From: Hoeflea prorocentri
Lineage (GTDB): Bacteria; Pseudomonadota; Alphaproteobacteria; Rhizobiales; Rhizobiaceae
Length of the DNA: 64,000 nt
Direction: 5' to 3'
NCBI RefSeq assembly: GCF_027944115.1
Contig: NZ_JAPJZI010000001.1
Coordinates: 4,154,001-4,218,000, forward strand
The notes beneath the pieces are model-generated. The model ran no database searches. It was not told where the DNA came from and saw only the letters and a list, made by a program, of their open reading frames with translations. This document shows positions 1 to 64,000 of this stretch, piece after piece; the first letter of the stretch is position 1, and every line of letters begins with the position of its first letter. Made by a program: the position numbers and the translations under genes.

Positions 1-203
1 TTGTTGTCGTGACCGCCGATCATGGCTGCGATCCGACATGGCGGGGAAATGATCACACGCGCGAGCGTGTGCCTGTATTGTGCTTCGGCTCCGGCGTGAC
101 GGCAGGATCCGCCGGTGTCAGGCAGACCTTCGCGGATATCGGCGAGAGCATCGCGGCACATCTCGGGCTTGCGCCCGGGCCGCATGGAAGGAGTTTCCTT
201 TGA
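1..203 (+). CDS. deoB: Phosphopentomutase, C-terminal end (partial)
   Basis: Only the last ~66 codons are present; the gene enters from outside the window and stops with TGA at 201-203. The residues TADHGCDP, followed by GNDHTRE and a tail ending in PHGRSF, match the metal-binding end of DeoB, an alkaline-phosphatase-superfamily enzyme that interconverts ribose-1-phosphate/deoxyribose-1-phosphate and the 5-phosphates. The Asp and His of ADHG and NDHT are the Mn ligands expected in this family. It is followed without a gap by add, so both probably belong to one nucleoside-salvage transcript. Confidence 0.9.
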
Positions 204-1168
204 CACGGCACATCCCCAAGGCTGAACTCCATTGCCACATTGAAGGCGCCGCGCCGACCGAACTGGTTCGCCAACAGGCACGCAAATATAGCGTCGACAT
301 CGATCATCTGATCGACGGAAAACGGTTCGTCTGGGACGACTTCACGAGTTTCCTCGCGGCCTATGATGCCGCTGCCGCCCTGTTCAAAACAGAAGAGGAT
401 TACGCACTTCTCGCCGAGAGTTATCTGGCATCCATCGCGTCCGAGGGTGCACTCTACAGCGAGATTTTCATCTCACCCGATCATGCCCGCCTGGCCGGTC
501 TGTCGCCACAGGCCTATGTCAACGGGCTTGGCGAGGGCATTGAAAGAGCGCGGGACAAATACGGCATCGAGGGCCGTCAGATCATCACCTGTGTCAGGCA
601 CTTCGACAAGGACGCCGCCATTGACGTCGCCCGGTTTGCCGCCGCGCGGCCGCACCGGACGGTCACCGGTTTCGGCATGGGCGGAGACGAGCGGATCGGG
701 TCCCACGCGGATTTTTCCGATGCGTTTGACATTGCCCGGGATGCGGGTCTCGGCATTACGACCCACGCCGGCGAGATCGCCGGAGCCGAGAGCGTGCGCG
801 ATGCGCTCGAGCATGTGCGCCCTGCCCGCATCGGCCACGGTGTGCGCGCCATCGAAGACATGTCGCTTGTCGAGCATCTGGCCAATGAAGGCATTGTCCT
901 TGAGGTTTGCCCCGGGTCGAATGTTTCGCTGTCAGTCTATGAGAGTTTCGGCGCGCACCCGTTCAGGACCCTCATGGATGCCGGTGTAAAGGTGACACTG
1001 AATTCCGACGATCCGCCGTTTTTCGACACCAGTCTCGGCAAGGAATACGCAATCGCACAAGCCGAGTTCGGTCTCAGCGACGAAGAACTCGTCGAAACGA
1101 CGCGCACAGCGATCAATGCGGCCTTTGTCGACGAAGACACCCGCACATCGCTCCTTGCAAAGTTGTGA
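200..1168 (+). CDS. add: Adenosine deaminase
   Basis: Deaminates adenosine/deoxyadenosine to inosine in the cytoplasm for purine salvage. The 322-residue product has the family zinc and catalytic motifs in order: HCH near the N-terminus (AELHCHIEG), HAGE (THAGEIAG), [15 protein letters not shown] and the terminal SDDP (LNSDDPPFF). I chose a TTG start at 200-202: a GGAAGGAG Shine-Dalgarno lies at 186-193, the TTG overlaps the deoB stop (TTGA), and homology begins right there. The open frame runs further upstream, but only antiparallel to or over deoB, so an earlier start is unlikely. Translation is probably coupled to deoB. Confidence 0.92.
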
Positions 1169-1279
1169 CAAACCGCGCTGCCAGGGCCTTGGCCGGTTGC
1201 TTCTGCTTGCTGCCCGATCGTGGTCGATGCAATATGCGCTCAACATATTGAGCGCAGCCAGTTTGAGAAGGACATCACC

Positions 1280-1909
1280 ATGGACGGCGTTACCGTCATC
1301 GACCACCCGCTGGTTCAGCACAAGCTGACAATCATGCGAAAGAAGGATACGTCCACAGCCGGCTTCCGGCGGCTTCTGCGCGAGATATCGACCCTTTTGT
1401 GCTACGAGGTGACGCGCGAGCTGGCGCTTACGCATGAAAATATCGAAACGCCACTGACCGAAATGGACGCTCCCGTCCTTGCCGGCAAGAAGCTGGTGTT
1501 CGCGTCGATCCTGAGGGCGGGAAACGGCCTGCTGGAAGGCATGCTTGACCTTGTTCCGTCAGCGCGCGTGGCCCATATCGGACTTTACCGTGATCACGAT
1601 ACGCTTCAGGCGATCGAATATTATTTCAAGGCGCCGGAGGACATAAGCGACCGTCTGGTTATTGTCGTTGACCCGATGCTTGCAACAGCCAATTCATCCA
1701 TTTCAGCAGTTGAAAAACTGAAGGAACGTGGCGCGCATAATCTGCGCTTCCTTTGTCTTCTGGCGGCGCCGGAGGGTGTCGAAGCGTTTCGCAAGGCACA
1801 TCCGGACGTGCCCGTGTACACCGCGTCGATTGACAGCCATTTGAATGAGAAAGGCTATATCGTTCCCGGCCTCGGCGACGCCGGGGACCGCATGTACGGA
1901 ACCAAATAG
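1280..1909 (+). CDS. upp: Uracil phosphoribosyltransferase
   Basis: Converts uracil and PRPP to UMP. The 209-residue length is typical. Visible motifs are the N-terminal [11 protein letters not shown], the catalytic-flap region [17 protein letters not shown], the PRPP loop [12 protein letters not shown] and the uracil-binding C-terminal [11 protein letters not shown]. The PRPP loop usually reads DPMLATG(G/N)S; here the Gly is Ala (ATANS), a conservative but noticeable change. The ATG at 1280 is preceded by GAGAAGGA at 1265-1272. It lies about 110 bases downstream of add on the same strand. Confidence 0.93.
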
Positions 1910-2071
1910 GCTGCGACAGGCCGTACACAATTCAATCAGTGCAATCTGATCCCAAAAGTTAACGTTTCCCTAACCTGTACAGCACACAGTGTCCGGTATG
2001 TCGGGTCGCTCTGGCGGTCCGTTAGGATTCACCTGCTGTACTGCGTGCACTTGAGCACAGGGACGTTCATC

Positions 2072-2596
2072 ATGATGCGGATCTTTTTACTGGCTGCCGT
2101 CGTTTCGGGCATAGCCGTTGCAGTGCCGAAGGTCGTCGACGGACAATTGGGATACACCACGGAAGAAACTGCAAAACCGATACGTCAAACGACCGAGCAG
2201 GCCCCGGTTGCAGCCTATGCCGGCGGACGCGATGTTGTCATCGCCGCCGATGCACGGGGACATTATCTCAGCAATTTCCGCATCAATGGCAAACAGATCG
2301 CCGGGTTGATCGATACCGGCGCGACCGCTGTTGCGATCAACCGGTCGACCGCGCGACAGATCGGGGTCTACCTGACACCATCAATGTTCACATACCGTAT
2401 CAACACCGCTAACGGCACGACCCGGGCCGCACGGGTGATGCTACAGTCCGTGGAACTCAAATCCATCAGGGTGCGTAATGTCGAAGCCTATGTGCTCGAC
2501 GACAATTCGCTTGGCGCGACGCTGATCGGCATGAGTTTTCTCAATCGCCTGACGTCCTTTCAGGCACGTGACGGCAAACTCATTCTCAAGCTTTAG
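2072..2596 (+). CDS. Retropepsin-like aspartic protease, membrane/exported (clan AA, TIGR02281-like)
   Basis: A 174-residue protein with an N-terminal hydrophobic segment (signal peptide or anchor, residues ~3-18) and a single retropepsin domain. The active-site motif is LIDTGATAVAINRS, and the C-terminal part contains GMSFLNRL, as in the TIGR02281 family of one-Asp proteases that dimerise to make the active site. The substrate is not known. I prefer the ATG at 2072 (or the adjacent 2075), which leads straight into the hydrophobic stretch, over a GTG at 2045. It converges on deoA with only 10 bases between the stops. The ~160 bases upstream, after upp, contain no gene. Confidence 0.8.
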   Translation: MMRIFLLAAVVSGIAVAVPKVVDGQLGYTTEETAKPIRQTTEQAPVAAYAGGRDVVIAADARGHYLSNFRINGKQIAGLIDTGATAVAINRSTARQIGVYLTPSMFTYRINTANGTTRAARVMLQSVELKSIRVRNVEAYVLDDNSLGATLIGMSFLNRLTSFQARDGKLILKL

Positions 2597-2606
2597 CAAG
2601 CATCGC

Positions 2607-3923
2607 CTATGCGCGCACGTGCCCGACGATGACGGATGTTTCCGGTATCGTTTCTGTGATGTCGTAGCAGGCGCGCACGGATTGCACCGCACGCTCGGCG
2701 GCTGCGTCATCGGCTGCATGCACCCGCCCGATGGGCTCGCCGGCCGATACTTTCGAGCCAAGCGCGGCAAGCTGCGTCAGGCCGACCCGCGGATCAACCG
2801 GATCCTGCGGTCGGGTGCGCCCGCCACCAAGCGAAACAACAACAAGGCCGACCTTGCGTGCATCAATCGCGCCGACATACCCGTCCTGAGGCGCGGGAAT
2901 ATCCCGCACAATCGGGGCAGCCGGCAGGTGATCGCTGTAACGATCCATAAAATCGGCAGGCCCGCCAAGCGCTGAAACCATTGCTGCGAAGTGTTCTGCC
3001 GCCTTGCCGGAGGAGAGCGCATCCTGTGCCAATCGGGCGCCAAGATCGGCGTCGGCTGCAATCCCTGACGCGGTTATCATCTCAGCGGCCAGGGCAATGG
3101 TGACATCTTCCAGGCGTTTGTCCCGATGCGCCCCGGTCAGAAACTCTACGGCATTGGCAACTTCGACTGCATTGCCCGCGGCGCTCGCCAACGGCTCATT
3201 CATATCGGTGATGATAGCCGAGGTGGAAAGGCCGGCGCCATTGGCAACGGCAACAAGGCTCTCCGCCAGGGCCATGGCCGCCTGCGGCTCGGCCATAAAC
3301 GCCCCATTGCCGGCCTTGACATCGAGCACCAGCGCCTGAAGGCCGGCGGCAAGTTTCTTGGACAGTATGGATGCGGTGATCAGGGGAATGGATTCCACGG
3401 TCGCCGTCACGTCGCGGATACCATAAAACCTTTTGTCCGCGGGCGCGAGGCGTCCGGTCTGCCCGATGATCGCGCAGCCGATGCGATCGACAACATCGCT
3501 GAACAGGGCATTGTCCGGCATGACCTGATATCCGGGTATGGACTCCATCTTGTCCAGCGTTCCGCCGGTGTGCCCCAGACCACGGCCCGATATCATCGGC
3601 ACCGCCGCCCCGCAGGCCGCAACAATCGGCGCCAACATCAAGGAAACATTGTCGCCCACGCCACCGGTCGAATGCTTGTCGGCAATGGGGCGATCAATCT
3701 GCGGCCATTCCAGCACGTCGCCGGAGTCGCGCATGGCAAGCGTCAGGGCAACCGCCTCGTCGCGGCTCATACCGTTGAAAAACACCGCCATCGCCAGGGC
3801 CGCCACCTGCCCTTCTGAAACGGTGCCGTCGGTTATGCCACGCACAAATTCCCCGATTTCGGCCCCGTCAAGCGCCTGCCCGTCACGCTTTTTGCGGATA
3901 ACTTCCTGAGGTAGAAAACTCAT
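2607..3923 (-). CDS. deoA: Thymidine phosphorylase
   Basis: Phosphorolyses thymidine/deoxyuridine to the free base and deoxyribose-1-phosphate. The 438-residue protein carries the phosphate/nucleoside-binding signature [10 protein letters not shown] followed by [16 protein letters not shown], and [12 protein letters not shown] of the alpha/beta domain. Family length and fold order (alpha domain, alpha/beta domain, C-terminal domain ending in the biotinyl-like lobe) fit. It is the last gene of a - strand run: ABC ATPase, permease, permease, cdd, purine nucleoside phosphorylase, deoA. The gap to the upstream gene is 25 bases. Confidence 0.95.
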
Positions 3924-3948
3924 GACAATTCTCCAGCGGAAAGCAACA

Positions 3949-4740
3949 CTAGCCGGACAGCATGTGTCTCAGGATCGAAGCCAGCCTCTCGCCGCCGAGC
4001 GGCGCCATTTGCTTGGTTTCCTCATGGGAAATCTCGTCGCCGCTCATACCGGCGGCGAAATTCGTAACCACCGATGCCGCCGCGACCCGCAATCCCAGGA
4101 AACGCGCCAGTATGACTTCGGGGACAGTCGACATGCCCACCGCATCGGCGCCCATCATACCTGCCATCTTGATTTCGGCCGGTGTCTCAAAGCTCGGGCC
4201 GGAAAACCACATATAGACACCGCTGAAAAGATCGATGCCGACCTCTCGCGCGGCCGCATCCATTTGATCGGCCATCTCGACGTCATAGGCGTTGGTCAGT
4301 CCGACAAAACGTCGGTCACCCGGCTCACCGATGAGCGGATTGGCTCCTGCGTAATTGATGTGATCGGAAATCCTCATCACGGAACCGGGCGGCATTTCCT
4401 TTCGCAAAGACCCCGCCGCATTTGTCAGGATGAGCTTTTGAACGCCCAGCCCATGCAACGTTTCAAGCGGCAAGCGCATGGCCGATGCATCGCCTTTTTC
4501 ATAATAGTGCGCCCGCCCGGACAACATGATCACAGGTGTTTCACCCATATGTCCGGCAACCACTTCCGCTGCATGGCCCGATACGCCGCTGTGCGGGAAA
4601 CCTTCAAGGTCCGCATAGGAGACACGGACCGGATCACGCAACTCGCCGGAAAGCGAACCGAGACCCGATCCCAGAACAATGGCGGTCCGCGGATTGAGGC
4701 CGCCCAGTTTCTTGTCGAGTACCGATAGAGCCTGAGTCAT
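3949..4740 (-). CDS. punA: Purine-nucleoside phosphorylase (trimeric type)
   Basis: Cleaves purine (deoxy)nucleosides with phosphate. The 263-residue protein shows the trimeric PNP signatures: [11 protein letters not shown] (phosphate loop), [28 protein letters not shown] (Glu that binds the base) and TNFAAG (Asn that binds the base N7/O6). It could equally be specific for xanthosine (XapA type); sequence alone does not settle this. The start codon overlaps the cdd stop as ATGA (4740-4737), so the two are translationally coupled. Confidence 0.9.
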
Positions 4741-5129
4741 TTCAGAACTTCCGCGTCAAAGGCGAGGGGCAACAGTTCGCCAAGGGTTATGGTTTTTACG
4801 ATACCGTTCATATCGCACAGGTGGATTTTCGTATCCGGGCCGCCAAACTCGGCCAAACGCTGACGGCAGCCGCCGCAGGGCGTGCACGCCTCCATTTTTT
4901 CGGCGATGACCGCGACTTCCTCGATCTGCTTCCCGCCACCCATGACCATGTGGCTTATGGCCGTGGTTTCCGCGCACCAGCCCTCGGGATAGGAGATCAC
5001 CTCGATATTGGCGCCCGCATAGATCCGGCCATCATCGGCGCGCAGTGCAGCGCCCACCGGGAAATGCGAGTAGGGTGTGTGGCAGCGGCTCATGGCATCT
5101 CGTGCTGCCTCGAACAAATCGCTGGACAT
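4737..5129 (-). CDS. cdd: Cytidine deaminase
   Basis: Deaminates cytidine/deoxycytidine to uridine forms. The 130-residue homotetrameric-type enzyme has the expected N-terminal YSHFPVGAAL, the catalytic CAETTAI (Cys zinc ligand plus proton-shuttle Glu) and the second zinc pair in CTPCGGCRQRL. It sits between the second permease of the nucleoside transporter (6-base gap) and the purine nucleoside phosphorylase (4-base overlap), so imported nucleosides would meet their first catabolic enzymes from the same mRNA. Confidence 0.95.
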   Translation of the reverse strand: MSSDLFEAARDAMSRCHTPYSHFPVGAALRADDGRIYAGANIEVISYPEGWCAETTAISHMVMGGGKQIEEVAVIAEKMEACTPCGGCRQRLAEFGGPDTKIHLCDMNGIVKTITLGELLPLAFDAEVLK

Positions 5130-5135
5130 GGTGCC

Positions 5136-6107
5136 CTACCGCTCCTTCACATAGGGCTGCCCGCCCGCCTTGGGCGGTATTGCCTTACCGATAAATCCGG
5201 CCAGCAGGATGACGGTCAGAATATACGGCAGAGCCTGCATGAACTGGACCGGAACCTCGCCGACGACCGGCAATGACTGGCCTTGAAGCAGGATCGCCAG
5301 GGCGTCGAGAAAGCCGAACAGGAGGCAGGCCAGCATGACATTGACGGGTTTCCACTTGGCGAAGATCAATGCCGCAAGGGCAATAAAGCCTTTGCCGGCC
5401 GTCATGCCCTTAACGAATCCAGCCGCCACGGCCATGGACAGATAGGCACCGGCAAAGCCGCACAGAATTCCGCAACACAAGACGCCCAGATAACGCATCT
5501 GGGTCACCGATATGCCGGCCGTGTCGACCGCGCCTGGGTTTTCGCCGACAGCTCTCAGCCGCAATCCAAAACGGGTGCGGTAGAGAACCCACCAGGTAAA
5601 GGGCACAAGCGCGAATGCAAGATAGGTCAGAAGGAAGTGTTCCGATATGAGGCTCCCGTAAACCGGACCGATGACCGGTACGTCTGCAAGCGTATCGGTC
5701 AGCGGCAACTTGATCGCCTCGAACCGGCTCCCCTCGCCGAGCTGCGGCGTTCGCCCACCCTGCCGGAACCAGGCCTGGCCAAGGATGACCGTCGCGCCGA
5801 GCGCTATGAAGTTGATCGCAACGCCGGAGACGATCTGGTTGCCGCGCTGGGTGATCGAGGCGAAGGCGTGCACCATCGCCAGCGCAACGGAAACGATGAT
5901 CGCGGCGGCAAGGCCGATAAAGGCCGATCCGTAGACAGCCGCAGCGGCACCGCCGGCGAAGGCAGCTGCAAGCATCTTGCCTTCAAGCCCGATATCAAAA
6001 ATCCCGGAGCGCTCTGAGTAAAGGCCGGCAAGTGCGGCAAAAATCAGCGGAACCGAAAGGCGGATTGTGGCTTCGAGTGTGACCAGTATGATCTGAAAAT
6101 AATCCAT
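5136..6107 (-). CDS. ABC transporter permease, nucleoside (BMP/NupQ type)
   Basis: One of two inner-membrane permeases of a simple-sugar/nucleoside ABC importer of the BMP-lipoprotein class. The 323-residue protein is strongly hydrophobic, with about eight to ten segments, and begins MDYFQIILVTLEATIRLSVP with YSERSGIFDIGLEGKM next, the characteristic opening of this family. The ATG at 6107 lies 4 bases after the stop of the preceding permease; an upstream in-frame extension would overlap that gene and lacks homology. It is co-transcribed with cdd, punA and deoA, which points to nucleosides as the substrate. Confidence 0.9.
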   Translation of the reverse strand: MDYFQIILVTLEATIRLSVPLIFAALAGLYSERSGIFDIGLEGKMLAAAFAGGAAAAVYGSAFIGLAAAIIVSVALAMVHAFASITQRGNQIVSGVAINFIALGATVILGQAWFRQGGRTPQLGEGSRFEAIKLPLTDTLADVPVIGPVYGSLISEHFLLTYLAFALVPFTWWVLYRTRFGLRLRAVGENPGAVDTAGISVTQMRYLGVLCCGILCGFAGAYLSMAVAAGFVKGMTAGKGFIALAALIFAKWKPVNVMLACLLFGFLDALAILLQGQSLPVVGEVPVQFMQALPYILTVILLAGFIGKAIPPKAGGQPYVKER

Positions 6108-6111
6108 GGTC

Positions 6112-7248
6112 CTACTCCCCCGCCGCAGCCGCTTCGGACTGTTTGCCCGCGCCACTGAGTGTTGCGAAGAACACCGTGATCGCCGGTCTGAACATGTGCT
6201 CCAACGCCCCGGCGAACAAAATGACCAGACCCTGGATAATGGTGATCATATCGCGGGAAATCTGCGGCATCTCGAAGGCGATTTCCGCGCCACCCTGATA
6301 GAGGACGCCAAACAGAATGGCGGCCGGAATAATGCCGACCGGGTGAGAGCGGCCCATCAGCGCCACCGCAATGCCGACGAAGCCTGCGCCAGCGACAAAA
6401 TCAAGCTGCAGCCGGTGTTGATCGCCCATGATGGGATTGAGCGCCATCATGCCGGCGAGCGCACCGGAAATCATCATGGTGATGATGATAATGCGGGCTT
6501 CCTTGATGCCGGCGTAGCGCGCAGCTGTCGGGCTGGCGCCCATGGTGCGGATCTCGTAGCCAAGACGCGTGCGCCAGATCAGCAGCCAGACAAGGAACGC
6601 CGCGATAAGCGCAATGATAAAACTCAGGTTGAACGGGGCACCGCCAATATCCAGCCCGAAGAGGCCGAGCAGCCAGTCCAGTCTCGGGATGTGCGCACCC
6701 GCCATAAAGGTCGCGGTTTGCGGCGACATCGAGCCGGCGGGCTTGAGCACTTCCACGAGCATGTAGACCATCAGGCTGGCGGCGATGAAATTGAACATGA
6801 TCGTGGTGATAACCACGTGACTGCCGCGCTTGGCCTGAAGGTATCCGGGTATGAAGGCCCATGCCGCACCGAAGACCGCTGCGGCTGCGATGGCAAATGG
6901 CAAGGTGATGAACCAGGGGAATATGCCGTCGAGAGCAAGGGCAATGATGGCAACGCCCAACCCGCCGATATAGGCCTGACCCTCGCCGCCGATATTGAAG
7001 AGGCCGCAATGGAACGCAACGGCCACCGCGAGCCCCGTAAAGATGAAATTGGTGGCGTAATAGAGGGTGAAACCCAACCCCTCGCCATAGCCGAATGCAC
7101 CCTGCACAAGCAGCGTCGCGGCCTTGATCGGGCTTTCGCCGACAAGCAGGACGACAAGGCCGGCGACAAGAAAAGCAACCACCAGATTGATCAGCGGAAT
7201 AAGTCCGTATTCGACCCAAAGCGGCAGTTTTGCGTAAGGAACACTCAT
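6112..7248 (-). CDS. ABC transporter permease, nucleoside (BMP/NupP type)
   Basis: First permease of the nucleoside importer. The 378-residue polytopic protein contains the family landmark FHCGLFNIGGEGQAYIGG and the GLGFTLYYATNFIFTGLAVA region just before it. Its ATG overlaps the ATPase stop by 4 bases (7248-7245). The sequence resembles YufP/NupB-type permeases. It pairs with the shorter permease downstream to form the heterodimeric channel. No BMP-family binding lipoprotein is encoded within this window next to it. Confidence 0.9.
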   Translation of the reverse strand: MSVPYAKLPLWVEYGLIPLINLVVAFLVAGLVVLLVGESPIKAATLLVQGAFGYGEGLGFTLYYATNFIFTGLAVAVAFHCGLFNIGGEGQAYIGGLGVAIIALALDGIFPWFITLPFAIAAAAVFGAAWAFIPGYLQAKRGSHVVITTIMFNFIAASLMVYMLVEVLKPAGSMSPQTATFMAGAHIPRLDWLLGLFGLDIGGAPFNLSFIIALIAAFLVWLLIWRTRLGYEIRTMGASPTAARYAGIKEARIIIITMMISGALAGMMALNPIMGDQHRLQLDFVAGAGFVGIAVALMGRSHPVGIIPAAILFGVLYQGGAEIAFEMPQISRDMITIIQGLVILFAGALEHMFRPAITVFFATLSGAGKQSEAAAAGE

Positions 7249-8780
7249 TGTGCCGCCTCCTTTTCTTCCTCGACGCCGGCCATCAGCAGGCCGAGTTCGC
7301 CTTCCGTTGCTTCCGGCGTGCGCTCACCGACCACGCGGCCGGCGAACATGACCAGGATGCGGTCGGACAGGGAACGGATTTCATCAAGTTCCACCGAGAC
7401 CAGAAGCACGGCTTTTCCGGCATCGCGCATTTCGATGATGCGCTTGTGGATGAATTCGATCGCGCCGACATCGACGCCGCGCGTCGGCTGCCCGATGACA
7501 AGAACGGACGGATCACGCTCCATCTCTCGCGCCAGTACGATCTTCTGCTGGTTGCCGCCCGAGAAATTCGCCGTCTTCAGCCGTACATCCGGAGGCCGGA
7601 TATCGTATTTCTCGGCGCTTTCGGCCGCATGGGTGCGGATGGCATCGAGATTGAGCATGGGTCCACTGAGGTAGCGGCTGTCATAGTGATAGCCGAGAAT
7701 GGCATTTTCATTTTCCTCGAAGCTGAGAACCAGACCCATATGGTGGCGATCCTCCGGCACATGGGCAAGGCCGCGTTTTCTCAACTCCTGCGGATCGGCG
7801 GCTCCGGTGACCTCGATGGGATCGCCATTCAAAAGCACGCTGCCGCTCTCGGCGACGCGAATGCCGGTGATCGCCTGCAGCAGTTCGGATTGGCCATTGC
7901 CCGCAACGCCTGCAATGCCGACGATCTCTCCGGCACGCACATCGAAGGATACATTGTCGACCATGGTCACGCCACGGCTGTCCTTGACCGACAGGCCCTT
8001 GACCGACAGGCCGACATCCTTGGGATGGGCTTCGCCCTTCTCCACCCTCAAAAGAACACGGCGGCCGACCATGAGTTCGGCAAGTTCCTCAACCGAGGTT
8101 TCGGACGTGGTGCGTGTTGCCACCATCTCGCCGCGCCGCATGACCGACACCTCGTCGGTGATCGCCATGATCTCACGCAGCTTGTGGGTGATCAGGATGA
8201 TTGTCTTGCCCTGGTCCCGAAGCTGCTCGAGGATACGGAAGAGATGATCAGCCTCGGCCGGCGTCAAGACGCCGGTCGGCTCATCGAGGATCAGGATTTC
8301 CGCACCCCGATAAAGCGCCTTGAGTATTTCGACACGCTGCTGCAGACCGACCGGCAGTTCCTCGATGACGGCATCTGGGTCGACCTCCAGCGCATATTCG
8401 TCTTCCAGACGCTTGAGTTCGGCCCGCGCATTGACAATGCCGCGGTTGAGGATGGCGTTTTCCTCCGCGCCGAGCATGACGTTTTCAAGGACGGTGAAAT
8501 TGTCGACCAGCATGAAGTGCTGGTGAACCATGCCGATACCGGCGGCAATCGCCGTATTCGGGTCGCGGATTGTCAGCTTTGAGCCATTGACGAATATATC
8601 GCCACGATCGGCCTGGTAAAATCCGTAGAGGATCGACATCAGGGTCGATTTTCCGGCACCGTTTTCCCCGATGATGCCGTGGATCGTTCCCTTTTTTACT
8701 TCCAGATTGATGTCTCTGTTGGCATGAACCGCGCCGAAACTCTTGTCGATGCCCCTCAGTTCGATAGCAAGATCGCTCAT
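7245..8780 (-). CDS. ABC transporter ATPase, nucleoside/simple sugar, double-domain
   Basis: The 511-residue protein has two fused ABC cassettes, as in RbsA/NupO-type ATPases. The N-terminal cassette has Walker A GENGAGKST, LILDEPTGVLTP (Walker B) and a GLQQRVEI signature. The C-terminal cassette has a degenerate Walker A (GVAGNGQSELL) but a good signature, FSGGNQQKIVLARE, and IGQPTRGVD. I take the ATG at 8780 (MSDLAIELRG); the frame could open at a TTG at 8801 with poor spacing. It is the first gene of the - strand salvage operon; the upstream 150 bases should hold its promoter and contain the palindrome TAATCGATTA (8808-8817). Confidence 0.93.
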   Translation of the reverse strand: MSDLAIELRGIDKSFGAVHANRDINLEVKKGTIHGIIGENGAGKSTLMSILYGFYQADRGDIFVNGSKLTIRDPNTAIAAGIGMVHQHFMLVDNFTVLENVMLGAEENAILNRGIVNARAELKRLEDEYALEVDPDAVIEELPVGLQQRVEILKALYRGAEILILDEPTGVLTPAEADHLFRILEQLRDQGKTIILITHKLREIMAITDEVSVMRRGEMVATRTTSETSVEELAELMVGRRVLLRVEKGEAHPKDVGLSVKGLSVKDSRGVTMVDNVSFDVRAGEIVGIAGVAGNGQSELLQAITGIRVAESGSVLLNGDPIEVTGAADPQELRKRGLAHVPEDRHHMGLVLSFEENENAILGYHYDSRYLSGPMLNLDAIRTHAAESAEKYDIRPPDVRLKTANFSGGNQQKIVLAREMERDPSVLVIGQPTRGVDVGAIEFIHKRIIEMRDAGKAVLLVSVELDEIRSLSDRILVMFAGRVVGERTPEATEGELGLLMAGVEEEKEAAQ

Positions 8781-8807
8781 GCGGTGTCCGTTTTTTATCA
8801 ATTGGTC

Positions 8808-8817
8808 TAATCGATTA
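8808..8817. promoter_or_regulatory. Short palindrome upstream of the nucleoside ABC operon
   Basis: TAATCGATTA is a perfect 10-base palindrome 28 bases before the ATPase start codon. It is positioned where a repressor of the salvage operon could act. It is short and AT-rich, so chance is possible, and no regulator for it lies in the window. Confidence 0.2.
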
Positions 8818-8935
8818 CTCTATTCTCCCACCCTATCGGAAACCAGCCCAAAGCCCTATTTTTTACCTGTAACGCGGTTTAAGCAGTTTCAACGTGTTGA
8901 TAAAGTATGCACCGGTTATTTGCCCCGGAGGACCA

Positions 8936-9094
8936 ATGAGCGCTTTCGCCTTTCATGCAACACCGCAGATTATCGTGCGGCAGGGATCAGCCGGCGAACC
9001 GGCACGTGCGGCCGATCAGAAACCGGATAGGGCTGCGCTTGTCATTGACCATCCGGCCAGAAAGGACAGGCAGAGCCGCGTGGTGACACCATGA
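8936..9094 (+). CDS. Small ORF of 52 residues coupled to the thioesterase gene
   Basis: I do not recognise a complete family. It has a GGAGG at 8927-8931 in front of ATG 8936, and its TGA overlaps the thioesterase ATG (ATGA, 9091-9094), so it looks translated. The opening MSAFAFHATPQIIVRQGSA faintly resembles the N-terminal edge of iron-containing (class IV) alcohol dehydrogenases, and the rest (ALVIDHP) could be a worn continuation. This would make it a relic of a deleted dehydrogenase; it could equally be a leader peptide. The similarity is my reading by eye. Confidence 0.4.
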   Translation: MSAFAFHATPQIIVRQGSAGEPARAADQKPDRAALVIDHPARKDRQSRVVTP

Positions 9095-9525
9095 CAAGAC
9101 CGACGCCGCTTAGCCGCGAAACCTTCAAGGTGTTCAGGCCCCTGCAAACCCGCTGGGCCGACAATGACATTTACGGGCACATGAACAATGTTGTGCACTA
9201 CGCCCTGTTCGATACGGCCATCAATGGCTGGCTTGTCGATAAAGGACTGCTTGACCCGGTAAGAGGCGAGACAATCGGTCTCGTGGTCGAGACCGGCTGC
9301 CACTATTTTGCCGAGCTCGCTTTCCCTGACCTGATTGATGCCGGTATCGGCGTCGAACGCATCGGCACATCTTCGGTTGTTTATTGTATCGGCCTTTTCC
9401 GGGATGAAGATTCAACGGCGGCGGCGCAGGGCCGCTTTGTCCATGTCTATGTCGACCGTAGGGGCAGGCGTCCAAGGCCGCTTGATCCGCACTGGCGCGA
9501 GACTTTGGAGGGCGCGCTGATATGA
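9091..9525 (+). CDS. Acyl-CoA thioesterase, 4-hydroxybenzoyl-CoA thioesterase family (hotdog fold)
   Basis: The 144-residue single-hotdog protein carries the motif TRWADNDIYGHMNNVVHY, in which the Asp and the GHMNN helix start form the active site in YbgC/4HBT-type thioesterases. It should hydrolyse acyl-CoA thioesters in the cytoplasm; the acyl group is not evident. It overlaps the small ORF upstream and slyX downstream (ATGA at 9522-9525), so the three appear to be read as one unit. Confidence 0.88.
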   Translation: MTRPTPLSRETFKVFRPLQTRWADNDIYGHMNNVVHYALFDTAINGWLVDKGLLDPVRGETIGLVVETGCHYFAELAFPDLIDAGIGVERIGTSSVVYCIGLFRDEDSTAAAQGRFVHVYVDRRGRRPRPLDPHWRETLEGALI

Positions 9526-9737
9526 CAAACAGCGAGCATGATGAGCAAATGGCACGGTTGGAAGAGCATATAGCTCACCAGGCACGGACCATCGAGGAAC
9601 TCTCGGCGGAAATGGAAAAACAGTGGTCTGTCGTTGACCGGTTGGAAAGAAAACAGGAAAAACTGATCGAGCGGCTGCTTGCGCTGGAAGAGCGCTCGGC
9701 AGAGGAAACTCCCGTTACAAGACCCCCGCATTACTGA
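9522..9737 (+). CDS. slyX: SlyX family protein
   Basis: A 71-residue, highly charged, coiled-coil protein: MARLEEHIAHQARTIEELSA is followed by a heptad-like run of Leu/Ile and Lys/Glu. It ends in the short Pro-rich tail (RPPHY) that is diagnostic of SlyX proteins. The molecular role of SlyX is unknown. It overlaps the thioesterase stop by 4 bases and precedes the aminotransferase by 24 bases. Confidence 0.88.
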   Translation: MTNSEHDEQMARLEEHIAHQARTIEELSAEMEKQWSVVDRLERKQEKLIERLLALEERSAEETPVTRPPHY

Positions 9738-9761
9738 CGTTCAAGCCGACGAAAACGACCA

Positions 9762-10874
9762 ATGACCGAATTCTCACGCTTCACGCCGCTCGTTCAATCG
9801 CTGCCCGCGACGGTTCCCTTCGTTGGGCCCGAAACACAGGAACGGCAGGTTGGCAAGCCGTTTCGCGCCCGTATCGGAGCAAATGAAAACGGCTTTGGCC
9901 CGGCACCGTCCGTCAAGGATGCCATCCGCGCAGGCGCGGAAGATATCTGGAAGTACTGCGATCCGGAAAACCATGATTTGCGCGCAGCGCTCGGCGCGCA
10001 TCTTGGCGTTCCCATGGACCGCATTGCCATCGGCGAAGGGATTGACGGACTGCTTGGCCTTATCGTTCGCCAGGTTGTCCTTCCCGGTACACCGGTCGTG
10101 ACGTCGCTGGGAGCCTATCCGACGTTCAACTACCACGTCGCCGGCTTCGGCGGGCGGCTGGTCACGGTCCCTTACCGCGACGACAAGGAAGACCTGGAGG
10201 GGCTTTTAGAGGCGGTCAGGCGGGAAAATGCGCCGCTGGTCTATCTTGCCAATCCGGACAATCCGATGGGCACGTGGCACTCGGCGCAGTCGGTCGCGGC
10301 CTTCGCCGACGCCTTGCCGGAAGATACGCTTCTGGTGCTCGACGAGGCCTATTGCGAAACCGCGCCGCCGGACGCGTTGCCGGCAATCGATCGGCTCGCG
10401 GATATGCCCAATGTTCTGCGCCTGCGGACCTTTTCAAAGGGCTACGGGCTTGCCGGGCTGCGCTGCGGCTATGCCATCGGCAGCCTGGGAACGATCACGT
10501 CTTTCAAAAAGGTCTGCAACCATTTTGGCGTTAACCGGATGGCGCAGATCGCGGCGCTGGCCGCGGTGAACGATCAGGACTATCTGCGCTCGGTGTGCGA
10601 ACGGATCGAAACTGCCCGCCGGCGGCTCTACCGGATCGGGCGCGATAACGGGTTTGAGCCGCTGGGCTCTGCAACCAATTTTGTTGCCATTGATTGCGGC
10701 CGGGACGGCGCCTTTACCTCGCAATTGCTGAACGCCCTGATGGAGCGCGGGGTTTTTGTGCGCAAGCCGGGCGTGCCACCGCTCGACCGTTGTATCCGTA
10801 TCAGCGTCGGCCCGGACAGCGATCTCGATATCTTCGAAGAAGAGCTGCGCAACGTCATGGTGGACTTGTCTTGA
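9762..10874 (+). CDS. PLP-dependent aminotransferase, HisC-like (class I/II fold)
   Basis: The 370-residue fold-type-I aminotransferase shows IGANENGFGP (substrate end), ANPDNPMGT, VLDEAYCE and the PLP-lysine region TFSKGYGLAGLRCGYAIG with Lys at about residue 226. A C-terminal RISVG with Arg binds the carboxylate. It is closest in look to histidinol-phosphate aminotransferases. It is not in a his operon, so a role as a general aromatic or other amino-acid aminotransferase is equally likely. The start is the ATG at 9762. Confidence 0.85.
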   Translation: MTEFSRFTPLVQSLPATVPFVGPETQERQVGKPFRARIGANENGFGPAPSVKDAIRAGAEDIWKYCDPENHDLRAALGAHLGVPMDRIAIGEGIDGLLGLIVRQVVLPGTPVVTSLGAYPTFNYHVAGFGGRLVTVPYRDDKEDLEGLLEAVRRENAPLVYLANPDNPMGTWHSAQSVAAFADALPEDTLLVLDEAYCETAPPDALPAIDRLADMPNVLRLRTFSKGYGLAGLRCGYAIGSLGTITSFKKVCNHFGVNRMAQIAALAAVNDQDYLRSVCERIETARRRLYRIGRDNGFEPLGSATNFVAIDCGRDGAFTSQLLNALMERGVFVRKPGVPPLDRCIRISVGPDSDLDIFEEELRNVMVDLS

Positions 10875-10914
10875 GGCGGGCCGTGACGGTCATCCTGAAC
10901 GATCGGAACCGGAT

Positions 10915-11988
10915 GTGACAGATACTGCAAGACAATCCCATGGTCTTACTGCCGTGATGATGGGGGCGCTGCTCGTCCTGCAGGGCTGCGCAGGCATATC
11001 ATATGTCAACGGATCGCTGAGCGGACATCTGGAACTCATGTCCTCCGCGCAGCCGGTCGAACGGCTGCTTTATGACGACGCCACGCCGGAGCAACTGAAA
11101 GGACAACTGGCGCTGGCGCGAGAGATCCGGCAGTTCGCGATCGATCAGCTCGGCCTGCCGGACAACCGGAGCTACCGCAGCTATGTGGACACAGAACGCG
11201 AGTTCGTGACCTGGGCGGTCTTTGCCGCACCGGAATTGTCCCTGCAGGTCAAGACCTGGTGTTTTCCGGTGACTGGCTGCGTGCCTTATCGCGGTTATTT
11301 CTCAAACGAAGCCGCTGTCGCCTTCGCGCGGGGTCTGCATGAGGAGGGGCTCGATGTCTATATCGGCGGCGTGCCGGCCTATTCGACGCTGGGCTGGTTC
11401 AACGACCCTTTGCTCAACACCATGTTCCTGCGCGGCGAACCCTATCTTGCCGGTGTCGTCTTTCACGAACTGTCGCATCAGCAGGTCTACGTGGCGGGCG
11501 ATTCGGCCTTTAATGAAGCGTTTGCCGTCTCGGTCGAGCAAACGGGCACGGAAGCCTGGCTAAACTATCGCGGCGAGACGGAAGCGCTGCGGCGCTATCG
11601 TCAATCGCTTGCCCGCGAGAAAGATTTCCTGGCGCTGATTGCACAAACGCGAAGCGATCTGTTCCGGGTTTACTCCGGTTCCGGCAGCCAGGCGGAAAAA
11701 AGGGCGGGCAAGAAAGCGGCCATTGAAACCATGCGGGCCCGCTATCGCCGTCTCAAGGCGCAAAAATGGAATGGTTATGACGGTTACGACGCCTGGATCA
11801 ATTCACCGATCAACAACGCCAAACTGGCGACCGTCTCGGTCTATAACGATCTGGTGCCGCAATTCCTGCGCCTGCTGGAGCTGTGTTCAGGCGACTATCC
11901 GCGCTACTATAAAACCGTCAAACGCCTCTCCCGGCTTGGAAAGGATAAACGCCGGGAGGCGCTCCAAAACAGCGGGTCCTGCGGCTAG
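10915..11988 (+). CDS. Predicted lipoprotein aminopeptidase (COG4324)
   Basis: The 357-residue protein starts with a lipoprotein signal peptide: a hydrophobic run ending in LLVLQGCAG, where the Cys would be lipidated. The zinc motif HELSHQQVY (HExxH) at mid-protein, followed by FNEAFAVSVEQTG supplying a further Glu, is typical of the uncharacterised COG4324 family. I chose GTG 10915; ATGs at 10957 and 10960 are alternatives that would still keep the lipobox. The long upstream frame extension overlaps the aminotransferase and is not real. It is convergent with the small exported-protein gene. Confidence 0.82.
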   Translation: MTDTARQSHGLTAVMMGALLVLQGCAGISYVNGSLSGHLELMSSAQPVERLLYDDATPEQLKGQLALAREIRQFAIDQLGLPDNRSYRSYVDTEREFVTWAVFAAPELSLQVKTWCFPVTGCVPYRGYFSNEAAVAFARGLHEEGLDVYIGGVPAYSTLGWFNDPLLNTMFLRGEPYLAGVVFHELSHQQVYVAGDSAFNEAFAVSVEQTGTEAWLNYRGETEALRRYRQSLAREKDFLALIAQTRSDLFRVYSGSGSQAEKRAGKKAAIETMRARYRRLKAQKWNGYDGYDAWINSPINNAKLATVSVYNDLVPQFLRLLELCSGDYPRYYKTVKRLSRLGKDKRREALQNSGSCG

Positions 11989-11996
11989 CGCACAGC

Positions 11997-12323
11997 TCAG
12001 ACTTGCGGGCCTTCAGCGATCTCCAGGGCTTCTTCCCAGGAGTGGCCGGCGGCCATGATGCAGGTGACGCCCTTGGTGGTGGTCATCAGGATCGTCCAGG
12101 TTCCCTTTTTCGAGGTATAGACCTCAAACATCGCATTTCCGGAGGAGGAAAGCCCCAAGGCGCGCGGTGCTTCCTTGTATTTGTCGCTCAACGCCTTGAG
12201 CAGGGATGTCCGGTCGCCGCATGCCATTCCGGACGCCTGCGCCTGCGTCGACAGCCCGAGAAGCGTCAAAGCAATAGTATATCCCAGTAGTTTTGTTGCA
12301 GCTTTAAGTTTTGAATTGTGCAT
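11997..12323 (-). CDS. Small exported protein of unknown function
   Basis: The 108-residue product has a clear Sec signal peptide (LLGYTIALTLLGLSTQAQASG, likely cleaved after AQA). The mature domain of ~80 residues has two Cys (ACGDR, VTCIM) that may form a disulfide. The segment TWTILMTTTKGVTC looks like a beta-strand pair. No family is recognised with confidence; proteins of this pattern are common and uncharacterised in rhizobia. I prefer the ATG at 12323 because AGAAAGG then sits at a normal distance; an ATG at 12329 is the alternative. The ~190 bases between it and the sigma-factor gene hold no gene. Confidence 0.65.
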   Translation of the reverse strand: MHNSKLKAATKLLGYTIALTLLGLSTQAQASGMACGDRTSLLKALSDKYKEAPRALGLSSSGNAMFEVYTSKKGTWTILMTTTKGVTCIMAAGHSWEEALEIAEGPQV

Positions 12324-12533
12324 GATCATACCTTTCTCAGCCAAATAGCTGTCTGACGAGAGGTTTATTCATGCACATGCGTCAGACGCACTTGGGAAAT
12401 GAACCAATAGACATGCGGTTCATATGAAAACTCCAAAACTAGATTGAGAATCAGTGTGCGCCTGATTGGTTAACAGAATCCTAACGGCATGATCACGATG
12501 CGCCTGCAGATACGCCATTCACACTTGGCCGGT

Positions 12534-13811
12534 TCATGCCTTATCGGTCGCCTGCAGTTCACTTTCCAGCCAGCGCCTTGCCGCAATATCGGTCGTCAAC
12601 GAGATTGCCTTTGCATAGGCTGTACGTGCGTCTTCAAGGCGACCGGCCTCGCGCAGCAAATGGGCGCGCGCCGCCCAATAGGGCTGAAAACCCGCCACAT
12701 CGTCCTGCCCGATCGCGACCAAGGCATCTTCAAGCGCGTTGAGGCCGGCAGACGCACCATAGGCCTGACCGACTGCCGCAGCACGGGCGACGGACGCTCC
12801 GGACGTCGGCGCAACGGTCATCAAGCCTTCATAAAGCTGGCAGACCGCGACCCAGTCGACCTGCCCCGTCGCGCGGCGCTCGGCGTGGACGGCCTGAATG
12901 GCAGCTTCAAGCTGGAAACGACCCGGCAAAGCGGCCCTGGCAGCCCGGCTTAACAGCACTGTGCCGCGCCGCAGCAGGGTCCCGTCCCAAAGGCCCGTAT
13001 CTTGCCGGTCAAGCGGCACGTAGGTGCCCTGCGTATCATATCTGGCATTGCGCCGCGCATAGGAAAAACACATCAGCGCATCGAAACCGAGCGCTTCCGG
13101 CTCATCCGGCATGAGGTCGGTCAGCACCGTTGCGAGATAAAGGACTTCGCTGGCCATATCTTCGGTCACATCGACATCCTGCCCGTCCCAGCCGAGCGCA
13201 TAAGCTCCATACAAAGCCTCCAGAACCGCCGTGAGGCGTTGCGGCAAGGCGCTGCTGTCAGGAATTGCAAACGGCACCTTTGAATCCCTGATCTTGCGTT
13301 TGGCGCGCACCAGGCGTTGCGCCAGGGTGGCAGCCGGCATCAGATAGGCGCTGGCGATCCCGGCGGCTTCGAAGCCGAGCACGGCCTGCATCATCAGGGG
13401 CGTGTGCACCGACGTATCGATTGCGGGATGGGCGCAGGCAAACATCAGTTCGAGCCGCTTCTCCGGCACCTCATCGCCATCGACAGTCTCGAATATGTGG
13501 GCAAAGTCCCGCATCGCGTAGCTTTCGTCATCGAGCGAGCCGTCCGTTGTGCGCGCTGCCGCACTTCTGGCGATATCGGTCAGGCGGTTTTTGGCTGAAG
13601 CGACCAGCCAGGCCTCAGGTTTTTCCGGAATGCCATCCCGCGGCCATGTCGCCAGTGCCTTTGCAAACGCATCGCCGAGCGCATCCTCGGCCTCGGCGAT
13701 GTTGCCGCTGCGGCTTGCCAGAATGGCGACCAGACGGCCATAGGACGCACGCGCAACACTGGCGGCAGCGGCGCGTGCGTCCCGGGTTTTCTGACTTGGT
13801 TCGCCGGACAA
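12534..13811 (-). CDS. ECF RNA polymerase sigma factor with long C-terminal extension (ECF42-like, COG4941)
   Basis: The 425-residue protein has sigma region 2 (VAILASRSGNIAEAEDALGD, then WPRDGIPEKPEAWLVASAKN) and region 4 (about residues 140-200). It then has a helical C-terminal extension of ~200 residues rich in TPR-like pairs (YALGWDGQD, AVHAERR, GLNALEDAL). This architecture plus an adjacent YCII/DGPF gene defines the ECF42 group, which lacks an anti-sigma factor and is thought to be controlled through the extension. It lies 3 bases downstream of the YCII gene on the same strand. Confidence 0.88.
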   Translation of the reverse strand: MSGEPSQKTRDARAAAASVARASYGRLVAILASRSGNIAEAEDALGDAFAKALATWPRDGIPEKPEAWLVASAKNRLTDIARSAAARTTDGSLDDESYAMRDFAHIFETVDGDEVPEKRLELMFACAHPAIDTSVHTPLMMQAVLGFEAAGIASAYLMPAATLAQRLVRAKRKIRDSKVPFAIPDSSALPQRLTAVLEALYGAYALGWDGQDVDVTEDMASEVLYLATVLTDLMPDEPEALGFDALMCFSYARRNARYDTQGTYVPLDRQDTGLWDGTLLRRGTVLLSRAARAALPGRFQLEAAIQAVHAERRATGQVDWVAVCQLYEGLMTVAPTSGASVARAAAVGQAYGASAGLNALEDALVAIGQDDVAGFQPYWAARAHLLREAGRLEDARTAYAKAISLTTDIAARRWLESELQATDKA

Positions 13812-13814
13812 GCG

Positions 13815-14183
13815 TCAGGCGTAGGGGTTGCCGCCCTCGGGCATTGCCGAGGCGCGGATTTCGATCGTCCCGTAATGCACAGCCGGGCATTTTTCTGCCC
13901 AGGCGAGCGCCGCGTCGAGATCCGGAACATCGATGACGAATGTGCCGCCAAGCTGTTCCTTCGTATCGGCAAAGGGACCGTCCTGGATTTTCCTGACGCC
14001 GCCGACCTTGCTGATGGACGTCGCTGTTGCCGATGGCTGCAACCAATCGGTATCCACGAGGACTCCGGCCTGTTTCAGCATGGCGATGTACTCGCCAAAG
14101 ACCTTCAGGCTTTGCTCGATCTCGGCCGGGCCGGCATCGGCAAAGGCCGCTTCGTCGCTGTAGAGAAAGAAAGTGTAGCGCAT
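13815..14183 (-). CDS. YCII-related (DGPF domain) protein
   Basis: The 122-residue alpha/beta ferredoxin-like protein contains the name-giving motif DGPFADTKEQLGGTFVI and an N-terminal MRYTFFLYSDE strand. Members of this family are routinely encoded next to ECF42 sigma factors, as here. Their biochemical role is not established; the His/Asp arrangement of YciI suggests a small enzymatic or binding function. It is first in a two-gene unit with the sigma factor. Confidence 0.85.
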   Translation of the reverse strand: MRYTFFLYSDEAAFADAGPAEIEQSLKVFGEYIAMLKQAGVLVDTDWLQPSATATSISKVGGVRKIQDGPFADTKEQLGGTFVIDVPDLDAALAWAEKCPAVHYGTIEIRASAMPEGGNPYA

Positions 14184-14209
14184 GATCAGGTTCCTTCTTC
14201 TATCTGGTT

Positions 14210-14728
14210 TCAGTTCCGGCTCGAGACAGTGCCGGCGAGCAGCTTGAGGCCAAGTTCATAGTCCGGCCCCAACATGCGGTCCAGAAAAATCCCGAACACG
14301 CGGCCAACGGGGTTCATGCCGAATTCCATGCGGGTGGACCAGGTCACTTTCGTTCCGTCTGCAGCCGGCTCAAGACCGAAGGTCGTTACCGGCTTGCCCA
14401 TCGCGCCGAGGTCGATCAGCATGGTCACCGATCTATTGTCATCAAGCGCGGTGATGGTCTGCGTACCCTTGCCGTCCTTGCCCTCAAAGGCAAACCCCGA
14501 CCCGACACCGGAAGATGGTCCGTGCATGGTGATCTTCAGATCGGGATCCTTTTGCTTGTAGGGATTGAAGCGCTGATATCCTTCATTCGAGGCGATGACC
14601 GGGAATACTTCGTTTGCCGGTGCAGGCACGATAGCCGAGCGCTCCACGGTTTTGCTGGCGGGCAGCAGGAAGGGTGTTGCGACGATAATGGCGACTGCTA
14701 TCGCGCCAACGGTCAGGTAGGTGTTCAT
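14210..14728 (-). CDS. SRPBCC-family protein with N-terminal membrane anchor
   Basis: The 172-residue protein has one hydrophobic N-terminal helix (residues ~3-24) followed by a START/Bet v1-type ligand-binding domain. Cues are IVPAPANEVFPVIASNEGY (the usual opening of polyketide-cyclase-like SRPBCC proteins) and VTWSTRMEFGMNPVGRV near the end. I chose ATG 14728, preceded by AGGAG with 8-base spacing; a longer frame to 14782 lacks a binding site. The ligand is unknown. It lies 26 bases upstream of the YCII gene and may share its transcript. Confidence 0.75.
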   Translation of the reverse strand: MNTYLTVGAIAVAIIVATPFLLPASKTVERSAIVPAPANEVFPVIASNEGYQRFNPYKQKDPDLKITMHGPSSGVGSGFAFEGKDGKGTQTITALDDNRSVTMLIDLGAMGKPVTTFGLEPAADGTKVTWSTRMEFGMNPVGRVFGIFLDRMLGPDYELGLKLLAGTVSSRN

Positions 14729-14887
14729 ATCGGTGGCTCCTGTTTGTCTTTGACACTTGAAAGACGTTGCTTTCACCGACATGACGTTCGATCACCGCGC
14801 CAATCGACACAGGCGCAAGTTTTTTTGCAGTTTTTTTCTAAAACCTTACAAACACTTGTTTTTCCTATGATATATCTTATCCCGATA

Positions 14888-15271
14888 TCAGCCCTTTGAC
14901 GAATGACAAACGGCCTGAAGCTTGTTTCCGTCCGGATCGCGCACGTAGGCGCCGTAGTAATCGGCGTGGTAGTGCGGGCGCAGACCCGGAGCACCTTCAT
15001 CCGTTCCGCCATGGGCGATCGCCGCCGCGTGAAAAGCATCCACAGCCGCCCTGCTGCCCGCAAGGAATGCAACATGGGTGCCGTTGCCGCATGAAGCGGG
15101 CTGACCGTCATAGGCCGGGCCGATGAATATCTTCGGTCCCGTCATCTCGCCCCAGGCCATGCCTTCCTCGTGCTCAAAAAGAACCGGTAAATCCAGCGCC
15201 GCTGCTACCGCCTGCCAGAAGGGCCTGGCCCGTGGCCAATCATTTGTGCCGAGTGTGATGTGACTGAACAT
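14888..15271 (-). CDS. VOC family (glyoxalase/bleomycin-resistance-like) protein
   Basis: A 127-residue protein with the paired beta-alpha-beta-beta-beta modules of the vicinal-oxygen-chelate fold. It begins MFSHITLGTNDWPRARPFW (metal-ligand His) and ends with YYGAYVRDPDGNKLQAVCH, the standard second half with YxRDPDGN. The metal and substrate cannot be told from sequence. The ATG at 15271 fits better than an in-frame TTG at 15277. It precedes the SRPBCC gene on the same strand with ~160 bases between. Confidence 0.82.
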   Translation of the reverse strand: MFSHITLGTNDWPRARPFWQAVAAALDLPVLFEHEEGMAWGEMTGPKIFIGPAYDGQPASCGNGTHVAFLAGSRAAVDAFHAAAIAHGGTDEGAPGLRPHYHADYYGAYVRDPDGNKLQAVCHSSKG

Positions 15272-15317
15272 GCGCAATTTTTCCCGGTTGGCTTCAAATC
15301 AGCATAACTGTAGCAGA

Positions 15318-16739
15318 TCAGGTCTTGAGCATGCGCTCCAACGCGACGTAGTCCGTCTTGGACCGGTGCCGTCTGTCGAGCGGGATATTTCGCACATGCC
15401 GCACGCTCGCAACGCCGAGTGAGCCTGCCGCATCACTCCACTCAGCAAGCCGGGAGGCGTCACCGGCCACGGCCAGGACAGGTTCGCCGTCGATCTCTGC
15501 CAGCGCGGATCGTCCGACGCCCGGCCAGAACCGGGCTGCCGTCTCAACCGCAAAAGGATCGATACCGTCAATCCTTGCCTTAGTGCGACCGAGCAGCCAA
15601 AGCCGCCCGCTGTCGTCAAGGCGGGCGGCGTCGCCGGTCCGGTGGAAGATGCGGCCGTTGCGGCTGACCTTTGTTTCCGCATCGTGCGCGGGGTCGAGAT
15701 AGGCCTCGTTCACATGCGGGCCGGCAACAAGAATTTCTCCGTCTTCCAAAAGGATATCCACGGGACCAACCGGCGTTCCCGCCAACAATCCGGAACCCGT
15801 TTTCATCAACTCGAGATCGGCCTGATCAACATGCTCATAGTCCAGGTGGGCAATCGGCTCGGCTTCGGTCGATCCATAAACGGCGACCATGCGCATATCC
15901 GGCTGCAGCCTGTTCAGCCGCCGCATCGTATCGGGAAACACCGGCCCTCCGCCCGTGAGGATCGCATTCAGCGGCGGGAGACGGTCGGCATGGCTCAGGG
16001 TTTCACATATGACAGGCGGCACCAGCAGCCGCGTTACCCTGAAGGTTTCAATCTGCCTGTGAATCCGCTCCGCAGCCGCCTTGTCGTGACGGGATATTTT
16101 CCACGACGGAAGAACGGACGTGACACCCAAAGACAGGCAGACAAGAACAAACACCGGAAAGGCAACGAGATCGCGCTCCTCCCCGCTGCCCGAGTCAAGC
16201 AGCGGGCTGATGGCATCGTTTTGCGCCATCATGAATGCATGGCTGCGCGCGATGGCCTTCGGCGCACCGGTCGAACCGCTGGTAAAGGAGATCAGCGCCG
16301 TATCCTCGGTTAAAACGGTCGCCGGCGGCAAGGTTTCAGGACCGCCCTCCTGGGGGCTCAACCGGAGCTGGAGCCGACGCAGTTCCGGAACGAGCAGCCC
16401 CAGCCAACGGTACCAGCCCGATGCAAGGAATGCTTTCGGTTGCGTTGCACGGGCCGCATGCCTGAGACCTGCCAGCCCCATCGCAGGCTCCGGAAACACA
16501 ACCGTTGCGCCGATCTGCCAAAGGCCGGCGAGACATGCATAAAGATCGATGCCGACGGGCATGGCCATCAAGACGCGGTCGCCGCGGCCGATGCCGCGTG
16601 CGGCAAAACCTGCGGCAAGGGCGCGGGCACGGCGGTCAAGCGCATCATAGGTAACCGAGCGGCCGCCACCCTCGATGATGGCGGGGCGCGAACCGTGGCG
16701 TTCAACCGCCTTGGCGAATGCGTCGAGGATCGTGGTCAA
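15318..16739 (-). CDS. AMP-forming acyl-CoA synthetase/ligase family protein
   Basis: Last gene of the seven-gene isoprenoid-like cluster. The 473-residue ANL-superfamily enzyme has the P-loop TSGSTGAPK (153-161), the adenine motif VYGSTEAEPIAHL, the hinge region HRTGDAARLDDSG...LGRTKARI, and a C-terminal catalytic Lys candidate in SKTDYV (~461). It would activate a carboxylate as the adenylate, then pass it to CoA or another acceptor. It is shorter than typical acyl-CoA ligases (500-550), and the TEAEPIA motif recalls OleC-like beta-lactone synthetases, so the product may not be a CoA ester. Its ATG overlaps the GNAT stop by 4 bases. Confidence 0.85.
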   Translation of the reverse strand: MTTILDAFAKAVERHGSRPAIIEGGGRSVTYDALDRRARALAAGFAARGIGRGDRVLMAMPVGIDLYACLAGLWQIGATVVFPEPAMGLAGLRHAARATQPKAFLASGWYRWLGLLVPELRRLQLRLSPQEGGPETLPPATVLTEDTALISFTSGSTGAPKAIARSHAFMMAQNDAISPLLDSGSGEERDLVAFPVFVLVCLSLGVTSVLPSWKISRHDKAAAERIHRQIETFRVTRLLVPPVICETLSHADRLPPLNAILTGGGPVFPDTMRRLNRLQPDMRMVAVYGSTEAEPIAHLDYEHVDQADLELMKTGSGLLAGTPVGPVDILLEDGEILVAGPHVNEAYLDPAHDAETKVSRNGRIFHRTGDAARLDDSGRLWLLGRTKARIDGIDPFAVETAARFWPGVGRSALAEIDGEPVLAVAGDASRLAEWSDAAGSLGVASVRHVRNIPLDRRHRSKTDYVALERMLKT

Positions 16740-17590
16740 AGTACGCGCCCGAAGAGCGTATAGCGGCGAAACACCTCGGCGCCATGCATGCGGCTGCGCT
16801 CACGTGAGACATTGTCCGCGTGCATCAGCGCGTGAATGACGGTGTCAAAGCCGGTTTCAAGAGCCTTGCGGTGAAACGCGTCCGCCAGAAGATGTCCGAC
16901 ACCGCGCTGGCCGCTGGCATAGGTCTTCAAAATCGCGGTCTTTGTATCGGGACCCTGTGAGTAGTCGGGAATGCCAAACAGGAAACCGGCCAGCCGGTTG
17001 CCGGGCGCACGGGCAAAGAAGATCAACTCACGCCTGAGAAACGGAACATAGGGCATATAGAGGCCGAGGAAGGCTTCACGCGTAATCGGCTTGTAGTATG
17101 CATTGGCGGCAAAACCCGAAACCGAAAAATCATAGACCTCGCCGAAGAATGCTTCGGGGCTCTCACCGTCCCAGTTCACGACATCGATCCCGTCTGGATT
17201 TTCGGGTTCTGTGCCAATTGCATTTTTTGTCGCGACACGCATGGAAACATAGTGATCGATCTGGTCAAAGCCGGCCTCTCCAAGGGCCGCGACATCGTGA
17301 TCCCCGCTTGTCGGTTCCATGAGGAAGGCGGGCGAACCGTCGCTTTCCGTCACCGCCCGGTAGCTGTGCCAGGTATCGCCCTCCATCGGACCCAAGAGCG
17401 CTTCAAAGCCCTCGGCTCTCAAAGTTGCGGCGGCGAGAAGAAAAAGCTCTACGCCGTCCGCAACGGAGCCGATCTTCAGCTTCCCCAGAGCCGCCGTGCG
17501 TTTATTGTCCCAGGACGGCGCATCACGGTAGATGGACAGGCTGGAGCCGCCATGAGAAAGGGGCTGAACTGAGGTTTCCGACACGGTCAC
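16736..17590 (-). CDS. GNAT-family acyltransferase
   Basis: The 284-residue protein has a divergent N-terminal half. The C-terminal GNAT core includes TYASGQRGVGHLLADAFHRK, where the R/Q-x-x-G-x-G/A acyl-CoA loop is recognisable as QRGVGHL, then ALMHADNVSRERSRMHGAEVFRRY, the usual last helix-strand. The start is GTG 17590, which overlaps the upstream stop as GTGA (17590-17587); an AGGAAAG lies just before it. The longer upstream frame is antisense to the membrane-protein gene and can be ignored. The acyl donor could come from the adjacent AMP ligase. Confidence 0.78.
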   Translation of the reverse strand: MTVSETSVQPLSHGGSSLSIYRDAPSWDNKRTAALGKLKIGSVADGVELFLLAAATLRAEGFEALLGPMEGDTWHSYRAVTESDGSPAFLMEPTSGDHDVAALGEAGFDQIDHYVSMRVATKNAIGTEPENPDGIDVVNWDGESPEAFFGEVYDFSVSGFAANAYYKPITREAFLGLYMPYVPFLRRELIFFARAPGNRLAGFLFGIPDYSQGPDTKTAILKTYASGQRGVGHLLADAFHRKALETGFDTVIHALMHADNVSRERSRMHGAEVFRRYTLFGRVL

Positions 17591-18927
17591 AAGCTTTCCT
17601 GCGTGAACAAAAGATAGAGATAAGCAACGAGCGGCACAAAGACGCTTACCACACCGGCTTTTGCATATCTGTTGTGGTGGAAGAATCCCGGCCGCAGCAA
17701 ACCCGCCAGCGCCGGCACCACCAGGCTGACCACGACGATCGCCACAGTATTTCCATGCCACCGGGTGTCGGCGGGATTGATCGCAATGACACCGGATACA
17801 ATCACCCCAAGCAACAGGACCAGCAGCGCGGTCAGCGAGACCCGCTGCCAGAACGGCCGCTCGGCAAGCGCAAGCGGTCCAAGAAGCGCGACCATGGCGC
17901 CGCAGGTCGTTCCGTAAAAGGAAATGGCTACATGTCCGAGCGCGACGCCACAGATCAGCCAGCCGAAGGACACAACCGCCAGCATGGCAAGCATATCAAG
18001 ATCGGGGTGGCGGGCATCGCCGGGATATTGCCGACGCGCATAGGTCTGCGTCAGCAGGGCCGATGCCGGCAATATCATGTTGGGCAGCGTGGTGACGGCG
18101 CCAATGAGAAACAGGGCCGCGGTATAGGCGCGCGCGGTGTGTTTCGACAGGCCAAGCAGCGCCCCGCCATAAACATTGAGCAGGCACAGCACGGCAAGAA
18201 AACCGAGCGCCAGAAGGATGAGGTCGACCGGACCGCTGTCCATGTGAACGGCGACCAGAAACAACACGCCGACGGGGACGAAGTAATTGTCGAAGCCGCG
18301 CCAGCTGTCGGCCTCGATGACGGTGCCGAATGCAGCGATCATGACCGACAGCATGACGACGCTGACGCGGGGAACGTCGGAGAGAAGGAGCAGGGCAATC
18401 ATGGCCAGTATCCATGTGACCATGAAAAAGACCAGCGAACCCTCAATGCTCTTCTGACCATCCTCAATCGTATAGACAAGCCGGCCATAGCCGGACCCGG
18501 CAACGGCGGCGGCCGCGTCGGACAGGGTCAGCACGGCAAGCGGCAGCAGGTAGAGAACGGCAACGCTTCCGTTTCCGGAGAAGAAATAGAGCGTGCCGAC
18601 CGCCGCCACCAGCATGACATCGCCCCAGGAGCTGCGCTCGACCCCGTGCAGCGCAGACCCGATGCCCCCCTTCGCAAGTGCCGGAATACGCAACACGCCC
18701 ATGACGATGACGGCGAGGACAAGAAGGCTGTAGACCATCCACGGTTCCGGAAGGATCCAAGGCAGCGACATGGCGTAAAGACCCGTCGCCACATGAACCG
18801 CCTTGCGCTGGATTTCCGCACTCCAGCCATAGCGGCGTGCGGCGATCCGCACGATGCCCATAACGACCACGAGCAACATCACCGACAAAGGGATGAGCGC
18901 AATCGCGATGGCCGGGTGCAGCGTCAC
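17587..18927 (-). CDS. Phytol/dolichol-kinase-like (VTE5/SEC59 family) multi-pass membrane protein with extra C-terminal membrane domain
   Basis: The 446-residue protein has about twelve hydrophobic segments. The N-terminal ~210 residues carry the polyprenol-kinase/CDP-diacylglycerol-synthase-like landmarks: QRKAVHVATG (41-49), LSDAAAAVAGSGYG (135-148) and GQKSIEGS (157-164). These match phytol and dolichol kinases, which use CTP to phosphorylate a prenyl alcohol. The C-terminal ~230 residues are a further membrane domain I do not recognise (FYGTTCGAMVALLGPLALAE). Known VTE5-type kinases are 220-300 residues, so this is a fusion or an extended family. It overlaps neighbours by 4 bases on both sides. 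Confidence 0.7.
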   Translation of the reverse strand: MTLHPAIAIALIPLSVMLLVVVMGIVRIAARRYGWSAEIQRKAVHVATGLYAMSLPWILPEPWMVYSLLVLAVIVMGVLRIPALAKGGIGSALHGVERSSWGDVMLVAAVGTLYFFSGNGSVAVLYLLPLAVLTLSDAAAAVAGSGYGRLVYTIEDGQKSIEGSLVFFMVTWILAMIALLLLSDVPRVSVVMLSVMIAAFGTVIEADSWRGFDNYFVPVGVLFLVAVHMDSGPVDLILLALGFLAVLCLLNVYGGALLGLSKHTARAYTAALFLIGAVTTLPNMILPASALLTQTYARRQYPGDARHPDLDMLAMLAVVSFGWLICGVALGHVAISFYGTTCGAMVALLGPLALAERPFWQRVSLTALLVLLLGVIVSGVIAINPADTRWHGNTVAIVVVSLVVPALAGLLRPGFFHHNRYAKAGVVSVFVPLVAYLYLLFTQESL

Positions 18928-20021
18928 GGCGCGACATCCTCAACAACGAAGTCGGAATAGAAAAACGCCTTGTCGACGGCTTTGCCGTCGCGCTCTATCT
19001 CGGCGCGTGTGATCACCCGATCGCGAAACGCCTGCGGCACGCGTCGCGGCGCCATCATGTTCCAGTAGACGATCCGGGCACCGGCATTCGACGCATCAAG
19101 CACCGATCCGTAGACCTCGGCAAAAACCTCAGGCGACATGTATTCGAAAATGTCCGAGAGGTTGAACCCGTCTGCCTTCTCGCCGGTGGAAACGAAGGCT
19201 TCCAGCGATCCCGGGCGGATTTCAATGCGCTCCAGCCGCTCGCGGATCGTCTCGAAGTTTTCCGCGCGCCATGCCATCGGCAGGTGCTCGCCGTGGCGGG
19301 CATGCATGATCCAGTAGAGATAGGGATTGACCGACGGGTCGCAATCGACAGCCGCGTGGCGAATGCGCCTTTGCACATGTGCGGCGACAGACCCCTCAAC
19401 ATGATCGAAGAAGGCCTTGTCCCGGCCCAGCCGGCCCATGGCATAACGGGAGAAGAACAGCGACATCATCAGTTTCCATCGCCAGTTGTTCCAGCGCCTG
19501 TCGACAAATTCCTCACGCGCCGCCCGGTCCCGCGGCTGGAAAATCGCATCAATCGTGGCTCTGGAATGCACCAGCGGCAAAACGCGGTTCTTGAACAGCC
19601 GGAAATAGCGTTCGAACTTCCCGCAGCCGCCAGCGCCGTAGGCCACCACATCCGCCTCGCGCGCCTTCCAGAAGGCAAGTGTCGCCTCGCCGGCTTCTGC
19701 AAGCGCCTTGGTCAAAAGCTCCGAGCGACGGTCCGAGGGCCGCGAACCCATCAGCTCGACAAAGCTCTGGTGATCGAGGTTGCGATAGGCGCCGATACGC
19801 AGGTTCAGACACTCGATCTGGGCCTGGGACAGATCGACGACTACGATACGTGCGGGGTCCAGCATCAGCATCGCCAGCGCATTGTCACCGGCCGAACAGA
19901 TGGATACCAACGTTGCGCCGGGCTTTGTTGCCAGCGCATCCGTCAGGACGTCAGCATCCTCCCAGAGCTGGGCATAGCGGATATCGTCGAAATCGGCGTG
20001 GGCAGCGATCTGTGAGGTCAT
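18924..20021 (-). CDS. BtaA-like (DUF3419) S-adenosylmethionine 3-amino-3-carboxypropyl transferase family protein
   Basis: The 365-residue protein has the DUF3419 hallmarks: RYAQLWED (15-22), SICSAGDNAL as the SAM-binding loop (40-49), VVDLSQAQ (61-68), GCGKFERYFRLF, NPYLYWIMHARHGEHLP and FNLSDIFEYM. BtaA moves the aminocarboxypropyl group of SAM to diacylglycerol in betaine-lipid synthesis. The N-methylating partner BtaB is absent here, and the neighbours are prenyl enzymes, so the acceptor may be a different lipid. It overlaps the dikinase stop and the kinase-like gene start by 4 bases each. Confidence 0.78.
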   Translation of the reverse strand: MTSQIAAHADFDDIRYAQLWEDADVLTDALATKPGATLVSICSAGDNALAMLMLDPARIVVVDLSQAQIECLNLRIGAYRNLDHQSFVELMGSRPSDRRSELLTKALAEAGEATLAFWKAREADVVAYGAGGCGKFERYFRLFKNRVLPLVHSRATIDAIFQPRDRAAREEFVDRRWNNWRWKLMMSLFFSRYAMGRLGRDKAFFDHVEGSVAAHVQRRIRHAAVDCDPSVNPYLYWIMHARHGEHLPMAWRAENFETIRERLERIEIRPGSLEAFVSTGEKADGFNLSDIFEYMSPEVFAEVYGSVLDASNAGARIVYWNMMAPRRVPQAFRDRVITRAEIERDGKAVDKAFFYSDFVVEDVAP

Positions 20022-22501
20022 GCTTCTACCCTCGTCACGTCACCGCTCGCGCCATCTACGGTGATGGTTTCCCCGTCGCGTATCCAGGCAGTCGCGCCTT
20101 TGAGCGCCACCACGCAAGGGATACCCATTTCCCGAGCAACGATGGCCGAGTGGGAGAGCAGGCTGCCGCGTTCGACAACAATGGCCGATGCGTTTGAGAA
20201 AACGGCGATCCATCCCGGATCGGTGTGACGGGCAACAAGGATATCCCCGCGGTCAAGGCTCTGGGTTGCCGGATCACTGATCACCCTTGCCCTGGCCGTC
20301 ACCGTTCCGGCTGAGCAAGCGGTTCCCGTGCGTTGCCGTTCGCTATCATCACCGGCCGTATCCGCACCGCTATCCGTCCGGGTGAGAACATTGATCACCG
20401 GGCCGCGCACGGTAAGCCGTTCGGGCGGATCCTGCCTTGCTGCACTTGCCTCAAGCTCGGCGCGCCGAAGATCCACAAGAGGCCGCAGGTTTTGCGTGGA
20501 CGCATGGCCCTCTATCGCTCCAAGCACTTCCTCAACGGTGAGAAAGAATATGTCGCGCGGATTTTCCAGATGACCGAGCGCCTGGAACTCACGCCCCATG
20601 GCCAGAAACACCTTGCGGGCCCTGCCGAAAATGCGAGTCCGCTCAAAACGCAGGTTTTCGCGGTCGCGCACCCTTGCCTTGGCCCAGCCGACCAGTATGC
20701 GTGCAATAGCGCGGCGCACCGGTTTGCCTTTTGCTATTTCCGCAAAGCCGGACGCCGGCGGCGGCGATGCGGGCCCTGTGCTTTCAGAGCGCCGTGACGA
20801 AGCGGCAACCGCTGCCAACAGAGCGGAGGGATCCTCGTCCAGCGTCACGCTTTCAAGCTTGAGTTCTTCGGTGCATCGGTCGCCGAAGCGATCGATATAG
20901 GCGTCGAATTCCTCACGCAACGCCCCGTGACCGGCCAGCGCCTCGACGCCCTTCGCATCGATCTCATCGGCCAGTCCGGCGGCAGAAGCCACCAACTGAC
21001 CCATCCGGGCGATACGTTTTGCAGGTTCCGCGGAGATGATGTCCCCCTGCCCGATCATGACATGGTTGTGCAGCTCCAGGCCCGCGGGACCGAACCAGCG
21101 CTCCATCAGCTTGCGCGACGCCCCGAAGGCGATCATGCAGAGGAAATCATTGACGATCGGTGCGTCCCAGCGGTCAAGCAGCGAGGCTTCAATGCGCCGG
21201 TATTCAGCCGCCAGTTCACTTGAGGCAGCGGCATTGACATCAAGCGATGCCGGACCAAGCGACGCGTTGAGCCGTGACTGAAAATCACGGATCATTCCGG
21301 GCAGGCGAAATGCCTGGATGACCAACCCCGCCCCCGCCCGGCCCATGCGCAGATATTCCCGCCACCGGGCGAGGCCCGTCAGCGGCCCCGGACCCAATGT
21401 CGCCGTTACGGATGCGGGCAGCGGTTCGGAAACGCCCATCATGGTTTCCATATGCGCACGATTGACAGCAAAGCCGGGCAGCAGCGCCAGCGCCCGGTAC
21501 CAGTTGACGAGATTGTAGTAGACCCGGCCGTCAACGCGGCCGAGAAGATTGTCAAAAACGGGCGCATTGGCTCCGATGATATTTTCGCGCACACCGACCA
21601 TGCGCACAAACGCCCGGTAAACCCGTGCGTAGGCGTAACAGGCGAAAGAGTAGGTCAATGGCGTGACCAGACCCGGATAGCTTTCGACAATGTTGGAGTT
21701 GTCGAAAATCGTTACCTGATCGTCCAGCATTGCCTCAGCGTGCAACCCGGTTGTGATCGGCCGGGCCTGCAGGATATGCAGAACGCCATCCGACAAGGCC
21801 CATTCGATGTCCTGCGGCGCGCCGAAGGCCGCTTCAACCTGTTTCGCCAGGCGGGCGACGTCACCGGCCTGGGTCCGTGTGAGGACCGGCTCGCCGTCCG
21901 GTTCGGTCGTGATTGCCTCCTGGATTGCATCAAAAACCCAGGTCTCGCCGTCTTCCTCTCCGGAAACCAGCCGATCGCCGAGGCCAGCGATTGCGGAAAT
22001 CACCACGTGATGACGCAACCCGCTGACTGGATCGGCGGAGAATGCGACACCGGCCGCATCCGCCTTGATCATCTTTTGCACGACCACGGCGGGCGCCGGA
22101 TCCTGCTCATCCAGCCCGTGTGTCTCGCGGTAGGCGGTTACGCTGCCCTGACTGCCCGAGAGCCAGACCTTGTGCGCGGCGTCGGTTACCATGTCAGCAG
22201 AGACATTCAACAGGCTGAGGAACTGTCCGGCATGGGAATGATCCGCTCCGTCCTCCTGTGCTCCGGACGAGCGAACGGCGAACGGCCCTTCCCCGAGTTG
22301 GGACAGCGATGCGGCAACGCCCTTCTTATGGTCCGGTTTCAGGCCGGTCTTGTTGAAGGCTCCCGGAAGAACAACAAAAAAGGCGGGCGGGTTAAAGCCG
22401 GCGGATGCGAGCCGCGCCAACGCCCGCGCCTTGCCGCCAGCGGCTTCCTGCTGCGAGGCTGACGAAGAGCTTAGAACCATGATGTCGGATCTTGCATTCA
22501 T
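20018..22501 (-). CDS. PEP-synthase/rifampin-phosphotransferase-like dikinase without PEP-binding barrel
   Basis: The 827-residue enzyme has an N-terminal ATP-grasp domain: GGKARALARL (22-31), FAVRSSG (74-80), GVAFSADP (151-158), DIEWALSDG (231-239) and QARPIT (245-250). A ~430-residue central region of unknown kind follows. The C-terminal phosphohistidine swivelling domain has GSLLSHSAIVAREMGIP, with His ~784 as the phosphoryl carrier, and the protein ends there. The PEP/pyruvate TIM barrel of PpsA/PPDK is missing. This ATP-substrate-His order is that of rifampin phosphotransferase, so the middle part probably binds the group being phosphorylated. It sits between ubiA-like and btaA-like genes, overlapping both by 4 bases. 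Confidence 0.8.
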   Translation of the reverse strand: MNARSDIMVLSSSSASQQEAAGGKARALARLASAGFNPPAFFVVLPGAFNKTGLKPDHKKGVAASLSQLGEGPFAVRSSGAQEDGADHSHAGQFLSLLNVSADMVTDAAHKVWLSGSQGSVTAYRETHGLDEQDPAPAVVVQKMIKADAAGVAFSADPVSGLRHHVVISAIAGLGDRLVSGEEDGETWVFDAIQEAITTEPDGEPVLTRTQAGDVARLAKQVEAAFGAPQDIEWALSDGVLHILQARPITTGLHAEAMLDDQVTIFDNSNIVESYPGLVTPLTYSFACYAYARVYRAFVRMVGVRENIIGANAPVFDNLLGRVDGRVYYNLVNWYRALALLPGFAVNRAHMETMMGVSEPLPASVTATLGPGPLTGLARWREYLRMGRAGAGLVIQAFRLPGMIRDFQSRLNASLGPASLDVNAAASSELAAEYRRIEASLLDRWDAPIVNDFLCMIAFGASRKLMERWFGPAGLELHNHVMIGQGDIISAEPAKRIARMGQLVASAAGLADEIDAKGVEALAGHGALREEFDAYIDRFGDRCTEELKLESVTLDEDPSALLAAVAASSRRSESTGPASPPPASGFAEIAKGKPVRRAIARILVGWAKARVRDRENLRFERTRIFGRARKVFLAMGREFQALGHLENPRDIFFLTVEEVLGAIEGHASTQNLRPLVDLRRAELEASAARQDPPERLTVRGPVINVLTRTDSGADTAGDDSERQRTGTACSAGTVTARARVISDPATQSLDRGDILVARHTDPGWIAVFSNASAIVVERGSLLSHSAIVAREMGIPCVVALKGATAWIRDGETITVDGASGDVTRVEA

Positions 22502-23442
22502 GACAGCACCTTTGCGGCAAGCGGACTGAAACCCGCTGCGCTATAGCAGACAAAGACCCACAGGCCGGACACGGTATCGAGTTTCGCCTGGTGTTTGCCA
22601 TCGGGGGCGTTTCGCATGGCAAAGGCAACGGTCCATGCCCAGACAAGCATTGCAAGACCCGGAATGGCTGTCGCGACGACATGACCCGTCGCAAAGCCGA
22701 CACCGACAAGCAGGACAAAGGAGAACCCGGTTATGGCGATCCATACAGTGACCGCGCGGCGAACGCCCCAGAGATTTGAATAAGTCTCGACACCCTCGCG
22801 CTCATTTTCCGGCGCCCATGTCTTGCGGCCTATCTCAAGAACGCAGCCATTGACGAAGGAAAGGAGCAGGAACAAAAACAGTGCAGCGGCAGGGCCGCCG
22901 CCCGCCGGCAGCCATTCAACACCTGTGACGAACAGATCAAGCAGCGGCATGATCGCCATGTGGGACACAAGATAAAGGATCGGCCGCGCCTTCAGCCAAT
23001 CCGGCACAAAGAACTCCACCGTCATCAAGGCCAGCCAGACCCAAACGAGTGCCAACAGCACAATCAGCGGCGGGAAATACAACCAGGCAACAAAAACCGC
23101 GACCGGAACAAGGGCCGCGCCTATGGTCAAAATGAGCCTGAGGCTGACCAGGCCGCGCGGGATGGGCCGTTCAGGCCGGAAGCGCTGGTCATCGGGACCA
23201 TCCTTGTATTCGTCGCACGCCCGCAACTGCATGAAAACGATGAGGGAGATTGCAAAGGCTGTCGCATAGGCGGCCCAATGGGGAAAAGGCCGGCCGGCAA
23301 GGAGAGCGGACACGTTGACACTGGCGGCGCTGAACACGGCGAGCAGGACCGCCGTTTTGAACAGCGGGATGCGCTCGCGCTGATAGATCCAGAGCCTCCG
23401 GAGAAGCGGCAATTGGCTTTCTGCCGTATCCTGCATCTGCAC
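22498..23442 (-). CDS. UbiA-family prenyltransferase
   Basis: The 314-residue membrane protein has about eight to nine hydrophobic helices. The two Asp-rich diphosphate/Mg sites of the UbiA superfamily are present in modified form: RACDEYKDGPDDQRF (74-88) and LEIGRKTWAPENEREGVETY (202-221), where Glu replaces some Asp. It should transfer a prenyl group from a prenyl diphosphate to an acceptor in the membrane. The acceptor is unknown; the second site differs from menaquinone and heme-O type enzymes. The start is GTG 23442, overlapping the HMG-CoA reductase stop (TAGTG); an ATG two codons later is possible. Confidence 0.82.
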   Translation of the reverse strand: MQMQDTAESQLPLLRRLWIYQRERIPLFKTAVLLAVFSAASVNVSALLAGRPFPHWAAYATAFAISLIVFMQLRACDEYKDGPDDQRFRPERPIPRGLVSLRLILTIGAALVPVAVFVAWLYFPPLIVLLALVWVWLALMTVEFFVPDWLKARPILYLVSHMAIMPLLDLFVTGVEWLPAGGGPAAALFLFLLLSFVNGCVLEIGRKTWAPENEREGVETYSNLWGVRRAVTVWIAITGFSFVLLVGVGFATGHVVATAIPGLAMLVWAWTVAFAMRNAPDGKHQAKLDTVSGLWVFVCYSAAGFSPLAAKVLS

Positions 23443-24713
23443 TATCGATGCCTCGCATAACGCTCATGGGCACGCACGAAATCGCCGGCGGCCATCGCTG
23501 CGACAATCGAGATCTCTCCGCAAAGGCAAAGCGCGGCCGCAACTTCGGCCAAGGCTGGCCGCTTCCCGCTGCCCCGCAATCCAAGTATGCGCAAACCGGC
23601 AGACTGGCTCGGAAGTCCTGTCCCGCCGCCGACCGTGCCCACCAGAAGATTGGGGAGCGTCACCGAGACCATCAGATCCCCGTCGCAATCTTCCATGCGG
23701 GTAAACCCAACCGCCGATTCGGCGACGCATGCAGCGTCCTGACCGGTAGCGATGAAAAGTGCGGCAAGAGCGTTGGCATAATGGGCCTGTGCACCAAGCT
23801 GACCGGAGAGCAGCGAGCCGAGATTTGCGACCCGGCCATATTCAAGCATTTCATCAACAGTGCAGCGCAGCTTGCGGCGCACAATATCAGCCGGAATCGT
23901 GGCACTCGCCGTCACCTTGGCACCGCGCCCGGTCAACAAACCCAGAAACGAGCCTTTCTTGTCACCGGAATAGTTGCCCTCCACATACCAGGCGCGTGGC
24001 TTGACCGGTGCGTTTGCCACAATGTATTCGCACATCGCACTTGTCGCGATGGTGACCATATTCTGGCCGGAGGCATCCCCGGTCATGAAACGGCAGCGCA
24101 GGAAGCAGATCTCATTGTCCATTGCCGGTTCAAGGGAAACGAGCTTGCCATGGCGTGTCGTGGCTTCTGCTGCCGCCTTGAGGGCTTCGGCACTTTGAAC
24201 GACCCAGTTGAGGAACACGCCTGTTTCGGCAGCCGAGCCAAATTTGAACGCCGGCGTGCGCAGCACCCCGTCATAGGTCAGGGCGGCGGATATGCCACCG
24301 GCGGCCGCCGTCACGTCCGCGCCGCGCCCGTAGGATGCGACGAGCGCCGCTTCGCTTGTCGCCAGCGGCACCAGAAAATCACCCTGCGCATGAATTCCAT
24401 TAACGCGAAGCGGGCCGACAATGCCCACCGGAACCTTCACCGTGCCGATCATGTTCTCGATATTGGCATCATAGGCCGGCAGGTCCGCCACCGTTTGCGG
24501 ATCCAGGATCATTTCGCTGTCGGCCTTATTCGCATCGGTATCGGCCAGTATACGCTCCCAGAAACGCCGCGCGCTTTGCTCGCTGGCCCGGCGTGCCGGG
24601 CGCAGGCGCCGAACTTCGCGCTTACTTGCCATGAGAGCCCGGTTTATGGCGTTTTCATCAAAACGCTCCCGCAACCGTGTCAGCAACTCACTGATATGAA
24701 ATGGGACGATCAA
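23442..24713 (-). CDS. Hydroxymethylglutaryl-CoA reductase (class I-like)
   Basis: The 423-residue enzyme reduces HMG-CoA to mevalonate. Motifs: ENMIGTVKVPVGIVGPL (86-102), the catalytic Glu in LATSEAALVASYGRG (E121), GDASGQNM (212-219), catalytic Lys in SGDKKGSF (K252/253), catalytic Asp in TGQDAAC (D326), cofactor-site GTVGGGTGLPSQ (359-370) and a likely catalytic His in VRAHERYARHR (H416). The pattern follows class I (NADPH) enzymes more than class II. Several family residues differ (QDAACVAES instead of QDPAQNVES). The start is TTG 24713 with GGAGG at 24721-24725 and 7-base spacing. No other mevalonate-pathway gene is in the window. First gene of the seven-gene cluster. Confidence 0.88.
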   Translation of the reverse strand: MIVPFHISELLTRLRERFDENAINRALMASKREVRRLRPARRASEQSARRFWERILADTDANKADSEMILDPQTVADLPAYDANIENMIGTVKVPVGIVGPLRVNGIHAQGDFLVPLATSEAALVASYGRGADVTAAAGGISAALTYDGVLRTPAFKFGSAAETGVFLNWVVQSAEALKAAAEATTRHGKLVSLEPAMDNEICFLRCRFMTGDASGQNMVTIATSAMCEYIVANAPVKPRAWYVEGNYSGDKKGSFLGLLTGRGAKVTASATIPADIVRRKLRCTVDEMLEYGRVANLGSLLSGQLGAQAHYANALAALFIATGQDAACVAESAVGFTRMEDCDGDLMVSVTLPNLLVGTVGGGTGLPSQSAGLRILGLRGSGKRPALAEVAAALCLCGEISIVAAMAAGDFVRAHERYARHR

Positions 24714-24735
24714 GGCAACCCCTCCACAATTTCGG

Positions 24736-24764
24736 GTTTATCTGTAGGCGGGCTCGCGTTTCAA
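24736..24764 (-). promoter_or_regulatory. Candidate sigma-70-type promoter of the isoprenoid-like cluster
   Basis: Read on the - strand, TTGAAA (24764-24759) and ATAAAC (24741-24736) are separated by exactly 17 bases. They lie just upstream of the GGAGG and TTG start of the HMG-CoA reductase gene, which would leave a very short untranslated leader. The -10 box is imperfect. The rest of 24714-24998 (285 bases) contains no gene I can support. Confidence 0.4.
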
Positions 24765-24998
24765 TTGTGTTAAGTGGCTCTATCAACATTCTTATGCTGA
24801 TTAACACTATCACCGGAAGCAAATCGAGATGTTATGCCCCGGAAACCAAGAACAGTTTGGGGAATGAACTTACAAGGCTCAGTCTTGAGAACTGCCCCTT
24901 TAATGGTGCATGCGAGCACGCGTGCGGCGGGTCCGGTCGAGTGCGCACCGGAAAGAAGCCAGTCTGTGCGGTGACCGGGAATGTGCCCTGACAAATGT

Positions 24999-25982
24999 CT
25001 AGATGTTGTTCCTCAGTCGTTCTTTCATACGACTGTGGGCTTCCTTCGAACCGTCATGGAAAGTGCCGAACCACTTATCAAGCGGAATAAGGCCGTCCCC
25101 GTAATTCACCTCGAAGAAGCGATGATGGAGATAGTGAATATAGGCATGGGGGTCCATCGATCGGTTCTCGCCCAATTCAACCCGGTGAAAGCCGACATGC
25201 CCCGGGATCGCACCGAAGCCCGCGACGTGCAGCTGATAGATCGCTATCAGCGGATGGGAGGGCAGAATCAGGTGATAGAATATTGTTGCAAAATACAACA
25301 GGTGCTCCACCGGATGCATGGCCAAGGAGGACCACGGGCTCGGATTGACCGATTTGTGGTGAACCGAATGAACCCACTTGTACAGGAAGCGTGTGTGGAT
25401 CAACCGGTGAATGCAATAGAAATGAAACTCGTGGATCACCGGTACAATCAAGCATAGGCACGCAAATATGAGCCAGTTTTGTCCGGGGTCGATCAACCTT
25501 CCCCAGCCATTGGCGAAGCCGTACAGAACCAAAATCTGCAGGAGCGTCCATATGGGCACACCCGAGAGGAGTGTACGAAGCACATTTTCCGTGTTTTGCG
25601 ATTCGAACCAGAAGCGCTTCGACGGCGTATCGGAGGGAAATCTGCTGTTGTATTTGAACCGCGTGCCTTGCGCGCGTTGAATGTAGAGCCTCAATTCGAA
25701 GACAAAATACCAGGCAAGGACAGCCAGCACATTGATGATGAACAGGCGCCCCGTCCAGTTCCATGACAAGCTGCGCATGTCTTCCAGCGGCGGCACGACC
25801 CAGACCCACCACAATATGGCCGATACAAAGAAAATCACGTTATAGGGCAGGAAGTAACTCGGCAGCCATTTCAACAACTGCACAGGTCTTGGCGGAAACA
25901 CGAAGAGAGGGGCCGTCGCCGCCGGCTGCTTCGGGGTCCAGTTCCCTCGTTCGTCGCGGGCGCCATACTCAAGATCGTCCAT
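24999..25982 (-). CDS. Sterol desaturase / fatty acid hydroxylase family protein
   Basis: The 327-residue integral-membrane di-iron enzyme has about four to five membrane helices. The His clusters of the superfamily are HEFHFYCIHRLIH (HxxxH type), HSVHHKS (HxxHH) and HYLHHRFFEVNYG (HxxHH) near the C-terminus. Members hydroxylate or desaturate sterols, carotenoids or acyl chains with O2. It is on the same strand as the isoprenoid-like cluster but 285 bases upstream of it, so it may or may not belong to that pathway. Confidence 0.85.
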   Translation of the reverse strand: MDDLEYGARDERGNWTPKQPAATAPLFVFPPRPVQLLKWLPSYFLPYNVIFFVSAILWWVWVVPPLEDMRSLSWNWTGRLFIINVLAVLAWYFVFELRLYIQRAQGTRFKYNSRFPSDTPSKRFWFESQNTENVLRTLLSGVPIWTLLQILVLYGFANGWGRLIDPGQNWLIFACLCLIVPVIHEFHFYCIHRLIHTRFLYKWVHSVHHKSVNPSPWSSLAMHPVEHLLYFATIFYHLILPSHPLIAIYQLHVAGFGAIPGHVGFHRVELGENRSMDPHAYIHYLHHRFFEVNYGDGLIPLDKWFGTFHDGSKEAHSRMKERLRNNI

Positions 25983-26303
25983 TGTTATCCTCTCTCCCGT
26001 TCTCAGCTGCAGACACCTTGCGTTCTAAGGCAGCGATTTCCGCGCGCTTCGAACCTGCTCTCCGATCAGACGCTCATCGCATCCCGGCGAAAAAACACAC
26101 GCGATGCCGGGACGGGTTTGGCCAGGAGCAAGGCCCCGGGGCCGATAATCTGATTGTTTTTTGGAATGTCCTGAATCGCGGCCCGTTTCGTGCCCGGCAC
26201 AAACCGCCGGACAGTCATCAAGTAGAAACAGCTTTCCGCATCCCATACCCGATGTCAATGTCGATGCCCTGCGCGCGGCAGATCCATCAGGCTCAACCGG
26301 AAA
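25983..26303. other. Intergenic region of 321 bases, no supported gene
   Basis: This lies between the sterol-desaturase-family gene start and the alpha/beta-hydrolase stop, both on the - strand. The open frames here are short, lack good ribosome-binding sites and look like no protein I know. It should carry the promoter of the desaturase gene and the end of the ABC operon transcript; I could not pick a convincing terminator by eye. Confidence 0.5.
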
Positions 26304-27143
26304 TCAGCTCGCCAGGAAACGCTCCAGCATCTGCTGCTGCTCCGGGTCAACAAAGGTCGGCGCGTGACCGATGCCCGGCAGTTCCACATAATCCGGCCTC
26401 GGGCCGCGTTCGCGCATCTGGGCAGAGACCTGCTCCGGCAGCACATCCGATACCGCTCCGCGGATCAAAAGCGTCTTCGCCTCAACCGCATCATATTGCG
26501 GCCAGACATCGAGATCGGCCTTGTGGTCGGAGAACTGCGAAACGATTCGGGGATCGTAGTGGACCGCGATGCGGCCCTGATCGTTGCGCCGGATCGAGGC
26601 GTCGATAAGCCGTCGCCAGAAACTGTCCGGGTTCGGCCCGAACGGCGCGTAGCTTTTGCGCAGCCAGTTCTCCATTTCCACCACCGTATCGAACACCGGC
26701 GGATTGCCGACATAATCGCCAATGCGCTGGCGCGCGACTTCCGGGATATCCGGACCGATATCGTTGATCACCAGATGCGTTATGCGGCCCTTCATGGCTC
26801 CGGCGGCAAGGCGGATGCCAACCAGCGCACCCATGGATGTTCCGACCCAGCGTACGGTTTCAGCACCATAGTGATCGATGATGGCGCGGGCGTTCTCGCC
26901 ATAGACGGTCAGATTGTAGTCTTCGCCGCCATTGTTCGACCAGCTTGAGAGGCCACGGCCGATCGTGTCGGGGCAGACTACAAAATATTGCTTGGACAAG
27001 TGCGCAGCGATCTCGTCGAAATCGCGGCCATTGCGGGCGAGCCCGTGCCACATCATGACAAAGGGCTGCGACGGGTCTCCCCATTCGCTGACATGCAGCT
27101 CATGTGTTGCATTGCCGATATAGGCCGATCGTCGCACGGTCAT
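26304..27143 (-). CDS. Alpha/beta hydrolase
   Basis: The 279-residue protein has the nucleophile elbow GTSMGALVG (catalytic Ser), an oxyanion-side MWHGLARNGRDF, and a late IGHAPTF with the catalytic His; VINDIGPDIP precedes the lid. It should hydrolyse an ester, lactone or C-C bond. Its ATG overlaps the LivM-type permease stop (TGATG, 27145-27141). It is therefore the last gene of the ABC transporter operon, and its substrate is plausibly the compound imported by that transporter. Confidence 0.85.
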   Translation of the reverse strand: MTVRRSAYIGNATHELHVSEWGDPSQPFVMMWHGLARNGRDFDEIAAHLSKQYFVVCPDTIGRGLSSWSNNGGEDYNLTVYGENARAIIDHYGAETVRWVGTSMGALVGIRLAAGAMKGRITHLVINDIGPDIPEVARQRIGDYVGNPPVFDTVVEMENWLRKSYAPFGPNPDSFWRRLIDASIRRNDQGRIAVHYDPRIVSQFSDHKADLDVWPQYDAVEAKTLLIRGAVSDVLPEQVSAQMRERGPRPDYVELPGIGHAPTFVDPEQQQMLERFLAS

Positions 27144-28243
27144 CAATGCCCGCCCCTTTTACTGAGTGTTCCGACTATGCCGGCCGGGAAGAAATAGACC
27201 AGCAATATAAAGAGGATTCCAAGCCACAGAAGCCAGCGGTCCGGGGCGAGAAGATCGGGAAGCAGGGGAATGCCGGCAGTCGCCTGGGAGGCGATTTCCA
27301 TGAGGTCCTTCAAATAGAACTGCGCAAGGCTCATCAGCGTCGCGCCGATGATGGCGCCAGTCATCGTGCCCATGCCGCCAATGACGACCATGAGGAGGAT
27401 GTCGATCATGATGGCGAAGGACAGCGATGTTTCCGGCCCGGTATATTTGAGCCACAGGGCACGCAGGATGCCGGCGCACGCGGCGATCAGCGCCGCGATG
27501 CAGAAGATCGCCGTGCGGTAGAGCACAACACGGTAACCGAGCGCCTCGGCCCGCATCTCGTTTTCGCGAATTGCCTCGAGCACCGTTCCGAGCGGCGAAG
27601 CAACAATGCGCAGCATGATGAAATAGAGGATGAGCGAGCCGAAAAAGACAAAATAATAGGCCGCCATCTTGCCGTTCGCCTTGGCCCCGAAAATACGTAA
27701 CACCTTGCCATCGTCGTCGGTCAGCAATTTGGTCGCCGGAGAGAACAGTTTCGGCACCTTGTAGATGATGCCGTCTTCGCCGCCGGTAAAATCGGAAAAC
27801 TGGCTGGCCATCACCGCCATGACCGATGCGGCCGCCAGTGTCACCATGGCAAAGAAAATCGCCTTGACCCTGAGCGACAGAAGCCCGATCAGCGCGGCAA
27901 GAATCAGCGACGCCAGCAGGCCGAGCGCTCCGCCGAGAAGGACGGCGTCCCAGCCCGGACCCATCTGCCTGAGCGCGATTGCCGTGCCGTAGGCGCCGAG
28001 GCCAAAGAACATGGTGTGGGCGAATGAGACGATACCGGTATAGCCAATCAGCAGATCGTAACTTGCCACCAGTACAATGAAGATGCAGATGCGGGCGGCC
28101 ACCTCCTGGCTGCGCACATCGGGAAACAGCATCGGTGCAAAGAGAAGGCATATCCCGATGACGCCGATGATGGCATAGACGATCATCCGCCCGGTGCGGC
28201 CGGTCGCCTCGGTCTGATCTGCGCTAATCGCTACATCGCTCAC
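27143..28243 (-). CDS. Branched-chain-amino-acid-type ABC permease (LivM family)
   Basis: The 366-residue polytopic protein with about ten helices carries the LivM motifs IGYTGIVSFAHTMFFGLGAYG and TVLEAIRENEMRAEALGY. A ~45-residue loop (DFTGGEDGIIYKVPKLF) faces outward, as in this family. With the LivH-type partner it forms the channel of an importer for an amino acid or a small organic acid. There are 10 bases between its start and the LivH stop. Confidence 0.92.
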   Translation of the reverse strand: MSDVAISADQTEATGRTGRMIVYAIIGVIGICLLFAPMLFPDVRSQEVAARICIFIVLVASYDLLIGYTGIVSFAHTMFFGLGAYGTAIALRQMGPGWDAVLLGGALGLLASLILAALIGLLSLRVKAIFFAMVTLAAASVMAVMASQFSDFTGGEDGIIYKVPKLFSPATKLLTDDDGKVLRIFGAKANGKMAAYYFVFFGSLILYFIMLRIVASPLGTVLEAIRENEMRAEALGYRVVLYRTAIFCIAALIAACAGILRALWLKYTGPETSLSFAIMIDILLMVVIGGMGTMTGAIIGATLMSLAQFYLKDLMEIASQATAGIPLLPDLLAPDRWLLWLGILFILLVYFFPAGIVGTLSKRGGH

Positions 28244-28253
28244 GGGGCCACTC

Positions 28254-29246
28254 CTATTTAACCGCAGGTCTCAGCCCGTAGGGCCGCCAGAGCAGAATCG
28301 CCATCATCAGGATCATGTTGGAGGCGAGCGCCATCTTCGGCGCCAGGAACGCCACATAATTGCCCATCAGCCCGACCAGCAGCGCTCCAAGGAGCGAGCC
28401 TTCAATGGAGCCAAGCCCACCGATTATGATGACGATGAAAACGATGATCATCATTTCGGAACCGATCGCCGCCGTGATCAGCGTCTCGTAGCCTGCCCAC
28501 ATGGCGCCGCCGACTGCGGCAAGCGCCGAGCCGAGCACGAAGACGCCGACAAAGAGCCGGTCGATGCGAAAACCGAGTGCCTCGACCATTTCCCTGTTCT
28601 CAACGCCGGCGCGTACGAGCAAACCGACGCGGGTGCGGTTAAGGACCACATAAAGCGCCACATAGGCGACAAGCCCCAAAACGAAGGCAAACAGCCGGTA
28701 GAGCTCGATGGACACATCGCCGATGATCAGGGAGCCGGTGAGGAAATGCGGCCGCGGCACGGAGATGGGCGAGCCGCCCCAGACAGCCAGGATGATCTGC
28801 TCGGCAACGATCAGCGCGCCCATGGTGATCAGGATCTGGCGCAGGTGATCGCGGTAAACCGGCTTGATGATCACCTTTTCAAAGACCCAGCCGGCCAGAA
28901 GGCCGAACAGGGCCGCAGCCGCGATCGCCAGGAAAAGAGCGGTGAGGTTAAGCAATACGCTGTCAGCCGCCACCCAGGCGGCGAGCGCGGCCAGCACCGA
29001 TGCAGCGATGAAGGCTCCAAAGGATATAAAGGCCGAGTGGCCGAAATTGAGCACGTCCATCAGGCCGAAGACGAGGCTCAGCCCCGAGGCCATCAGGAAG
29101 ATCATCATGCCCATCGCAAGGCCGGCGACCGTCAGCGTCAGCCATGTGGAAGGCGAGCCGATCAACACGAAGGCGATCACGGCAAGAATGACCGGAAGCA
29201 GATTGATGCCGCCGTAACGCTCGAAATAGCTGCCAAGCTGTTCCAC
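28254..29246 (-). CDS. Branched-chain-amino-acid-type ABC permease (LivH family)
   Basis: The 330-residue permease has the LivH landmarks ASGLSLVFGLMDVLNFGHSAF near the N-terminus, GLLVRAGVENREMVEALG (the EAA-like coupling loop) and IIIGGLGSIEGSLLGALLVG near the end. It lies between the LivF ATPase gene (11-base gap) and the LivM permease gene. The substrate is not evident from the permease. Confidence 0.92.
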   Translation of the reverse strand: MEQLGSYFERYGGINLLPVILAVIAFVLIGSPSTWLTLTVAGLAMGMMIFLMASGLSLVFGLMDVLNFGHSAFISFGAFIAASVLAALAAWVAADSVLLNLTALFLAIAAAALFGLLAGWVFEKVIIKPVYRDHLRQILITMGALIVAEQIILAVWGGSPISVPRPHFLTGSLIIGDVSIELYRLFAFVLGLVAYVALYVVLNRTRVGLLVRAGVENREMVEALGFRIDRLFVGVFVLGSALAAVGGAMWAGYETLITAAIGSEMMIIVFIVIIIGGLGSIEGSLLGALLVGLMGNYVAFLAPKMALASNMILMMAILLWRPYGLRPAVK

Positions 29247-29257
29247 GGGCAGTCCCC

Positions 29258-29980
29258 CTATTGACTGACTTCGAGTGACAGGCTGAGCAGCCTTGTCTGC
29301 AGTTCGGTGTCGGCGACGAGATCCGCCATCGTGCCGGTATGGGCAATGCGGCCATCATCGATGACGGCAACGGTCTCACCCAGAGATTTGGCGAAGAGAA
29401 AATTCTGCTCGACCAGGAGGATCGTCGCCTCGCGGGCGATTTCCCTGAACGCATCCACCATGTTGAGGATGATCGATGGCGCCAGACCCTTCGTCGGCTC
29501 GTCAATCAGGATGAGATCGCGCGGCTCGATAATGGCGCGGGCAATTGCGAGCATTTGTTTCTGCCCGCCAGAGAGCGACCAGGCCGATTTTGTCCAGAAC
29601 GTTTCCAGCGCCGGAAACAGGGCATAGATGCGGTCGAGGCGTTGTTTTTCGAAACGGCCGTCCCGGGTCGCAAGACGCATGTTCTCCTCAACGGTCAGCC
29701 CGCCGAAAATACCCATATTCTCCGGCACGAAGGCGATCCCCTTCCGGGCAATGTCGCTGGTGTGAAGGGTCGCTATCTCGTCGCCGCGAAACCGGATGGA
29801 GCCCTGCCGCGCGCGCCATAACCCCATGATCGTGCGCAGCGTGGTGGTCTTGCCGGCGCCGTTTCGCCCAAGCAGCACATGGACGCCGCCATCCGGGACG
29901 CTGAGCGAAATATCGTGAAGGATGTGATACTGGGCAATGTCGGTGCTCACGCCTTCAAGCTCGAGGACAGGGGCCGTCAT
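29258..29980 (-). CDS. Branched-chain-amino-acid-type ABC ATPase (LivF family)
   Basis: The 240-residue nucleotide-binding subunit has Walker A GRNGAGKTT, signature LSGGQKQMLAIARA, Walker B LILIDEPTKGLAP and the switch His region (LLVEQNFLF). The LivF type is shown by its size and IAFVPENMGIFGGLTVEENM. It overlaps the LivG gene stop by 4 bases (29980-29977). Confidence 0.93.
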   Translation of the reverse strand: MTAPVLELEGVSTDIAQYHILHDISLSVPDGGVHVLLGRNGAGKTTTLRTIMGLWRARQGSIRFRGDEIATLHTSDIARKGIAFVPENMGIFGGLTVEENMRLATRDGRFEKQRLDRIYALFPALETFWTKSAWSLSGGQKQMLAIARAIIEPRDLILIDEPTKGLAPSIILNMVDAFREIAREATILLVEQNFLFAKSLGETVAVIDDGRIAHTGTMADLVADTELQTRLLSLSLEVSQ

Positions 29981-30744
29981 GCCGCATCCTCCGCCGGAAC
30001 GCCCAGATAGATTTCCCGGACCAGCGGCAGCGCGATGACGTCATCCGGCTTGCCGTCCGCCACCAGTTCGCCATTGTGCAGGACAACGATGCGGTCCGCC
30101 AGTGAACGTACGACATCCATCTTGTGCTCGACCAGAAGGATTGTTTTGCCGGCATCCTTTTTGATCTCCTCGATCAGTTCGAGGATCACCGGCGCCTCGT
30201 CGACGGACATGCCGGCCGTTGGCTCGTCGAACATGAAGATGTCCGGCTTGAGTGCCAGGAGCAGAGCGATCTCCAGCTTGCGCTGATCGCCGTGCGTCAG
30301 CGCCGTCACCGGCAGTTTGGCCGCCTCCTGAAGCCGGGTGGCTTCCAGATGGGCATAGGCTTCATCGCGCAGGCGGGTAAAAGACCGCGCCCGGCGAAAT
30401 ATCACCGGTCCGATGCCGTGCTGCGCCTGAACGGCAAGGCGCACATTCTCCAGAACCGAAAGCTTCGGGAAGAGGTTGGTGAGCTGGAAGGCGCGGCCGA
30501 TACCGGCTTTGGCGCGCGCCGAGGCGCTCAGTGCGGTGATGTCCTGGCCGTTCTTGAGGATCCGTCCGCCGGACGGACGGAGCTGGCCGGAAATCAGATT
30601 GAAGCAGGTGGTTTTGCCCGCGCCGTTCGGACCGACAACCACGGTGAGTTCACCCGCACGGAACGCACAGGTCACCATGTTGACGGCGGCATGACCTCCA
30701 AAACGGATCGTCAGATCCTCGATGCGCAGCGATGCTTGTTCCAT
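29977..30744 (-). CDS. Branched-chain-amino-acid-type ABC ATPase (LivG family)
   Basis: The 255-residue ATPase has Walker A GPNGAGKTT, signature THGDQRKLEIALLLA (LTHGDQ rather than the common LSGGQ, usual for LivG/UrtD-like subunits) and Walker B IFMFDEPTAGMS. I chose ATG 30744 (MEQASLRIEDLTIRFGG). The frame is open further upstream, but that extension covers the intergenic hairpin and is not protein-like. Confidence 0.92.
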   Translation of the reverse strand: MEQASLRIEDLTIRFGGHAAVNMVTCAFRAGELTVVVGPNGAGKTTCFNLISGQLRPSGGRILKNGQDITALSASARAKAGIGRAFQLTNLFPKLSVLENVRLAVQAQHGIGPVIFRRARSFTRLRDEAYAHLEATRLQEAAKLPVTALTHGDQRKLEIALLLALKPDIFMFDEPTAGMSVDEAPVILELIEEIKKDAGKTILLVEHKMDVVRSLADRIVVLHNGELVADGKPDDVIALPLVREIYLGVPAEDAA

Positions 30745-30797
30745 GGTCTTTTCCGATGACGTCAAACCGGACCTGAGGGAAGAGCCGCCCCGAAGCA

Positions 30798-30832
30798 GTC
30801 CCGACCTGATACGGTCCGGCACGCTCCGGGAC
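30798..30832. promoter_or_regulatory. Inverted repeat between binding-protein and LivG genes
   Basis: GTCCCG (30798-30803) and CGGGAC (30827-30832) can pair, with a smaller inner pair GACC/GGTC. The element lies in the 103-base gap after the binding-protein stop. Hairpins there often protect or partly end the binding-protein message. There is no U-run, so it is not a classic terminator. Confidence 0.35.
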
Positions 30833-30847
30833 GACAACCCCCGGCGC

Positions 30848-32053
30848 TTATTCCTGGTTGTTGCGTCCGACCGGAATATCCATTTCGTCGGCCTTGATTT
30901 CCCGGACAAGCTCAGGAATGGCCCAGTCGACGTCGTCATCGACCCTGATCTTGAAATGATACATGGACTGGAGTGCCTGGTGATCCTCGGGCCGGAAAGT
31001 CATCTCGCCCTTCGGCGTATCCCAGGACATGCCTTCCATTGTCTCGATCAGGTTTTCCGTATCCCAATCATCGGTGCTCTGCAGCGCCTTTGCCACGGCA
31101 AGACCTGCCGCCATGCCACCGGCAGTGAAGAAATCGGGCGGTGAGCCGTAGCGCTTGGTGTGTTCCTCGACCAGCCAGTCATTGATCGGATTGGACGGGT
31201 TTTCATAGTAGTAGTAGATGGCGCCTTCCATGCCGGGCACGCGCTTGTAGGTCGGCAGAACGGGCAGGATATGGCCGCCGGTCGAAATCTCGATGCCGTA
31301 GCGCTCCGGCTGCATTGCCTTGATCTTGCCCATCGGATCACCGCCGCCCGCAACATAGATCAGGATGACCTTGCGGCCTTCCTTGTCGCGAAGGGCCGCA
31401 AACATGCGTTCGGCGGCGGCAGTGAAATCGGTGGTCTTGAGCGGCACATATTCTTCTGCGACGATCGTCGCACCGGACCCCTCAAGCGCCTTCCTGAATG
31501 CGGCGATTCCGTCCTTGCCGAAGGCATAGTCTTCGGCGAGCGTTGCCACATGCAGGTCGGGGCCGGGCTTCAGCGCCAGCGCCTGGGCTTGCATGTCCAT
31601 GGAGGAATTGCGCGACGTCTTAAAGACGTAGCGGTTGGAATCGGGACCGGTGAGCGAGTCGGCAACTGCCGGTTCGACCAGAAGGATGCGCTCATACTCC
31701 TCGGCAATCGGCAACATGCCTTTGGTGACGCCGGACGAGGTGCCGCCGACAGCGATCAGCACATCGTCATCGCCATAGGCTTCGGCAAGAACGGCGCGCG
31801 CCACATCGGGCTTGAACTGGGTATCCTTTTCAATGATCTCGATGTCGCGGCCATTGATCTTCATTGTTCCGTCGGTGGCATATTCAAGCCCGAGGCGGAA
31901 GCCGGTATGGCTCTGCTTGGAAAAAGCCTCGAAGGTCGAGCCGGACAGGCCGTGAACCAGTGCAATCTTGACCGGATCGTCAGCGGCGATCGCCGAAAAT
32001 CCTGCGAGCGTCAAAGCTGTCGCCATGACAAGTGTTGATATCTGCTTTTTCAT
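30848..32053 (-). CDS. ABC transporter substrate-binding protein, branched-chain amino acid type (periplasmic binding fold type I)
   Basis: The 401-residue protein has a Sec signal peptide (MKKQISTLVMATALTLAGFS, cleaved after AIA). The mature protein begins DDPVKIALVHGLSGSTFEAF, the typical first strand of LivJ-like receptors, and contains VAVGGTSSGVT-like and ATLAEDYAFGKDG segments. It captures the ligand in the periplasm for the LivHMGF-type genes downstream. A GGAGGAAAG precedes the ATG. The order receptor, LivG, LivF, LivH, LivM, hydrolase suggests a specialised carbon or nitrogen source rather than leucine. Confidence 0.92.
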   Translation of the reverse strand: MKKQISTLVMATALTLAGFSAIAADDPVKIALVHGLSGSTFEAFSKQSHTGFRLGLEYATDGTMKINGRDIEIIEKDTQFKPDVARAVLAEAYGDDDVLIAVGGTSSGVTKGMLPIAEEYERILLVEPAVADSLTGPDSNRYVFKTSRNSSMDMQAQALALKPGPDLHVATLAEDYAFGKDGIAAFRKALEGSGATIVAEEYVPLKTTDFTAAAERMFAALRDKEGRKVILIYVAGGGDPMGKIKAMQPERYGIEISTGGHILPVLPTYKRVPGMEGAIYYYYENPSNPINDWLVEEHTKRYGSPPDFFTAGGMAAGLAVAKALQSTDDWDTENLIETMEGMSWDTPKGEMTFRPEDHQALQSMYHFKIRVDDDVDWAIPELVREIKADEMDIPVGRNNQE

Positions 32054-32090
32054 TCTTTCCTCCTCAAGGCGCGATGATACAAAACTCCGT

Positions 32091-32111
32091 CCCCGGCACG
32101 GCTCGCCGGGG
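32091..32111. promoter_or_regulatory. Perfect 7-bp hairpin upstream of the binding-protein gene
   Basis: CCCCGGC (32091-32097) and GCCGGGG (32105-32111) flank a 7-base loop in the divergent region between the binding-protein gene and the PAS-LuxR gene. It could be a leader hairpin of the ABC operon, or a regulator-binding palindrome for the divergently encoded LuxR protein. The arrangement does not decide between these. Confidence 0.35.
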
Positions 32112-32229
32112 CCCGCGTCTCATCGGACCTTTCCTGTATTGGATAGCCGACTATTCCGCGTTTTGCGGCCAGCGATCAAGATGGTAGAAATACGCTAGAC
32201 GGTCAGATGAGCCCCGGAATGCCCGTGAC

Positions 32230-32802
32230 ATGAGTATACCCAGGAACCCTATGGATCCGCGTGCCATGCTGGAGATGGCCTTCAATGAAGCGCCCATCGG
32301 CATTGTCATGACCCAACACCGGATCATCCGCTACTACAACAAGGCCTTTGCGGAGATGTTCGGCTATTGCGGAGACGAACTGCGCGACCAGTCCTTTGCG
32401 ATCCTTTATCCGTCGCTCGACGAGTTCGTGAAAATCGGCAATATCGGTCTTCGTCCGCTTCGCGAAACCGGGCGCTATTCGGACGAGCGCATCATGGCGC
32501 GGCGCGACGGATCGCTGTTCTGGTGCCGGGTGCGCGGCAACTCGCTGACGCGCGACGACCCGCTGGCCCATGCGGTGTGGAGCCTGGCCGACCTTTCCCA
32601 CGAGCGGCCGGTCATCGCGCTGACGATGCGCGAGCGGCAGATTGTCATGCATCTTGGCGAGGGGCGCACCAGCAAGGACATTGCACGCATCCTGGAAATC
32701 TCGCCACGCACCGTCGAGGCCTACCGCGCGCGGCTTCTAAAGAAGGTCGGCGCAGCCAATGTTGCGGAACTTTTGTCCAATGTCGGCGGAATGCCGGGCT
32801 AG
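32230..32802 (+). CDS. PAS domain / LuxR-type HTH transcriptional regulator
   Basis: The 190-residue protein has an N-terminal PAS sensor (about residues 10-120: FNEAPIGIVMTQHRIIRYYN, FAEMFGYCGDEL, RRDGSLFWCRVRG). A C-terminal LuxR/GerE HTH follows (LTMRERQIVMHLGEGRTSKDIARIL, SPRTVEAYRARLLKKVGAAN). There is no receiver domain. It is divergent from the Liv-type ABC operon and is the obvious candidate for its regulator, perhaps sensing the ligand or a redox/aromatic cue through PAS. The start is ATG 32230; ATG 32251 is an alternative. Confidence 0.88.
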   Translation: MSIPRNPMDPRAMLEMAFNEAPIGIVMTQHRIIRYYNKAFAEMFGYCGDELRDQSFAILYPSLDEFVKIGNIGLRPLRETGRYSDERIMARRDGSLFWCRVRGNSLTRDDPLAHAVWSLADLSHERPVIALTMRERQIVMHLGEGRTSKDIARILEISPRTVEAYRARLLKKVGAANVAELLSNVGGMPG

Positions 32803-32812
32803 GCGCGGGTAA

Positions 32813-33769
32813 ATGGCAAGACATTTCTGCCTCGATATCGGCGGCACATATATCAAGTTGGCGACCGGAGACGATGACGGGCTGGAGGAGGTCGATGCCA
32901 TCGCCACGCCGGCTGATCGCGCTTCGTTCCTGGACAGAACCGCCGGGCTGCTCGTCGCAGCCGGCATTGCGCCACCTGACAGGCTTGGCGTTTCCATCGC
33001 CGGAAGCATCGATGCAGACAGCGGCTCGGTGGACGCGGCGCAATTGCCGCAACTGGCCGGAACCGATTTTGCGTCGGATCTGGCAAGCGAAATCGGCAAA
33101 CATATCGGCGCATCCCTGTTGCATCGTGTCAGCGTCGAAAACGATGCCAACTGCTTTGCACTGGCCGAAGCACATTTCGGCGCAGGGCGGGAGTTCGACA
33201 ATGTCTTTGCGATTATTCTCGGCACCGGCGTTGGCGGTGGGCAAGTCTGGCGCGGTGACCTGGTGCGCGGTTTCGGCGGAGCGGCCGGCGAATGGGGACA
33301 CGGGCCGTTCGTGCAGAAGCAGGACCCGCTGAACGAAGCGTATATTCCGCAATTTACCTGCGGGTGCGGTCTGACGGGCTGTATCGACACGGTCGGCGGC
33401 GCGCGCGGGATGGAATCCATCCATGCGGCCGCCGGCAACACCTTGATCGACAGTAAAGCGATTGTTGCGGGGTGGCTGGACGGCGATCAATCCTGCAATA
33501 CCACAATCTCGTCCTATGTCGGGGTGGTGAGCGACGCGCTGGCCGTTGCGGCAAATGTCACCGGTGCCGGGATCATACCGGTCGGTGGCGGCTTGTCGAA
33601 TGCCGCGGAATTGCTGACGGCCATCGACCGCGAGGTTCAGCGCAAGGTGCTGAAACCACGGCCGGGGCGACTGGTGGTCAAGGGCCAAACAGGGCACAAT
33701 GGCGGTCTGTGGGGCATTCATGCGCAGTTGATGAGAGAGGGGCAAAGGGGTGCGGAAGGTCAGCATTGA
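32813..33769 (+). CDS. ROK-family sugar kinase
   Basis: The 318-residue protein has the ATP phosphate loop LDIGGTYIKLATGD, a sugar-binding ENDANCFALAEA, GTGVGGG, GGAAGEWGH (Glu/His of the ROK substrate site) and the zinc cluster CGCGLTGCIDT. There is no N-terminal HTH, so it is a kinase rather than a repressor. The probable substrate is a hexose or N-acetylhexosamine. It lies 10 bases after the PAS-LuxR gene and its end overlaps cutC by 20 bases. Confidence 0.88.
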   Translation: MARHFCLDIGGTYIKLATGDDDGLEEVDAIATPADRASFLDRTAGLLVAAGIAPPDRLGVSIAGSIDADSGSVDAAQLPQLAGTDFASDLASEIGKHIGASLLHRVSVENDANCFALAEAHFGAGREFDNVFAIILGTGVGGGQVWRGDLVRGFGGAAGEWGHGPFVQKQDPLNEAYIPQFTCGCGLTGCIDTVGGARGMESIHAAAGNTLIDSKAIVAGWLDGDQSCNTTISSYVGVVSDALAVAANVTGAGIIPVGGGLSNAAELLTAIDREVQRKVLKPRPGRLVVKGQTGHNGGLWGIHAQLMREGQRGAEGQH

Positions 33770-34490
33770 AATATGCGTGGACAGCCTTGCGTCCCTGCAA
33801 ACGGCAGCAGAGGCTGACGTCGATCGCATCGAACTGTGCGCGGCGCTCGACGTGGGAGGGCTGACGCCGAGCGCGGGCTTCATGCTCGCCGCTTCGGAGA
33901 TCCGGACCCCGACCTATGCGATGATCAGGCCGCGCGCGGGCGACTTTGCCTTCAGCAGCGAGGAAATCGATCTGATGATCGGGGATATCCGCGCCTGCCG
34001 GGAGGTCGGCCTTGCCGGTGTCGTTGTCGGCGCCGCAGCCGATGGCTGGCTGGATGAGGCGGCGCTTGAAACGCTGGTGCATGCGGCCGACGGGCTTGGC
34101 GTGACGCTCAATCGCGCCTTCGATCTCGTCGACGATCCGATACTGGCGATAGACATTGCCGCTGATCTGGGCATCGAGCGCATCCTGACATCGGGCGGCG
34201 CCCGGACCGCGCTGGAGGGCGCGGATGCGATCCGCCGCTATGTCGAGCATGCGGACGGACGGCTTTCGATTATGGCGGGCAGCGGGATCAATGCCGACAA
34301 CGTGGCACAGGTGATCGAGCGATCGGGCGTTGAAGAAATCCATGGATCATTCAGCAGCGCGTCAGAGACGTTGCCGGGGAAAGTCAGCGCCTTCGGCTTT
34401 TCACTGGCCGATAGAACAAAGGCAGCTGATCAGACTGATATACAGGCCGTGCAGCAAGCGGCTGAAAATCTGCCACTTGCATCAGACTGA
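33750..34490 (+). CDS. cutC: CutC family protein
   Basis: The 246-residue TIM-barrel protein has the family patterns IEICVDSLAS, RIELCAALDVGGLTPSAG, MIRPRAGDFAFSSEE, RAFDLVDDP, RILTSGGARTALEG and IMAGSGINADNV. CutC was named for copper homeostasis in E. coli, but its biochemical activity is not established. The start is GTG 33750, inside the 3' end of the ROK kinase gene, implying coupled translation. Confidence 0.9.
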   Translation: MRKVSIEICVDSLASLQTAAEADVDRIELCAALDVGGLTPSAGFMLAASEIRTPTYAMIRPRAGDFAFSSEEIDLMIGDIRACREVGLAGVVVGAAADGWLDEAALETLVHAADGLGVTLNRAFDLVDDPILAIDIAADLGIERILTSGGARTALEGADAIRRYVEHADGRLSIMAGSGINADNVAQVIERSGVEEIHGSFSSASETLPGKVSAFGFSLADRTKAADQTDIQAVQQAAENLPLASD

Positions 34491-34520
34491 TCCAGGAACG
34501 GCTATGACCTTTGCCGGGCG

Positions 34521-35459
34521 TTAATCTGTGAACTCATACTCATATTCTTCGTAATAGCAGAATTCGTCGCGACATTCGTCCATGTCTTCCGGAATCTGAT
34601 TGTCGAACAGCTCGTCGTCGAACAGATCGTTCAGCGGCGGGAAGTCGCCGCCCGGAAGGTTGAATGAGTCCTGACCCGACAGGCCTTCGCCGGTTTCCGT
34701 ATCGCCCCGGAAGGCGGGGCCGTTCGGCAAGGTGCGCAGGTAGAAATCGAAATATTCCAGGATCGCATCGGTGATCTTGATCGGGCCGATCGGCGCCTGT
34801 CCGGGGCCCGGAACGAAGACGGCGTAGTTCGGCGAGGAAATGGTCTTGGTGCCGGCGCCATTGCCGACCCGGATGATGCCGTTATTGGACAGCGAATTGG
34901 TGCCGCGGCCCGGGCCACGCAGAACCACGAGAAGCGCCTTTCCCGAATCGGCACTGTCGGTTGAAAATCCGAGGAGTTTCGCGAGCTTGATCGCATCCTC
35001 GCCGACGACGCCTTCGAACATCGTGCCGCGAATGCCGATCGTTGCCGACGGCGTTTCAATATTGGCCTTGGTGGGATTGGCCTTGCCGATCCGTCCACTC
35101 ATGAAACGGAATGCGCCTTTGAGGACCTTTCCGCTCATCTCGCCGGCCTTTTGATCCGGATCGTAGACAAACCGGTCGATGATCATCTCGCAGTTCTCAC
35201 CAATGGTGAAAACCGATTCGTCCAGCAACAGGATCTGCAGGGCGCTTTGCTGTTTGGTCAGAACCTCGTCCTGCAGCAGGATGCTTTCATCGACACTGGC
35301 CCGGCGCTGGTCGGCGGCCGCGCCACTCCTGACGAACACTTTGCCCCGGATGGCGGCGCTGACGCCAATCTTGGCTTCAGCATAGGCGTCGGCGGTCCAA
35401 AGCAGCGGTCCGGCCATCAAAGCGGCAAGGCTCATTGTCATCAATTTGCGGGCATTCAT
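34521..35459 (-). CDS. FecR-domain exported protein with acidic C-terminal tail
   Basis: The 312-residue protein has a Sec signal peptide (LMTMSLAALMAGPLLWTADAYA). A FecR domain follows (about residues 40-140: VFVRSGAAADQRRASV, LQDEVLTKQQSALQILLLDE, ATIGIRGTMFEG), of the kind found in surface and periplasmic signalling proteins. The last ~35 residues are very acidic, with Tyr and two Cys (ECRDEFCYYEEYEYEF). ATG 35459 is preceded by GGAG. It is the second gene of a - strand pair with the beta-barrel gene, divergent from the CHASE2 cyclase. Confidence 0.85.
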   Translation of the reverse strand: MNARKLMTMSLAALMAGPLLWTADAYAEAKIGVSAAIRGKVFVRSGAAADQRRASVDESILLQDEVLTKQQSALQILLLDESVFTIGENCEMIIDRFVYDPDQKAGEMSGKVLKGAFRFMSGRIGKANPTKANIETPSATIGIRGTMFEGVVGEDAIKLAKLLGFSTDSADSGKALLVVLRGPGRGTNSLSNNGIIRVGNGAGTKTISSPNYAVFVPGPGQAPIGPIKITDAILEYFDFYLRTLPNGPAFRGDTETGEGLSGQDSFNLPGGDFPPLNDLFDDELFDNQIPEDMDECRDEFCYYEEYEYEFTD

Positions 35460-35515
35460 GGGATTGCTCCGTCTCGGTTTGTTCGCCCCGGTCATATCAG
35501 GCGGCCTTAGCCGCT

Positions 35516-36817
35516 CTAATTTGCGAACCGCTTGATCAGCATAATGTCGGCGGACACGCTGTCGGCGTCAAAATTCGGTATATTGGAGTTCTGGTTCAGG
35601 TAGTTCACGCCGACCTGCAGATTGACATTGGAAGTCACTTCGGAGCCGGTGATGTTCACCTTTTCCAGGAGCAGGTCCAGCGGCGCGCCATAGGCCAGCC
35701 GTGTCTTGAACCGCCTGTCCTCGCGTGTCACCGTTGCCGAATAGTTCGGATCGGGTTGCTCATAATCCTGCCAGCGATAGGAGGCGGATGCGAGGACGTA
35801 TTGGCCCTGTCCGATCAGTACAAGCGCGTTTGCGGCGATTTCCAGCGCATCGTAGCTGTAGCTGTCGTTGCGGGCGTCCTTGAAGGAGCCGCTGACGCGT
35901 GCCGTAAACCTGCTTTTTTCGGTGGGACGAACGGTGACACCGCCTGTGGCTCTCGCCAACCAGCCGTTGCGGGCGCTCCCGACCGAATCGGTCGAGACAA
36001 TCTGGTAGTTCTGGAACACGCCCTTGCCGCCGGCAAAAACGGTCAGCTGCGGGTTGATAGCATATTTTGCCGTTGCGCCGCCGCCATTATCGTTGCGGTA
36101 ATTCTGGCCGTCGAGCCACAGCGTATCGACCGTGCCGTAGGGCGTGATCTGCAAGTCTTCGAAGAAGAAGGTCGCACCGGCCTTCACACCGCCGGTGATG
36201 TAGTCGGCTTCGTCGACCTTGAACTGCTCGTTGAGATCGGTCGCACCCTGAACAAAGAGGAAGTTTCCGCCGCCGCCGGGGATATCATGTTCGATCCGCG
36301 CCGTGGCCCCCGCCTGGAACGCCCCGTCGACCCTTTTGTCGGTATCGAGCGGATTGCCGTTCAGGTCGTTATCGGAATTGGTTGTCAGGTCCGGATTGCT
36401 GTCGACACGCAGGCCGGTCGCAATGCGTCCGGTCAGGCGTGTCGCTTTGGACTGCGCGGTTGCCAGCGCCAGATACCTGTTGACCTCACGGCTTTGCGAC
36501 GGGCTGAGCGGCCGATCCGACAGGATCGTCAGCTCCCGCTTCGCGCCGGCCATGTCATCCAGCCGATAAAGGACCAGCGCATAAAACAGACGCGCGGAGT
36601 CCCAATTGGGCTGAAGCAGCAATAGCCGTTCCAGCGCCGCAGAGGCCTGCTCGAGATCGCCCTTTATCACCTGCTGTTGCGCATAGAGATAATTGAGCTC
36701 AAGATCGTCGGGATTGGCGAGAATCTGATCATACGTCACGTCATCCGCAGCCGCTGTCGTAGCGGTTGCGATCAACAAGACCGTAGACAAAACAAAATTC
36801 TTCAATAGTTTCAGCAT
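35516..36817 (-). CDS. Outer-membrane beta-barrel protein with N-terminal TPR region (surface lipoprotein assembly modifier-like)
   Basis: The 433-residue protein has a signal peptide (FVLSTVLLIATATTAAA). Two to three TPR-like helix pairs follow (LELNYLYAQQQVIKGDLEQA, LERLLLLQPNWDSARLFYAL). A C-terminal ~280 residues of alternating amphipathic strands end in MLIKRFAN, with a terminal Phe-X-Asn as in outer-membrane barrels. It resembles the DUF560/Slam layout. ATG 36817 is my choice; 36832 or 36853 would add residues ahead of the signal peptide. It is 56 bases from the FecR gene. Confidence 0.75.
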   Translation of the reverse strand: MLKLLKNFVLSTVLLIATATTAAADDVTYDQILANPDDLELNYLYAQQQVIKGDLEQASAALERLLLLQPNWDSARLFYALVLYRLDDMAGAKRELTILSDRPLSPSQSREVNRYLALATAQSKATRLTGRIATGLRVDSNPDLTTNSDNDLNGNPLDTDKRVDGAFQAGATARIEHDIPGGGGNFLFVQGATDLNEQFKVDEADYITGGVKAGATFFFEDLQITPYGTVDTLWLDGQNYRNDNGGGATAKYAINPQLTVFAGGKGVFQNYQIVSTDSVGSARNGWLARATGGVTVRPTEKSRFTARVSGSFKDARNDSYSYDALEIAANALVLIGQGQYVLASASYRWQDYEQPDPNYSATVTREDRRFKTRLAYGAPLDLLLEKVNITGSEVTSNVNLQVGVNYLNQNSNIPNFDADSVSADIMLIKRFAN

Positions 36818-36849
36818 GTCCCCACTCAACATGCGCCTGGTGAAGAAAT

Positions 36850-36879
36850 ACATTAGGACAGTTTTAATGCATTTGTAAA
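36850..36879 (-). promoter_or_regulatory. Candidate promoter of the beta-barrel/FecR pair
   Basis: On the - strand, TTTACA (36879-36874) and TAATGT (36855-36850) are spaced 18 bases apart, in the AT-rich divergent region between the beta-barrel gene and the cyclase gene. The match is moderate. The surrounding ~120 bases are clearly more AT-rich than the genes. Confidence 0.35.
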
Positions 36880-36939
36880 TGAATTGCTTGTTTCATTCGT
36901 TTAAATTCTTTTGCGGCAAATATAATCAAGAGGCAAAAC

Positions 36940-39153
36940 TTGTATTTCTGGAAAAGCCGCTCCCCAACATTGATGGCTGCCTATGCCGGCTTGATGTCCC
37001 TCATTATACTGTTTGCCGCAGCATCTTTCGGTGCTCCGCTCTTCGACCGGCTGTCGTCGCTTGTATTTGACGAGTACCAGCGGATCAACCCGCGCGAACC
37101 GGCCGGCGCTCCGCTGTTAATCGTTGATATTGATGAGAAATCACTGGACGAGCTCGGACAGTGGCCCTGGCCGAGATCACAGATCGCGCTTCTGGTCGAG
37201 CGGCTCGGAGAGCTGGGCGCGGCGGTGATTGCCTTCGATATCGCCTTTGCCGAGGCGGACAGAACATCCCTTCAGCAGACGCTGGACGAACTGCGGGCTG
37301 CGGGCGCGGATATCGCCTTTCCCGAGGGTGTTCCCGAACTTGACAATGATGCTGTGTTTGCCAGGACACTGGCGGCCAATCCGACGGTGACAGGCCTTGC
37401 GCTGACCAATGAGCTCGAATCAGAATTGCCGGGACCGAAGGCCGGTTTCGCCTTCGCGGGCCGGGACCCAACGGAAATCCTGCCGTCCTATCGCGGCGGG
37501 CTTCATAACCTGACCATTTTTGACGAAGCGGCACTTGGGCTCGGCTTTTTCAGTTTTCCGCCCGCCGTCGACGGTATTGTCCGCAAGGTTCCTCTGGTCG
37601 CCTCGGCCCATGGCAAACTCTATCCCTCCCTCGGCATGGAAGCACTGCGCGTTGCCCAGCAGGCGTCGAATTTTGTCGTCGTCAGCACGGGAGCCAGCGG
37701 CGAGGCGGAAGCCGGCGCACCGGCCATCGTCAGCGTACGCACCGGTGCGTTCGACGCGCCGACCGACGGGGCCGGTCAGCTTTGGCTCTACTATTCCGGC
37801 AAGGTCGCAGACAATACGATGTCGGCGAGTGAAATCCTCGGCAAAGCTCCCGACCTGCCAGCGCTCGAAGGGCGTATTGCAGGGCATATCGTGCTCATCG
37901 GCACCAGTGCCGTCGGGCTGCGCGACCTTGTGGTCACGCCGCTCGGTTCCGGCGTTCCGGGCGTTTCCGTCCATGCCGAGCTTATCGATCAGGTCCTGTC
38001 CAGGACCTTCCTGAGCCGGCCGGATTACATGCCGGGGCTTGAATATTTTCTCGCCATTTCCGTGGCCGCGCTGCTCATTTTCACCATTCGCCCGGGCCGT
38101 CCGTTCATGGGCGCATCCGTTGCAACACTTCTTTTCGTCTCGGTCTTCGGCCTGTCCTGGTATCTGTTTTCAGAACGGCATGTGCTGCTTGATCCGCTTT
38201 TGCCGTCGCTGGCGACGGTGCTTGTTTTTGTTGCCGTGACAATCGCTCAATATCTGACCAGCGAGCGCGAAAAGCGCTTCATTCGCAGCGCTTTCGGACG
38301 GTATCTGTCACCGGCCATGGTGAGCAGGCTGTCCGTCGATCCGAAATCGTTGAAGCTGGGCGGTGAGTTGAAGGAACTGACCCTGCTCTTTTGCGATATT
38401 CGCGGTTTTACTTCTCTTTCGGAAAATCTCGATCCGGAAGGCCTCACACGTCTGCTCAACGAATTCCTGACGCCGATGACCGACGAACTGCTCCAGTCCG
38501 GCGCAACAATCGACAAATATATGGGCGATGCCATCATGGCGTTCTGGAACGCGCCGCTTGAAGTGCCCGATCACCGGGCTGCCGCGCGCGGCGCGGCTCT
38601 CGGAATGATACGCCGGCTCAGTGAACTCAACAAGGAATCGCAAGCCGAAATCCGCATCGGTATAGGCCTTAACACGGGCCCCTGCTGCGTCGGCAATCTC
38701 GGTTCGTCTCAGCGTTTCAACTATTCCGCAATCGGTGATGCCGTCAACGTTGCGGCGCGGATAGAAAGCATCACAAAAAGCTACGGGCTTTCCGTTCTCC
38801 TGGCCGAGTCGGTGCTCGACACGGTCAGCACAGAAGACAATGGACAGGTTCTTTTCGAGGTCGACAGCGTCCAGGTTGTCGGCCGCGACGAACCGCTGGT
38901 TCTCTACACCGTGTTTGAGGAGGCCGAGCTTGATGGCATGAGCCGGCTCGAACTTGAGCGTGCGCAGAGTGCATTTCTGACCAGTTACCGGTCGGGCGAT
39001 TTCGAATCAGCCTTCGTACAGGCAAAGTCTCTTGAGGAATCGGCGCCGCAGGTGCTGCGCCAACTCTACGGGGTTTACATGACGCGACTGTCTGAATTCG
39101 TTACGTCACCGCCATCAAACTGGACCGGCGTCTTCCGGTTCGACCAGAAGTAA
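36940..39153 (+). CDS. CHASE2-domain adenylate cyclase (class III)
   Basis: The 737-residue protein has one N-terminal helix, a periplasmic CHASE2 sensor (about 35-345: LLIVDIDEKSLDELGQWPWP, IAFDIAFAE, LIGTSAVGLRDLVVTPLG), three membrane helices (~367-440) and a cytoplasmic class III cyclase domain. The cyclase has both metal Asp residues (LLFCDIRGFTSL at ~482 and YMGDAIMAFW at ~526), the adenine-selecting Lys (IDKYMGD), AIGDAVN and the transition-state Asn/Arg (NVAARIE). All catalytic residues look intact, so it should make cAMP. The TTG start at 36940 follows AAGAGG at 36928-36933; the next ATG (36973) would cut the first helix. Confidence 0.9.
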   Translation: MYFWKSRSPTLMAAYAGLMSLIILFAAASFGAPLFDRLSSLVFDEYQRINPREPAGAPLLIVDIDEKSLDELGQWPWPRSQIALLVERLGELGAAVIAFDIAFAEADRTSLQQTLDELRAAGADIAFPEGVPELDNDAVFARTLAANPTVTGLALTNELESELPGPKAGFAFAGRDPTEILPSYRGGLHNLTIFDEAALGLGFFSFPPAVDGIVRKVPLVASAHGKLYPSLGMEALRVAQQASNFVVVSTGASGEAEAGAPAIVSVRTGAFDAPTDGAGQLWLYYSGKVADNTMSASEILGKAPDLPALEGRIAGHIVLIGTSAVGLRDLVVTPLGSGVPGVSVHAELIDQVLSRTFLSRPDYMPGLEYFLAISVAALLIFTIRPGRPFMGASVATLLFVSVFGLSWYLFSERHVLLDPLLPSLATVLVFVAVTIAQYLTSEREKRFIRSAFGRYLSPAMVSRLSVDPKSLKLGGELKELTLLFCDIRGFTSLSENLDPEGLTRLLNEFLTPMTDELLQSGATIDKYMGDAIMAFWNAPLEVPDHRAAARGAALGMIRRLSELNKESQAEIRIGIGLNTGPCCVGNLGSSQRFNYSAIGDAVNVAARIESITKSYGLSVLLAESVLDTVSTEDNGQVLFEVDSVQVVGRDEPLVLYTVFEEAELDGMSRLELERAQSAFLTSYRSGDFESAFVQAKSLEESAPQVLRQLYGVYMTRLSEFVTSPPSNWTGVFRFDQK

Positions 39154-39317
39154 GCCGGTCCGATCTCGTGTCGGCCGCCATTTGCCCAAAATCAGGCCGC
39201 GGCGGTGCCCGCTTCGTCGATAGCGCTCCCGGCCTGTGCGTTGTCCGCCAGGGTGAACGGCCTCATGGGCTTTGAAACGAAAGTCCAAAGGGCAGCCGGG
39301 CGGGTTCCAAAAGCCGG

Positions 39318-39947
39318 CTACGTATTGCCAAGCCGCTCCATATTCCTCTGAAACATTCTTTTGGCATTGTCGTGCGCATGCGCCGCTGAAAAGACCTGGG
39401 GCGCGGACCAGTTCGGATTGTCACCGACAAACAGCTCAAAGAAACCGATGGCGGTCGCGCTGTCCTCGCAGGCGTTCTCCTTGAATGACCACCAGGTCCG
39501 TATGTTCTCGAACTCCGGCGCTATGTCCGTCTCGAGATCGAGTTCCTGAGCAATGACTGCCGCTCTCACATTCATGCAGAAAGCGAGATAGGCATACCCT
39601 TCCGGCCAGAAATAGGCCGGGTTGCTGCGATTGACATTTTCCGGAAGCCGCACCGCCTTGAGCGGTTTCCCATCAACAAGTTCCCGCAACATGGCGCCCG
39701 CCGCGAATGTGATGTAGTTGGCCTTCGCCTCGGCATCGGACGGTTTCTGCCCCTCGAAGGTCTTGACCCAGTCAAGAAAGACGGCGCGCAGTTTCGACCG
39801 GTCGATCTCGAACTCGATACCGGTATCAGCCGAAAGCTCGCTGATCTGGCTGGAAAACGCCTGGACAAACCAGCGCAGGCGCCGGACAGCCTTACGCAAG
39901 GGCTTGTCCTCAGCCTGCGGGAAATGTGTGCGCGGCAATTTTGCCAA
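39318..39947 (-). CDS. Protein of unknown function, pair member 1
   Basis: A soluble-looking protein of ~209 residues without signal peptide or membrane helix, helical in character (KAVRRLRWFVQAFSSQISEL, NYITFAAGAMLRELVDGKPL). Trp/Phe-rich stretches occur (YFWPEGYAYLAFCMNVRAAV, TWWSFKENACEDSATAIGFF). I do not recognise a family. The start is uncertain: TTG 39947 has GGGAGG five bases upstream, whereas TTG 39965 lies 2 bases after the preceding stop without a site. It probably works with the gene just upstream, to which it is tightly linked. Confidence 0.6.
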   Translation of the reverse strand: MAKLPRTHFPQAEDKPLRKAVRRLRWFVQAFSSQISELSADTGIEFEIDRSKLRAVFLDWVKTFEGQKPSDAEAKANYITFAAGAMLRELVDGKPLKAVRLPENVNRSNPAYFWPEGYAYLAFCMNVRAAVIAQELDLETDIAPEFENIRTWWSFKENACEDSATAIGFFELFVGDNPNWSAPQVFSAAHAHDNAKRMFQRNMERLGNT

Positions 39948-39967
39948 ACGATCCTCCCAGAGCAAGT

Positions 39968-40699
39968 CTAGACAATATTGAGGAGCTGTTCGAACAGTTC
40001 AACGGTCTGGCCGCTATCGGTCCGGGCTTCCAGGATTTGTGCCAGATGATCCTGGGTCACGGCGCAGCAGATCTCGACCAGGTCCTGCTCACCGGCAACA
40101 TCGATATCGCGCGGCAGGAAAAACCAAAGCGCCGTGGAAAACGCCGCGCCGACAACAGCGGGAATGCGCTCATCCTCGTCTGCCGACCGGGTCGGCTCGA
40201 CAAGGCGGAAGGCGCCTCTGTCGAGAACGGTGCGGAACAATTTGTCGGCCATGGCTGCTGGCTGTTCCGGTGCATTCCTGCGGATCTGGTTGATGCAATC
40301 AAGGCAGATCGTCTCGCTGAGCAGAAGGTCGTCGGACCCCAATTGCCCGGCCGACCAGGCAAGCCCGAAATACAAGGCGGCTGCGGCTTCTTCGGGCGTA
40401 CGGCCCGCATCTCGCGGATTGTATCCATTCGCTCCGAAAAACGACCTTTCAGGCAAAGTTGCCTTTTTCAACGGTCCACCGATGATCGACGATGACGTTG
40501 TCTCGATTTCCTGGGAAATCCTGTCCATTTTCTTCACGACGCGCGACGTGATATCGCCGATCGGCCTCGGCAGGACCTTGTGTTCCTCATCGGCGATCAG
40601 ATGACCCGACTTGCGCACGGCATATCGCAAACCCCTCAGCGCATCGCGGACAAAGAGGTCAGGCAGGTTCTGGGGCTGCGTTGGCTTGCGCTTATCCAT
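39968..40699 (-). CDS. Protein of unknown function, pair member 2
   Basis: The ~243-residue soluble protein is largely helical. It has a basic N-terminus (MDKRKPTQPQNLPDLFVRDAL), RYAVRKSGHLIADEEHKVL, and a Cys pair in ICLDCINQIRRNAPEQ. No recognised motif. It starts 28 bases after the PfkB kinase stop on the same strand, so it may be read from the sugar ABC operon. ATG 40699 is preferred; GTG 40705 is an alternative. Confidence 0.6.
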   Translation of the reverse strand: MDKRKPTQPQNLPDLFVRDALRGLRYAVRKSGHLIADEEHKVLPRPIGDITSRVVKKMDRISQEIETTSSSIIGGPLKKATLPERSFFGANGYNPRDAGRTPEEAAAALYFGLAWSAGQLGSDDLLLSETICLDCINQIRRNAPEQPAAMADKLFRTVLDRGAFRLVEPTRSADEDERIPAVVGAAFSTALWFFLPRDIDVAGEQDLVEICCAVTQDHLAQILEARTDSGQTVELFEQLLNIV

Positions 40700-40726
40700 C
40701 GTCACTCGAAAATCCAGTTACAGAGC

Positions 40727-41668
40727 CTATTTTGTGGGCGTTCGCTCCATGAAATCAATAGTGTTTTTCAGGTTTGTGATCACGGCCTGGGACCCGAGAC
40801 CCATCGCATTTTGAGCAGACGATGCCTGACCGAGCCTTATACAGTCTTCAACCGGGCGGCCCAGATGCAGGCCGGTCGCAAAGCCCGCGTTGAAACAGTC
40901 GCCGCATCCGCAGGTGCATACGACATCTATATCATAGGCCGGAATCTCAAATGATTTTCCGGACTGGTCGCGGTACATGGCACCCATTTCGCCAAGCGTC
41001 AAAATGACGGCGCCGGCACCCTTGGAAAGTATATAGTCCGAAATCTCGTTAAAGTCAGTCAATCCCGACAGAGCCATGGCCTCTTCCTCGGAGGGCATGA
41101 AATAGTCGGTATAGGGCAAAAGCGGCTCAACAAGACCCGCATCGTCCTTGGTGGATGCGAATACATCAAGCGTTGTCTTGCAGCCCTTATGCCGTGCCGC
41201 CTGCATGATCTCCCGCGTGCGGCCCTTGTCCATACGGTCCATCAGACCGACGCCGCCGACATGAAGGATATTGGTATCGAGCACCCGGTCGACATCCTCG
41301 TCTTCGATATAGAACGCGCCGGTCGCGCCTTTCTTGTGAAGGGCGGGGCGCGCGCCATCGGGGCGGGTCGTGACAATCGACGAGGAGGTCGAAACCCCCT
41401 CGCAGAGCTGCATGTTGGCGGTATCGACCCCGAAGCTCTGCAGTTTTGCAATCACCCAGGCGCCCATATCGTCAGGGCCAACACCTCCGACAGCCTGGAC
41501 TTTCAGTCCGTGTTTTGCGGCGACAATCGAGGCCGAACCGGCCGCTCCCGAGACGGCCAGCGTCAACTCGTCGATAAAGTAGGTGTCGCCTCCGGGCGGG
41601 ATGTTGGTGACCGGGCGGCCGAGGCAATCAAAAGTGTAGAACCCAATGGAGGTATAGTCGAAGCTCAT
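40727..41668 (-). CDS. PfkB/ribokinase-family carbohydrate kinase
   Basis: The 313-residue kinase has an N-terminal substrate region (PPGGDTYFIDELTLAVSGAA, with GGVGPDDMGAWV as the PfkB signature-1-like segment) and the C-terminal catalytic loop CTCGCGDCFNAGFATGLHLG. There GCGDCF replaces the usual GAGDxF, with the catalytic Asp kept. The sugar is not evident. It lies 5 bases after the MalK-like ATPase gene, so it should phosphorylate the imported sugar or polyol or a product of it. Confidence 0.9.
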   Translation of the reverse strand: MSFDYTSIGFYTFDCLGRPVTNIPPGGDTYFIDELTLAVSGAAGSASIVAAKHGLKVQAVGGVGPDDMGAWVIAKLQSFGVDTANMQLCEGVSTSSSIVTTRPDGARPALHKKGATGAFYIEDEDVDRVLDTNILHVGGVGLMDRMDKGRTREIMQAARHKGCKTTLDVFASTKDDAGLVEPLLPYTDYFMPSEEEAMALSGLTDFNEISDYILSKGAGAVILTLGEMGAMYRDQSGKSFEIPAYDIDVVCTCGCGDCFNAGFATGLHLGRPVEDCIRLGQASSAQNAMGLGSQAVITNLKNTIDFMERTPTK

Positions 41669-41673
41669 ATGCG

Positions 41674-42732
41674 TTACGTTATCCGTCTGCCACTTTCGGA
41701 ATCAAAGAAATACACCCGTTCGGTATCGAAGACGATCCGTTCCTCGCTTCCCAGATCCGCGCGGTAACTGCGATCGGTCTTGACCTCAAAATTCAAATCG
41801 CCGGTTCTCATCGTCAGATAGGTAAGGTCTCCGGTCGGTTCCACACCATAGACAGAGCCGCGGAAGTGGCCGGGACCGGCATCGCCCCTTGCCACCATGC
41901 AGTCCTCCGGGCGTATACCCAGCGAGGTCGGCCCGCTGTGATCGATCTTAACGTCGGGAATTTCTATCCCATCAGAGCGGAACGTACGGTCCTCGATCAC
42001 GCCCGAGACGATATTCATCGGCGGTGAGCCGATGAAGGAGGCGACAAATGTGTTGGCCGGGTCCGAGTAGATTTCATCAGGCGTTCCGATCTGCTGGATC
42101 AGGCCCGATTCCATCACAACGATCCGGTCGGCCAGGGTCATGGCCTCGATCTGATCGTGGGTGACGTAAACCGTGGTGATTTTGAGTTGGCGCTGCAGAT
42201 GTTTGATCTGAACCCGCATGGCCTGGCGCAGCTTGGCGTCCAGATTGGAGAGCGGCTCATCCATCAGGAACACTTTCGGCTTGCGCACAATTGCCCGCGC
42301 CAGCGCGGCGCGCTGGCGCTGGCCGCCGGACAGGGCGCCGGGCTTGCGGTCCAGGTAATCTTCAAGTTCCACAAGTCGGGCCGCCTCGCGGACCAGATTG
42401 TCCTGCTCGGCTTTCGGCACATCGCGCATGCGCAGCGGGAAGCGGATATTCTCGTAGATCGTCATGTTGGGATAAAGGGCATAGCCCTGGAAGACCATGG
42501 CGACATCGCGGTCGCGGGCATCGACGTCGTTCACAAGTTCGCCGTCCATGCGGATGGTGCCTTCCGACGGTTCTTCCAGGCCGGCGATCATACGCATGGT
42601 CGTCGTCTTGCCGCAGCCTGAAGGGCCGAGGAACACGACCAGTTCCTCATCATTGATATCGAGATTCACATCGCGAACGCCCCAGACCGGCCCCCAGCGC
42701 TTCTGAATCCCCTCAAGTTCAATCCTAGCCAT
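41674..42732 (-). CDS. Sugar ABC transporter ATPase (MalK/UgpC type)
   Basis: The 352-residue ATPase has Walker A GPSGCGKTT, signature LSGGQRQRAALARA, Walker B VFLMDEPLSNLD and the H-loop TVYVTHDQIEAM. It also has the C-terminal TOBE/MalK-type regulatory domain (LGIRPEDCMVARG). It energises the two permeases encoded just upstream (6-base gap). This is the single-ATPase, CUT1-type layout used for oligosaccharides, polyols and glycerol-phosphate-like substrates. Confidence 0.93.
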   Translation of the reverse strand: MARIELEGIQKRWGPVWGVRDVNLDINDEELVVFLGPSGCGKTTTMRMIAGLEEPSEGTIRMDGELVNDVDARDRDVAMVFQGYALYPNMTIYENIRFPLRMRDVPKAEQDNLVREAARLVELEDYLDRKPGALSGGQRQRAALARAIVRKPKVFLMDEPLSNLDAKLRQAMRVQIKHLQRQLKITTVYVTHDQIEAMTLADRIVVMESGLIQQIGTPDEIYSDPANTFVASFIGSPPMNIVSGVIEDRTFRSDGIEIPDVKIDHSGPTSLGIRPEDCMVARGDAGPGHFRGSVYGVEPTGDLTYLTMRTGDLNFEVKTDRSYRADLGSEERIVFDTERVYFFDSESGRRIT

Positions 42733-42738
42733 AGATTT

Positions 42739-43581
42739 CTACCCCTTTACAGCACCCAGGGTCAGGCCCCGGCTAAGATGTTTCTGGATTGCAACGACGA
42801 CAATGAAAACCGGCACAAAGGCAAGGAAGGCGACGAGAGCAATCGCATTATAGATCACCCCGTCGGAGCCGCCGGTGAAGTTCGCCAGCGCCACGGACAT
42901 TGTGTAGGCCTTTGGCGTCGATGCGATCAGCAGCGTGAACAAAAACTCGTTGATGGCGAAAATCATAGCGATGACGGCGGCTGTGATGATGCCGGGCCGG
43001 ATGGCGGGAATGATGATTTCCCATAAAATTCTGAGATCACTTGCGCCGTCCGTGCGGGCCGAATCCTCAAGCTCCTTTGGAATATCCAGCATGTAGGAGC
43101 GGATGATCCAGGTCACGACGCTCAGATTGACCGCCGCATAAATCAGCATCAGGGCCCAGACGCTGTCGAGCAGCCCGGCATTGCGGAACAGGAAAAAGAT
43201 CGGAATGGCGACGATGGCGGGCGCCATCATGCGGGTCGACAGGATATAGAAGCCGATATCCTCGCGCCCGCGGTACTGGTAGCGCGCCAAAGAATAGGCC
43301 GCCGGGATGGCCAGCACGAGGTCGATGATCACCGAACCGATAATGGCCACGACAGAGTTGCGCAGATATTTCGCCATGGGCCAGTCCGACCACAGCATAT
43401 GCCAGGCATCGAGACTGAATGTCGGCCAGTAGATCGGCTGCGGCGTGATGATCTCGGTTCTGGGGCGCAGACCGATGGACAGGAACCAGAGCACCGGAGC
43501 AAGGCAGAAGAGCGCCCAGGAGCCCAAAATGAGGTAGCGGATCCAAAGTCTTTCGCCACCGCTGCGTCTGATCGATGCCAT
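42739..43581 (-). CDS. Sugar ABC transporter permease (MalG type)
   Basis: The 280-residue membrane protein has six helices and the MalG-type coupling motif KELEDSARTDGASDLRILWE followed by IIPAIRPGIITAAV. The N-terminus (WIRYLILGSWALFCLAPVLW) is the usual first helix. It pairs with the MalF-type permease 3 bases upstream. Confidence 0.92.
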   Translation of the reverse strand: MASIRRSGGERLWIRYLILGSWALFCLAPVLWFLSIGLRPRTEIITPQPIYWPTFSLDAWHMLWSDWPMAKYLRNSVVAIIGSVIIDLVLAIPAAYSLARYQYRGREDIGFYILSTRMMAPAIVAIPIFFLFRNAGLLDSVWALMLIYAAVNLSVVTWIIRSYMLDIPKELEDSARTDGASDLRILWEIIIPAIRPGIITAAVIAMIFAINEFLFTLLIASTPKAYTMSVALANFTGGSDGVIYNAIALVAFLAFVPVFIVVVAIQKHLSRGLTLGAVKG

Positions 43582-43584
43582 GGC

Positions 43585-44547
43585 CTAACTCCTGCCCGAC
43601 ACAAAGGCCCGTCTGACGACAAGCTGTGCGATGATGATGGTAAGGATCAGCATGACAACCGAGGCTGCCGATGCATAGCCGAAATTGAAGGTCTTGAAGC
43701 CAATCCTGTAGATGAAATAGCTGATCGTTTCGGTCGCGCCGCCCGGTCCGCCCTTGGTGATGATGAAGACGTTGGCGAACATGGTGGTGATGTCGATGCC
43801 GCGCAGGATCAACGCAACGGCGATCACCGGACGCATCAGCGGCAGCGAAATATTCCAGAAAATTGCCGGCCAGCTTGCGCCATCCAGGCGCGCCGCTTCC
43901 TCGACCTCCTCATCCTGGCCCTGCAGTGCGGCCACAAAGATAATGAAGAGAAATGGCGTCCACTGCCAGGTGTCGGCGAGGATAAGCAATCCGCGGCTCA
44001 TCCAGATCGACGATGGAATGGCCAGATTGCTGTCGATCAAACCGATGCGGATAAGGAGATCGGAAAAGACACGACCATCAAGAAAGGCAAGCTTGAAGAT
44101 GAAGGCCACGGCCGAGGGCATGAAGAGCATGGGAACCAGAAAGACGATCCGCCAGCCCTGCACCCAGGGGTCGCGATAGGCATAAAAGGCCAGAAGCAGC
44201 GCCAGTACACATTGCAGGCACAGCGAGATCGACCCGATAACCAGCGTGTTCCAGAGCGCTGCCCAGAACTCCCGGTCGTTGAAAAGGTCAATATAGTTCT
44301 CAAGGCCAACCGGCCGCCACGGGCCGAACTTGACGAAATAGAAACTCTGAACGATGGCGTAGATGCCCGGGTAAAGCGTGATCATCAGAAGATAGATCAC
44401 GGCCGGGGCCACCAGCAGATAGGGGAAAAGGCGTTTCAGCCGCTTGCTGCGGCGGCGCACAATCTTCTTTTTGGTCGATCCCGGGGCAACGGGAGCTGCC
44501 CCGGGGTCTTTCAGCAACGAATCCACCATCAAGATAAATCCTGACAA
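43585..44547 (-). CDS. Sugar ABC transporter permease (MalF type)
   Basis: The 320-residue protein has a basic N-terminus (KKKIVRRRSKRLKRLF), six membrane helices and the EAA loop DEEVEEAARLDGASWPAIFW, then ISLPLMRPVIAVALILRG. It is the first permease after the binding-protein gene, with 30 bases between. Confidence 0.92.
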   Translation of the reverse strand: MSGFILMVDSLLKDPGAAPVAPGSTKKKIVRRRSKRLKRLFPYLLVAPAVIYLLMITLYPGIYAIVQSFYFVKFGPWRPVGLENYIDLFNDREFWAALWNTLVIGSISLCLQCVLALLLAFYAYRDPWVQGWRIVFLVPMLFMPSAVAFIFKLAFLDGRVFSDLLIRIGLIDSNLAIPSSIWMSRGLLILADTWQWTPFLFIIFVAALQGQDEEVEEAARLDGASWPAIFWNISLPLMRPVIAVALILRGIDITTMFANVFIITKGGPGGATETISYFIYRIGFKTFNFGYASAASVVMLILTIIIAQLVVRRAFVSGRS

Positions 44548-44577
44548 TCAGTCATTGCGGTGTCGCGGCGAAGCGGA

Positions 44578-46164
44578 TCAGAACGGGAGTGGTTTTCCTT
44601 CACCCACGTAGAGTCCCGGTGCCGCCGCGGCATACTCGACAGGAGGTTTGCCGGAGTAGAAGCCGTTATCATCCATGATTTTCCGCACAGCAGCCACACC
44701 ATTGTCGAGCGCTTCCTTCGCAGTGATTTGGCCGACGACGGCACGGTTGATTTCATTGCCGATTGCCTGCTCCATGTTGAACATGCCGGGCAGACGCGGA
44801 GCGCACCATGCATGGTCCAGACTGTCTCCCCAGACCTTGGCCGGCTGCGAAACCGCCTGAAGTCTTGGGTTGTTCAGTACGGACCGGTAGCCGGGTGCAA
44901 CGCCGTTCGCATTGGCCTCGTTCATGGCCATTATGGACGCTGTCGTCAGGAATGCCAGCATCAGGAATGCGCCTTCGGGATTTTGTGCGGCAGCCGATAC
45001 ACAAGATGTGGAGCCGGCAATGTTCGGAGGCGCAAAGCGGCCACCTTCGATCCGCGGTTCGTAAATCGTTACAAAGTCTCCGACGATCTGGCTTTGGTCC
45101 GGACGCATGGCCTGGGTTCCGCTGTCCTGCCAGGAGATGTTGGTGGCAAGCTGACCGCCAAGCCAGGCGGCACGGTTTTCCGGCCAGCCGGCGCCCGCAA
45201 AGCCCTCATTGGCGTTCTTTGAAAGCTCCAGAATGATCTCCAGGCCTTTCATGCCGGCATCATTGTTGAAGATCGGCTCCCAGTTCTCATCAAAGAGCAT
45301 CATGCCCGCCTGCGCGGCAATGTGTTCCCAGGTATAGGTGGACCAGAAACCGCGCGCGGCCATCAGGCCGACACCGGCCACGCCGGGCTGCACATTGTTG
45401 AGTTCGGACGACACACGGATCAGTTCATCATAGGTCGGGATCGACTTGGACTTGTCGACCTCTCCACCCAGAAGCTCTTCCATCGCCGTCTTGCGCACAT
45501 GCACCATCTGAATGTCGCAGTCGAACGGAATGCCGTACATGACGCCATTGAAGAAGCCGTAGTTCAGGCGGTAGGTGTCATAGAAGTCATCCAGCGGCAG
45601 ACCCCATTTCTTGGCGTAGTCGTCAAGCGGCGCCAGGAAGCCGGGGGCGGCGAAATCGCCAAGCCAGGGTGAGAAGAACTGCAGTGCGTCAAAGGAGGCA
45701 TTGCCCGAGATGAACTCGGCCAGCGCCTTGTCATAAAAACTGTCATCGGGGATCGGAACCAGCTCGACCTTAATACCCGAAAGCTCCTCGAACGGGACGA
45801 GACCTTCGGCAGCCGATTCCTGGTCGGCCGCGCCAATGGCGAAACGCACCGTTGTGCCAGCCAGTTCGGACCGGACCTTTTCCCAGTCAACCGTTCTGAT
45901 CCAGTCCTTGCCCGGATCCCAGAGCGGGTCGGCGCTCATATCGTAGAGTTTCTGATAGTCCTCACGAACATATTTTCTGACGCTGATATCGGCCAGAATG
46001 CTTGCCGGATCGCGAAGGTCCTGTGCAAAAGCTTTGGCGATGAACGGCGAACCCATTGTCGATGCAACGGCTGACGTCACGCCGACTGCGGCGCTGGACT
46101 TCAGAAATGAGCGACGCGAAACGTCACTCAGCCTGGCGCTCTTACCCTTGTTGTTGCGAAACAT
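44578..46164 (-). CDS. Sugar ABC transporter substrate-binding protein, Tat-type signal
   Basis: The 528-residue family-1 extracellular binding protein has a twin-arginine signal (VSRRSFLKSSAAVGVTSAVA), so it is probably exported folded. The fold is recognised by GIKVELVPIPDDSFYDKALAEF, FDALQFFSPWLGDFAAPGFL, GVMYGIPFDCDIQ and WENRAAWLGGQLA-like segments. It is longer than typical family members (400-450). ATG 46164 follows GGAGGAGAAG. It is the first gene of the - strand transporter/PfkB operon; the promoter region is shared with the divergent oxidoreductase gene. Confidence 0.9.
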   Translation of the reverse strand: MFRNNKGKSARLSDVSRRSFLKSSAAVGVTSAVASTMGSPFIAKAFAQDLRDPASILADISVRKYVREDYQKLYDMSADPLWDPGKDWIRTVDWEKVRSELAGTTVRFAIGAADQESAAEGLVPFEELSGIKVELVPIPDDSFYDKALAEFISGNASFDALQFFSPWLGDFAAPGFLAPLDDYAKKWGLPLDDFYDTYRLNYGFFNGVMYGIPFDCDIQMVHVRKTAMEELLGGEVDKSKSIPTYDELIRVSSELNNVQPGVAGVGLMAARGFWSTYTWEHIAAQAGMMLFDENWEPIFNNDAGMKGLEIILELSKNANEGFAGAGWPENRAAWLGGQLATNISWQDSGTQAMRPDQSQIVGDFVTIYEPRIEGGRFAPPNIAGSTSCVSAAAQNPEGAFLMLAFLTTASIMAMNEANANGVAPGYRSVLNNPRLQAVSQPAKVWGDSLDHAWCAPRLPGMFNMEQAIGNEINRAVVGQITAKEALDNGVAAVRKIMDDNGFYSGKPPVEYAAAAPGLYVGEGKPLPF

Positions 46165-46321
46165 ATGCTTCTCCTCCAGTTTGACGGTGGGGAAGGATAG
46201 CCACTGCCAAAGTGTGACGCATTCCAAAAATCAGCACAGGCCGGCCGCGCTTTATGTTGCGTCTTTGAATTGCGTATTCCTCCCATTCGATATTGCGCAC
46301 TGCACATATGATCGAATATGA

Positions 46322-46424
46322 ATACTAATGTTCATTACCAGCACTTTGTCAAGCTATATTAACCAATACACACTTTGATGATTGAACATATGGATTGACT
46401 TTGTTGCAAAAGTTCTCAAACTAT
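46322..46424. promoter_or_regulatory. Divergent control region with two candidate promoters and TGTTCA/TGAACA half-sites
   Basis: The - strand promoter candidate is TTGACA (46352-46347) and TAGTAT (46327-46322), spacer 19. The + strand candidate is TTGACT (46395-46400) and AACTAT (46419-46424), spacer 18. Between and beside them lie ATGTTCAT (46328-46335, inside the - strand spacer) and TGAACAT (46383-46389, just upstream of the + strand -35), an inverted pair. The local sequence is AT-rich. The SorC-family regulator encoded at 51192 is the natural candidate to bind here. The rest of 46165-46447 holds no gene. Confidence 0.45.
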
Positions 46425-46447
46425 GGACATCCCATGGAGGAGAATTT

Positions 46448-47770
46448 ATGGCTTCAAACGTTGCCCTGACCGGTCTGGCCAGCGAGTTGCAGGCACGATC
46501 AAAGGATAGCGCGCCTATCCGGATCGGCCTTATCGGCTGCGGTGAAATGGGAACCGACATCGTCGCCCGCGCCTCGCTGATGGACGGAATCGAAGTCAGC
46601 GCCATTGCCGATATCCGCCCCGATGCCGCCGAAGACGCTGTGCAAACAGCCTTTCAGGAAGACGGCCACGCGCGTCACGCCAGCACGACCGATGACCTCA
46701 ACGCCGCAATTGAATCGGGAAAAGTCGGCATCGTCGACGATGCGTCCATCCTTTTGGAGAGCGGCCTTGTCGACGTTGTCGTCGAGGCGACCGGGCTTCC
46801 GGGCGTTGGCGCACAATTCGGTCTGGCCGCCATGGAGCGCGGAAAGCACCTGGTGATGATGAATGTCGAGGCCGACGTCACAATCGGCGCCTATCTGAAA
46901 AGCCAGGCGGACCGGCTGGGCGTCATCTACACGCTCGGAGCCGGCGACGAACCTTCCTCCTGCATGGAACTGATCGAGTTCGTCACAGCAATGGGACACA
47001 GGATCGTCGCTGCCGGAAAGGGAAAGAACAACCCGCTCAAGGTCGACGCCACGCCCGATGAATATGAAGAAGAAGCAACCAGGCGGAAAATGAACCCCCG
47101 AATGCTGGTGGAGTTCATCGACGGGTCCAAAACCATGGTCGAAATGGCGGCCATCGCCAATGCGACCGGTCTTTTGCCGGACAAGCCCGGCATGCATGGC
47201 CCGCAGGTGGCCGGAGACCAGCTTTCCTCGGTGCTCATTCCGAAGCAGGACGGGGGCATCCTGTCCGGCGTTGGACGCGTCGACTATACACTCGGCAAGG
47301 GACTAGCGCCGGGCGTCTTCGTGGTTGCCGAGATGGCCCATCCCCGCATCAGGGAGCGCATGGAAGACCTGAAGATGGGCAAGGGGCCCTATTTCACCTT
47401 CATCCGCCCCTATCATCTCACGTCGCTTGAAGTTCCGCTGACCTGTGCCCGTGCCGTCCTGCACAGGAAGGCGGATATGGTCCCGCTGTCGCGCCCGGTC
47501 GCCGAAGTATGCGCGCTTGCAAAGCGCGATATCATGCCCGGCGAAACGCTCGATGAGATCGGCGAATACTGCTATCGCGCCTGGATCCTCGAAGCTGCGG
47601 AAGCCCGGCAGAAAAAGGCCCTTCCCTGTGGTCTCCTTGCCGGCGGCACCGCCACAAAGGCAATCAAGAAAGGCGAGCTGTTGACGGCTGACTGCGTGTC
47701 TCCCGATGCCGGTTCGAAGATCGTTGAACTCAGAGCGCTGCAGGACCAGATGCTTGCGGCGCAGACCTGA
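46448..47770 (+). CDS. Homoserine-dehydrogenase-like NAD(P) oxidoreductase with C-terminal SAF domain (COG4091)
   Basis: The 440-residue protein has an N-terminal Rossmann fold (RIGLIGCGEMGTDIVARA, GxGxxG), VEATGLPGVGAQFGL, a central catalytic region (GDEPSSCMELIEFVTAMG, GKGKNNPLKVD) and a C-terminal SAF-like domain (ITKGELLTADCV-type segment near the end, KKGELLTADC). COG4091 members are annotated as predicted homoserine dehydrogenases, but their linkage to sugar-acid and polyol loci makes a different substrate likely. ATG 46448 follows GGAGGAG. First gene of the + strand catabolic unit. Confidence 0.82.
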   Translation: MASNVALTGLASELQARSKDSAPIRIGLIGCGEMGTDIVARASLMDGIEVSAIADIRPDAAEDAVQTAFQEDGHARHASTTDDLNAAIESGKVGIVDDASILLESGLVDVVVEATGLPGVGAQFGLAAMERGKHLVMMNVEADVTIGAYLKSQADRLGVIYTLGAGDEPSSCMELIEFVTAMGHRIVAAGKGKNNPLKVDATPDEYEEEATRRKMNPRMLVEFIDGSKTMVEMAAIANATGLLPDKPGMHGPQVAGDQLSSVLIPKQDGGILSGVGRVDYTLGKGLAPGVFVVAEMAHPRIRERMEDLKMGKGPYFTFIRPYHLTSLEVPLTCARAVLHRKADMVPLSRPVAEVCALAKRDIMPGETLDEIGEYCYRAWILEAAEARQKKALPCGLLAGGTATKAIKKGELLTADCVSPDAGSKIVELRALQDQMLAAQT

Positions 47771-47783
47771 CGGATATGGGCGC

Positions 47784-48794
47784 ATGCCAAAGACCAAAAA
47801 CGCCAACATTCCCTTTGCGATAGCACGTTACAGCCGCGATCAGCTCGTCGAGGCGCTGCGGCGGATGTTTCTGATCCGAAAATTCGAGGAGGGGGCTGAG
47901 GACAGCTATATGCGCGGCCTCATTCACGGCACGATGCATCTGTCCATCGGCCAGGAAGCAAGCGCCGTCGGCAGCTGCATGCCGCTTCTGCCCGATGACC
48001 AGATCACCTCCACACACAGGGGTCACGGCCATTGCATCGCAAAGGATGCGGATATCTCCAAGATGTTTGCCGAGTTCTTCGGCAAGGAAACAGGCTACTG
48101 CAAGGGACGCGGCGGCTCGATGCATATCGCCGATGTGGAAAAGGGCAATCTGGGCGCCAACGGCATTGTCGGCGGCGGCATACCCATTGCGGTCGGGGCG
48201 GCGCTGACGGCAAAGACACTGAAAACAGGCAAGATCGTCATCTGTTTCTTCGGTGACGGGGCCAATAATGAGGGCGCGTTCCACGAGGCGCTGAACATGG
48301 CGTCCGTGTGGAAACTGCCGGTGGTCTTTGTCTGTGAGAACAACAAATACGGCATGTCGACCTCGACGGAACGTTCCACCTCCGTTGAAAATATTGCGGA
48401 CCGGGCGGTCGCCTACTCCATGCCGGGCAAGACGGTCGACGGCAATGACTTTTCCGCCGTCTGCGAGGCGGTGAACGAGGCCGTGGAGCGGGCGCGTGCG
48501 GGACAAGGACCATCGCTTGTCGAGAACGTGACCTATCGATGGCGCGGCCACTCGAAATCGGACCGCAACCGCTACCGCACCAAGGAAGAAATCAGCGAGT
48601 GGATGAGCCGCGATCCCATCAAGCGCTATGCGGCAGTGCTTGAGGAGCACGGCGTCATGACAGCTGCGGACATCGAGGCGCTTGAAGGCGATGTCGACCG
48701 CGAAATCGAAGCGGCGATCGACTATGCGAAATCCTGCCCCGACCCGTCGCCGCTTGAGGTGACGCGGGATGTCTACACGGATATGGCGCAATGA
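47784..48794 (+). CDS. TPP-dependent dehydrogenase E1 component, alpha subunit (acetoin/pyruvate dehydrogenase type)
   Basis: The 336-residue subunit has the thiamine-diphosphate motif [18 protein letters not shown] ending in [12 protein letters not shown], plus [30 protein letters not shown] and the phosphorylation-loop-like [13 protein letters not shown]. It is closest in layout to acetoin dehydrogenase AcoA-like proteins. It would decarboxylate a 2-oxo compound or cleave an acyloin, passing the acyl unit to E2. ATG 47784; it starts 13 bases after the oxidoreductase stop. Confidence 0.9.
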
Positions 48795-49810
48795 ATATTC
48801 ACAGTGCGCCCCAAGAGGAAGACCTCGTTGAGATGTCCTATGCGGAAGCCATCCGCGACGCACTCGATATCGCCCTAACAAATGACGAGCGTGTTGTCCT
48901 CATGGGCGAGGATATCGGGGTCTATGGCGGCGCGTTTCAGGTCACCGGCGACCTCGTCCACAAACACGGAGACGCGCGGGTGATCGATACACCAATCTCC
49001 GAACTCGGCGGCGCGGGCGTTGCCGTCGGCGCGGCCGCAACCGGTCTTCGGCCGGTTTTCGAATTCCAGTTTTCCGATTTCGCCATGCTCGCGATGGAGC
49101 AGATCTGCAACCAGGCGGCAAAGATGCGCTATATGCTGGGCGGCGCGGTCTCGGTACCCGTCGTTATGCGGTTTCCGGCGGGATCCGGGACGGGCGCGGC
49201 CGCCCAGCACAGCCAGAGCCTTGAAGCCTGGCTTGGACATGTGCCCGGCCTGAAGGTGGTGCAGCCGGCCACGCCGCGCGATGCCAAGGGCATGCTGCTT
49301 GCAGCGATCGAAGACCCGGATCCGGTGATGATCTTCGAACACAAGTTGCTCTATAAAACAAAAGGCATGGTGCCTTCCGGCCACTATATGACACCGCTGA
49401 ACAAGGCCGAAATATGCCGGCAGGGCAGCGATGTGACGATTGTTGCCGGTTCGATCATGCTGCATCGCGCCCTGGAAGCTGCCGAGGCGCTGTCTGCCGA
49501 GGGCGTTAGCGCGGAGGTTATCGATCTAAGGTCGGTTCGGCCGATCGATCGCGATACAATCATTGAAAGCGTGAAGAAGACGTCGCGCCTCATCTGCGTT
49601 TACGAGGGTGTCAAAACGCTTGGCATCGGTGCGGAAATCAGCGCCCTGATTGCCGAGAGTGAAGCCTTCGATTTCCTCGACGCGCCGATCATCCGGCTGG
49701 GCGGGGCTGAATCGCCCATCCCCTATAATCCGGTGCTTGAAAAGGCCGCGGTTCCGCAAACCGAGGATATCGTCTCACACACCCTGCAACTGTGCCGCGG
49801 AACGCTTTGA
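48791..49810 (+). CDS. TPP-dependent dehydrogenase E1 component, beta subunit
   Basis: The 339-residue transketolase-like beta subunit has [65 protein letters not shown], a late [12 protein letters not shown] and [12 protein letters not shown]. It partners the alpha subunit, overlapping its stop by 4 bases (48791-48794). The alpha2beta2 E1 should feed the lipoyl E2 encoded next. Confidence 0.92.
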
Positions 49811-49811
49811 T

Positions 49812-51110
49812 ATGCCGACCGAAGTGATCATGCCGAAAGTCGACATGGACATGGATGCCGGCACGATTGCCGCCTGGCATGTCCAGGAAGGCGAACAGGT
49901 GGAAAAGGGTGCGGCTCTTTTTGACATTGAGACCGACAAGGCGGCGATGGAGGTTGAAAGTCCGGCTTCGGGAGCCCTGCATTATGTGAGCGCCCAGCCC
50001 GGCGACATCGTTCAGATCGGCGGTCGTGTTGCATGGATTTTTGCCGAAGGAGAGGCTGTTGAGCCGCCAGAGAACGGCTCGCAGCAGGAACCGGCAGAGA
50101 CCTCAGCACCAAAGCAGGACAGTGGAATACCGGCGACGCCCAACGGTGCGCCGAAACACCTGCCCGCGGCGGCTGGCGAAAAAACCCACGCCACACCGCT
50201 CGCAAGGCGCATGGCCAGAACAAGCGGCGTCGATCTTTCCTCGATTGCCGGAAGCGGGCCGCGCGGACGCATAACCCGAAAAGATGTTGAGGCAGCGGCG
50301 GCAACTCCCGTTTCAACCGCTGCTCCGACTGACGCCGATCGCCAGGCCGATGCGAGCAGGGCGCGGCTCGATGCGCTCGGCATCGTTTATGATGCGGTCG
50401 GCGTCGACAGGATGCGCGCCCGTATTGCAGAGCGTTTGACGACCAGCAAGGCGACGGTTCCGCATTTTTATCTGGAGGCCGATTGCCGGCTCGACAAGCT
50501 GCTCGCCTTCCGCAAGGAGGTCAATGAGGCGCTGGCGGCTTCGGATTCCGGAAAGATTTCGATTAACGACCTGCTCGTCAAGGCGAGTGCGCTCGCGCTT
50601 TGCGCCGTTCCCAAGGCCAATGCAAGCTGGGCCGGAGACGAAATCCTGCGCTATCGCGATGCCAATGTCTCCGTCGCCGTATCCGTTGACGGCGGGTTGA
50701 TGACGCCGGTGGTCAGACAGGCGCAGACAAAATCCATCCTGGCGATTTCCAGGGAGATCGCCGATCTGGCCGAACGGGCCAAGAAGGGCAAGCTGGCGAG
50801 CCATGACTATCAGGGCGGATCCTTCAGTATTTCAAATCTCGGCATGTTCGGCGTGAAGGCCTTCAGCGCGATCATCAACCCGCCGGAAAGCATGATCCTT
50901 GCCGTTGGCAAGGCCAACCGGCAATTCGTCGAGGCTGATGACGGCTCTCCGGTCGCTGCAACGATCCTGTCGGTGCGGCTATCGTGCGATCACCGTGTTG
51001 TCGACGGGGTGCTGGGCGCGCAATGGCTGAGTGAATGGCAACGCCTGGTGGAAAATCCGTTCCTGCTGGCGCTGGGTGAAACCCAGGGTTCGCCAGACGG
51101 TCGTGCTTGA
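49812..51110 (+). CDS. Dihydrolipoamide acyltransferase (E2) component
   Basis: The 432-residue E2 has one lipoyl domain (residues 1-76, lipoylated Lys in DIETDKAAMEVESP), an Ala/Pro linker, a peripheral-subunit-binding domain (TPLARRMARTSGVDLSSIAG, GPRGRITRKDVEAA, ~115-155) and the catalytic domain (~180-430). The active-site His is in SCDHRVVDGVLGAQ. ATG 49812 follows the E1 beta stop by one base. The lipoamide dehydrogenase (E3) that such a complex needs is not in the window; a chromosomal Lpd could serve. Confidence 0.92.
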   Translation: MPTEVIMPKVDMDMDAGTIAAWHVQEGEQVEKGAALFDIETDKAAMEVESPASGALHYVSAQPGDIVQIGGRVAWIFAEGEAVEPPENGSQQEPAETSAPKQDSGIPATPNGAPKHLPAAAGEKTHATPLARRMARTSGVDLSSIAGSGPRGRITRKDVEAAAATPVSTAAPTDADRQADASRARLDALGIVYDAVGVDRMRARIAERLTTSKATVPHFYLEADCRLDKLLAFRKEVNEALAASDSGKISINDLLVKASALALCAVPKANASWAGDEILRYRDANVSVAVSVDGGLMTPVVRQAQTKSILAISREIADLAERAKKGKLASHDYQGGSFSISNLGMFGVKAFSAIINPPESMILAVGKANRQFVEADDGSPVAATILSVRLSCDHRVVDGVLGAQWLSEWQRLVENPFLLALGETQGSPDGRA

Positions 51111-51191
51111 GAGCCTGAAGGCCTTGATCCGGTGCCGGCGTGAGAATTCCCGGATGGATAAAAATCTGTCCATCCACACGCGAAAATTGAC

Positions 51192-52244
51192 ATGGGCGCA
51201 ATCAATCGTGCAGATGATCACCGAGCAAAAGCCATGGCCAAGAACGCGATATCCAAGCAAACAGATGCAGGCAGGAAACGCCCCGAAGGTGCCCTGATCG
51301 ACGCGATTCAGGAACAGAGGATCCGCGCCGCCTGGCTGTATTACATCGAAGGTCTCAACCAGCAGGAGGTGGCGACGGTCCTCGGGATCACACGCCTTCA
51401 GGTCACACGTTTGCTCGCAGATGCGCGCAAGCGGGGCGAGATCAATATCCAGATCAATTCCGATCTTGAACCGATTGTCGCGGTCCAGCGGACAATCGAG
51501 ACCCGTTTCAATATCGGCCGCGTCATCGTTGCGCCGCGCTCGGACCCGGCAACAGATCCGATCAAGCCGATTGCCGTCGCGGCCGGCCGGTTCATATCCG
51601 ATTACGTCCATTCGGGCATGACCATCGGCGTCGGATGGGGACGCACACTCTATTCGACACTGCCTCATATCGAGGGGCGCGCACTTGAGGATATCCGTGT
51701 CGTTTCACTGCTGGGCGGCATCGCGGAGGCGAAGCGCTTCAATCCGGCAGAATTTGCATGGCAGTTTGCCGAACGCTTCAACGGCGAAGGTTATCTCGTA
51801 CCGGCACCGGCCATCGTCGACAGCGTGGAAACCAAACACGCGCTTCTGGAACACTGCGGCATCAGCCAGATCTTCGAATACGCCAATTCGCTCGATGTCG
51901 CCTTTGTCAGCGCCGGCGGCATTGCGAGCCTCAACACATCCTACCGTGTCGGCCATGTCTCCGAGGCCGATCGCAGATCGCTGATCGATGCCGGTGTTGT
52001 CGGTGACATCCTGTACAATTTCATCAATATTGACGGCGAGATCGTGGATCACCCGGTCAACGACCGCGCCATCGCCATCGATATTTCGAAGCTCAAACGC
52101 GCCAAGGATGTCGTGCTGATTTCGGGTGGCGCCGAGAAGATCGAGGCGCTCATCGGCACCCTGAAGCTCATCAAGCCATCTTATTTCATCACAGACGAGA
52201 TCACGGCGGCCACCCTGGCCGACTACGAGACCGCGGCGGGTTGA
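51192..52244 (+). CDS. SorC/DeoR-type sugar-binding transcriptional regulator
   Basis: The 350-residue regulator has an N-terminal HTH (YYIEGLNQQEVATVLGITRLQVTRLLADARKRG split over ~45-80). A SorC C-terminal effector domain follows (TIGVGWGRTLYSTL, VVSLLGGIAEAKRF, ALLEHCGISQIFEYANSLDVA, FINIDGEIVDHPVNDRAIAI, LISGGAEKIEALIGTLK). This domain binds phosphorylated sugars. It ends the + strand catabolic unit and probably controls the divergent region at 46322-46424, with the PfkB product as a plausible inducer. The start is ATG 51192; ATG 51234 is an alternative. Confidence 0.9.
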   Translation: MGAINRADDHRAKAMAKNAISKQTDAGRKRPEGALIDAIQEQRIRAAWLYYIEGLNQQEVATVLGITRLQVTRLLADARKRGEINIQINSDLEPIVAVQRTIETRFNIGRVIVAPRSDPATDPIKPIAVAAGRFISDYVHSGMTIGVGWGRTLYSTLPHIEGRALEDIRVVSLLGGIAEAKRFNPAEFAWQFAERFNGEGYLVPAPAIVDSVETKHALLEHCGISQIFEYANSLDVAFVSAGGIASLNTSYRVGHVSEADRRSLIDAGVVGDILYNFINIDGEIVDHPVNDRAIAIDISKLKRAKDVVLISGGAEKIEALIGTLKLIKPSYFITDEITAATLADYETAAG

Positions 52245-52262
52245 ACAGCCGGCTGCGTCAAC

Positions 52263-53258
52263 TCAGTGACCGTCAAGGAAGCAGGCGCAGGCATGCCGGT
52301 TGCCGCGGTCGCTGAGCGCGGGTTCGGATTGGCTGCATTTGTCGAAGACCATATTGCAGCGGGTGCGAAAATTACAGCCGCTCGGCGGATTGAGCGGGCT
52401 CGGAAGCTCGCCCTTCAGGATGACCCTGTTTTCCTTGTCCTTCGGATCAAGGGACGGGGCGTTTGACAAAAGCGCCTTTGTGTAGGGATGCTTCGGGTCA
52501 CGATAGATTTCCGAGCAATCGCCGAATTCGACTATCTTGCCCAGATACATCACCGCCACCTGATCGGATATGTGACGCACAACCGAAAGATCGTGGGCAA
52601 TAAAGACATAGGACAGACCAAGCCGGCTCTGAATATCCTTGAGCAGATTGATCACCTGTGCCTGTACAGAAACGTCCAGAGCCGACACAGGCTCATCGCA
52701 GACAATCACCTCCGGGTTCAGCGCAAGGGCCCTTGCAATACCGATACGCTGTTTCTGGCCGCCCGAGAACTGATGCGGATAGCGAACGCCATCGTTGGGG
52801 TTAAGGCCCACCTGCGTCAGCAATTCGGCAAGCCGCTCCCGGCGCTCATTTACCGGAACAACCTCGGGAAAGATCTGCCAGGGTTCGGTGATGATATCCG
52901 CAACCGTCATCCTCGGATTGAGGGACGCAAAGGGGTCCTGGAAGATCATCTGCATTTTCTTGCGATGCTGCCGTGTTTCTTCCTTTGACAATTTGAAGAT
53001 ATCGCGCCCATCCATCAGCGCACCGCCGCTGGTCGGCGTGACGAGCCTCATCAGCGTGCGCGCGAGCGTTGACTTGCCGCAGCCCGATTCGCCGACGACC
53101 CCCAAGGTCTGACCCCGGTAGAGTTTGAAGCTGACGCCATCAAGCGCGCGCACCGTACCCTGATTGCTGGAGAATTTGCCGCCGATGCGGTAGTGCTTCG
53201 ACAGGTCATGCACGTCCAGGATCGGGGTTTCCGTCTGCTTGCTGTTTTCGACCGTCAT
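52263..53258 (-). CDS. Dipeptide/nickel-type ABC transporter ATPase (DppF/OppF type)
   Basis: The 331-residue ATPase has Walker A GESGCGKST, signature FSGGQKQRIGIARA, Walker B VIVCDEPVSALDV and the C-terminal oligopeptide/dipeptide extension with Cys residues (SPLNPPSGCNFRTRC, DKCSQSEP) that forms an iron-sulfur or structural site in this family. It overlaps nothing; 2 bases separate it from the DppD-type gene. It converges on the SorC regulator with a gap of 18 bases. Confidence 0.92.
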   Translation of the reverse strand: MTVENSKQTETPILDVHDLSKHYRIGGKFSSNQGTVRALDGVSFKLYRGQTLGVVGESGCGKSTLARTLMRLVTPTSGGALMDGRDIFKLSKEETRQHRKKMQMIFQDPFASLNPRMTVADIITEPWQIFPEVVPVNERRERLAELLTQVGLNPNDGVRYPHQFSGGQKQRIGIARALALNPEVIVCDEPVSALDVSVQAQVINLLKDIQSRLGLSYVFIAHDLSVVRHISDQVAVMYLGKIVEFGDCSEIYRDPKHPYTKALLSNAPSLDPKDKENRVILKGELPSPLNPPSGCNFRTRCNMVFDKCSQSEPALSDRGNRHACACFLDGH

Positions 53259-53260
53259 AT

Positions 53261-54277
53261 CTAAGCGCCACCCCCAAGCTGTTCGGCGAAATGGCAGGCA
53301 CTCGAGCGATTGCCGGGCAGGGCCATGCTTTGCGGCACCTCAGTCAGGCAGCGTTGCTGCTTTCCCACACAACGCGGCGCAAAGGCGCAACCCGGCGGCA
53401 AGGCCGACATCACGGGAGGCGAGCCTTGAATTGCGCCGAGCTCCTGGCCTTTCTTGTCGGCCGTCGGCATCGAGTTCATTAATCCGATCGTGTAGTAGTG
53501 CATCGGCCCGTTGATAATATCGGTTGTCGGTCCGCTTTCGACGATTTGTCCCGCATACATGACAAGAAGCCGGTCGGTGTTTTCCGCCACAAGACCGATA
53601 TCGTGGGTGATGAGCACCATGGCCATATTGGTTTCAGCACGCAGCTCCTCGAGCAACTGCATGATCTGGCCCTGAACCGTCACGTCGAGAGCGGTCGTCG
53701 GCTCATCGGCAATCAGGATATCGGGTTCAAGGGCGATCGCCAGGGCAATCATGATGCGCTGGCACATGCCGCCTGAAAACTCGTGCGGGTAATAGCCGAC
53801 ACGCTGGCTGGCGGCCGGAATCTTGACCTGCTCCATCAGTTCGATGGCTTTTTTGCGCGCGTCCTGCCTGGACGTGCCAGGCCGGTGAACGCGATACATT
53901 TCGGCCAGTTGATATCCAACAGTCAGGGCCGGGTTGAGCGAGGTGATCGCGTCCTGGAAAACCATCGATATCCGGTCTCCATGGACTGATCTCTTGACCT
54001 CGGCAGAGGCGTTGAGGAGATCGATATCCCCATAACGGACATTGCCTTGAATGGTCGCCGGCGGCGTTTCCAACAGGCCCATGATCGAGTTGAAGCTGAC
54101 GCTTTTTCCGGACCCTGATTCTCCAAGCACACCCAGGGCCTCACCGCGCCTGATATCAAGGCTGACGTCCCGCACGGCATGAAGCTTGCCATGGGGCGTG
54201 TCGAAAAAGACGTTCAGGCCCGAGACCTCGAGAATCGGAGCTTCGGTCGTGTTTTGATCGGGCATTAGATCAGCCAT
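53261..54277 (-). CDS. Dipeptide/nickel-type ABC transporter ATPase (DppD/OppD type)
   Basis: The 338-residue ATPase has Walker [10 protein letters not shown], signature [14 protein letters not shown], Walker [14 protein letters not shown] and the Cys-bearing C-terminal segment ([17 protein letters not shown]). I chose ATG 54277, preceded by AGAGG. A second ATG at 54265 overlaps the permease stop as TAATG and is a good alternative start. Confidence 0.9.
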
Positions 54278-55200
54278 CGCCACCTCTGCACGGGATCGCT
54301 GATTGCGCGAACCCAGTTGGCCAACAGATTGAGACTTAATGTCGTGAGAAAAATCGCCAGTCCGGGGAATGTGATCATCCACCAGGCTTCGCGCAGATAC
54401 TCTCTGCCCCTGGCGATCATGAGGCCCCAGGAGGGCTCTGGCGGCTGCAGGCCGAAGCCGAGGTAGCTAAGGCCCGCCTCCGCCAAAATCATCAAGGCGA
54501 CTTCGAGCGTTGCCAGAACCAGCAGCGGAGACACCATATTGGGCAGAATATGGCGAAACATGATCCGCGCATCGCCCGCGCCGATGGTGCGGGCCGCCTC
54601 GACAAAGGACGACTCGCGATAGGACAGCGTAATGCCGCGGGCAAGACGCGCATAGACAACCCAACGCACGGCCGCCAGCACCAGCACCATGTTTACGAGG
54701 CCGCCGCCGGCGATGAAGAGTACAAACATGGCAACGAGCAGTGACGGCACCGCCATGAAGCCGTCCGCCGCCCTCATGACGACGGTCTCGAGCCAACCGC
54801 CGTAATACCCGGCCAGGAGACCGAGGCTCGTTCCAAGGATCGAGGAAATGAGCACGGCGATCACCCCGACAGCCACGGAAGCCTGGGCGCCATACATCAG
54901 CCGTGAAAGCAGATCGCGGCCAAGAGCGTCCGTACCGAGGAGGTGGAACTGCAACGAGCCATCGGTGCCCTTCGCATAGGATAAAGGCGGCAGTTGGCCG
55001 TGAAAAATGTTGGGCAGTAACGGATCGTATGGAGCCAGGAACTGCGCGAACAGGGCTGCAATGAGCAGGATCAGCAGAAAGATGACAGCCGGCAGGACGA
55101 CCGGCTCGCGCAGCAACGCCTTGAGGATGTGCACAAAGGTGATCTTCTGCTCGCGGGCTTCTTCCTCGGTGCCGACCGGCATGTCCAGCTTGCCTTCCAT
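54265..55200 (-). CDS. Dipeptide/nickel-type ABC permease (DppC type)
   Basis: The 311-residue permease has a cytoplasmic N-terminus, six helices and the DppC landmarks LLGTDALGRDLLSRLMYGA, YRESSFVEAARTIGAGDARI (coupling loop) and HILPNMVSPLLVLATLEVA, ending in the GLSYLGFGLQPPEPSWG motif. It is 4 bases after the DppB-type gene. Confidence 0.93.
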   Translation of the reverse strand: MEGKLDMPVGTEEEAREQKITFVHILKALLREPVVLPAVIFLLILLIAALFAQFLAPYDPLLPNIFHGQLPPLSYAKGTDGSLQFHLLGTDALGRDLLSRLMYGAQASVAVGVIAVLISSILGTSLGLLAGYYGGWLETVVMRAADGFMAVPSLLVAMFVLFIAGGGLVNMVLVLAAVRWVVYARLARGITLSYRESSFVEAARTIGAGDARIMFRHILPNMVSPLLVLATLEVALMILAEAGLSYLGFGLQPPEPSWGLMIARGREYLREAWWMITFPGLAIFLTTLSLNLLANWVRAISDPVQRWRWLI

Positions 55201-55204
55201 GGCC

Positions 55205-56173
55205 CTACCCTTTCCCGAGTTTAGGATCGAGGATCAGATAGCTCAGATCGACGAGCAGATTGATGGTCAGGACAACGATGAGAAGCACAAAGATGGTTGC
55301 CTCGATCAGCGGGACATCGCGGATCGCCAGGGCATCCACGGTCAGCGCACCCACACCCGGCCATCCGAAAATGCTCTCGACGATGATGACGCCGGTAACC
55401 AGGGTCACGGTCTCGTCGCCGATTGTCGTGATGACCGGCACGGCCGAGTTTCGTAGAGCGTGAATATAGGCGATCCGCCAGCGGGGAATTCCCCGGCCCC
55501 GCGCCGCTGCGACATAGGGCTTGGCCAACTCATCCATGATCGACGACCGGGTGATCTGTGCTATTCGCCCGATGGGCCGTAGCGCCAGTGCGATCGCAGG
55601 AAGGATCACGTGGGAAAAGGAGCCGTATCCGGAGGTCGGCAGCCAGCCCAGATGCACTGCGAAGATCAGGATCAGAACAAGTGCGAACCAGTATTCGACA
55701 ACGGAAACGCACCCGAGCGCGAAGACCCCTATGATGCGGTCGGCCACCGTTCGCGGGTTCATGGCCGCGTAGATGCCAATGGGTATCGCCACCATAATGG
55801 CGACCAGTATGGTCACCGCTCCCAGAAAGAAGGTTGCGGGCAGTCTCTCAAGTACGATCGGCAATGTGGCACGTGATTCCGGGAAGGCACCATGAACCAG
55901 CGGCTTGCTGATACCATATCGAAACGTGTCTCCCAGATCACCGGTAAAAATCCCGCCGATGAAGCGCACATATTGCTCGGACAGCGGGTCCTCCAGACCC
56001 ATGCGCTGACGCAACTCGAGCACGGCTTCCTCGGTTGCGGCATTGCCGAGCACCATTCGTGCAGGGTCACCGATCTGCCGGTCCGCTAGAAAGACCAGCG
56101 TCATCACCACAAGCAGCACGGTGATTGAAGAAACGATCCGTCGAATTATAAAATTGATCTGGGCTCTATTCAT
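55205..56173 (-). CDS. Dipeptide/nickel-type ABC permease (DppB type)
   Basis: The 322-residue permease has N-terminal helix IIRRIVSSITVLLVVMTLVF, the family's periplasmic RMGLEDPLSEQYVRFIGGIF, coupling loop AAARGRGIPRWRIAYIHALR and IIVESIFGWPGVGALTVDA. ATG 56173 or 56179 can start it; a longer frame to 56239 overlaps the hairpin and is unlikely. It is the first intact gene of the transporter operon. In related operons the solute-binding-protein gene sits just upstream, but here only a short ORF remains. Confidence 0.92.
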   Translation of the reverse strand: MNRAQINFIIRRIVSSITVLLVVMTLVFLADRQIGDPARMVLGNAATEEAVLELRQRMGLEDPLSEQYVRFIGGIFTGDLGDTFRYGISKPLVHGAFPESRATLPIVLERLPATFFLGAVTILVAIMVAIPIGIYAAMNPRTVADRIIGVFALGCVSVVEYWFALVLILIFAVHLGWLPTSGYGSFSHVILPAIALALRPIGRIAQITRSSIMDELAKPYVAAARGRGIPRWRIAYIHALRNSAVPVITTIGDETVTLVTGVIIVESIFGWPGVGALTVDALAIRDVPLIEATIFVLLIVVLTINLLVDLSYLILDPKLGKG

Positions 56174-56219
56174 CTTCATCCAAACCGTTGAGGTTCTCAA
56201 CACTATCTGCGCAGTCTGC

Positions 56220-56250
56220 GGGCTGCCCGCGCAAACCATGCGGACAGCCC
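56220..56250. promoter_or_regulatory. Intercistronic hairpin upstream of the DppB-type gene
   Basis: GGGCTGCCCGC (56220-56230) pairs with GCGGACAGCCC (56240-56250) around a 9-base loop: 11 base pairs with one mismatch or wobble. No T-run follows on either strand, so it is more an mRNA-stabilising or processing stem than a terminator. Such stems normally follow a binding-protein gene in ABC operons. Confidence 0.55.
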
Positions 56251-56260
56251 GTCTCGGGAG

Positions 56261-56437
56261 TTATCCTGCTTCGTAAAATTCCTGTTGCTTCACGTTGACC
56301 GAAATAGCGCGGTGGTCCGCCCCGAAATCCCGGTCAAATCCCGTCGCCACATCACCGCCCCGCCGCAAAAGTCCGACGGGAACAAACCATGAGACAGGTC
56401 GAAACAAGGATCGTGCTTCGGATGGTTTATTGCGCAT
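56261..56437 (-). CDS. Short ORF of 58 residues, possible remnant of a deleted binding-protein gene
   Basis: It sits exactly where the solute-binding-protein gene of a Dpp-type operon is expected: after the operator region and before the intercistronic hairpin and the permease genes. ATG 56437 is preceded by a G-run (56442-56447) that could bind the ribosome. The product starts with a basic segment and a weakly hydrophobic stretch (SLFRPVSWFVPVGLL) and ends SVNVKQQEFYEAG, which could be a C-terminal strand of a binding protein. There is no clear functional domain. It may be a collapsed gene, a leader peptide or chance. Confidence 0.35.
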   Translation of the reverse strand: MRNKPSEARSLFRPVSWFVPVGLLRRGGDVATGFDRDFGADHRAISVNVKQQEFYEAG

Positions 56438-56594
56438 GGTTCCCCCCAAAAGACATGGCTCTTCGATCCGCTTCCCGGTCGGACGGCAATCAATCTGTCC
56501 GGTGAGCATCGCCAAATGGAGCAAGCTGCTTGCCCCACCAAAGGCACCCTCCCAAGAAGCCTTATCGGGAGAAAGGCTAGCACCTCCGTGGTCT

Positions 56595-56612
56595 TTTGCA
56601 ACCGGTTGCAAA
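56595..56612. promoter_or_regulatory. LacI-type operator candidate 1 (perfect 18-bp palindrome)
   Basis: TTTGCAACCGGTTGCAAA is a perfect palindrome with a central CCGG-type core and is nearly symmetric over 25 bases (56591-56615). LacI/GalR proteins favour such even palindromes with a central CG. It is upstream of the Dpp-type operon and shares its TTGCAA half-site with the second palindrome. Confidence 0.65.
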
Positions 56613-56745
56613 GACAAAATCGTCACGGGCGCAAAGGTCCGGACTGACGCGTAATTCTTACTCGCTTGATTTTAATCGGTTTTATCCTGCGGTTGGTATT
56701 TCGATTTTTTTTCAATTCCTCTGCAATTCACAGCTCCAGCAAAAA

Positions 56746-56763
56746 ATTGCAAAGCTTTGCAAT
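56746..56763. promoter_or_regulatory. LacI-type operator candidate 2 (perfect 18-bp palindrome)
   Basis: ATTGCAAAGCTTTGCAAT is a perfect palindrome with the same TTGCAA-N4-TTGCAA layout as the site at 56595-56612; the centres are 151 bases apart. The pair brackets an AT-rich stretch (56650-56750) that probably contains the promoter. No LacI-family gene is in the window. Apart from the short ORF, hairpin and operators, 56174-56852 holds nothing I can support. Confidence 0.6.
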
Positions 56764-56852
56764 GGCTTACTTCCGGAGTCTTGCCGGCGTGCAGCGCTTG
56801 AAAACCACAATTTTTGATGGCGCCGGACGTTGCCGGGTCGCCATTGCTCGGA

Positions 56853-57734
56853 TCAGGCCTGCAGTCGCTGATCCAGAAGCTCGAATTGTCTCATCGTCGC
56901 ATCGAAGCCCTGCTTCGCCTGCTCAAAAAGTGGCAATTGCCGATGTTTGTCGGAGAGGATCTCGACACCATAGGGGCCTTCATAGCCGGCATCATGCAGT
57001 GCGTGGAGAAAGGCCGGAACGTCGAAGCAACCGTCTCCCGGAAGTTCGCGGCAGTGGACCGTGTCGTAAAAGAGCGTGCCCTGAACCTCAGGCAGCGCAT
57101 CGTTCAGTTCCACCCAGGTGATCGCCTCCTTCGGCATATCCCTGACCTGATCATAACTCATGCCGCCGCGGGCAATGTGCCAGATGTCGACGAGCACCCC
57201 TCCATTGTCGACTCCTGCTCCGTTTCTCAGCGCCACGCCCTGGTCAATCGTTGCCAGATTGGCGAAGGGAAGAATCTCGAGGGACAGGCGGGTGCCGGCA
57301 TCGGCTGCCTCACGACAAAGGATTTCATACTCGCGGATCATGTGATCCATGGGCCAGTCGTTCCTGCCGTCGTTGTCGAAATCGCCGCCAATCTTGATAT
57401 GCCAGGCTCCGAGGCGTTCGGCGGCGTGCAGGAGATCTTTTCGAACCTGATCCGAACGCTTTCTGCGTTCACCGCTGACGAACCAGTCGGTGATCATCTC
57501 GACTTCGACATATTTCATGCCGTTGTCGTCAAGTATGCGCTTCATTTCATCGAAGCCCAGGCGGGCTGAGACCGACATGACGTCAGCATGATGGAACCCG
57601 ATACCGACATAACCGACGTCACGCGCCATCTCGACCCGTTCCCGAAAGTCGATCGGGCTGACCAGGTCCTGACCGTCAGGGGCGCAATCGCCGTTCATTG
57701 TCCAGTAGGTCGCTACGAGTTCCGGTTGCTTCAT
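56853..57734 (-). CDS. Sugar phosphate isomerase/epimerase family protein (xylose-isomerase-like TIM barrel)
   Basis: The 293-residue TIM-barrel protein has metal-site residues in FHHADVMSV, YVEVEMITDWFV, LSLEILPFANLATID (Glu ligand), VLVDIWHIARGG (Asp/His) and VEILSDKHR (Glu). These follow the AP_endonuc_2/IolE-like family. It would isomerise, epimerise or dehydrate a sugar or inositol-like compound. ATG 57734 follows AGGAGA. It is the last gene after the ribose-type ABC transporter, so its substrate probably comes through it. Confidence 0.85.
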   Translation of the reverse strand: MKQPELVATYWTMNGDCAPDGQDLVSPIDFRERVEMARDVGYVGIGFHHADVMSVSARLGFDEMKRILDDNGMKYVEVEMITDWFVSGERRKRSDQVRKDLLHAAERLGAWHIKIGGDFDNDGRNDWPMDHMIREYEILCREAADAGTRLSLEILPFANLATIDQGVALRNGAGVDNGGVLVDIWHIARGGMSYDQVRDMPKEAITWVELNDALPEVQGTLFYDTVHCRELPGDGCFDVPAFLHALHDAGYEGPYGVEILSDKHRQLPLFEQAKQGFDATMRQFELLDQRLQA

Positions 57735-57792
57735 TGTGTTTCTCCTGTCCGTGGCCCGATCGAAGAGATCATCCGGGATCATTGAGAACTGG

Positions 57793-57824
57793 CGGGCGGA
57801 ACGCGCATTGCCGCATTCCGCCCG
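57793..57824. promoter_or_regulatory. Hairpin after the ribose-type binding-protein gene
   Basis: CGGGCGGAA (57793-57801) and TTCCGCCCG (57816-57824) form a perfect 9-bp stem with a 14-base loop, 8 bases downstream of the binding-protein stop on the - strand. No T-run follows. It is likely an RNA-stabilising or attenuating element between the receptor gene and the isomerase gene. Confidence 0.6.
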
Positions 57825-57832
57825 GGTCCAAA

Positions 57833-58825
57833 CTATTCCTTGGCCCAGTGGTTTTCGATTTGACCGATGTTTTCCGGCGTCACCACACGGCCGGATTTGA
57901 GGCAACCGCGATCGCTGCACTCCGGATCGCCGCCGTTCATCAGTACGATTGCAACCCGGATCGCTTCCTGTGCCTGCTCAAAGGCATCATAGGTCGTTCC
58001 GACATCCAGGTAGCCCTGCTCCATCAGGGTCACGGCTTCCGGGAACAGATCCTGTGTCGCGATATAGACGTGATTGGGCTCACCGACGGGCGCCCAGCGG
58101 TCCAGACTTTCCAAAGCGGCTCTCACCGCAGAAATCGGAAAGTCGCTGGCAAGGAACATGCAGTTTGCTTCAGGGTGCGCAGTGAAGCCATTCACCGTGC
58201 CGGACCTGAAAATTTCAGGGTTCCATTCGGTCGGAACGGTTTGCAGCGTTTCGACTGAATCGGATTTGTCAGTCACCAGATGCCACGCGTCGTGGCGGTA
58301 GACCGCATTGTTGTCCTTCAGCGCACCCTGCAACTCGATACATTTGGCCTGAATGCCCTTGTCCTCGATCATTTTGACAAAGGCCTCGGACGTCGTAATC
58401 GCCTGATTGTAGGTGTCGCCACCCACATGCGCATCCGGTTGCGATGTCGATGAGGTTTTGTCGAAAGTGATAAACGGAATGCCTGCACGCGCCGCGGCAC
58501 GAATGGAGGCGCCGATCGCGGCAGAGTCCTCACCACGGGCAATGATCACATCCACATCCTGGTTGATAAGGTCTTCAATATTGGCGGCTTGCCGCGTCGG
58601 GTCCGCATCCGCAACATTGATGACGAATTCCAGATCAAACCCCGCTTCCGGCCCCTGTATCTCGGCCTCCTGCTGCATGTAGCGTTCCCAGGCCAGCACG
58701 ATGGCGTTTTCCTTGGCGTTCCAGGCAAGGCCAATGACCTTTTTTTCGGCCGCGACCGCTGCTCCGGCATACAGAAATCCGGCCACCGCGATTGATGCAA
58801 CCGCCAACTCCCTTGCTCTCAACAT
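57833..58825 (-). CDS. Ribose-type sugar ABC transporter substrate-binding protein
   Basis: The 330-residue periplasmic binding protein has a signal peptide (ELAVASIAVAGFLYAGAAVAA) and the RbsB-like fold (KVIGLAWNAKENAIVLAWER, NIEDLINQDVDVIIARGED, AAARAGIPFITFDKT, HVGGDTYNQAITTSEAF). Two Cys pairs late in the protein (PECSDRGCLKSG) are unusual for this family and may form a disulfide. It captures the sugar for the permeases and ATPase encoded just upstream on the same strand. Confidence 0.92.
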   Translation of the reverse strand: MLRARELAVASIAVAGFLYAGAAVAAEKKVIGLAWNAKENAIVLAWERYMQQEAEIQGPEAGFDLEFVINVADADPTRQAANIEDLINQDVDVIIARGEDSAAIGASIRAAARAGIPFITFDKTSSTSQPDAHVGGDTYNQAITTSEAFVKMIEDKGIQAKCIELQGALKDNNAVYRHDAWHLVTDKSDSVETLQTVPTEWNPEIFRSGTVNGFTAHPEANCMFLASDFPISAVRAALESLDRWAPVGEPNHVYIATQDLFPEAVTLMEQGYLDVGTTYDAFEQAQEAIRVAIVLMNGGDPECSDRGCLKSGRVVTPENIGQIENHWAKE

Positions 58826-58843
58826 GTTCTCACTCCCTTGTTG

Positions 58844-59848
58844 CTATTTCGCGGAACTTGGTCTGAAGCCACGTGTCAACCTTGAAAGCCAGGACGCATT
58901 TCCGCGTTTGAGTGCGTCCACATACATGGCGGCAAATATCAGAGCGCCGGTGACGACCTGATAAATGTAAGGGTCCGCACCAATCTGGTTCAGACCGTTG
59001 AAAATCATCTGAAAGGCCAAGGCGCCCAAAACGATGCCGGGGAAAATCGTTCCACGGCCGCCCGACAGGCTGATGCCGCCGACGACGGCGGCTGCAATGG
59101 CGTCAAACTCGAGGCCGCGGCCGAGGAACCCGCTGACCGAGCCTACCTGATTGAAGCTGGCGGTTGCCGCAAGTCCGGACAAAAAGCCCGACAAAGTGAA
59201 GACAAGAAAGATGGTCTTGCCGGTCGGTATCCCAAGTTGAGTGGCGTTGGCTTCATTGTCGCCAACGGCATTGATGTGGCGGCCCAGAACCGTTCTGCGA
59301 TAGGCGTAGTGTACGACCAATATGACCAGGGCAATGATGAGAACATCGACAAAAACAGGACCAATCCTGGTGTTGCCCCAGGATCGCGCGACCTCAGGCA
59401 GGCCAACAACGCGCGCTTCCGTATACACAAGGCCAAGGCCTCGATAGGCGATCATCGTGCCGAGCGTTGCGATGAGTGCGTCGATGCGCAAAACGGCGAT
59501 CAAAAACCCGTTGAAGGCACCAAGCGCCGTGGCCGTCACAAGAATGATCGCAAAGCCGAAAACGGGATGAAGTCCGGTGCTCTCCATGATCAGGGCACCT
59601 GTCGAGGCCGACAGGAACACCATCGAGCCAATGGAAATGTCGATCTTTCCGGCAAGGATCGTCACGCCGACGGCGCAGGCCGCAAGGGTCATCGGCCCCA
59701 TGTCGTGCAGCATCGTCATCAGATTGGAAAACGTGCCAAAGCTTGGTGCCGCAACAGCAAAGCCGATTGCAATGAGAACAAGAACGGCAACGATGCCGAT
59801 ATAATCATCGGCGCCGGCAAACCAGGACGGTTTTCCACTTGTTTTCAT
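58844..59848 (-). CDS. Ribose-type ABC permease 2 (RbsC family)
   Basis: The 334-residue permease has about ten helices and RbsC motifs AGKIDISIGSMVFLSA, GFLIAVLRIDALIATLGTM, GDNEANATQLGI and ISLSGGRGTIFPGIVLGAL. Its start overlaps the ATPase stop by 4 bases. It forms a heterodimeric channel with the other RbsC-like protein in this operon. Confidence 0.93.
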   Translation of the reverse strand: MKTSGKPSWFAGADDYIGIVAVLVLIAIGFAVAAPSFGTFSNLMTMLHDMGPMTLAACAVGVTILAGKIDISIGSMVFLSASTGALIMESTGLHPVFGFAIILVTATALGAFNGFLIAVLRIDALIATLGTMIAYRGLGLVYTEARVVGLPEVARSWGNTRIGPVFVDVLIIALVILVVHYAYRRTVLGRHINAVGDNEANATQLGIPTGKTIFLVFTLSGFLSGLAATASFNQVGSVSGFLGRGLEFDAIAAAVVGGISLSGGRGTIFPGIVLGALAFQMIFNGLNQIGADPYIYQVVTGALIFAAMYVDALKRGNASWLSRLTRGFRPSSAK

Positions 59849-61359
59849 GCCGCCTCCTCGCCGTTGTCGCGCGATGAGACCGCTTCCATCAGATCATTCT
59901 GGGAGGCGCTCCCAGGCAGGGTGTTGGCGATGTGTCCGCGCTTTATGATCAAATACCGGTCGGCCACCCGCATGAGCTCCTCAAGCTCGGAGGAGATCAT
60001 CAGGATCGCCGCACCGTCCTCGGCCAGTTGGACAATGAGTTTGAGGATTTCAGTCTTGGCGCCTGTGTCGAGGCCCCGTGTCGGTTCGTCGAAAATGTAG
60101 ATCTCCGGCAGCAGGTTCAGCCAGCGCGCGAACACGACCTTTTGCTGATTGCCACCGGACAGGGTGCCGACGGGCTGGGTCACCGAAGATGCTTTGATCC
60201 CTATGCGGTTGACCATTGCGCTGGCCATATCGTTTTCCTTGCGACGCTGCAAAAGGCCAAACGGTCCGGTCAGCGGTTTCATATTCGGCAGGGAAATATT
60301 GCCAGCAATCGAGAACGGCATCACCAGCCCCTCCGCGCGCCGATCTTCGGTCACGAGCCCGGCCCGCTGACGCAGTTCAAACGGTTTCAACGGGATCGTA
60401 GTACCGTCCGTTTCGCGGTATGCGATCCGGCCGCCATTTGTCGGGTCAAGCCCGGTGAAAGCACGCACCAGTTCTGTGCGGCCCGAACCCAAAAGCCCCC
60501 AGAGCGCCAGAATTTCGCCGCGGTGCATTTCGAAACTGATGTCGTTGACAAGCGGCCCGCCATCCAATCGATCGACGCTGACCAGCACCTTACCGGGATG
60601 GGTATTGGGCTGGCGAATACGGTCGGTTTCGTGAATGCTGCCGAGCATTTGCTCAACAACCTTCGTGCGCGATGTGTCGGCAACATTCTCCGTCGAAACG
60701 GTGTGGCCGTCGCGCATGACCGTGACCCGGTCGCAGACGGTAAAAACCTCTTCGAGAAAATGGCTGATGAAAATGATCGAGGCGCCCATGGCTTTCAACG
60801 AGGCCATCAACTCAAAGAGCTTTTGCCTCTCGGGCACCGAAAGGGAGGAGGTCGGCTCGTCCAGAATGATGATTTTCGGCTCGGCCTTCATCGCCCTGGC
60901 AATCTCGACCAACTGCCGGTCACCGGTGCTGAGTGACGACGTCGGTTGATGAGGCGACACCTGGCAGCCGACAAGCGCCAGAAGCTCAGCGGAGCGCTCG
61001 TACATCTGCGCCCTGTCTATGCGATAGCCGGGCCCCGGAAAGGCATCGATGAAAATGTTCTCCGCCACGGTCATCGTGTTCAACGTCGTCAGTTCCTGAT
61101 GGACGAAGGCAATGCCGTGACCCATTGCGTCCTTGGCGGATTGGATTGAGACCGTATCGCCGTTGAGCTTGATGACGCCGGCATCCGGCTGCAACACACC
61201 GCCGAGGATGTTCATCAACGTGCTTTTTCCAGCGCCGTTGGCTCCCATGAGTGCGCAGATCTCGCCTTGCCTGACCGACAGGTTCCCGTCCGTAAGAGCT
61301 TTGACGCCGCCGAAGCTCTTGACGATCCCGCTCATCTCCAAAATGTTCTGGCCGATCAT
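59845..61359 (-). CDS. Ribose-type ABC ATPase, double-domain (RbsA family)
   Basis: The 504-residue protein has two ABC cassettes. The first has Walker A GANGAGKST, signature LSTGDRQLVEIARA and IIILDEPTSSLS. The second has a degenerate Walker A (GLLGSGRTELVRA), signature LSGGNQQKVVFARW and IYIFDEPTRGLD. This is the RbsA/XylG/MglA pattern. Its start overlaps the first permease stop by 4 bases. Confidence 0.94.
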   Translation of the reverse strand: MIGQNILEMSGIVKSFGGVKALTDGNLSVRQGEICALMGANGAGKSTLMNILGGVLQPDAGVIKLNGDTVSIQSAKDAMGHGIAFVHQELTTLNTMTVAENIFIDAFPGPGYRIDRAQMYERSAELLALVGCQVSPHQPTSSLSTGDRQLVEIARAMKAEPKIIILDEPTSSLSVPERQKLFELMASLKAMGASIIFISHFLEEVFTVCDRVTVMRDGHTVSTENVADTSRTKVVEQMLGSIHETDRIRQPNTHPGKVLVSVDRLDGGPLVNDISFEMHRGEILALWGLLGSGRTELVRAFTGLDPTNGGRIAYRETDGTTIPLKPFELRQRAGLVTEDRRAEGLVMPFSIAGNISLPNMKPLTGPFGLLQRRKENDMASAMVNRIGIKASSVTQPVGTLSGGNQQKVVFARWLNLLPEIYIFDEPTRGLDTGAKTEILKLIVQLAEDGAAILMISSELEELMRVADRYLIIKRGHIANTLPGSASQNDLMEAVSSRDNGEEAA

Positions 61360-62309
61360 GCGCGCCTCCGCATGATCGTGTCGATATAGACAAGCAGCAG
61401 GATGATTGCGCCTTTCACGACCAGACTGGCAAAGAACGAAATCCCGAAAAGGTTGAGCGAGTTGGTGATCAGTGTGACGACCAGGGCTCCAAGCGCGACG
61501 CCAAGAGGCGTGCCGATGCCGCCATATATGCTGACACGCCCGATGACACAGGCGCTGATCACATCAAGCAGCAAGGCATCGCTACCCAGTTTGGCGGATG
61601 CCGACCCCAGACGTGCGACAAGGAAAATAGCCGTCAGACCTGCGGCTGCGCCTGCAATGACGTAGGACCCCCAAACGATTTTGCCGGTTGACACACGCGC
61701 GATAAGCGCCGCGCGTTCATTGTATCCCACGGCGCGCAGTTTCTGTCCGTAGGGCGCTTTTTCAAGGCACAATTGTCCGGCAATGATGGCCAGGAAAAAT
61801 ACCCATACCGATACCGGCAGACTGAGAAAACGGCAGAGGAAAATGTCTTCGAAAACATACGGATGCCCGAATACGCTTTGTGAAGCCGTAATCCAGATCG
61901 AGAAACCACCGACGACGGTCATTGTCGCAAGCGTCACCACAAATGGCTTCATCGACAGGAAACCGACGGCAAAGCCATTGAATGCCCCGACAAGCGAGCC
62001 GACCGCGAGCATGGCCAGCGGGCCGATCCAGACCATCTGCGTATCGCGCATCAGCATTGCGCCGATGATGCCGGCGAAGGCCATTGTGGCGGGAAGTGAA
62101 AGATCGATCCCGCCGCCGACAAATACGAAGCACAGGCCAATGGCCAGTGTGCCCAGTATGGATGCCTGGACCAATACGTTGATGAGATTGTTAACACGGA
62201 AGAACGAGGGCGCGTTCACATACATGACGGCAAGCAGGCCGATCACAAGCAGGCCGATGACGAGGTTTCCCAGATACTGGGAATGTCGCCCGGCCAGAAG
62301 GGCAGTCAT
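61356..62309 (-). CDS. Ribose-type ABC permease 1 (RbsC family)
   Basis: The 317-residue permease shows the RbsC-type VGGGIDLSLPATMAFAGI, NGFAVGFLSMKPFVVTLATM, VGYNERAALIARVSTG and IGRVSIYGGIGTPLGVALGA. It is first in the - strand order permease, ATPase, permease, binding protein, isomerase. Two different permeases flanking one double ATPase are typical of heterodimeric importers for unusual sugars. Confidence 0.92.
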   Translation of the reverse strand: MTALLAGRHSQYLGNLVIGLLVIGLLAVMYVNAPSFFRVNNLINVLVQASILGTLAIGLCFVFVGGGIDLSLPATMAFAGIIGAMLMRDTQMVWIGPLAMLAVGSLVGAFNGFAVGFLSMKPFVVTLATMTVVGGFSIWITASQSVFGHPYVFEDIFLCRFLSLPVSVWVFFLAIIAGQLCLEKAPYGQKLRAVGYNERAALIARVSTGKIVWGSYVIAGAAAGLTAIFLVARLGSASAKLGSDALLLDVISACVIGRVSIYGGIGTPLGVALGALVVTLITNSLNLFGISFFASLVVKGAIILLLVYIDTIMRRRA

Positions 62310-62361
62310 TTCACCCCCTCAAACGGCTTGTTGCGATCAGTTAAAACGCCGGGATACATGA

Positions 62362-62565
62362 CTATTTTGCGCCTTTCCGACCGGGTGCTTCGAGCTGCCT
62401 TTGGCTGCGCGCGCTCCTATTGCGGTCAGGATCGAGCCCGTCCTGGATCACAACAAAGCCTTCGGGATCGTCGTTGTTGACGATATTTCCGGTGCGGTTG
62501 ATGAACCTGTCTGGTGGCGCCGAAGCGTTCCAGCCGGCCTCAGCGGAAATGTCTTGATCTCTCAT
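62362..62565 (-). CDS. Small ORF of 67 residues upstream of the ribose-type operon
   Basis: No family is recognised. ATG 62565 is preceded by GAGGGAGCAG, a plausible ribosome-binding site. The product is hydrophilic and Asp/Arg-rich (NNDDPEGFVVIQDGLDPDRN), with no signal peptide or membrane segment. It ends 52 bases before the first permease. It may be a small accessory protein, a gene fragment or a chance frame. The rest of 62310-62903 shows no gene. Confidence 0.3.
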   Translation of the reverse strand: MRDQDISAEAGWNASAPPDRFINRTGNIVNNDDPEGFVVIQDGLDPDRNRSARSQRQLEAPGRKGAK

Positions 62566-62852
62566 CTGCTCCCTCGCATTTGGGCTTTTTGTGAGTTTGT
62601 TTATGACTTGCCCAAGTCTCTGCGCGCCTCGACCGAGCGGACTGCCCTGGGGGCGCAATTACCCGCTTTTCTCGATTTCCTCCCTATGCTCTCCCCGACC
62701 GTTCCATGCTGTGCAGACCGTCTCGTGCATGAGGCGCAACTGGCTTGAAAAATACGCCCCGTCGGGGCGAAGAACGGCCAGTTCACTCATGCTGAAATTC
62801 GGTATTCCCGTGCACCATTCCGTCGCCCAGAATTCGTCATCGGAACCCAAAT

Positions 62853-62893
62853 TCAAACAAGATCAAAGAAGTTCATTTTGAACAATTGTTTGT
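62853..62893. promoter_or_regulatory. Cluster of nested palindromes in the leader region of the ribose-type operon
   Basis: This AT-rich stretch contains GTTCATTTTGAAC (62871-62883, perfect around a central T), AACAATTGTT (62881-62890) and flanking CAAACAA/TTGTTTG copies in opposite orientation. It lies just after the stop of the incomplete binding-protein gene and ~290 bases before the small ORF start. It could be an operator for either transcript, or a weak terminator stem. Confidence 0.35.
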
Positions 62894-62903
62894 TTACAGG
62901 GGC

Positions 62904-64000
62904 TTACGACAACTGATCAGCGCGTTCCTGCGATCGTTGCAATGTCGTTGAGATCGACTGCTTGCCGCTGAGCATGTCGTGAATCTCTTCCCCAAGGATG
63001 GAAACCACCGAGGAAAAACTGGAAACAGGTGGACGTGGCCACAGTCTTATTTGTCCTCGCCTGGCCATCTGATCCACTGCGGTGATCATGGGCGACAATT
63101 GTTGTACGTCCGGATCAGATCCGACACTCAGGCGCGGCGTAACATGCCCGCCATGCTGCACAAGCAGCTTTATCACTTCCGGTGAAGATATCCATTCAAT
63201 CGCATTCCATGCGGTCCGAAGGCGGTTAGGAGCGATATTGCTTGGAATGCCGAACGCAAAGCCGCCAATGGGCGCCACACTGGACCGGGGCTGCCTGTCG
63301 CCTTCAATCGCACCCCTCGGATGGGGCAGATAATCAAGTTCCCGAGCCGCTGCAAAGCCATTTAACTGCGCCTCTCGGCTTGCCCATTCATAGGCAATAG
63401 CCACTTTGCCTTCACGCAGAAGATCCACCTGACCATCCCAACCCATGGAAAGAACGTCAGGCGCGGAAACGGCCAGCAAATCGATCATGAACCGAGCCGC
63501 CAGGTGACCGCGATCCGTATTGATAAGCGGCTTTAGGGCCTTGTTGCTAAGGCGGCTGGTTTGAAAGCCGCCAACCGACCGGTCAAGCTGAAACACAGGC
63601 TGTCCGAAATCCGCAAGGAACTGAATAAATGCCTGCCCCACCGGGCCACCGCGCGCGGCGGTCCATGACACCCCGTACTGTCCGATTGACGGACGGTGCA
63701 ATACACGCGCTGCCTCAAGAAGCTGGGCCGTTGTGTGCGGCGGCGGGATATTCAAATCCGCGAAGAGATCCTTGCGATAGAACAGCAATTGGGGATTGAT
63801 GAGAATGGGTATTCCGTACTGGTTGCCGGCGAAAACCGTGCCACGCCAAGCAGACGACACAAAGTCTGAGCTGTTGAGCTGACTGTCGCCAGCCACATCA
63901 TCCAGTGGGGCAAGCACTCCACGCTGCGCGAATTCGGCGATCATCGGCAAGTCGACCGCAACCACATCGTAACGGGATTGAGGCAACTCGCTGTTGTCCA
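62904..64000 (-). CDS. Sugar ABC transporter substrate-binding protein (partial, N-terminus outside the window)
   Basis: About 365 residues of the C-terminal part of a family-1 extracellular binding protein: YDVVAVDLPMIAEFAQRGVL, GIPILINPQLLFYRKDLFAD, APIGGFAFGIPSN and AIEWISSPEVIKLLVQHGGH are typical ligand-cleft and hinge segments. The frame is open to the window edge, so the start and any signal peptide are not visible. The permease genes expected for it are not downstream; a ribose-type system follows instead, which belongs to another class. Its own permeases may lie beyond the window. Confidence 0.85.
   Translation of the reverse strand, partial: DNSELPQSRYDVVAVDLPMIAEFAQRGVLAPLDDVAGDSQLNSSDFVSSAWRGTVFAGNQYGIPILINPQLLFYRKDLFADLNIPPPHTTAQLLEAARVLHRPSIGQYGVSWTAARGGPVGQAFIQFLADFGQPVFQLDRSVGGFQTSRLSNKALKPLINTDRGHLAARFMIDLLAVSAPDVLSMGWDGQVDLLREGKVAIAYEWASREAQLNGFAAARELDYLPHPRGAIEGDRQPRSSVAPIGGFAFGIPSNIAPNRLRTAWNAIEWISSPEVIKLLVQHGGHVTPRLSVGSDPDVQQLSPMITAVDQMARRGQIRLWPRPPVSSFSSVVSILGEEIHDMLSGKQSISTTLQRSQERADQLS

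Follow-up and report, generated by a model that had tools for sequence, protein, structure and literature searches.

What might be made by an HMG-CoA reductase (HMGR) homologue, a UbiA prenyltransferase, a dikinase, a BtaA-like transferase, a prenol-kinase-like membrane protein, an N-acyltransferase, and an AMP-forming ligase when all are encoded side by side? This question is raised by seven genes in a 64,000-nucleotide stretch of the Hoeflea prorocentri contig NZ_JAPJZI010000001.1 (positions 4,154,001 to 4,218,000), called the window below. The reading preferred here, to which a probability of roughly 0.4 is given, is a horizontally mobile, probably translationally coupled operon whose seven enzymes make an isoprenoid-bearing aminolipid. 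We infer the substrates, the order of the steps, and the product from the chemistry of the enzyme families.

Organization and inheritance of the seven genes

As seen in Table 1, seven open reading frames fill positions 15318-24713 and share one direction on the minus strand. All six junctions overlap, the HMGR/UbiA junction by 1 base (TAGTG) and the remaining five by 4 bases (ATGA, ATGA, GTGA, GTGA, and TTGA); the one-directional layout with every junction overlapping, given in a preliminary description of this DNA, is confirmed from the sequence. The HMGR gene starts with TTG and has GGAGG upstream. The GNAT reading frame as listed begins at 17761, but homology begins at its residue 66, so that its start is probably the GTG at 17590. 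In a scan, 22 terminator-like sites, mostly within genes, were counted versus 10.9 in shuffled sequences, and sigma-70 promoter-like sites numbered 0 versus 2.6.

Table 1. Genes of the operon, positions counted from the first base of the window
Product	Position	Strand	Basis of assignment
HMG-CoA reductase homologue, class I-like, 423 aa	23442..24713	-	PF00368
UbiA-family membrane prenyltransferase, 314 aa	22498..23442	-	PF01040, Asp-rich motif
Rph/PEP-synthase-like dikinase or phosphotransferase, 827 aa	20018..22501	-	PF01326 + PF00391
BtaA-like (DUF3419) putative 3-amino-3-carboxypropyl transferase, 365 aa	18924..20021	-	PF11899
Membrane protein, prenol-kinase-like first half, 446 aa	17587..18927	-	Motif + topology
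Tandem GNAT N-acyltransferase, 284 aa	16736..17590	-	Predicted-structure fold matches
AMP-forming acyl/aryl ligase (ANL superfamily), 473 aa	15318..16739	-	PF00501

The preliminary description also held that these genes must act together, for which the overlaps alone are too little, but which co-inheritance supports. Among the 80 loci ranked best by DUF3419 similarity in named genomes, a ranking that favors true operon members and leaves 427 weaker relatives outside the set, all seven genes are present in 75, and the five incomplete loci all run off contig edges. Gene order and strand agree in 80/80 loci for the genes present, and the complete operon lies on 75 contigs in addition to the window. 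This neighborhood search had been suggested in the preliminary description, and rare co-occurrence was not seen. At the successive junctions of the relatives, the start overlaps the previous stop or lies no more than 10 bases from it in 75/75, 74/76, 79/80, 79/80, 71/72, and 75/78 cases, with starts picked nearest the previous stop, a choice that favors tight junctions. Active-site residues across the operon proteins are near invariant among the loci compared.

The spread of the operon is patchy (12/149 genomes of one family). The DUF3419 protein was found in 12 of these 149 genomes, the UbiA protein in 11 of those 12, and the HMGR orthologue in the same 11. All 21 pairwise correlations between distance matrices fall within 0.84-0.95 across 55 operons; permuting the HMGR-ligase pair 200 times gave a correlation of at most 0.19. 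The co-occurrence of the seven genes is more than chance. The tree suggests that the operon was transferred into Halomonas, and in one strain at least six of the seven genes are plasmid-borne. No relatives of the dikinase or the DUF3419 protein were found in the viral collection. According to record titles, the operon is carried by Rhodobacterales, Hyphomicrobiales, Dongia, Sphingomonadales, Halomonas, and others, a scattered set of bacteria from sea and soil. Of the operon proteins in the one annotated record, two are labelled 'hypothetical'.

Patchy spread, probable transfer, and plasmid carriage would also fit a small diffusible natural product, such as a signal, a siderophore-like compound, or an antimetabolite, rather than a membrane lipid. 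Some neighboring genes would fit it as well: by tblastn, a P450 is found near 24/80 loci and a sulfotransferase near 16/80, always together with the P450. The set itself, however, contains two multi-helix membrane enzymes, and the flanks of 82 loci (two duplicated contigs included, with a crude ORF caller that caught 14/16 sulfotransferases) hold no recurrent exporter, receptor, or regulator, only generic ABC-transporter ATPases in 16/82. A diffusible product is considered rather unlikely. The adjacent fatty acid hydroxylase gene (24999-25982) is not counted as an eighth member, since a homologue is found in 1/80 loci, about 4 kb off there.

The HMG-CoA reductase homologue

Related to an enzyme of the cholesterol pathway, the HMGR homologue matches PF00368 at 355 bits against a cut-off of 27, and its closest solved relative is 6hr7. 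The catalytic residues E121, K252, D326, and H416 are retained in 73/73 length-filtered homologues, the window's own included. By alignment to human 2q1l, the positions of Lys735 and Ser684 (human numbering) are occupied by A296 and E245, again in 73/73. In an excerpt of PMC9500038, both residues of the human and plant enzymes are described as contacting the HMG moiety, with Lys735 forming a salt bridge to the HMG carboxylate. Of the further class I-like HMGRs from Proteobacteria that were compared, a set that omits one locus whose contig is too short, 14/16 likewise lack an equivalent of Lys735. Thus, the loss of this lysine need not mean a new substrate, and the view of the pocket change as unique to the operon is weakened.

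The role of this enzyme in making a prenyl chain, as assumed in the preliminary description, was not borne out in the 19 operon genomes tested. HMG-CoA synthase (PF01154) and diphosphomevalonate decarboxylase (PF18376, MDD_C) were each found in 0/19, and mevalonate kinase (TIGR00549) above cut-off in 0/19, with one sub-threshold match; the MEP enzyme IspH is present in 19/19. From this gene content, the HMGR homologue seems to act outside the mevalonate pathway in all 19 genomes. The adjoining HMGR and UbiA genes might instead suggest that the operon raises isoprenoid supply via mevalonate, the product being an ordinary prenylated quinone or similar compound, but the same counts make this very improbable.

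HMGR is also found with an AMP-forming ligase and an acyltransferase in the fungal fusarinine branch (HMGR, SidI, SidF), where SidF is the transferase and the acceptor hydroxyornithine is served by SidI and SidF. If the likeness extended to function, the HMGR homologue would make mevalonate from the HMG-CoA of leucine breakdown, the ligase would form mevalonyl-CoA, and the GNAT would mevalonylate the amine of an aminocarboxypropyl lipid. The retained catalytic residues are consistent with this, as are HMG-CoA lyase matches above cut-off in 14/19 operon genomes and the similarity of the trio, SidI being named a mevalonyl-CoA ligase and SidH a mevalonyl-CoA hydratase in an excerpt of PMC3709128. 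However, the HMG-contacting Lys735 and Ser684 are replaced throughout, and no HMG-CoA lyase exceeds the cut-off in 5/19 genomes, including that of the window (241.6 bits versus 246). The seven-gene set also differs from the fungal branch in having no hydroxyornithine or peptide synthetase genes, in its altered HMGR pocket, and in the addition of UbiA, dikinase, BtaA-like, and prenol-kinase-like proteins. Such a mevalonylated product is judged unlikely.

Prenyl transfer, phosphorylation, and acylation

The UbiA protein matches PF01040 at 47.1 bits (cut-off 34.2). Its Asp-rich motif, which we take to be the prenyl-diphosphate motif, is D77-E78-x-x-D81-x-x-x-D85, that is, DExxDxxxD instead of the usual NDxxDxxxD, and D77, E78, D81, and D85 are kept in 75/75 homologues. 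The model of the EboC-type UbiA of the ebo cluster (NF035940) scores 29.8 bits against a cut-off of 250.

The dikinase consists of an ATP-binding domain (PF01326), a middle domain of its own, and a swivelling His domain (PF00391; H784); both Pfam matches exceed their cut-offs. K24, R77, E233, Q245, and R247 are found in 76/76 homologues and H784 in 75/76. Its closest solved relative, 5fbs, is filed as a PEP synthase and is presumably a rifampin phosphotransferase. In rifampin phosphotransferase, PigC, and RedH, too, ATP-binding and swivelling His domains flank a specific middle domain, but the dikinase described here sits in an isoprenoid-lipid type operon, and it remains below the cut-off of the 25 NCBIfam models listed, of 28 matched, those for Rph, RedH, and PigC included. 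The substrates of these family members are varied. Plasmid-borne relatives, two from Streptomyces (32%), adjoining AfsA-type hotdog genes, and one haloarchaeal (29%), have other gene contexts and so give no functional clue.

For the membrane protein, no useful match was obtained in Pfam or NCBIfam, and Foldseek with its predicted model (pLDDT 92.6) returned nothing at E <= 0.001. With VIA-align, the best Z was 7.5, for membrane pyrophosphatases, and MraY reached about 6, values within reach of helical bundles through a common arrangement. Within residues 5-228 the model has eight helices, each at least 15 residues long, and the first half carries R41-K42-x-x-H45, D137, K159, E162-G163, E205, and D213-N214, each residue in 78 or 79 of 79 homologues (R41 in 79, K42 and H45 in 78). 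An excerpt of PMC10849223 describes an RKxxH clamp at the CTP pocket, together with eight helices, in PfPolK. By motif and topology, the first half of the protein resembles prenol, phytol, and dolichol kinases. The earlier label of a VTE5/SEC59-like kinase stands to this extent; neither a family match nor a convincing solved fold was added to it.

An RKxxH membrane prenol-kinase-like protein and a UbiA-type transferase are likewise used in prenol salvage and in tocopherol and phylloquinone prenylation (VTE5, VTE6). A VTE5-VTE6 fusion was rejected as an explanation of the 446-residue protein, since DUF92, which we take to be the VTE6 family, was hit in 0/50 members. In contrast to the VTE5/VTE6 route, the operon has the Rph-like dikinase and no DUF92, and adds HMGR, BtaA-like, GNAT, and ligase proteins. 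It is conceivable that the operon salvages an isoprenoid acid, which the ligase would activate, the HMGR homologue reduce to a prenol, and the kinase and dikinase convert to a diphosphate for UbiA, with the BtaA-like protein and the GNAT building the acceptor. Ligase, reductase, and two phosphorylating enzymes do form a chain, and two independent kinases are the consensus logic of prenol salvage in an excerpt of PMC9782597, yet an acidic E245 in the HMGR pocket would be odd for a greasy substrate. Acid salvage is regarded as quite unlikely.

The DUF3419 protein matches PF11899 at 196 bits (cut-off 28.2) and is 28-30% identical to seven other DUF3419 proteins in a 398-genome sample of the phylum. 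The family is assumed here to transfer the aminocarboxypropyl group derived from SAM, as BtaA does; at such identity, a lipid hydroxyl is a putative acceptor. The relationship to BtaA recalls the BtaA/BtaB pathway of the betaine lipid DGTS, but the operon is without BtaB among its seven genes, and the identity to other DUF3419 proteins is low, as given above. To our knowledge, none of the other six enzymes occurs in that pathway. No methyltransferase family was matched by any of the seven proteins; with no BtaB-type N-methylase in the set, a free amine would be left for N-acylation by the tandem GNAT.

The GNAT assignment is weak by Pfam (PF00583 in 9/41 homologues) and clear by fold: the predicted model (pLDDT 91.9) matches 249 solved chains at E <= 0.001, the best of which belong to tandem GNATs, including mycothiol synthase MshD. 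The ligase matches PF00501 at 149 bits, above cut-off, and is nearest to PRK09274 and OleC-type models, NF006754 giving 252 bits against a cut-off of 478. Its C-terminal Lys461, presumably the A10 lysine, is kept in 77/77. An analogy of GNAT and ligase to bacterial ceramide synthase received no support in a literature search.

A candidate route and its meaning

Together, the UbiA, BtaA-like, and prenol-kinase-like proteins point to a membrane lipid. In the proposed aminolipid pathway, the ligase would activate a carboxylic acid, and the HMGR homologue, acting outside the mevalonate pathway, would carry out a four-electron reduction of a CoA thioester, perhaps other than HMG-CoA, to a primary alcohol. 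Phosphorylation of an alcohol to an activated (di)phosphate would fall to the prenol-kinase-like protein together with the Rph-like dikinase, and UbiA would couple the activated isoprenoid to an acceptor within the membrane. The BtaA-like enzyme would then add 3-amino-3-carboxypropyl from SAM, and the GNAT would acylate its amine. In a minority of loci, the neighboring P450 and sulfotransferase may tailor the product further.

The single seven-enzyme unit for a prenylated or isoprenoid amphiphile put forward in the preliminary description is supported as probable. A more specific version, possible though doubtful, is that a portable operon of seven enzymes makes bacterial membrane lipids of a new class, whose head group, an N-acylated aminocarboxypropyl (homoserine-type) unit, is linked to an isoprenoid. 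The HMGR-fold enzyme would have taken on a new role outside the mevalonate pathway, the four-electron reduction of another acyl-CoA, and the Rph-like dikinase and prenol-kinase-like protein would stand in for the usual source of prenyl diphosphate.

The seven-enzyme set is apparently undescribed. In the open-licence literature searched, no description of it or of a matching pathway was found, which agrees with the preliminary description, and the operons described in an excerpt of the eLife lipocone paper (PMC12419801) differ from it. The operon offers a test of whether HMGR homologues function outside the mevalonate pathway, a question also posed by the other orphan-looking proteobacterial HMGRs compared, and of whether marine bacteria may have a new class of lipid.

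The seven-gene unit and its conservation

On the minus strand of the window, genes for an HMGR, a UbiA prenyltransferase, an Rph-like dikinase, a DUF3419/BtaA-like protein, a polytopic membrane protein, a GNAT protein and an AMP ligase follow one another in this order without gaps, in a host genome of 5.04 Mb in two contigs. Read directly from the sequence, one of the six junctions overlaps by 1 base and five by 4 bases, in agreement with the preliminary description, in which all seven genes ran in one direction with overlaps of 1-4 bases. For the GNAT gene, 17590 is the probable start in place of 17761, where the ORF opens, since similarity to homologues sets in only at residue 66 of the long version. 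Pfam support above cut-off was obtained for 5 of the 7 proteins. For the GNAT protein the Pfam support is weak (9 of 41 homologues), and its structure model (pLDDT 91.9) displays a clear tandem-GNAT fold, with matches among tandem GNATs that include MAB_4324 and MshD.

Searching named prokaryote genomes with a DUF3419 alignment gave at least 507 relatives, the best 80 of which were all examined. Among these best 80, the complete set is present in 75, and gene order and strand agree in all 80. In the five incomplete loci (L027, L077, L087, L092 and L094) no more than 222 bases separate the contig start from the first gene found, and the contig of L092 also ends with the last gene found; the absent genes would therefore lie off the contig. 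The HMGR/UbiA junction is exactly -4 in 56/75 loci and the BtaA/membrane protein junction in 68/80. A gap of at most 10 bases or an overlap was counted at the six junctions, in order, in 75/75, 74/76, 79/80, 79/80, 71/72 and 75/78 loci; the start codons used were those closest to the stop of the preceding gene, a choice biased towards overlaps.

Active sites were compared in family alignments of 61 to 81 full-length sequences each, the window's included, after a length filter; at the other loci the copies were truncated, frame-broken or missing. Residue-level tests covered HMGR, UbiA, dikinase, membrane protein and ligase, and DUF3419 and GNAT were judged by conservation. The catalytic Glu, Lys, Asp and His of HMGR (73/73), the Asp-rich motif of UbiA (75/75), the ATP-site residues (76/76) and phospho-His (75/76) of the dikinase, and the lysine of the AMP ligase (77/77) are conserved, as are RKxxH, KxxEG and E...DN of the membrane protein in 78 or 79 of 79.

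Distribution and transfer

Within the family of Roseovarius nubinhibens, DUF3419 orthologues occur in 12/149 genomes, and the 11 genomes with a UbiA orthologue are all among them. HMGR matches were found in 13 genomes; 11 are these same genomes, and the other two matches, at 43% and 37% identity, represent different HMGRs. In the single genome with DUF3419 alone the gene lies 220 bases from the contig start, which would place the genes upstream of it beyond the contig. Across the 149 genomes and 80 loci, rare co-occurrence in relatives was not borne out: DUF3419, UbiA and HMGR stand together in 11 of the 12 genomes with DUF3419, and the full set in 75 of the 80 loci. At E <= 1e-20, HMGR is present in 3/199 genomes of the window's own order, its own genome counted, and DUF3419 in 8/398 genomes of a phylum sample, these being the window's genome plus seven others whose proteins share only 28-30% identity.

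For the 55 operons with all seven proteins full-length, the window's included, distance-matrix correlations of the 21 protein pairs lie at 0.84-0.95; when one pair was permuted 200 times, the highest value was 0.19. In the concatenated tree two Halomonas loci group, fully supported, next to two Chelativorans loci, a placement suggestive of transfer of the entire operon between classes. On a 137-kb Roseinatronobacter plasmid six operon genes are annotated, from UbiA to ligase, with the membrane protein and GNAT both named 'hypothetical protein' by NCBI; HMGR is absent from the gene table and would span the start of the record. Two loci on Streptomyces plasmids (L137, L138) hold distant dikinase relatives of about 32% identity, in clusters that also carry AfsA-type hotdog and isoprenylcysteine methyltransferase-like genes.

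Roles of the HMGR and the membrane protein

The HMGR had been proposed to help in making a prenyl chain. In 19 operon genomes, the window's own plus the genomes of 18 among the 80 loci, HMG-CoA synthase, the diphosphomevalonate decarboxylase domain and mevalonate kinase over cut-off were found in none (one short sub-threshold kinase match), and IspH of the MEP pathway was found in all. Therefore, the operon HMGR is not feeding isoprenoid supply in these genomes, and the proposal does not hold there. HMG-CoA lyase is over cut-off in 14/19 and just under it in the own genome (241.6 against 246), a region where matches are uninformative since the model also matches 14/14 control genomes below cut-off. 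HMG-CoA itself may be present in operon genomes, and a fusarinine-like mevalonyl transfer is a rival, less probable reading of the operon.

Aligned with human HMGR, Ser684 is replaced by Glu245 and Lys735 by Ala296, each in 73/73. A phylum sample of 349 genomes holds 28 other HMGR matches, of which 27 were compared after L121, on a short contig, was dropped; 16 are class I-like, at 35-56% identity. The HMG-binding Lys735 equivalent is missing in 14 of these 16 (A, S, T or N instead, with D, E, A or S at position 684), and only 2 keep both residues, which weakens any special meaning of the operon HMGR pocket. In eight neighbourhoods of non-operon HMGRs, three of which belong to the seven closest loci (L104-L110), blastp detected no counterpart of the remaining six genes beyond one 68-residue ligase-type match. 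This orphan-looking proteobacterial branch would either act on another thioester or hold the carboxylate differently. In other Pseudomonadota, class I-like HMGRs are found where the operon is lacking (L098-L110, L122, L123 and L125), and their function seems to merit a study of its own.

All enzyme families of the operon are recognisable except that of the membrane protein. Its D137, K159, E162-G163, E205 and D213-N214 are typical of dolichol and phytol kinases. The structure model (pLDDT 92.6) places eight helices of at least 15 residues in the stretch 5-228; a second half, also helical, comes after it, and R41-K42-x-x-H45 belongs to the first half. A Plasmodium prenol kinase model is described as having eight transmembrane helices and an Arg-Lys-x-x-His 'charged clamp' at its putative CTP pocket (PMC10849223). 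Across 50 members no useful family match was found, and no solved fold matched convincingly. The earlier VTE5/SEC59-like kinase assignment thus holds at motif level, and the protein may be called prenol-kinase-like.

Flanking genes and proposed product

Beyond the seven genes, the flanks share no constant feature. A cytochrome P450 match lies near 24/80 loci, and a Sulfotransfer_3 protein near 16/80, always adjacent to a P450. In 15 of these 16 loci the pair lies upstream in divergent orientation, and in L051 alone it is found downstream of the ligase; the 13 pair-bearing loci placed in the tree are spread over several branches. A second P450 type occurs at six more loci, in line and immediately upstream of HMGR at four and downstream at two; of the two P450 matches left, that in L044 is a fragment and that in L052 is distant. 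The pair suggests an oxidised, sulfated variant product, and oxidation and sulfation are plausible as optional tailoring. A homologue of the window's FA_hydroxylase was found in only 1/80 related loci, and ABC-transporter ATPases, in 16/82 loci, look generic.

Features of the window and its related loci
Feature	Position	Remark
Seven-gene operon	15318-24713	minus strand
FA_hydroxylase (fatty acid hydroxylase, sterol desaturase type)	24999-25982	directly upstream of operon
FecR protein and CHASE2-guanylate/adenylate cyclase genes	34521-39153	close together, around a 445-aa ORF with no Pfam match
DRL-type oxidoreductase ORF, then more plus-strand ORFs, last a 2-oxoacid dehydrogenase E2 gene	46382-51110	possibly one catabolic operon
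Upstream P450/sulfotransferase pair (before HMGR)		loci L018, L019, L025, L026, L028, L031-L033, L038, L043, L050, L064, L076, L079, L090

The joint presence of UbiA, a BtaA relative and a prenol-kinase-like protein makes an isoprenoid lipid that carries an aminocarboxypropyl group the probable product, on substrates that are assumed throughout. From a thioester, the HMGR homologue would provide a primary alcohol; the dikinase, like its relative Rph, would phosphorylate an alcohol, possibly giving the diphosphate needed by UbiA. Less probably, an isoprenoid-acid salvage route may underlie these steps instead, or the product may be a diffusible natural product in place of a lipid. In the BtaA/BtaB system, BtaB would trimethylate the amine; here, BtaB is missing from the seven and the acyltransferase and ligase stand in its place, which suggests N-acylation of the amine of the proposed lipid.

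In the open-licence PMC literature searched, no description of the gene set or its parts was found, consistent with the earlier statement that no described pathway with this enzyme set was known. To our knowledge, the combination of these seven families is not known. The operon may be placed with UbiA-centred isoprenoid or aminolipid pathways, and its product could make the system categorically new.
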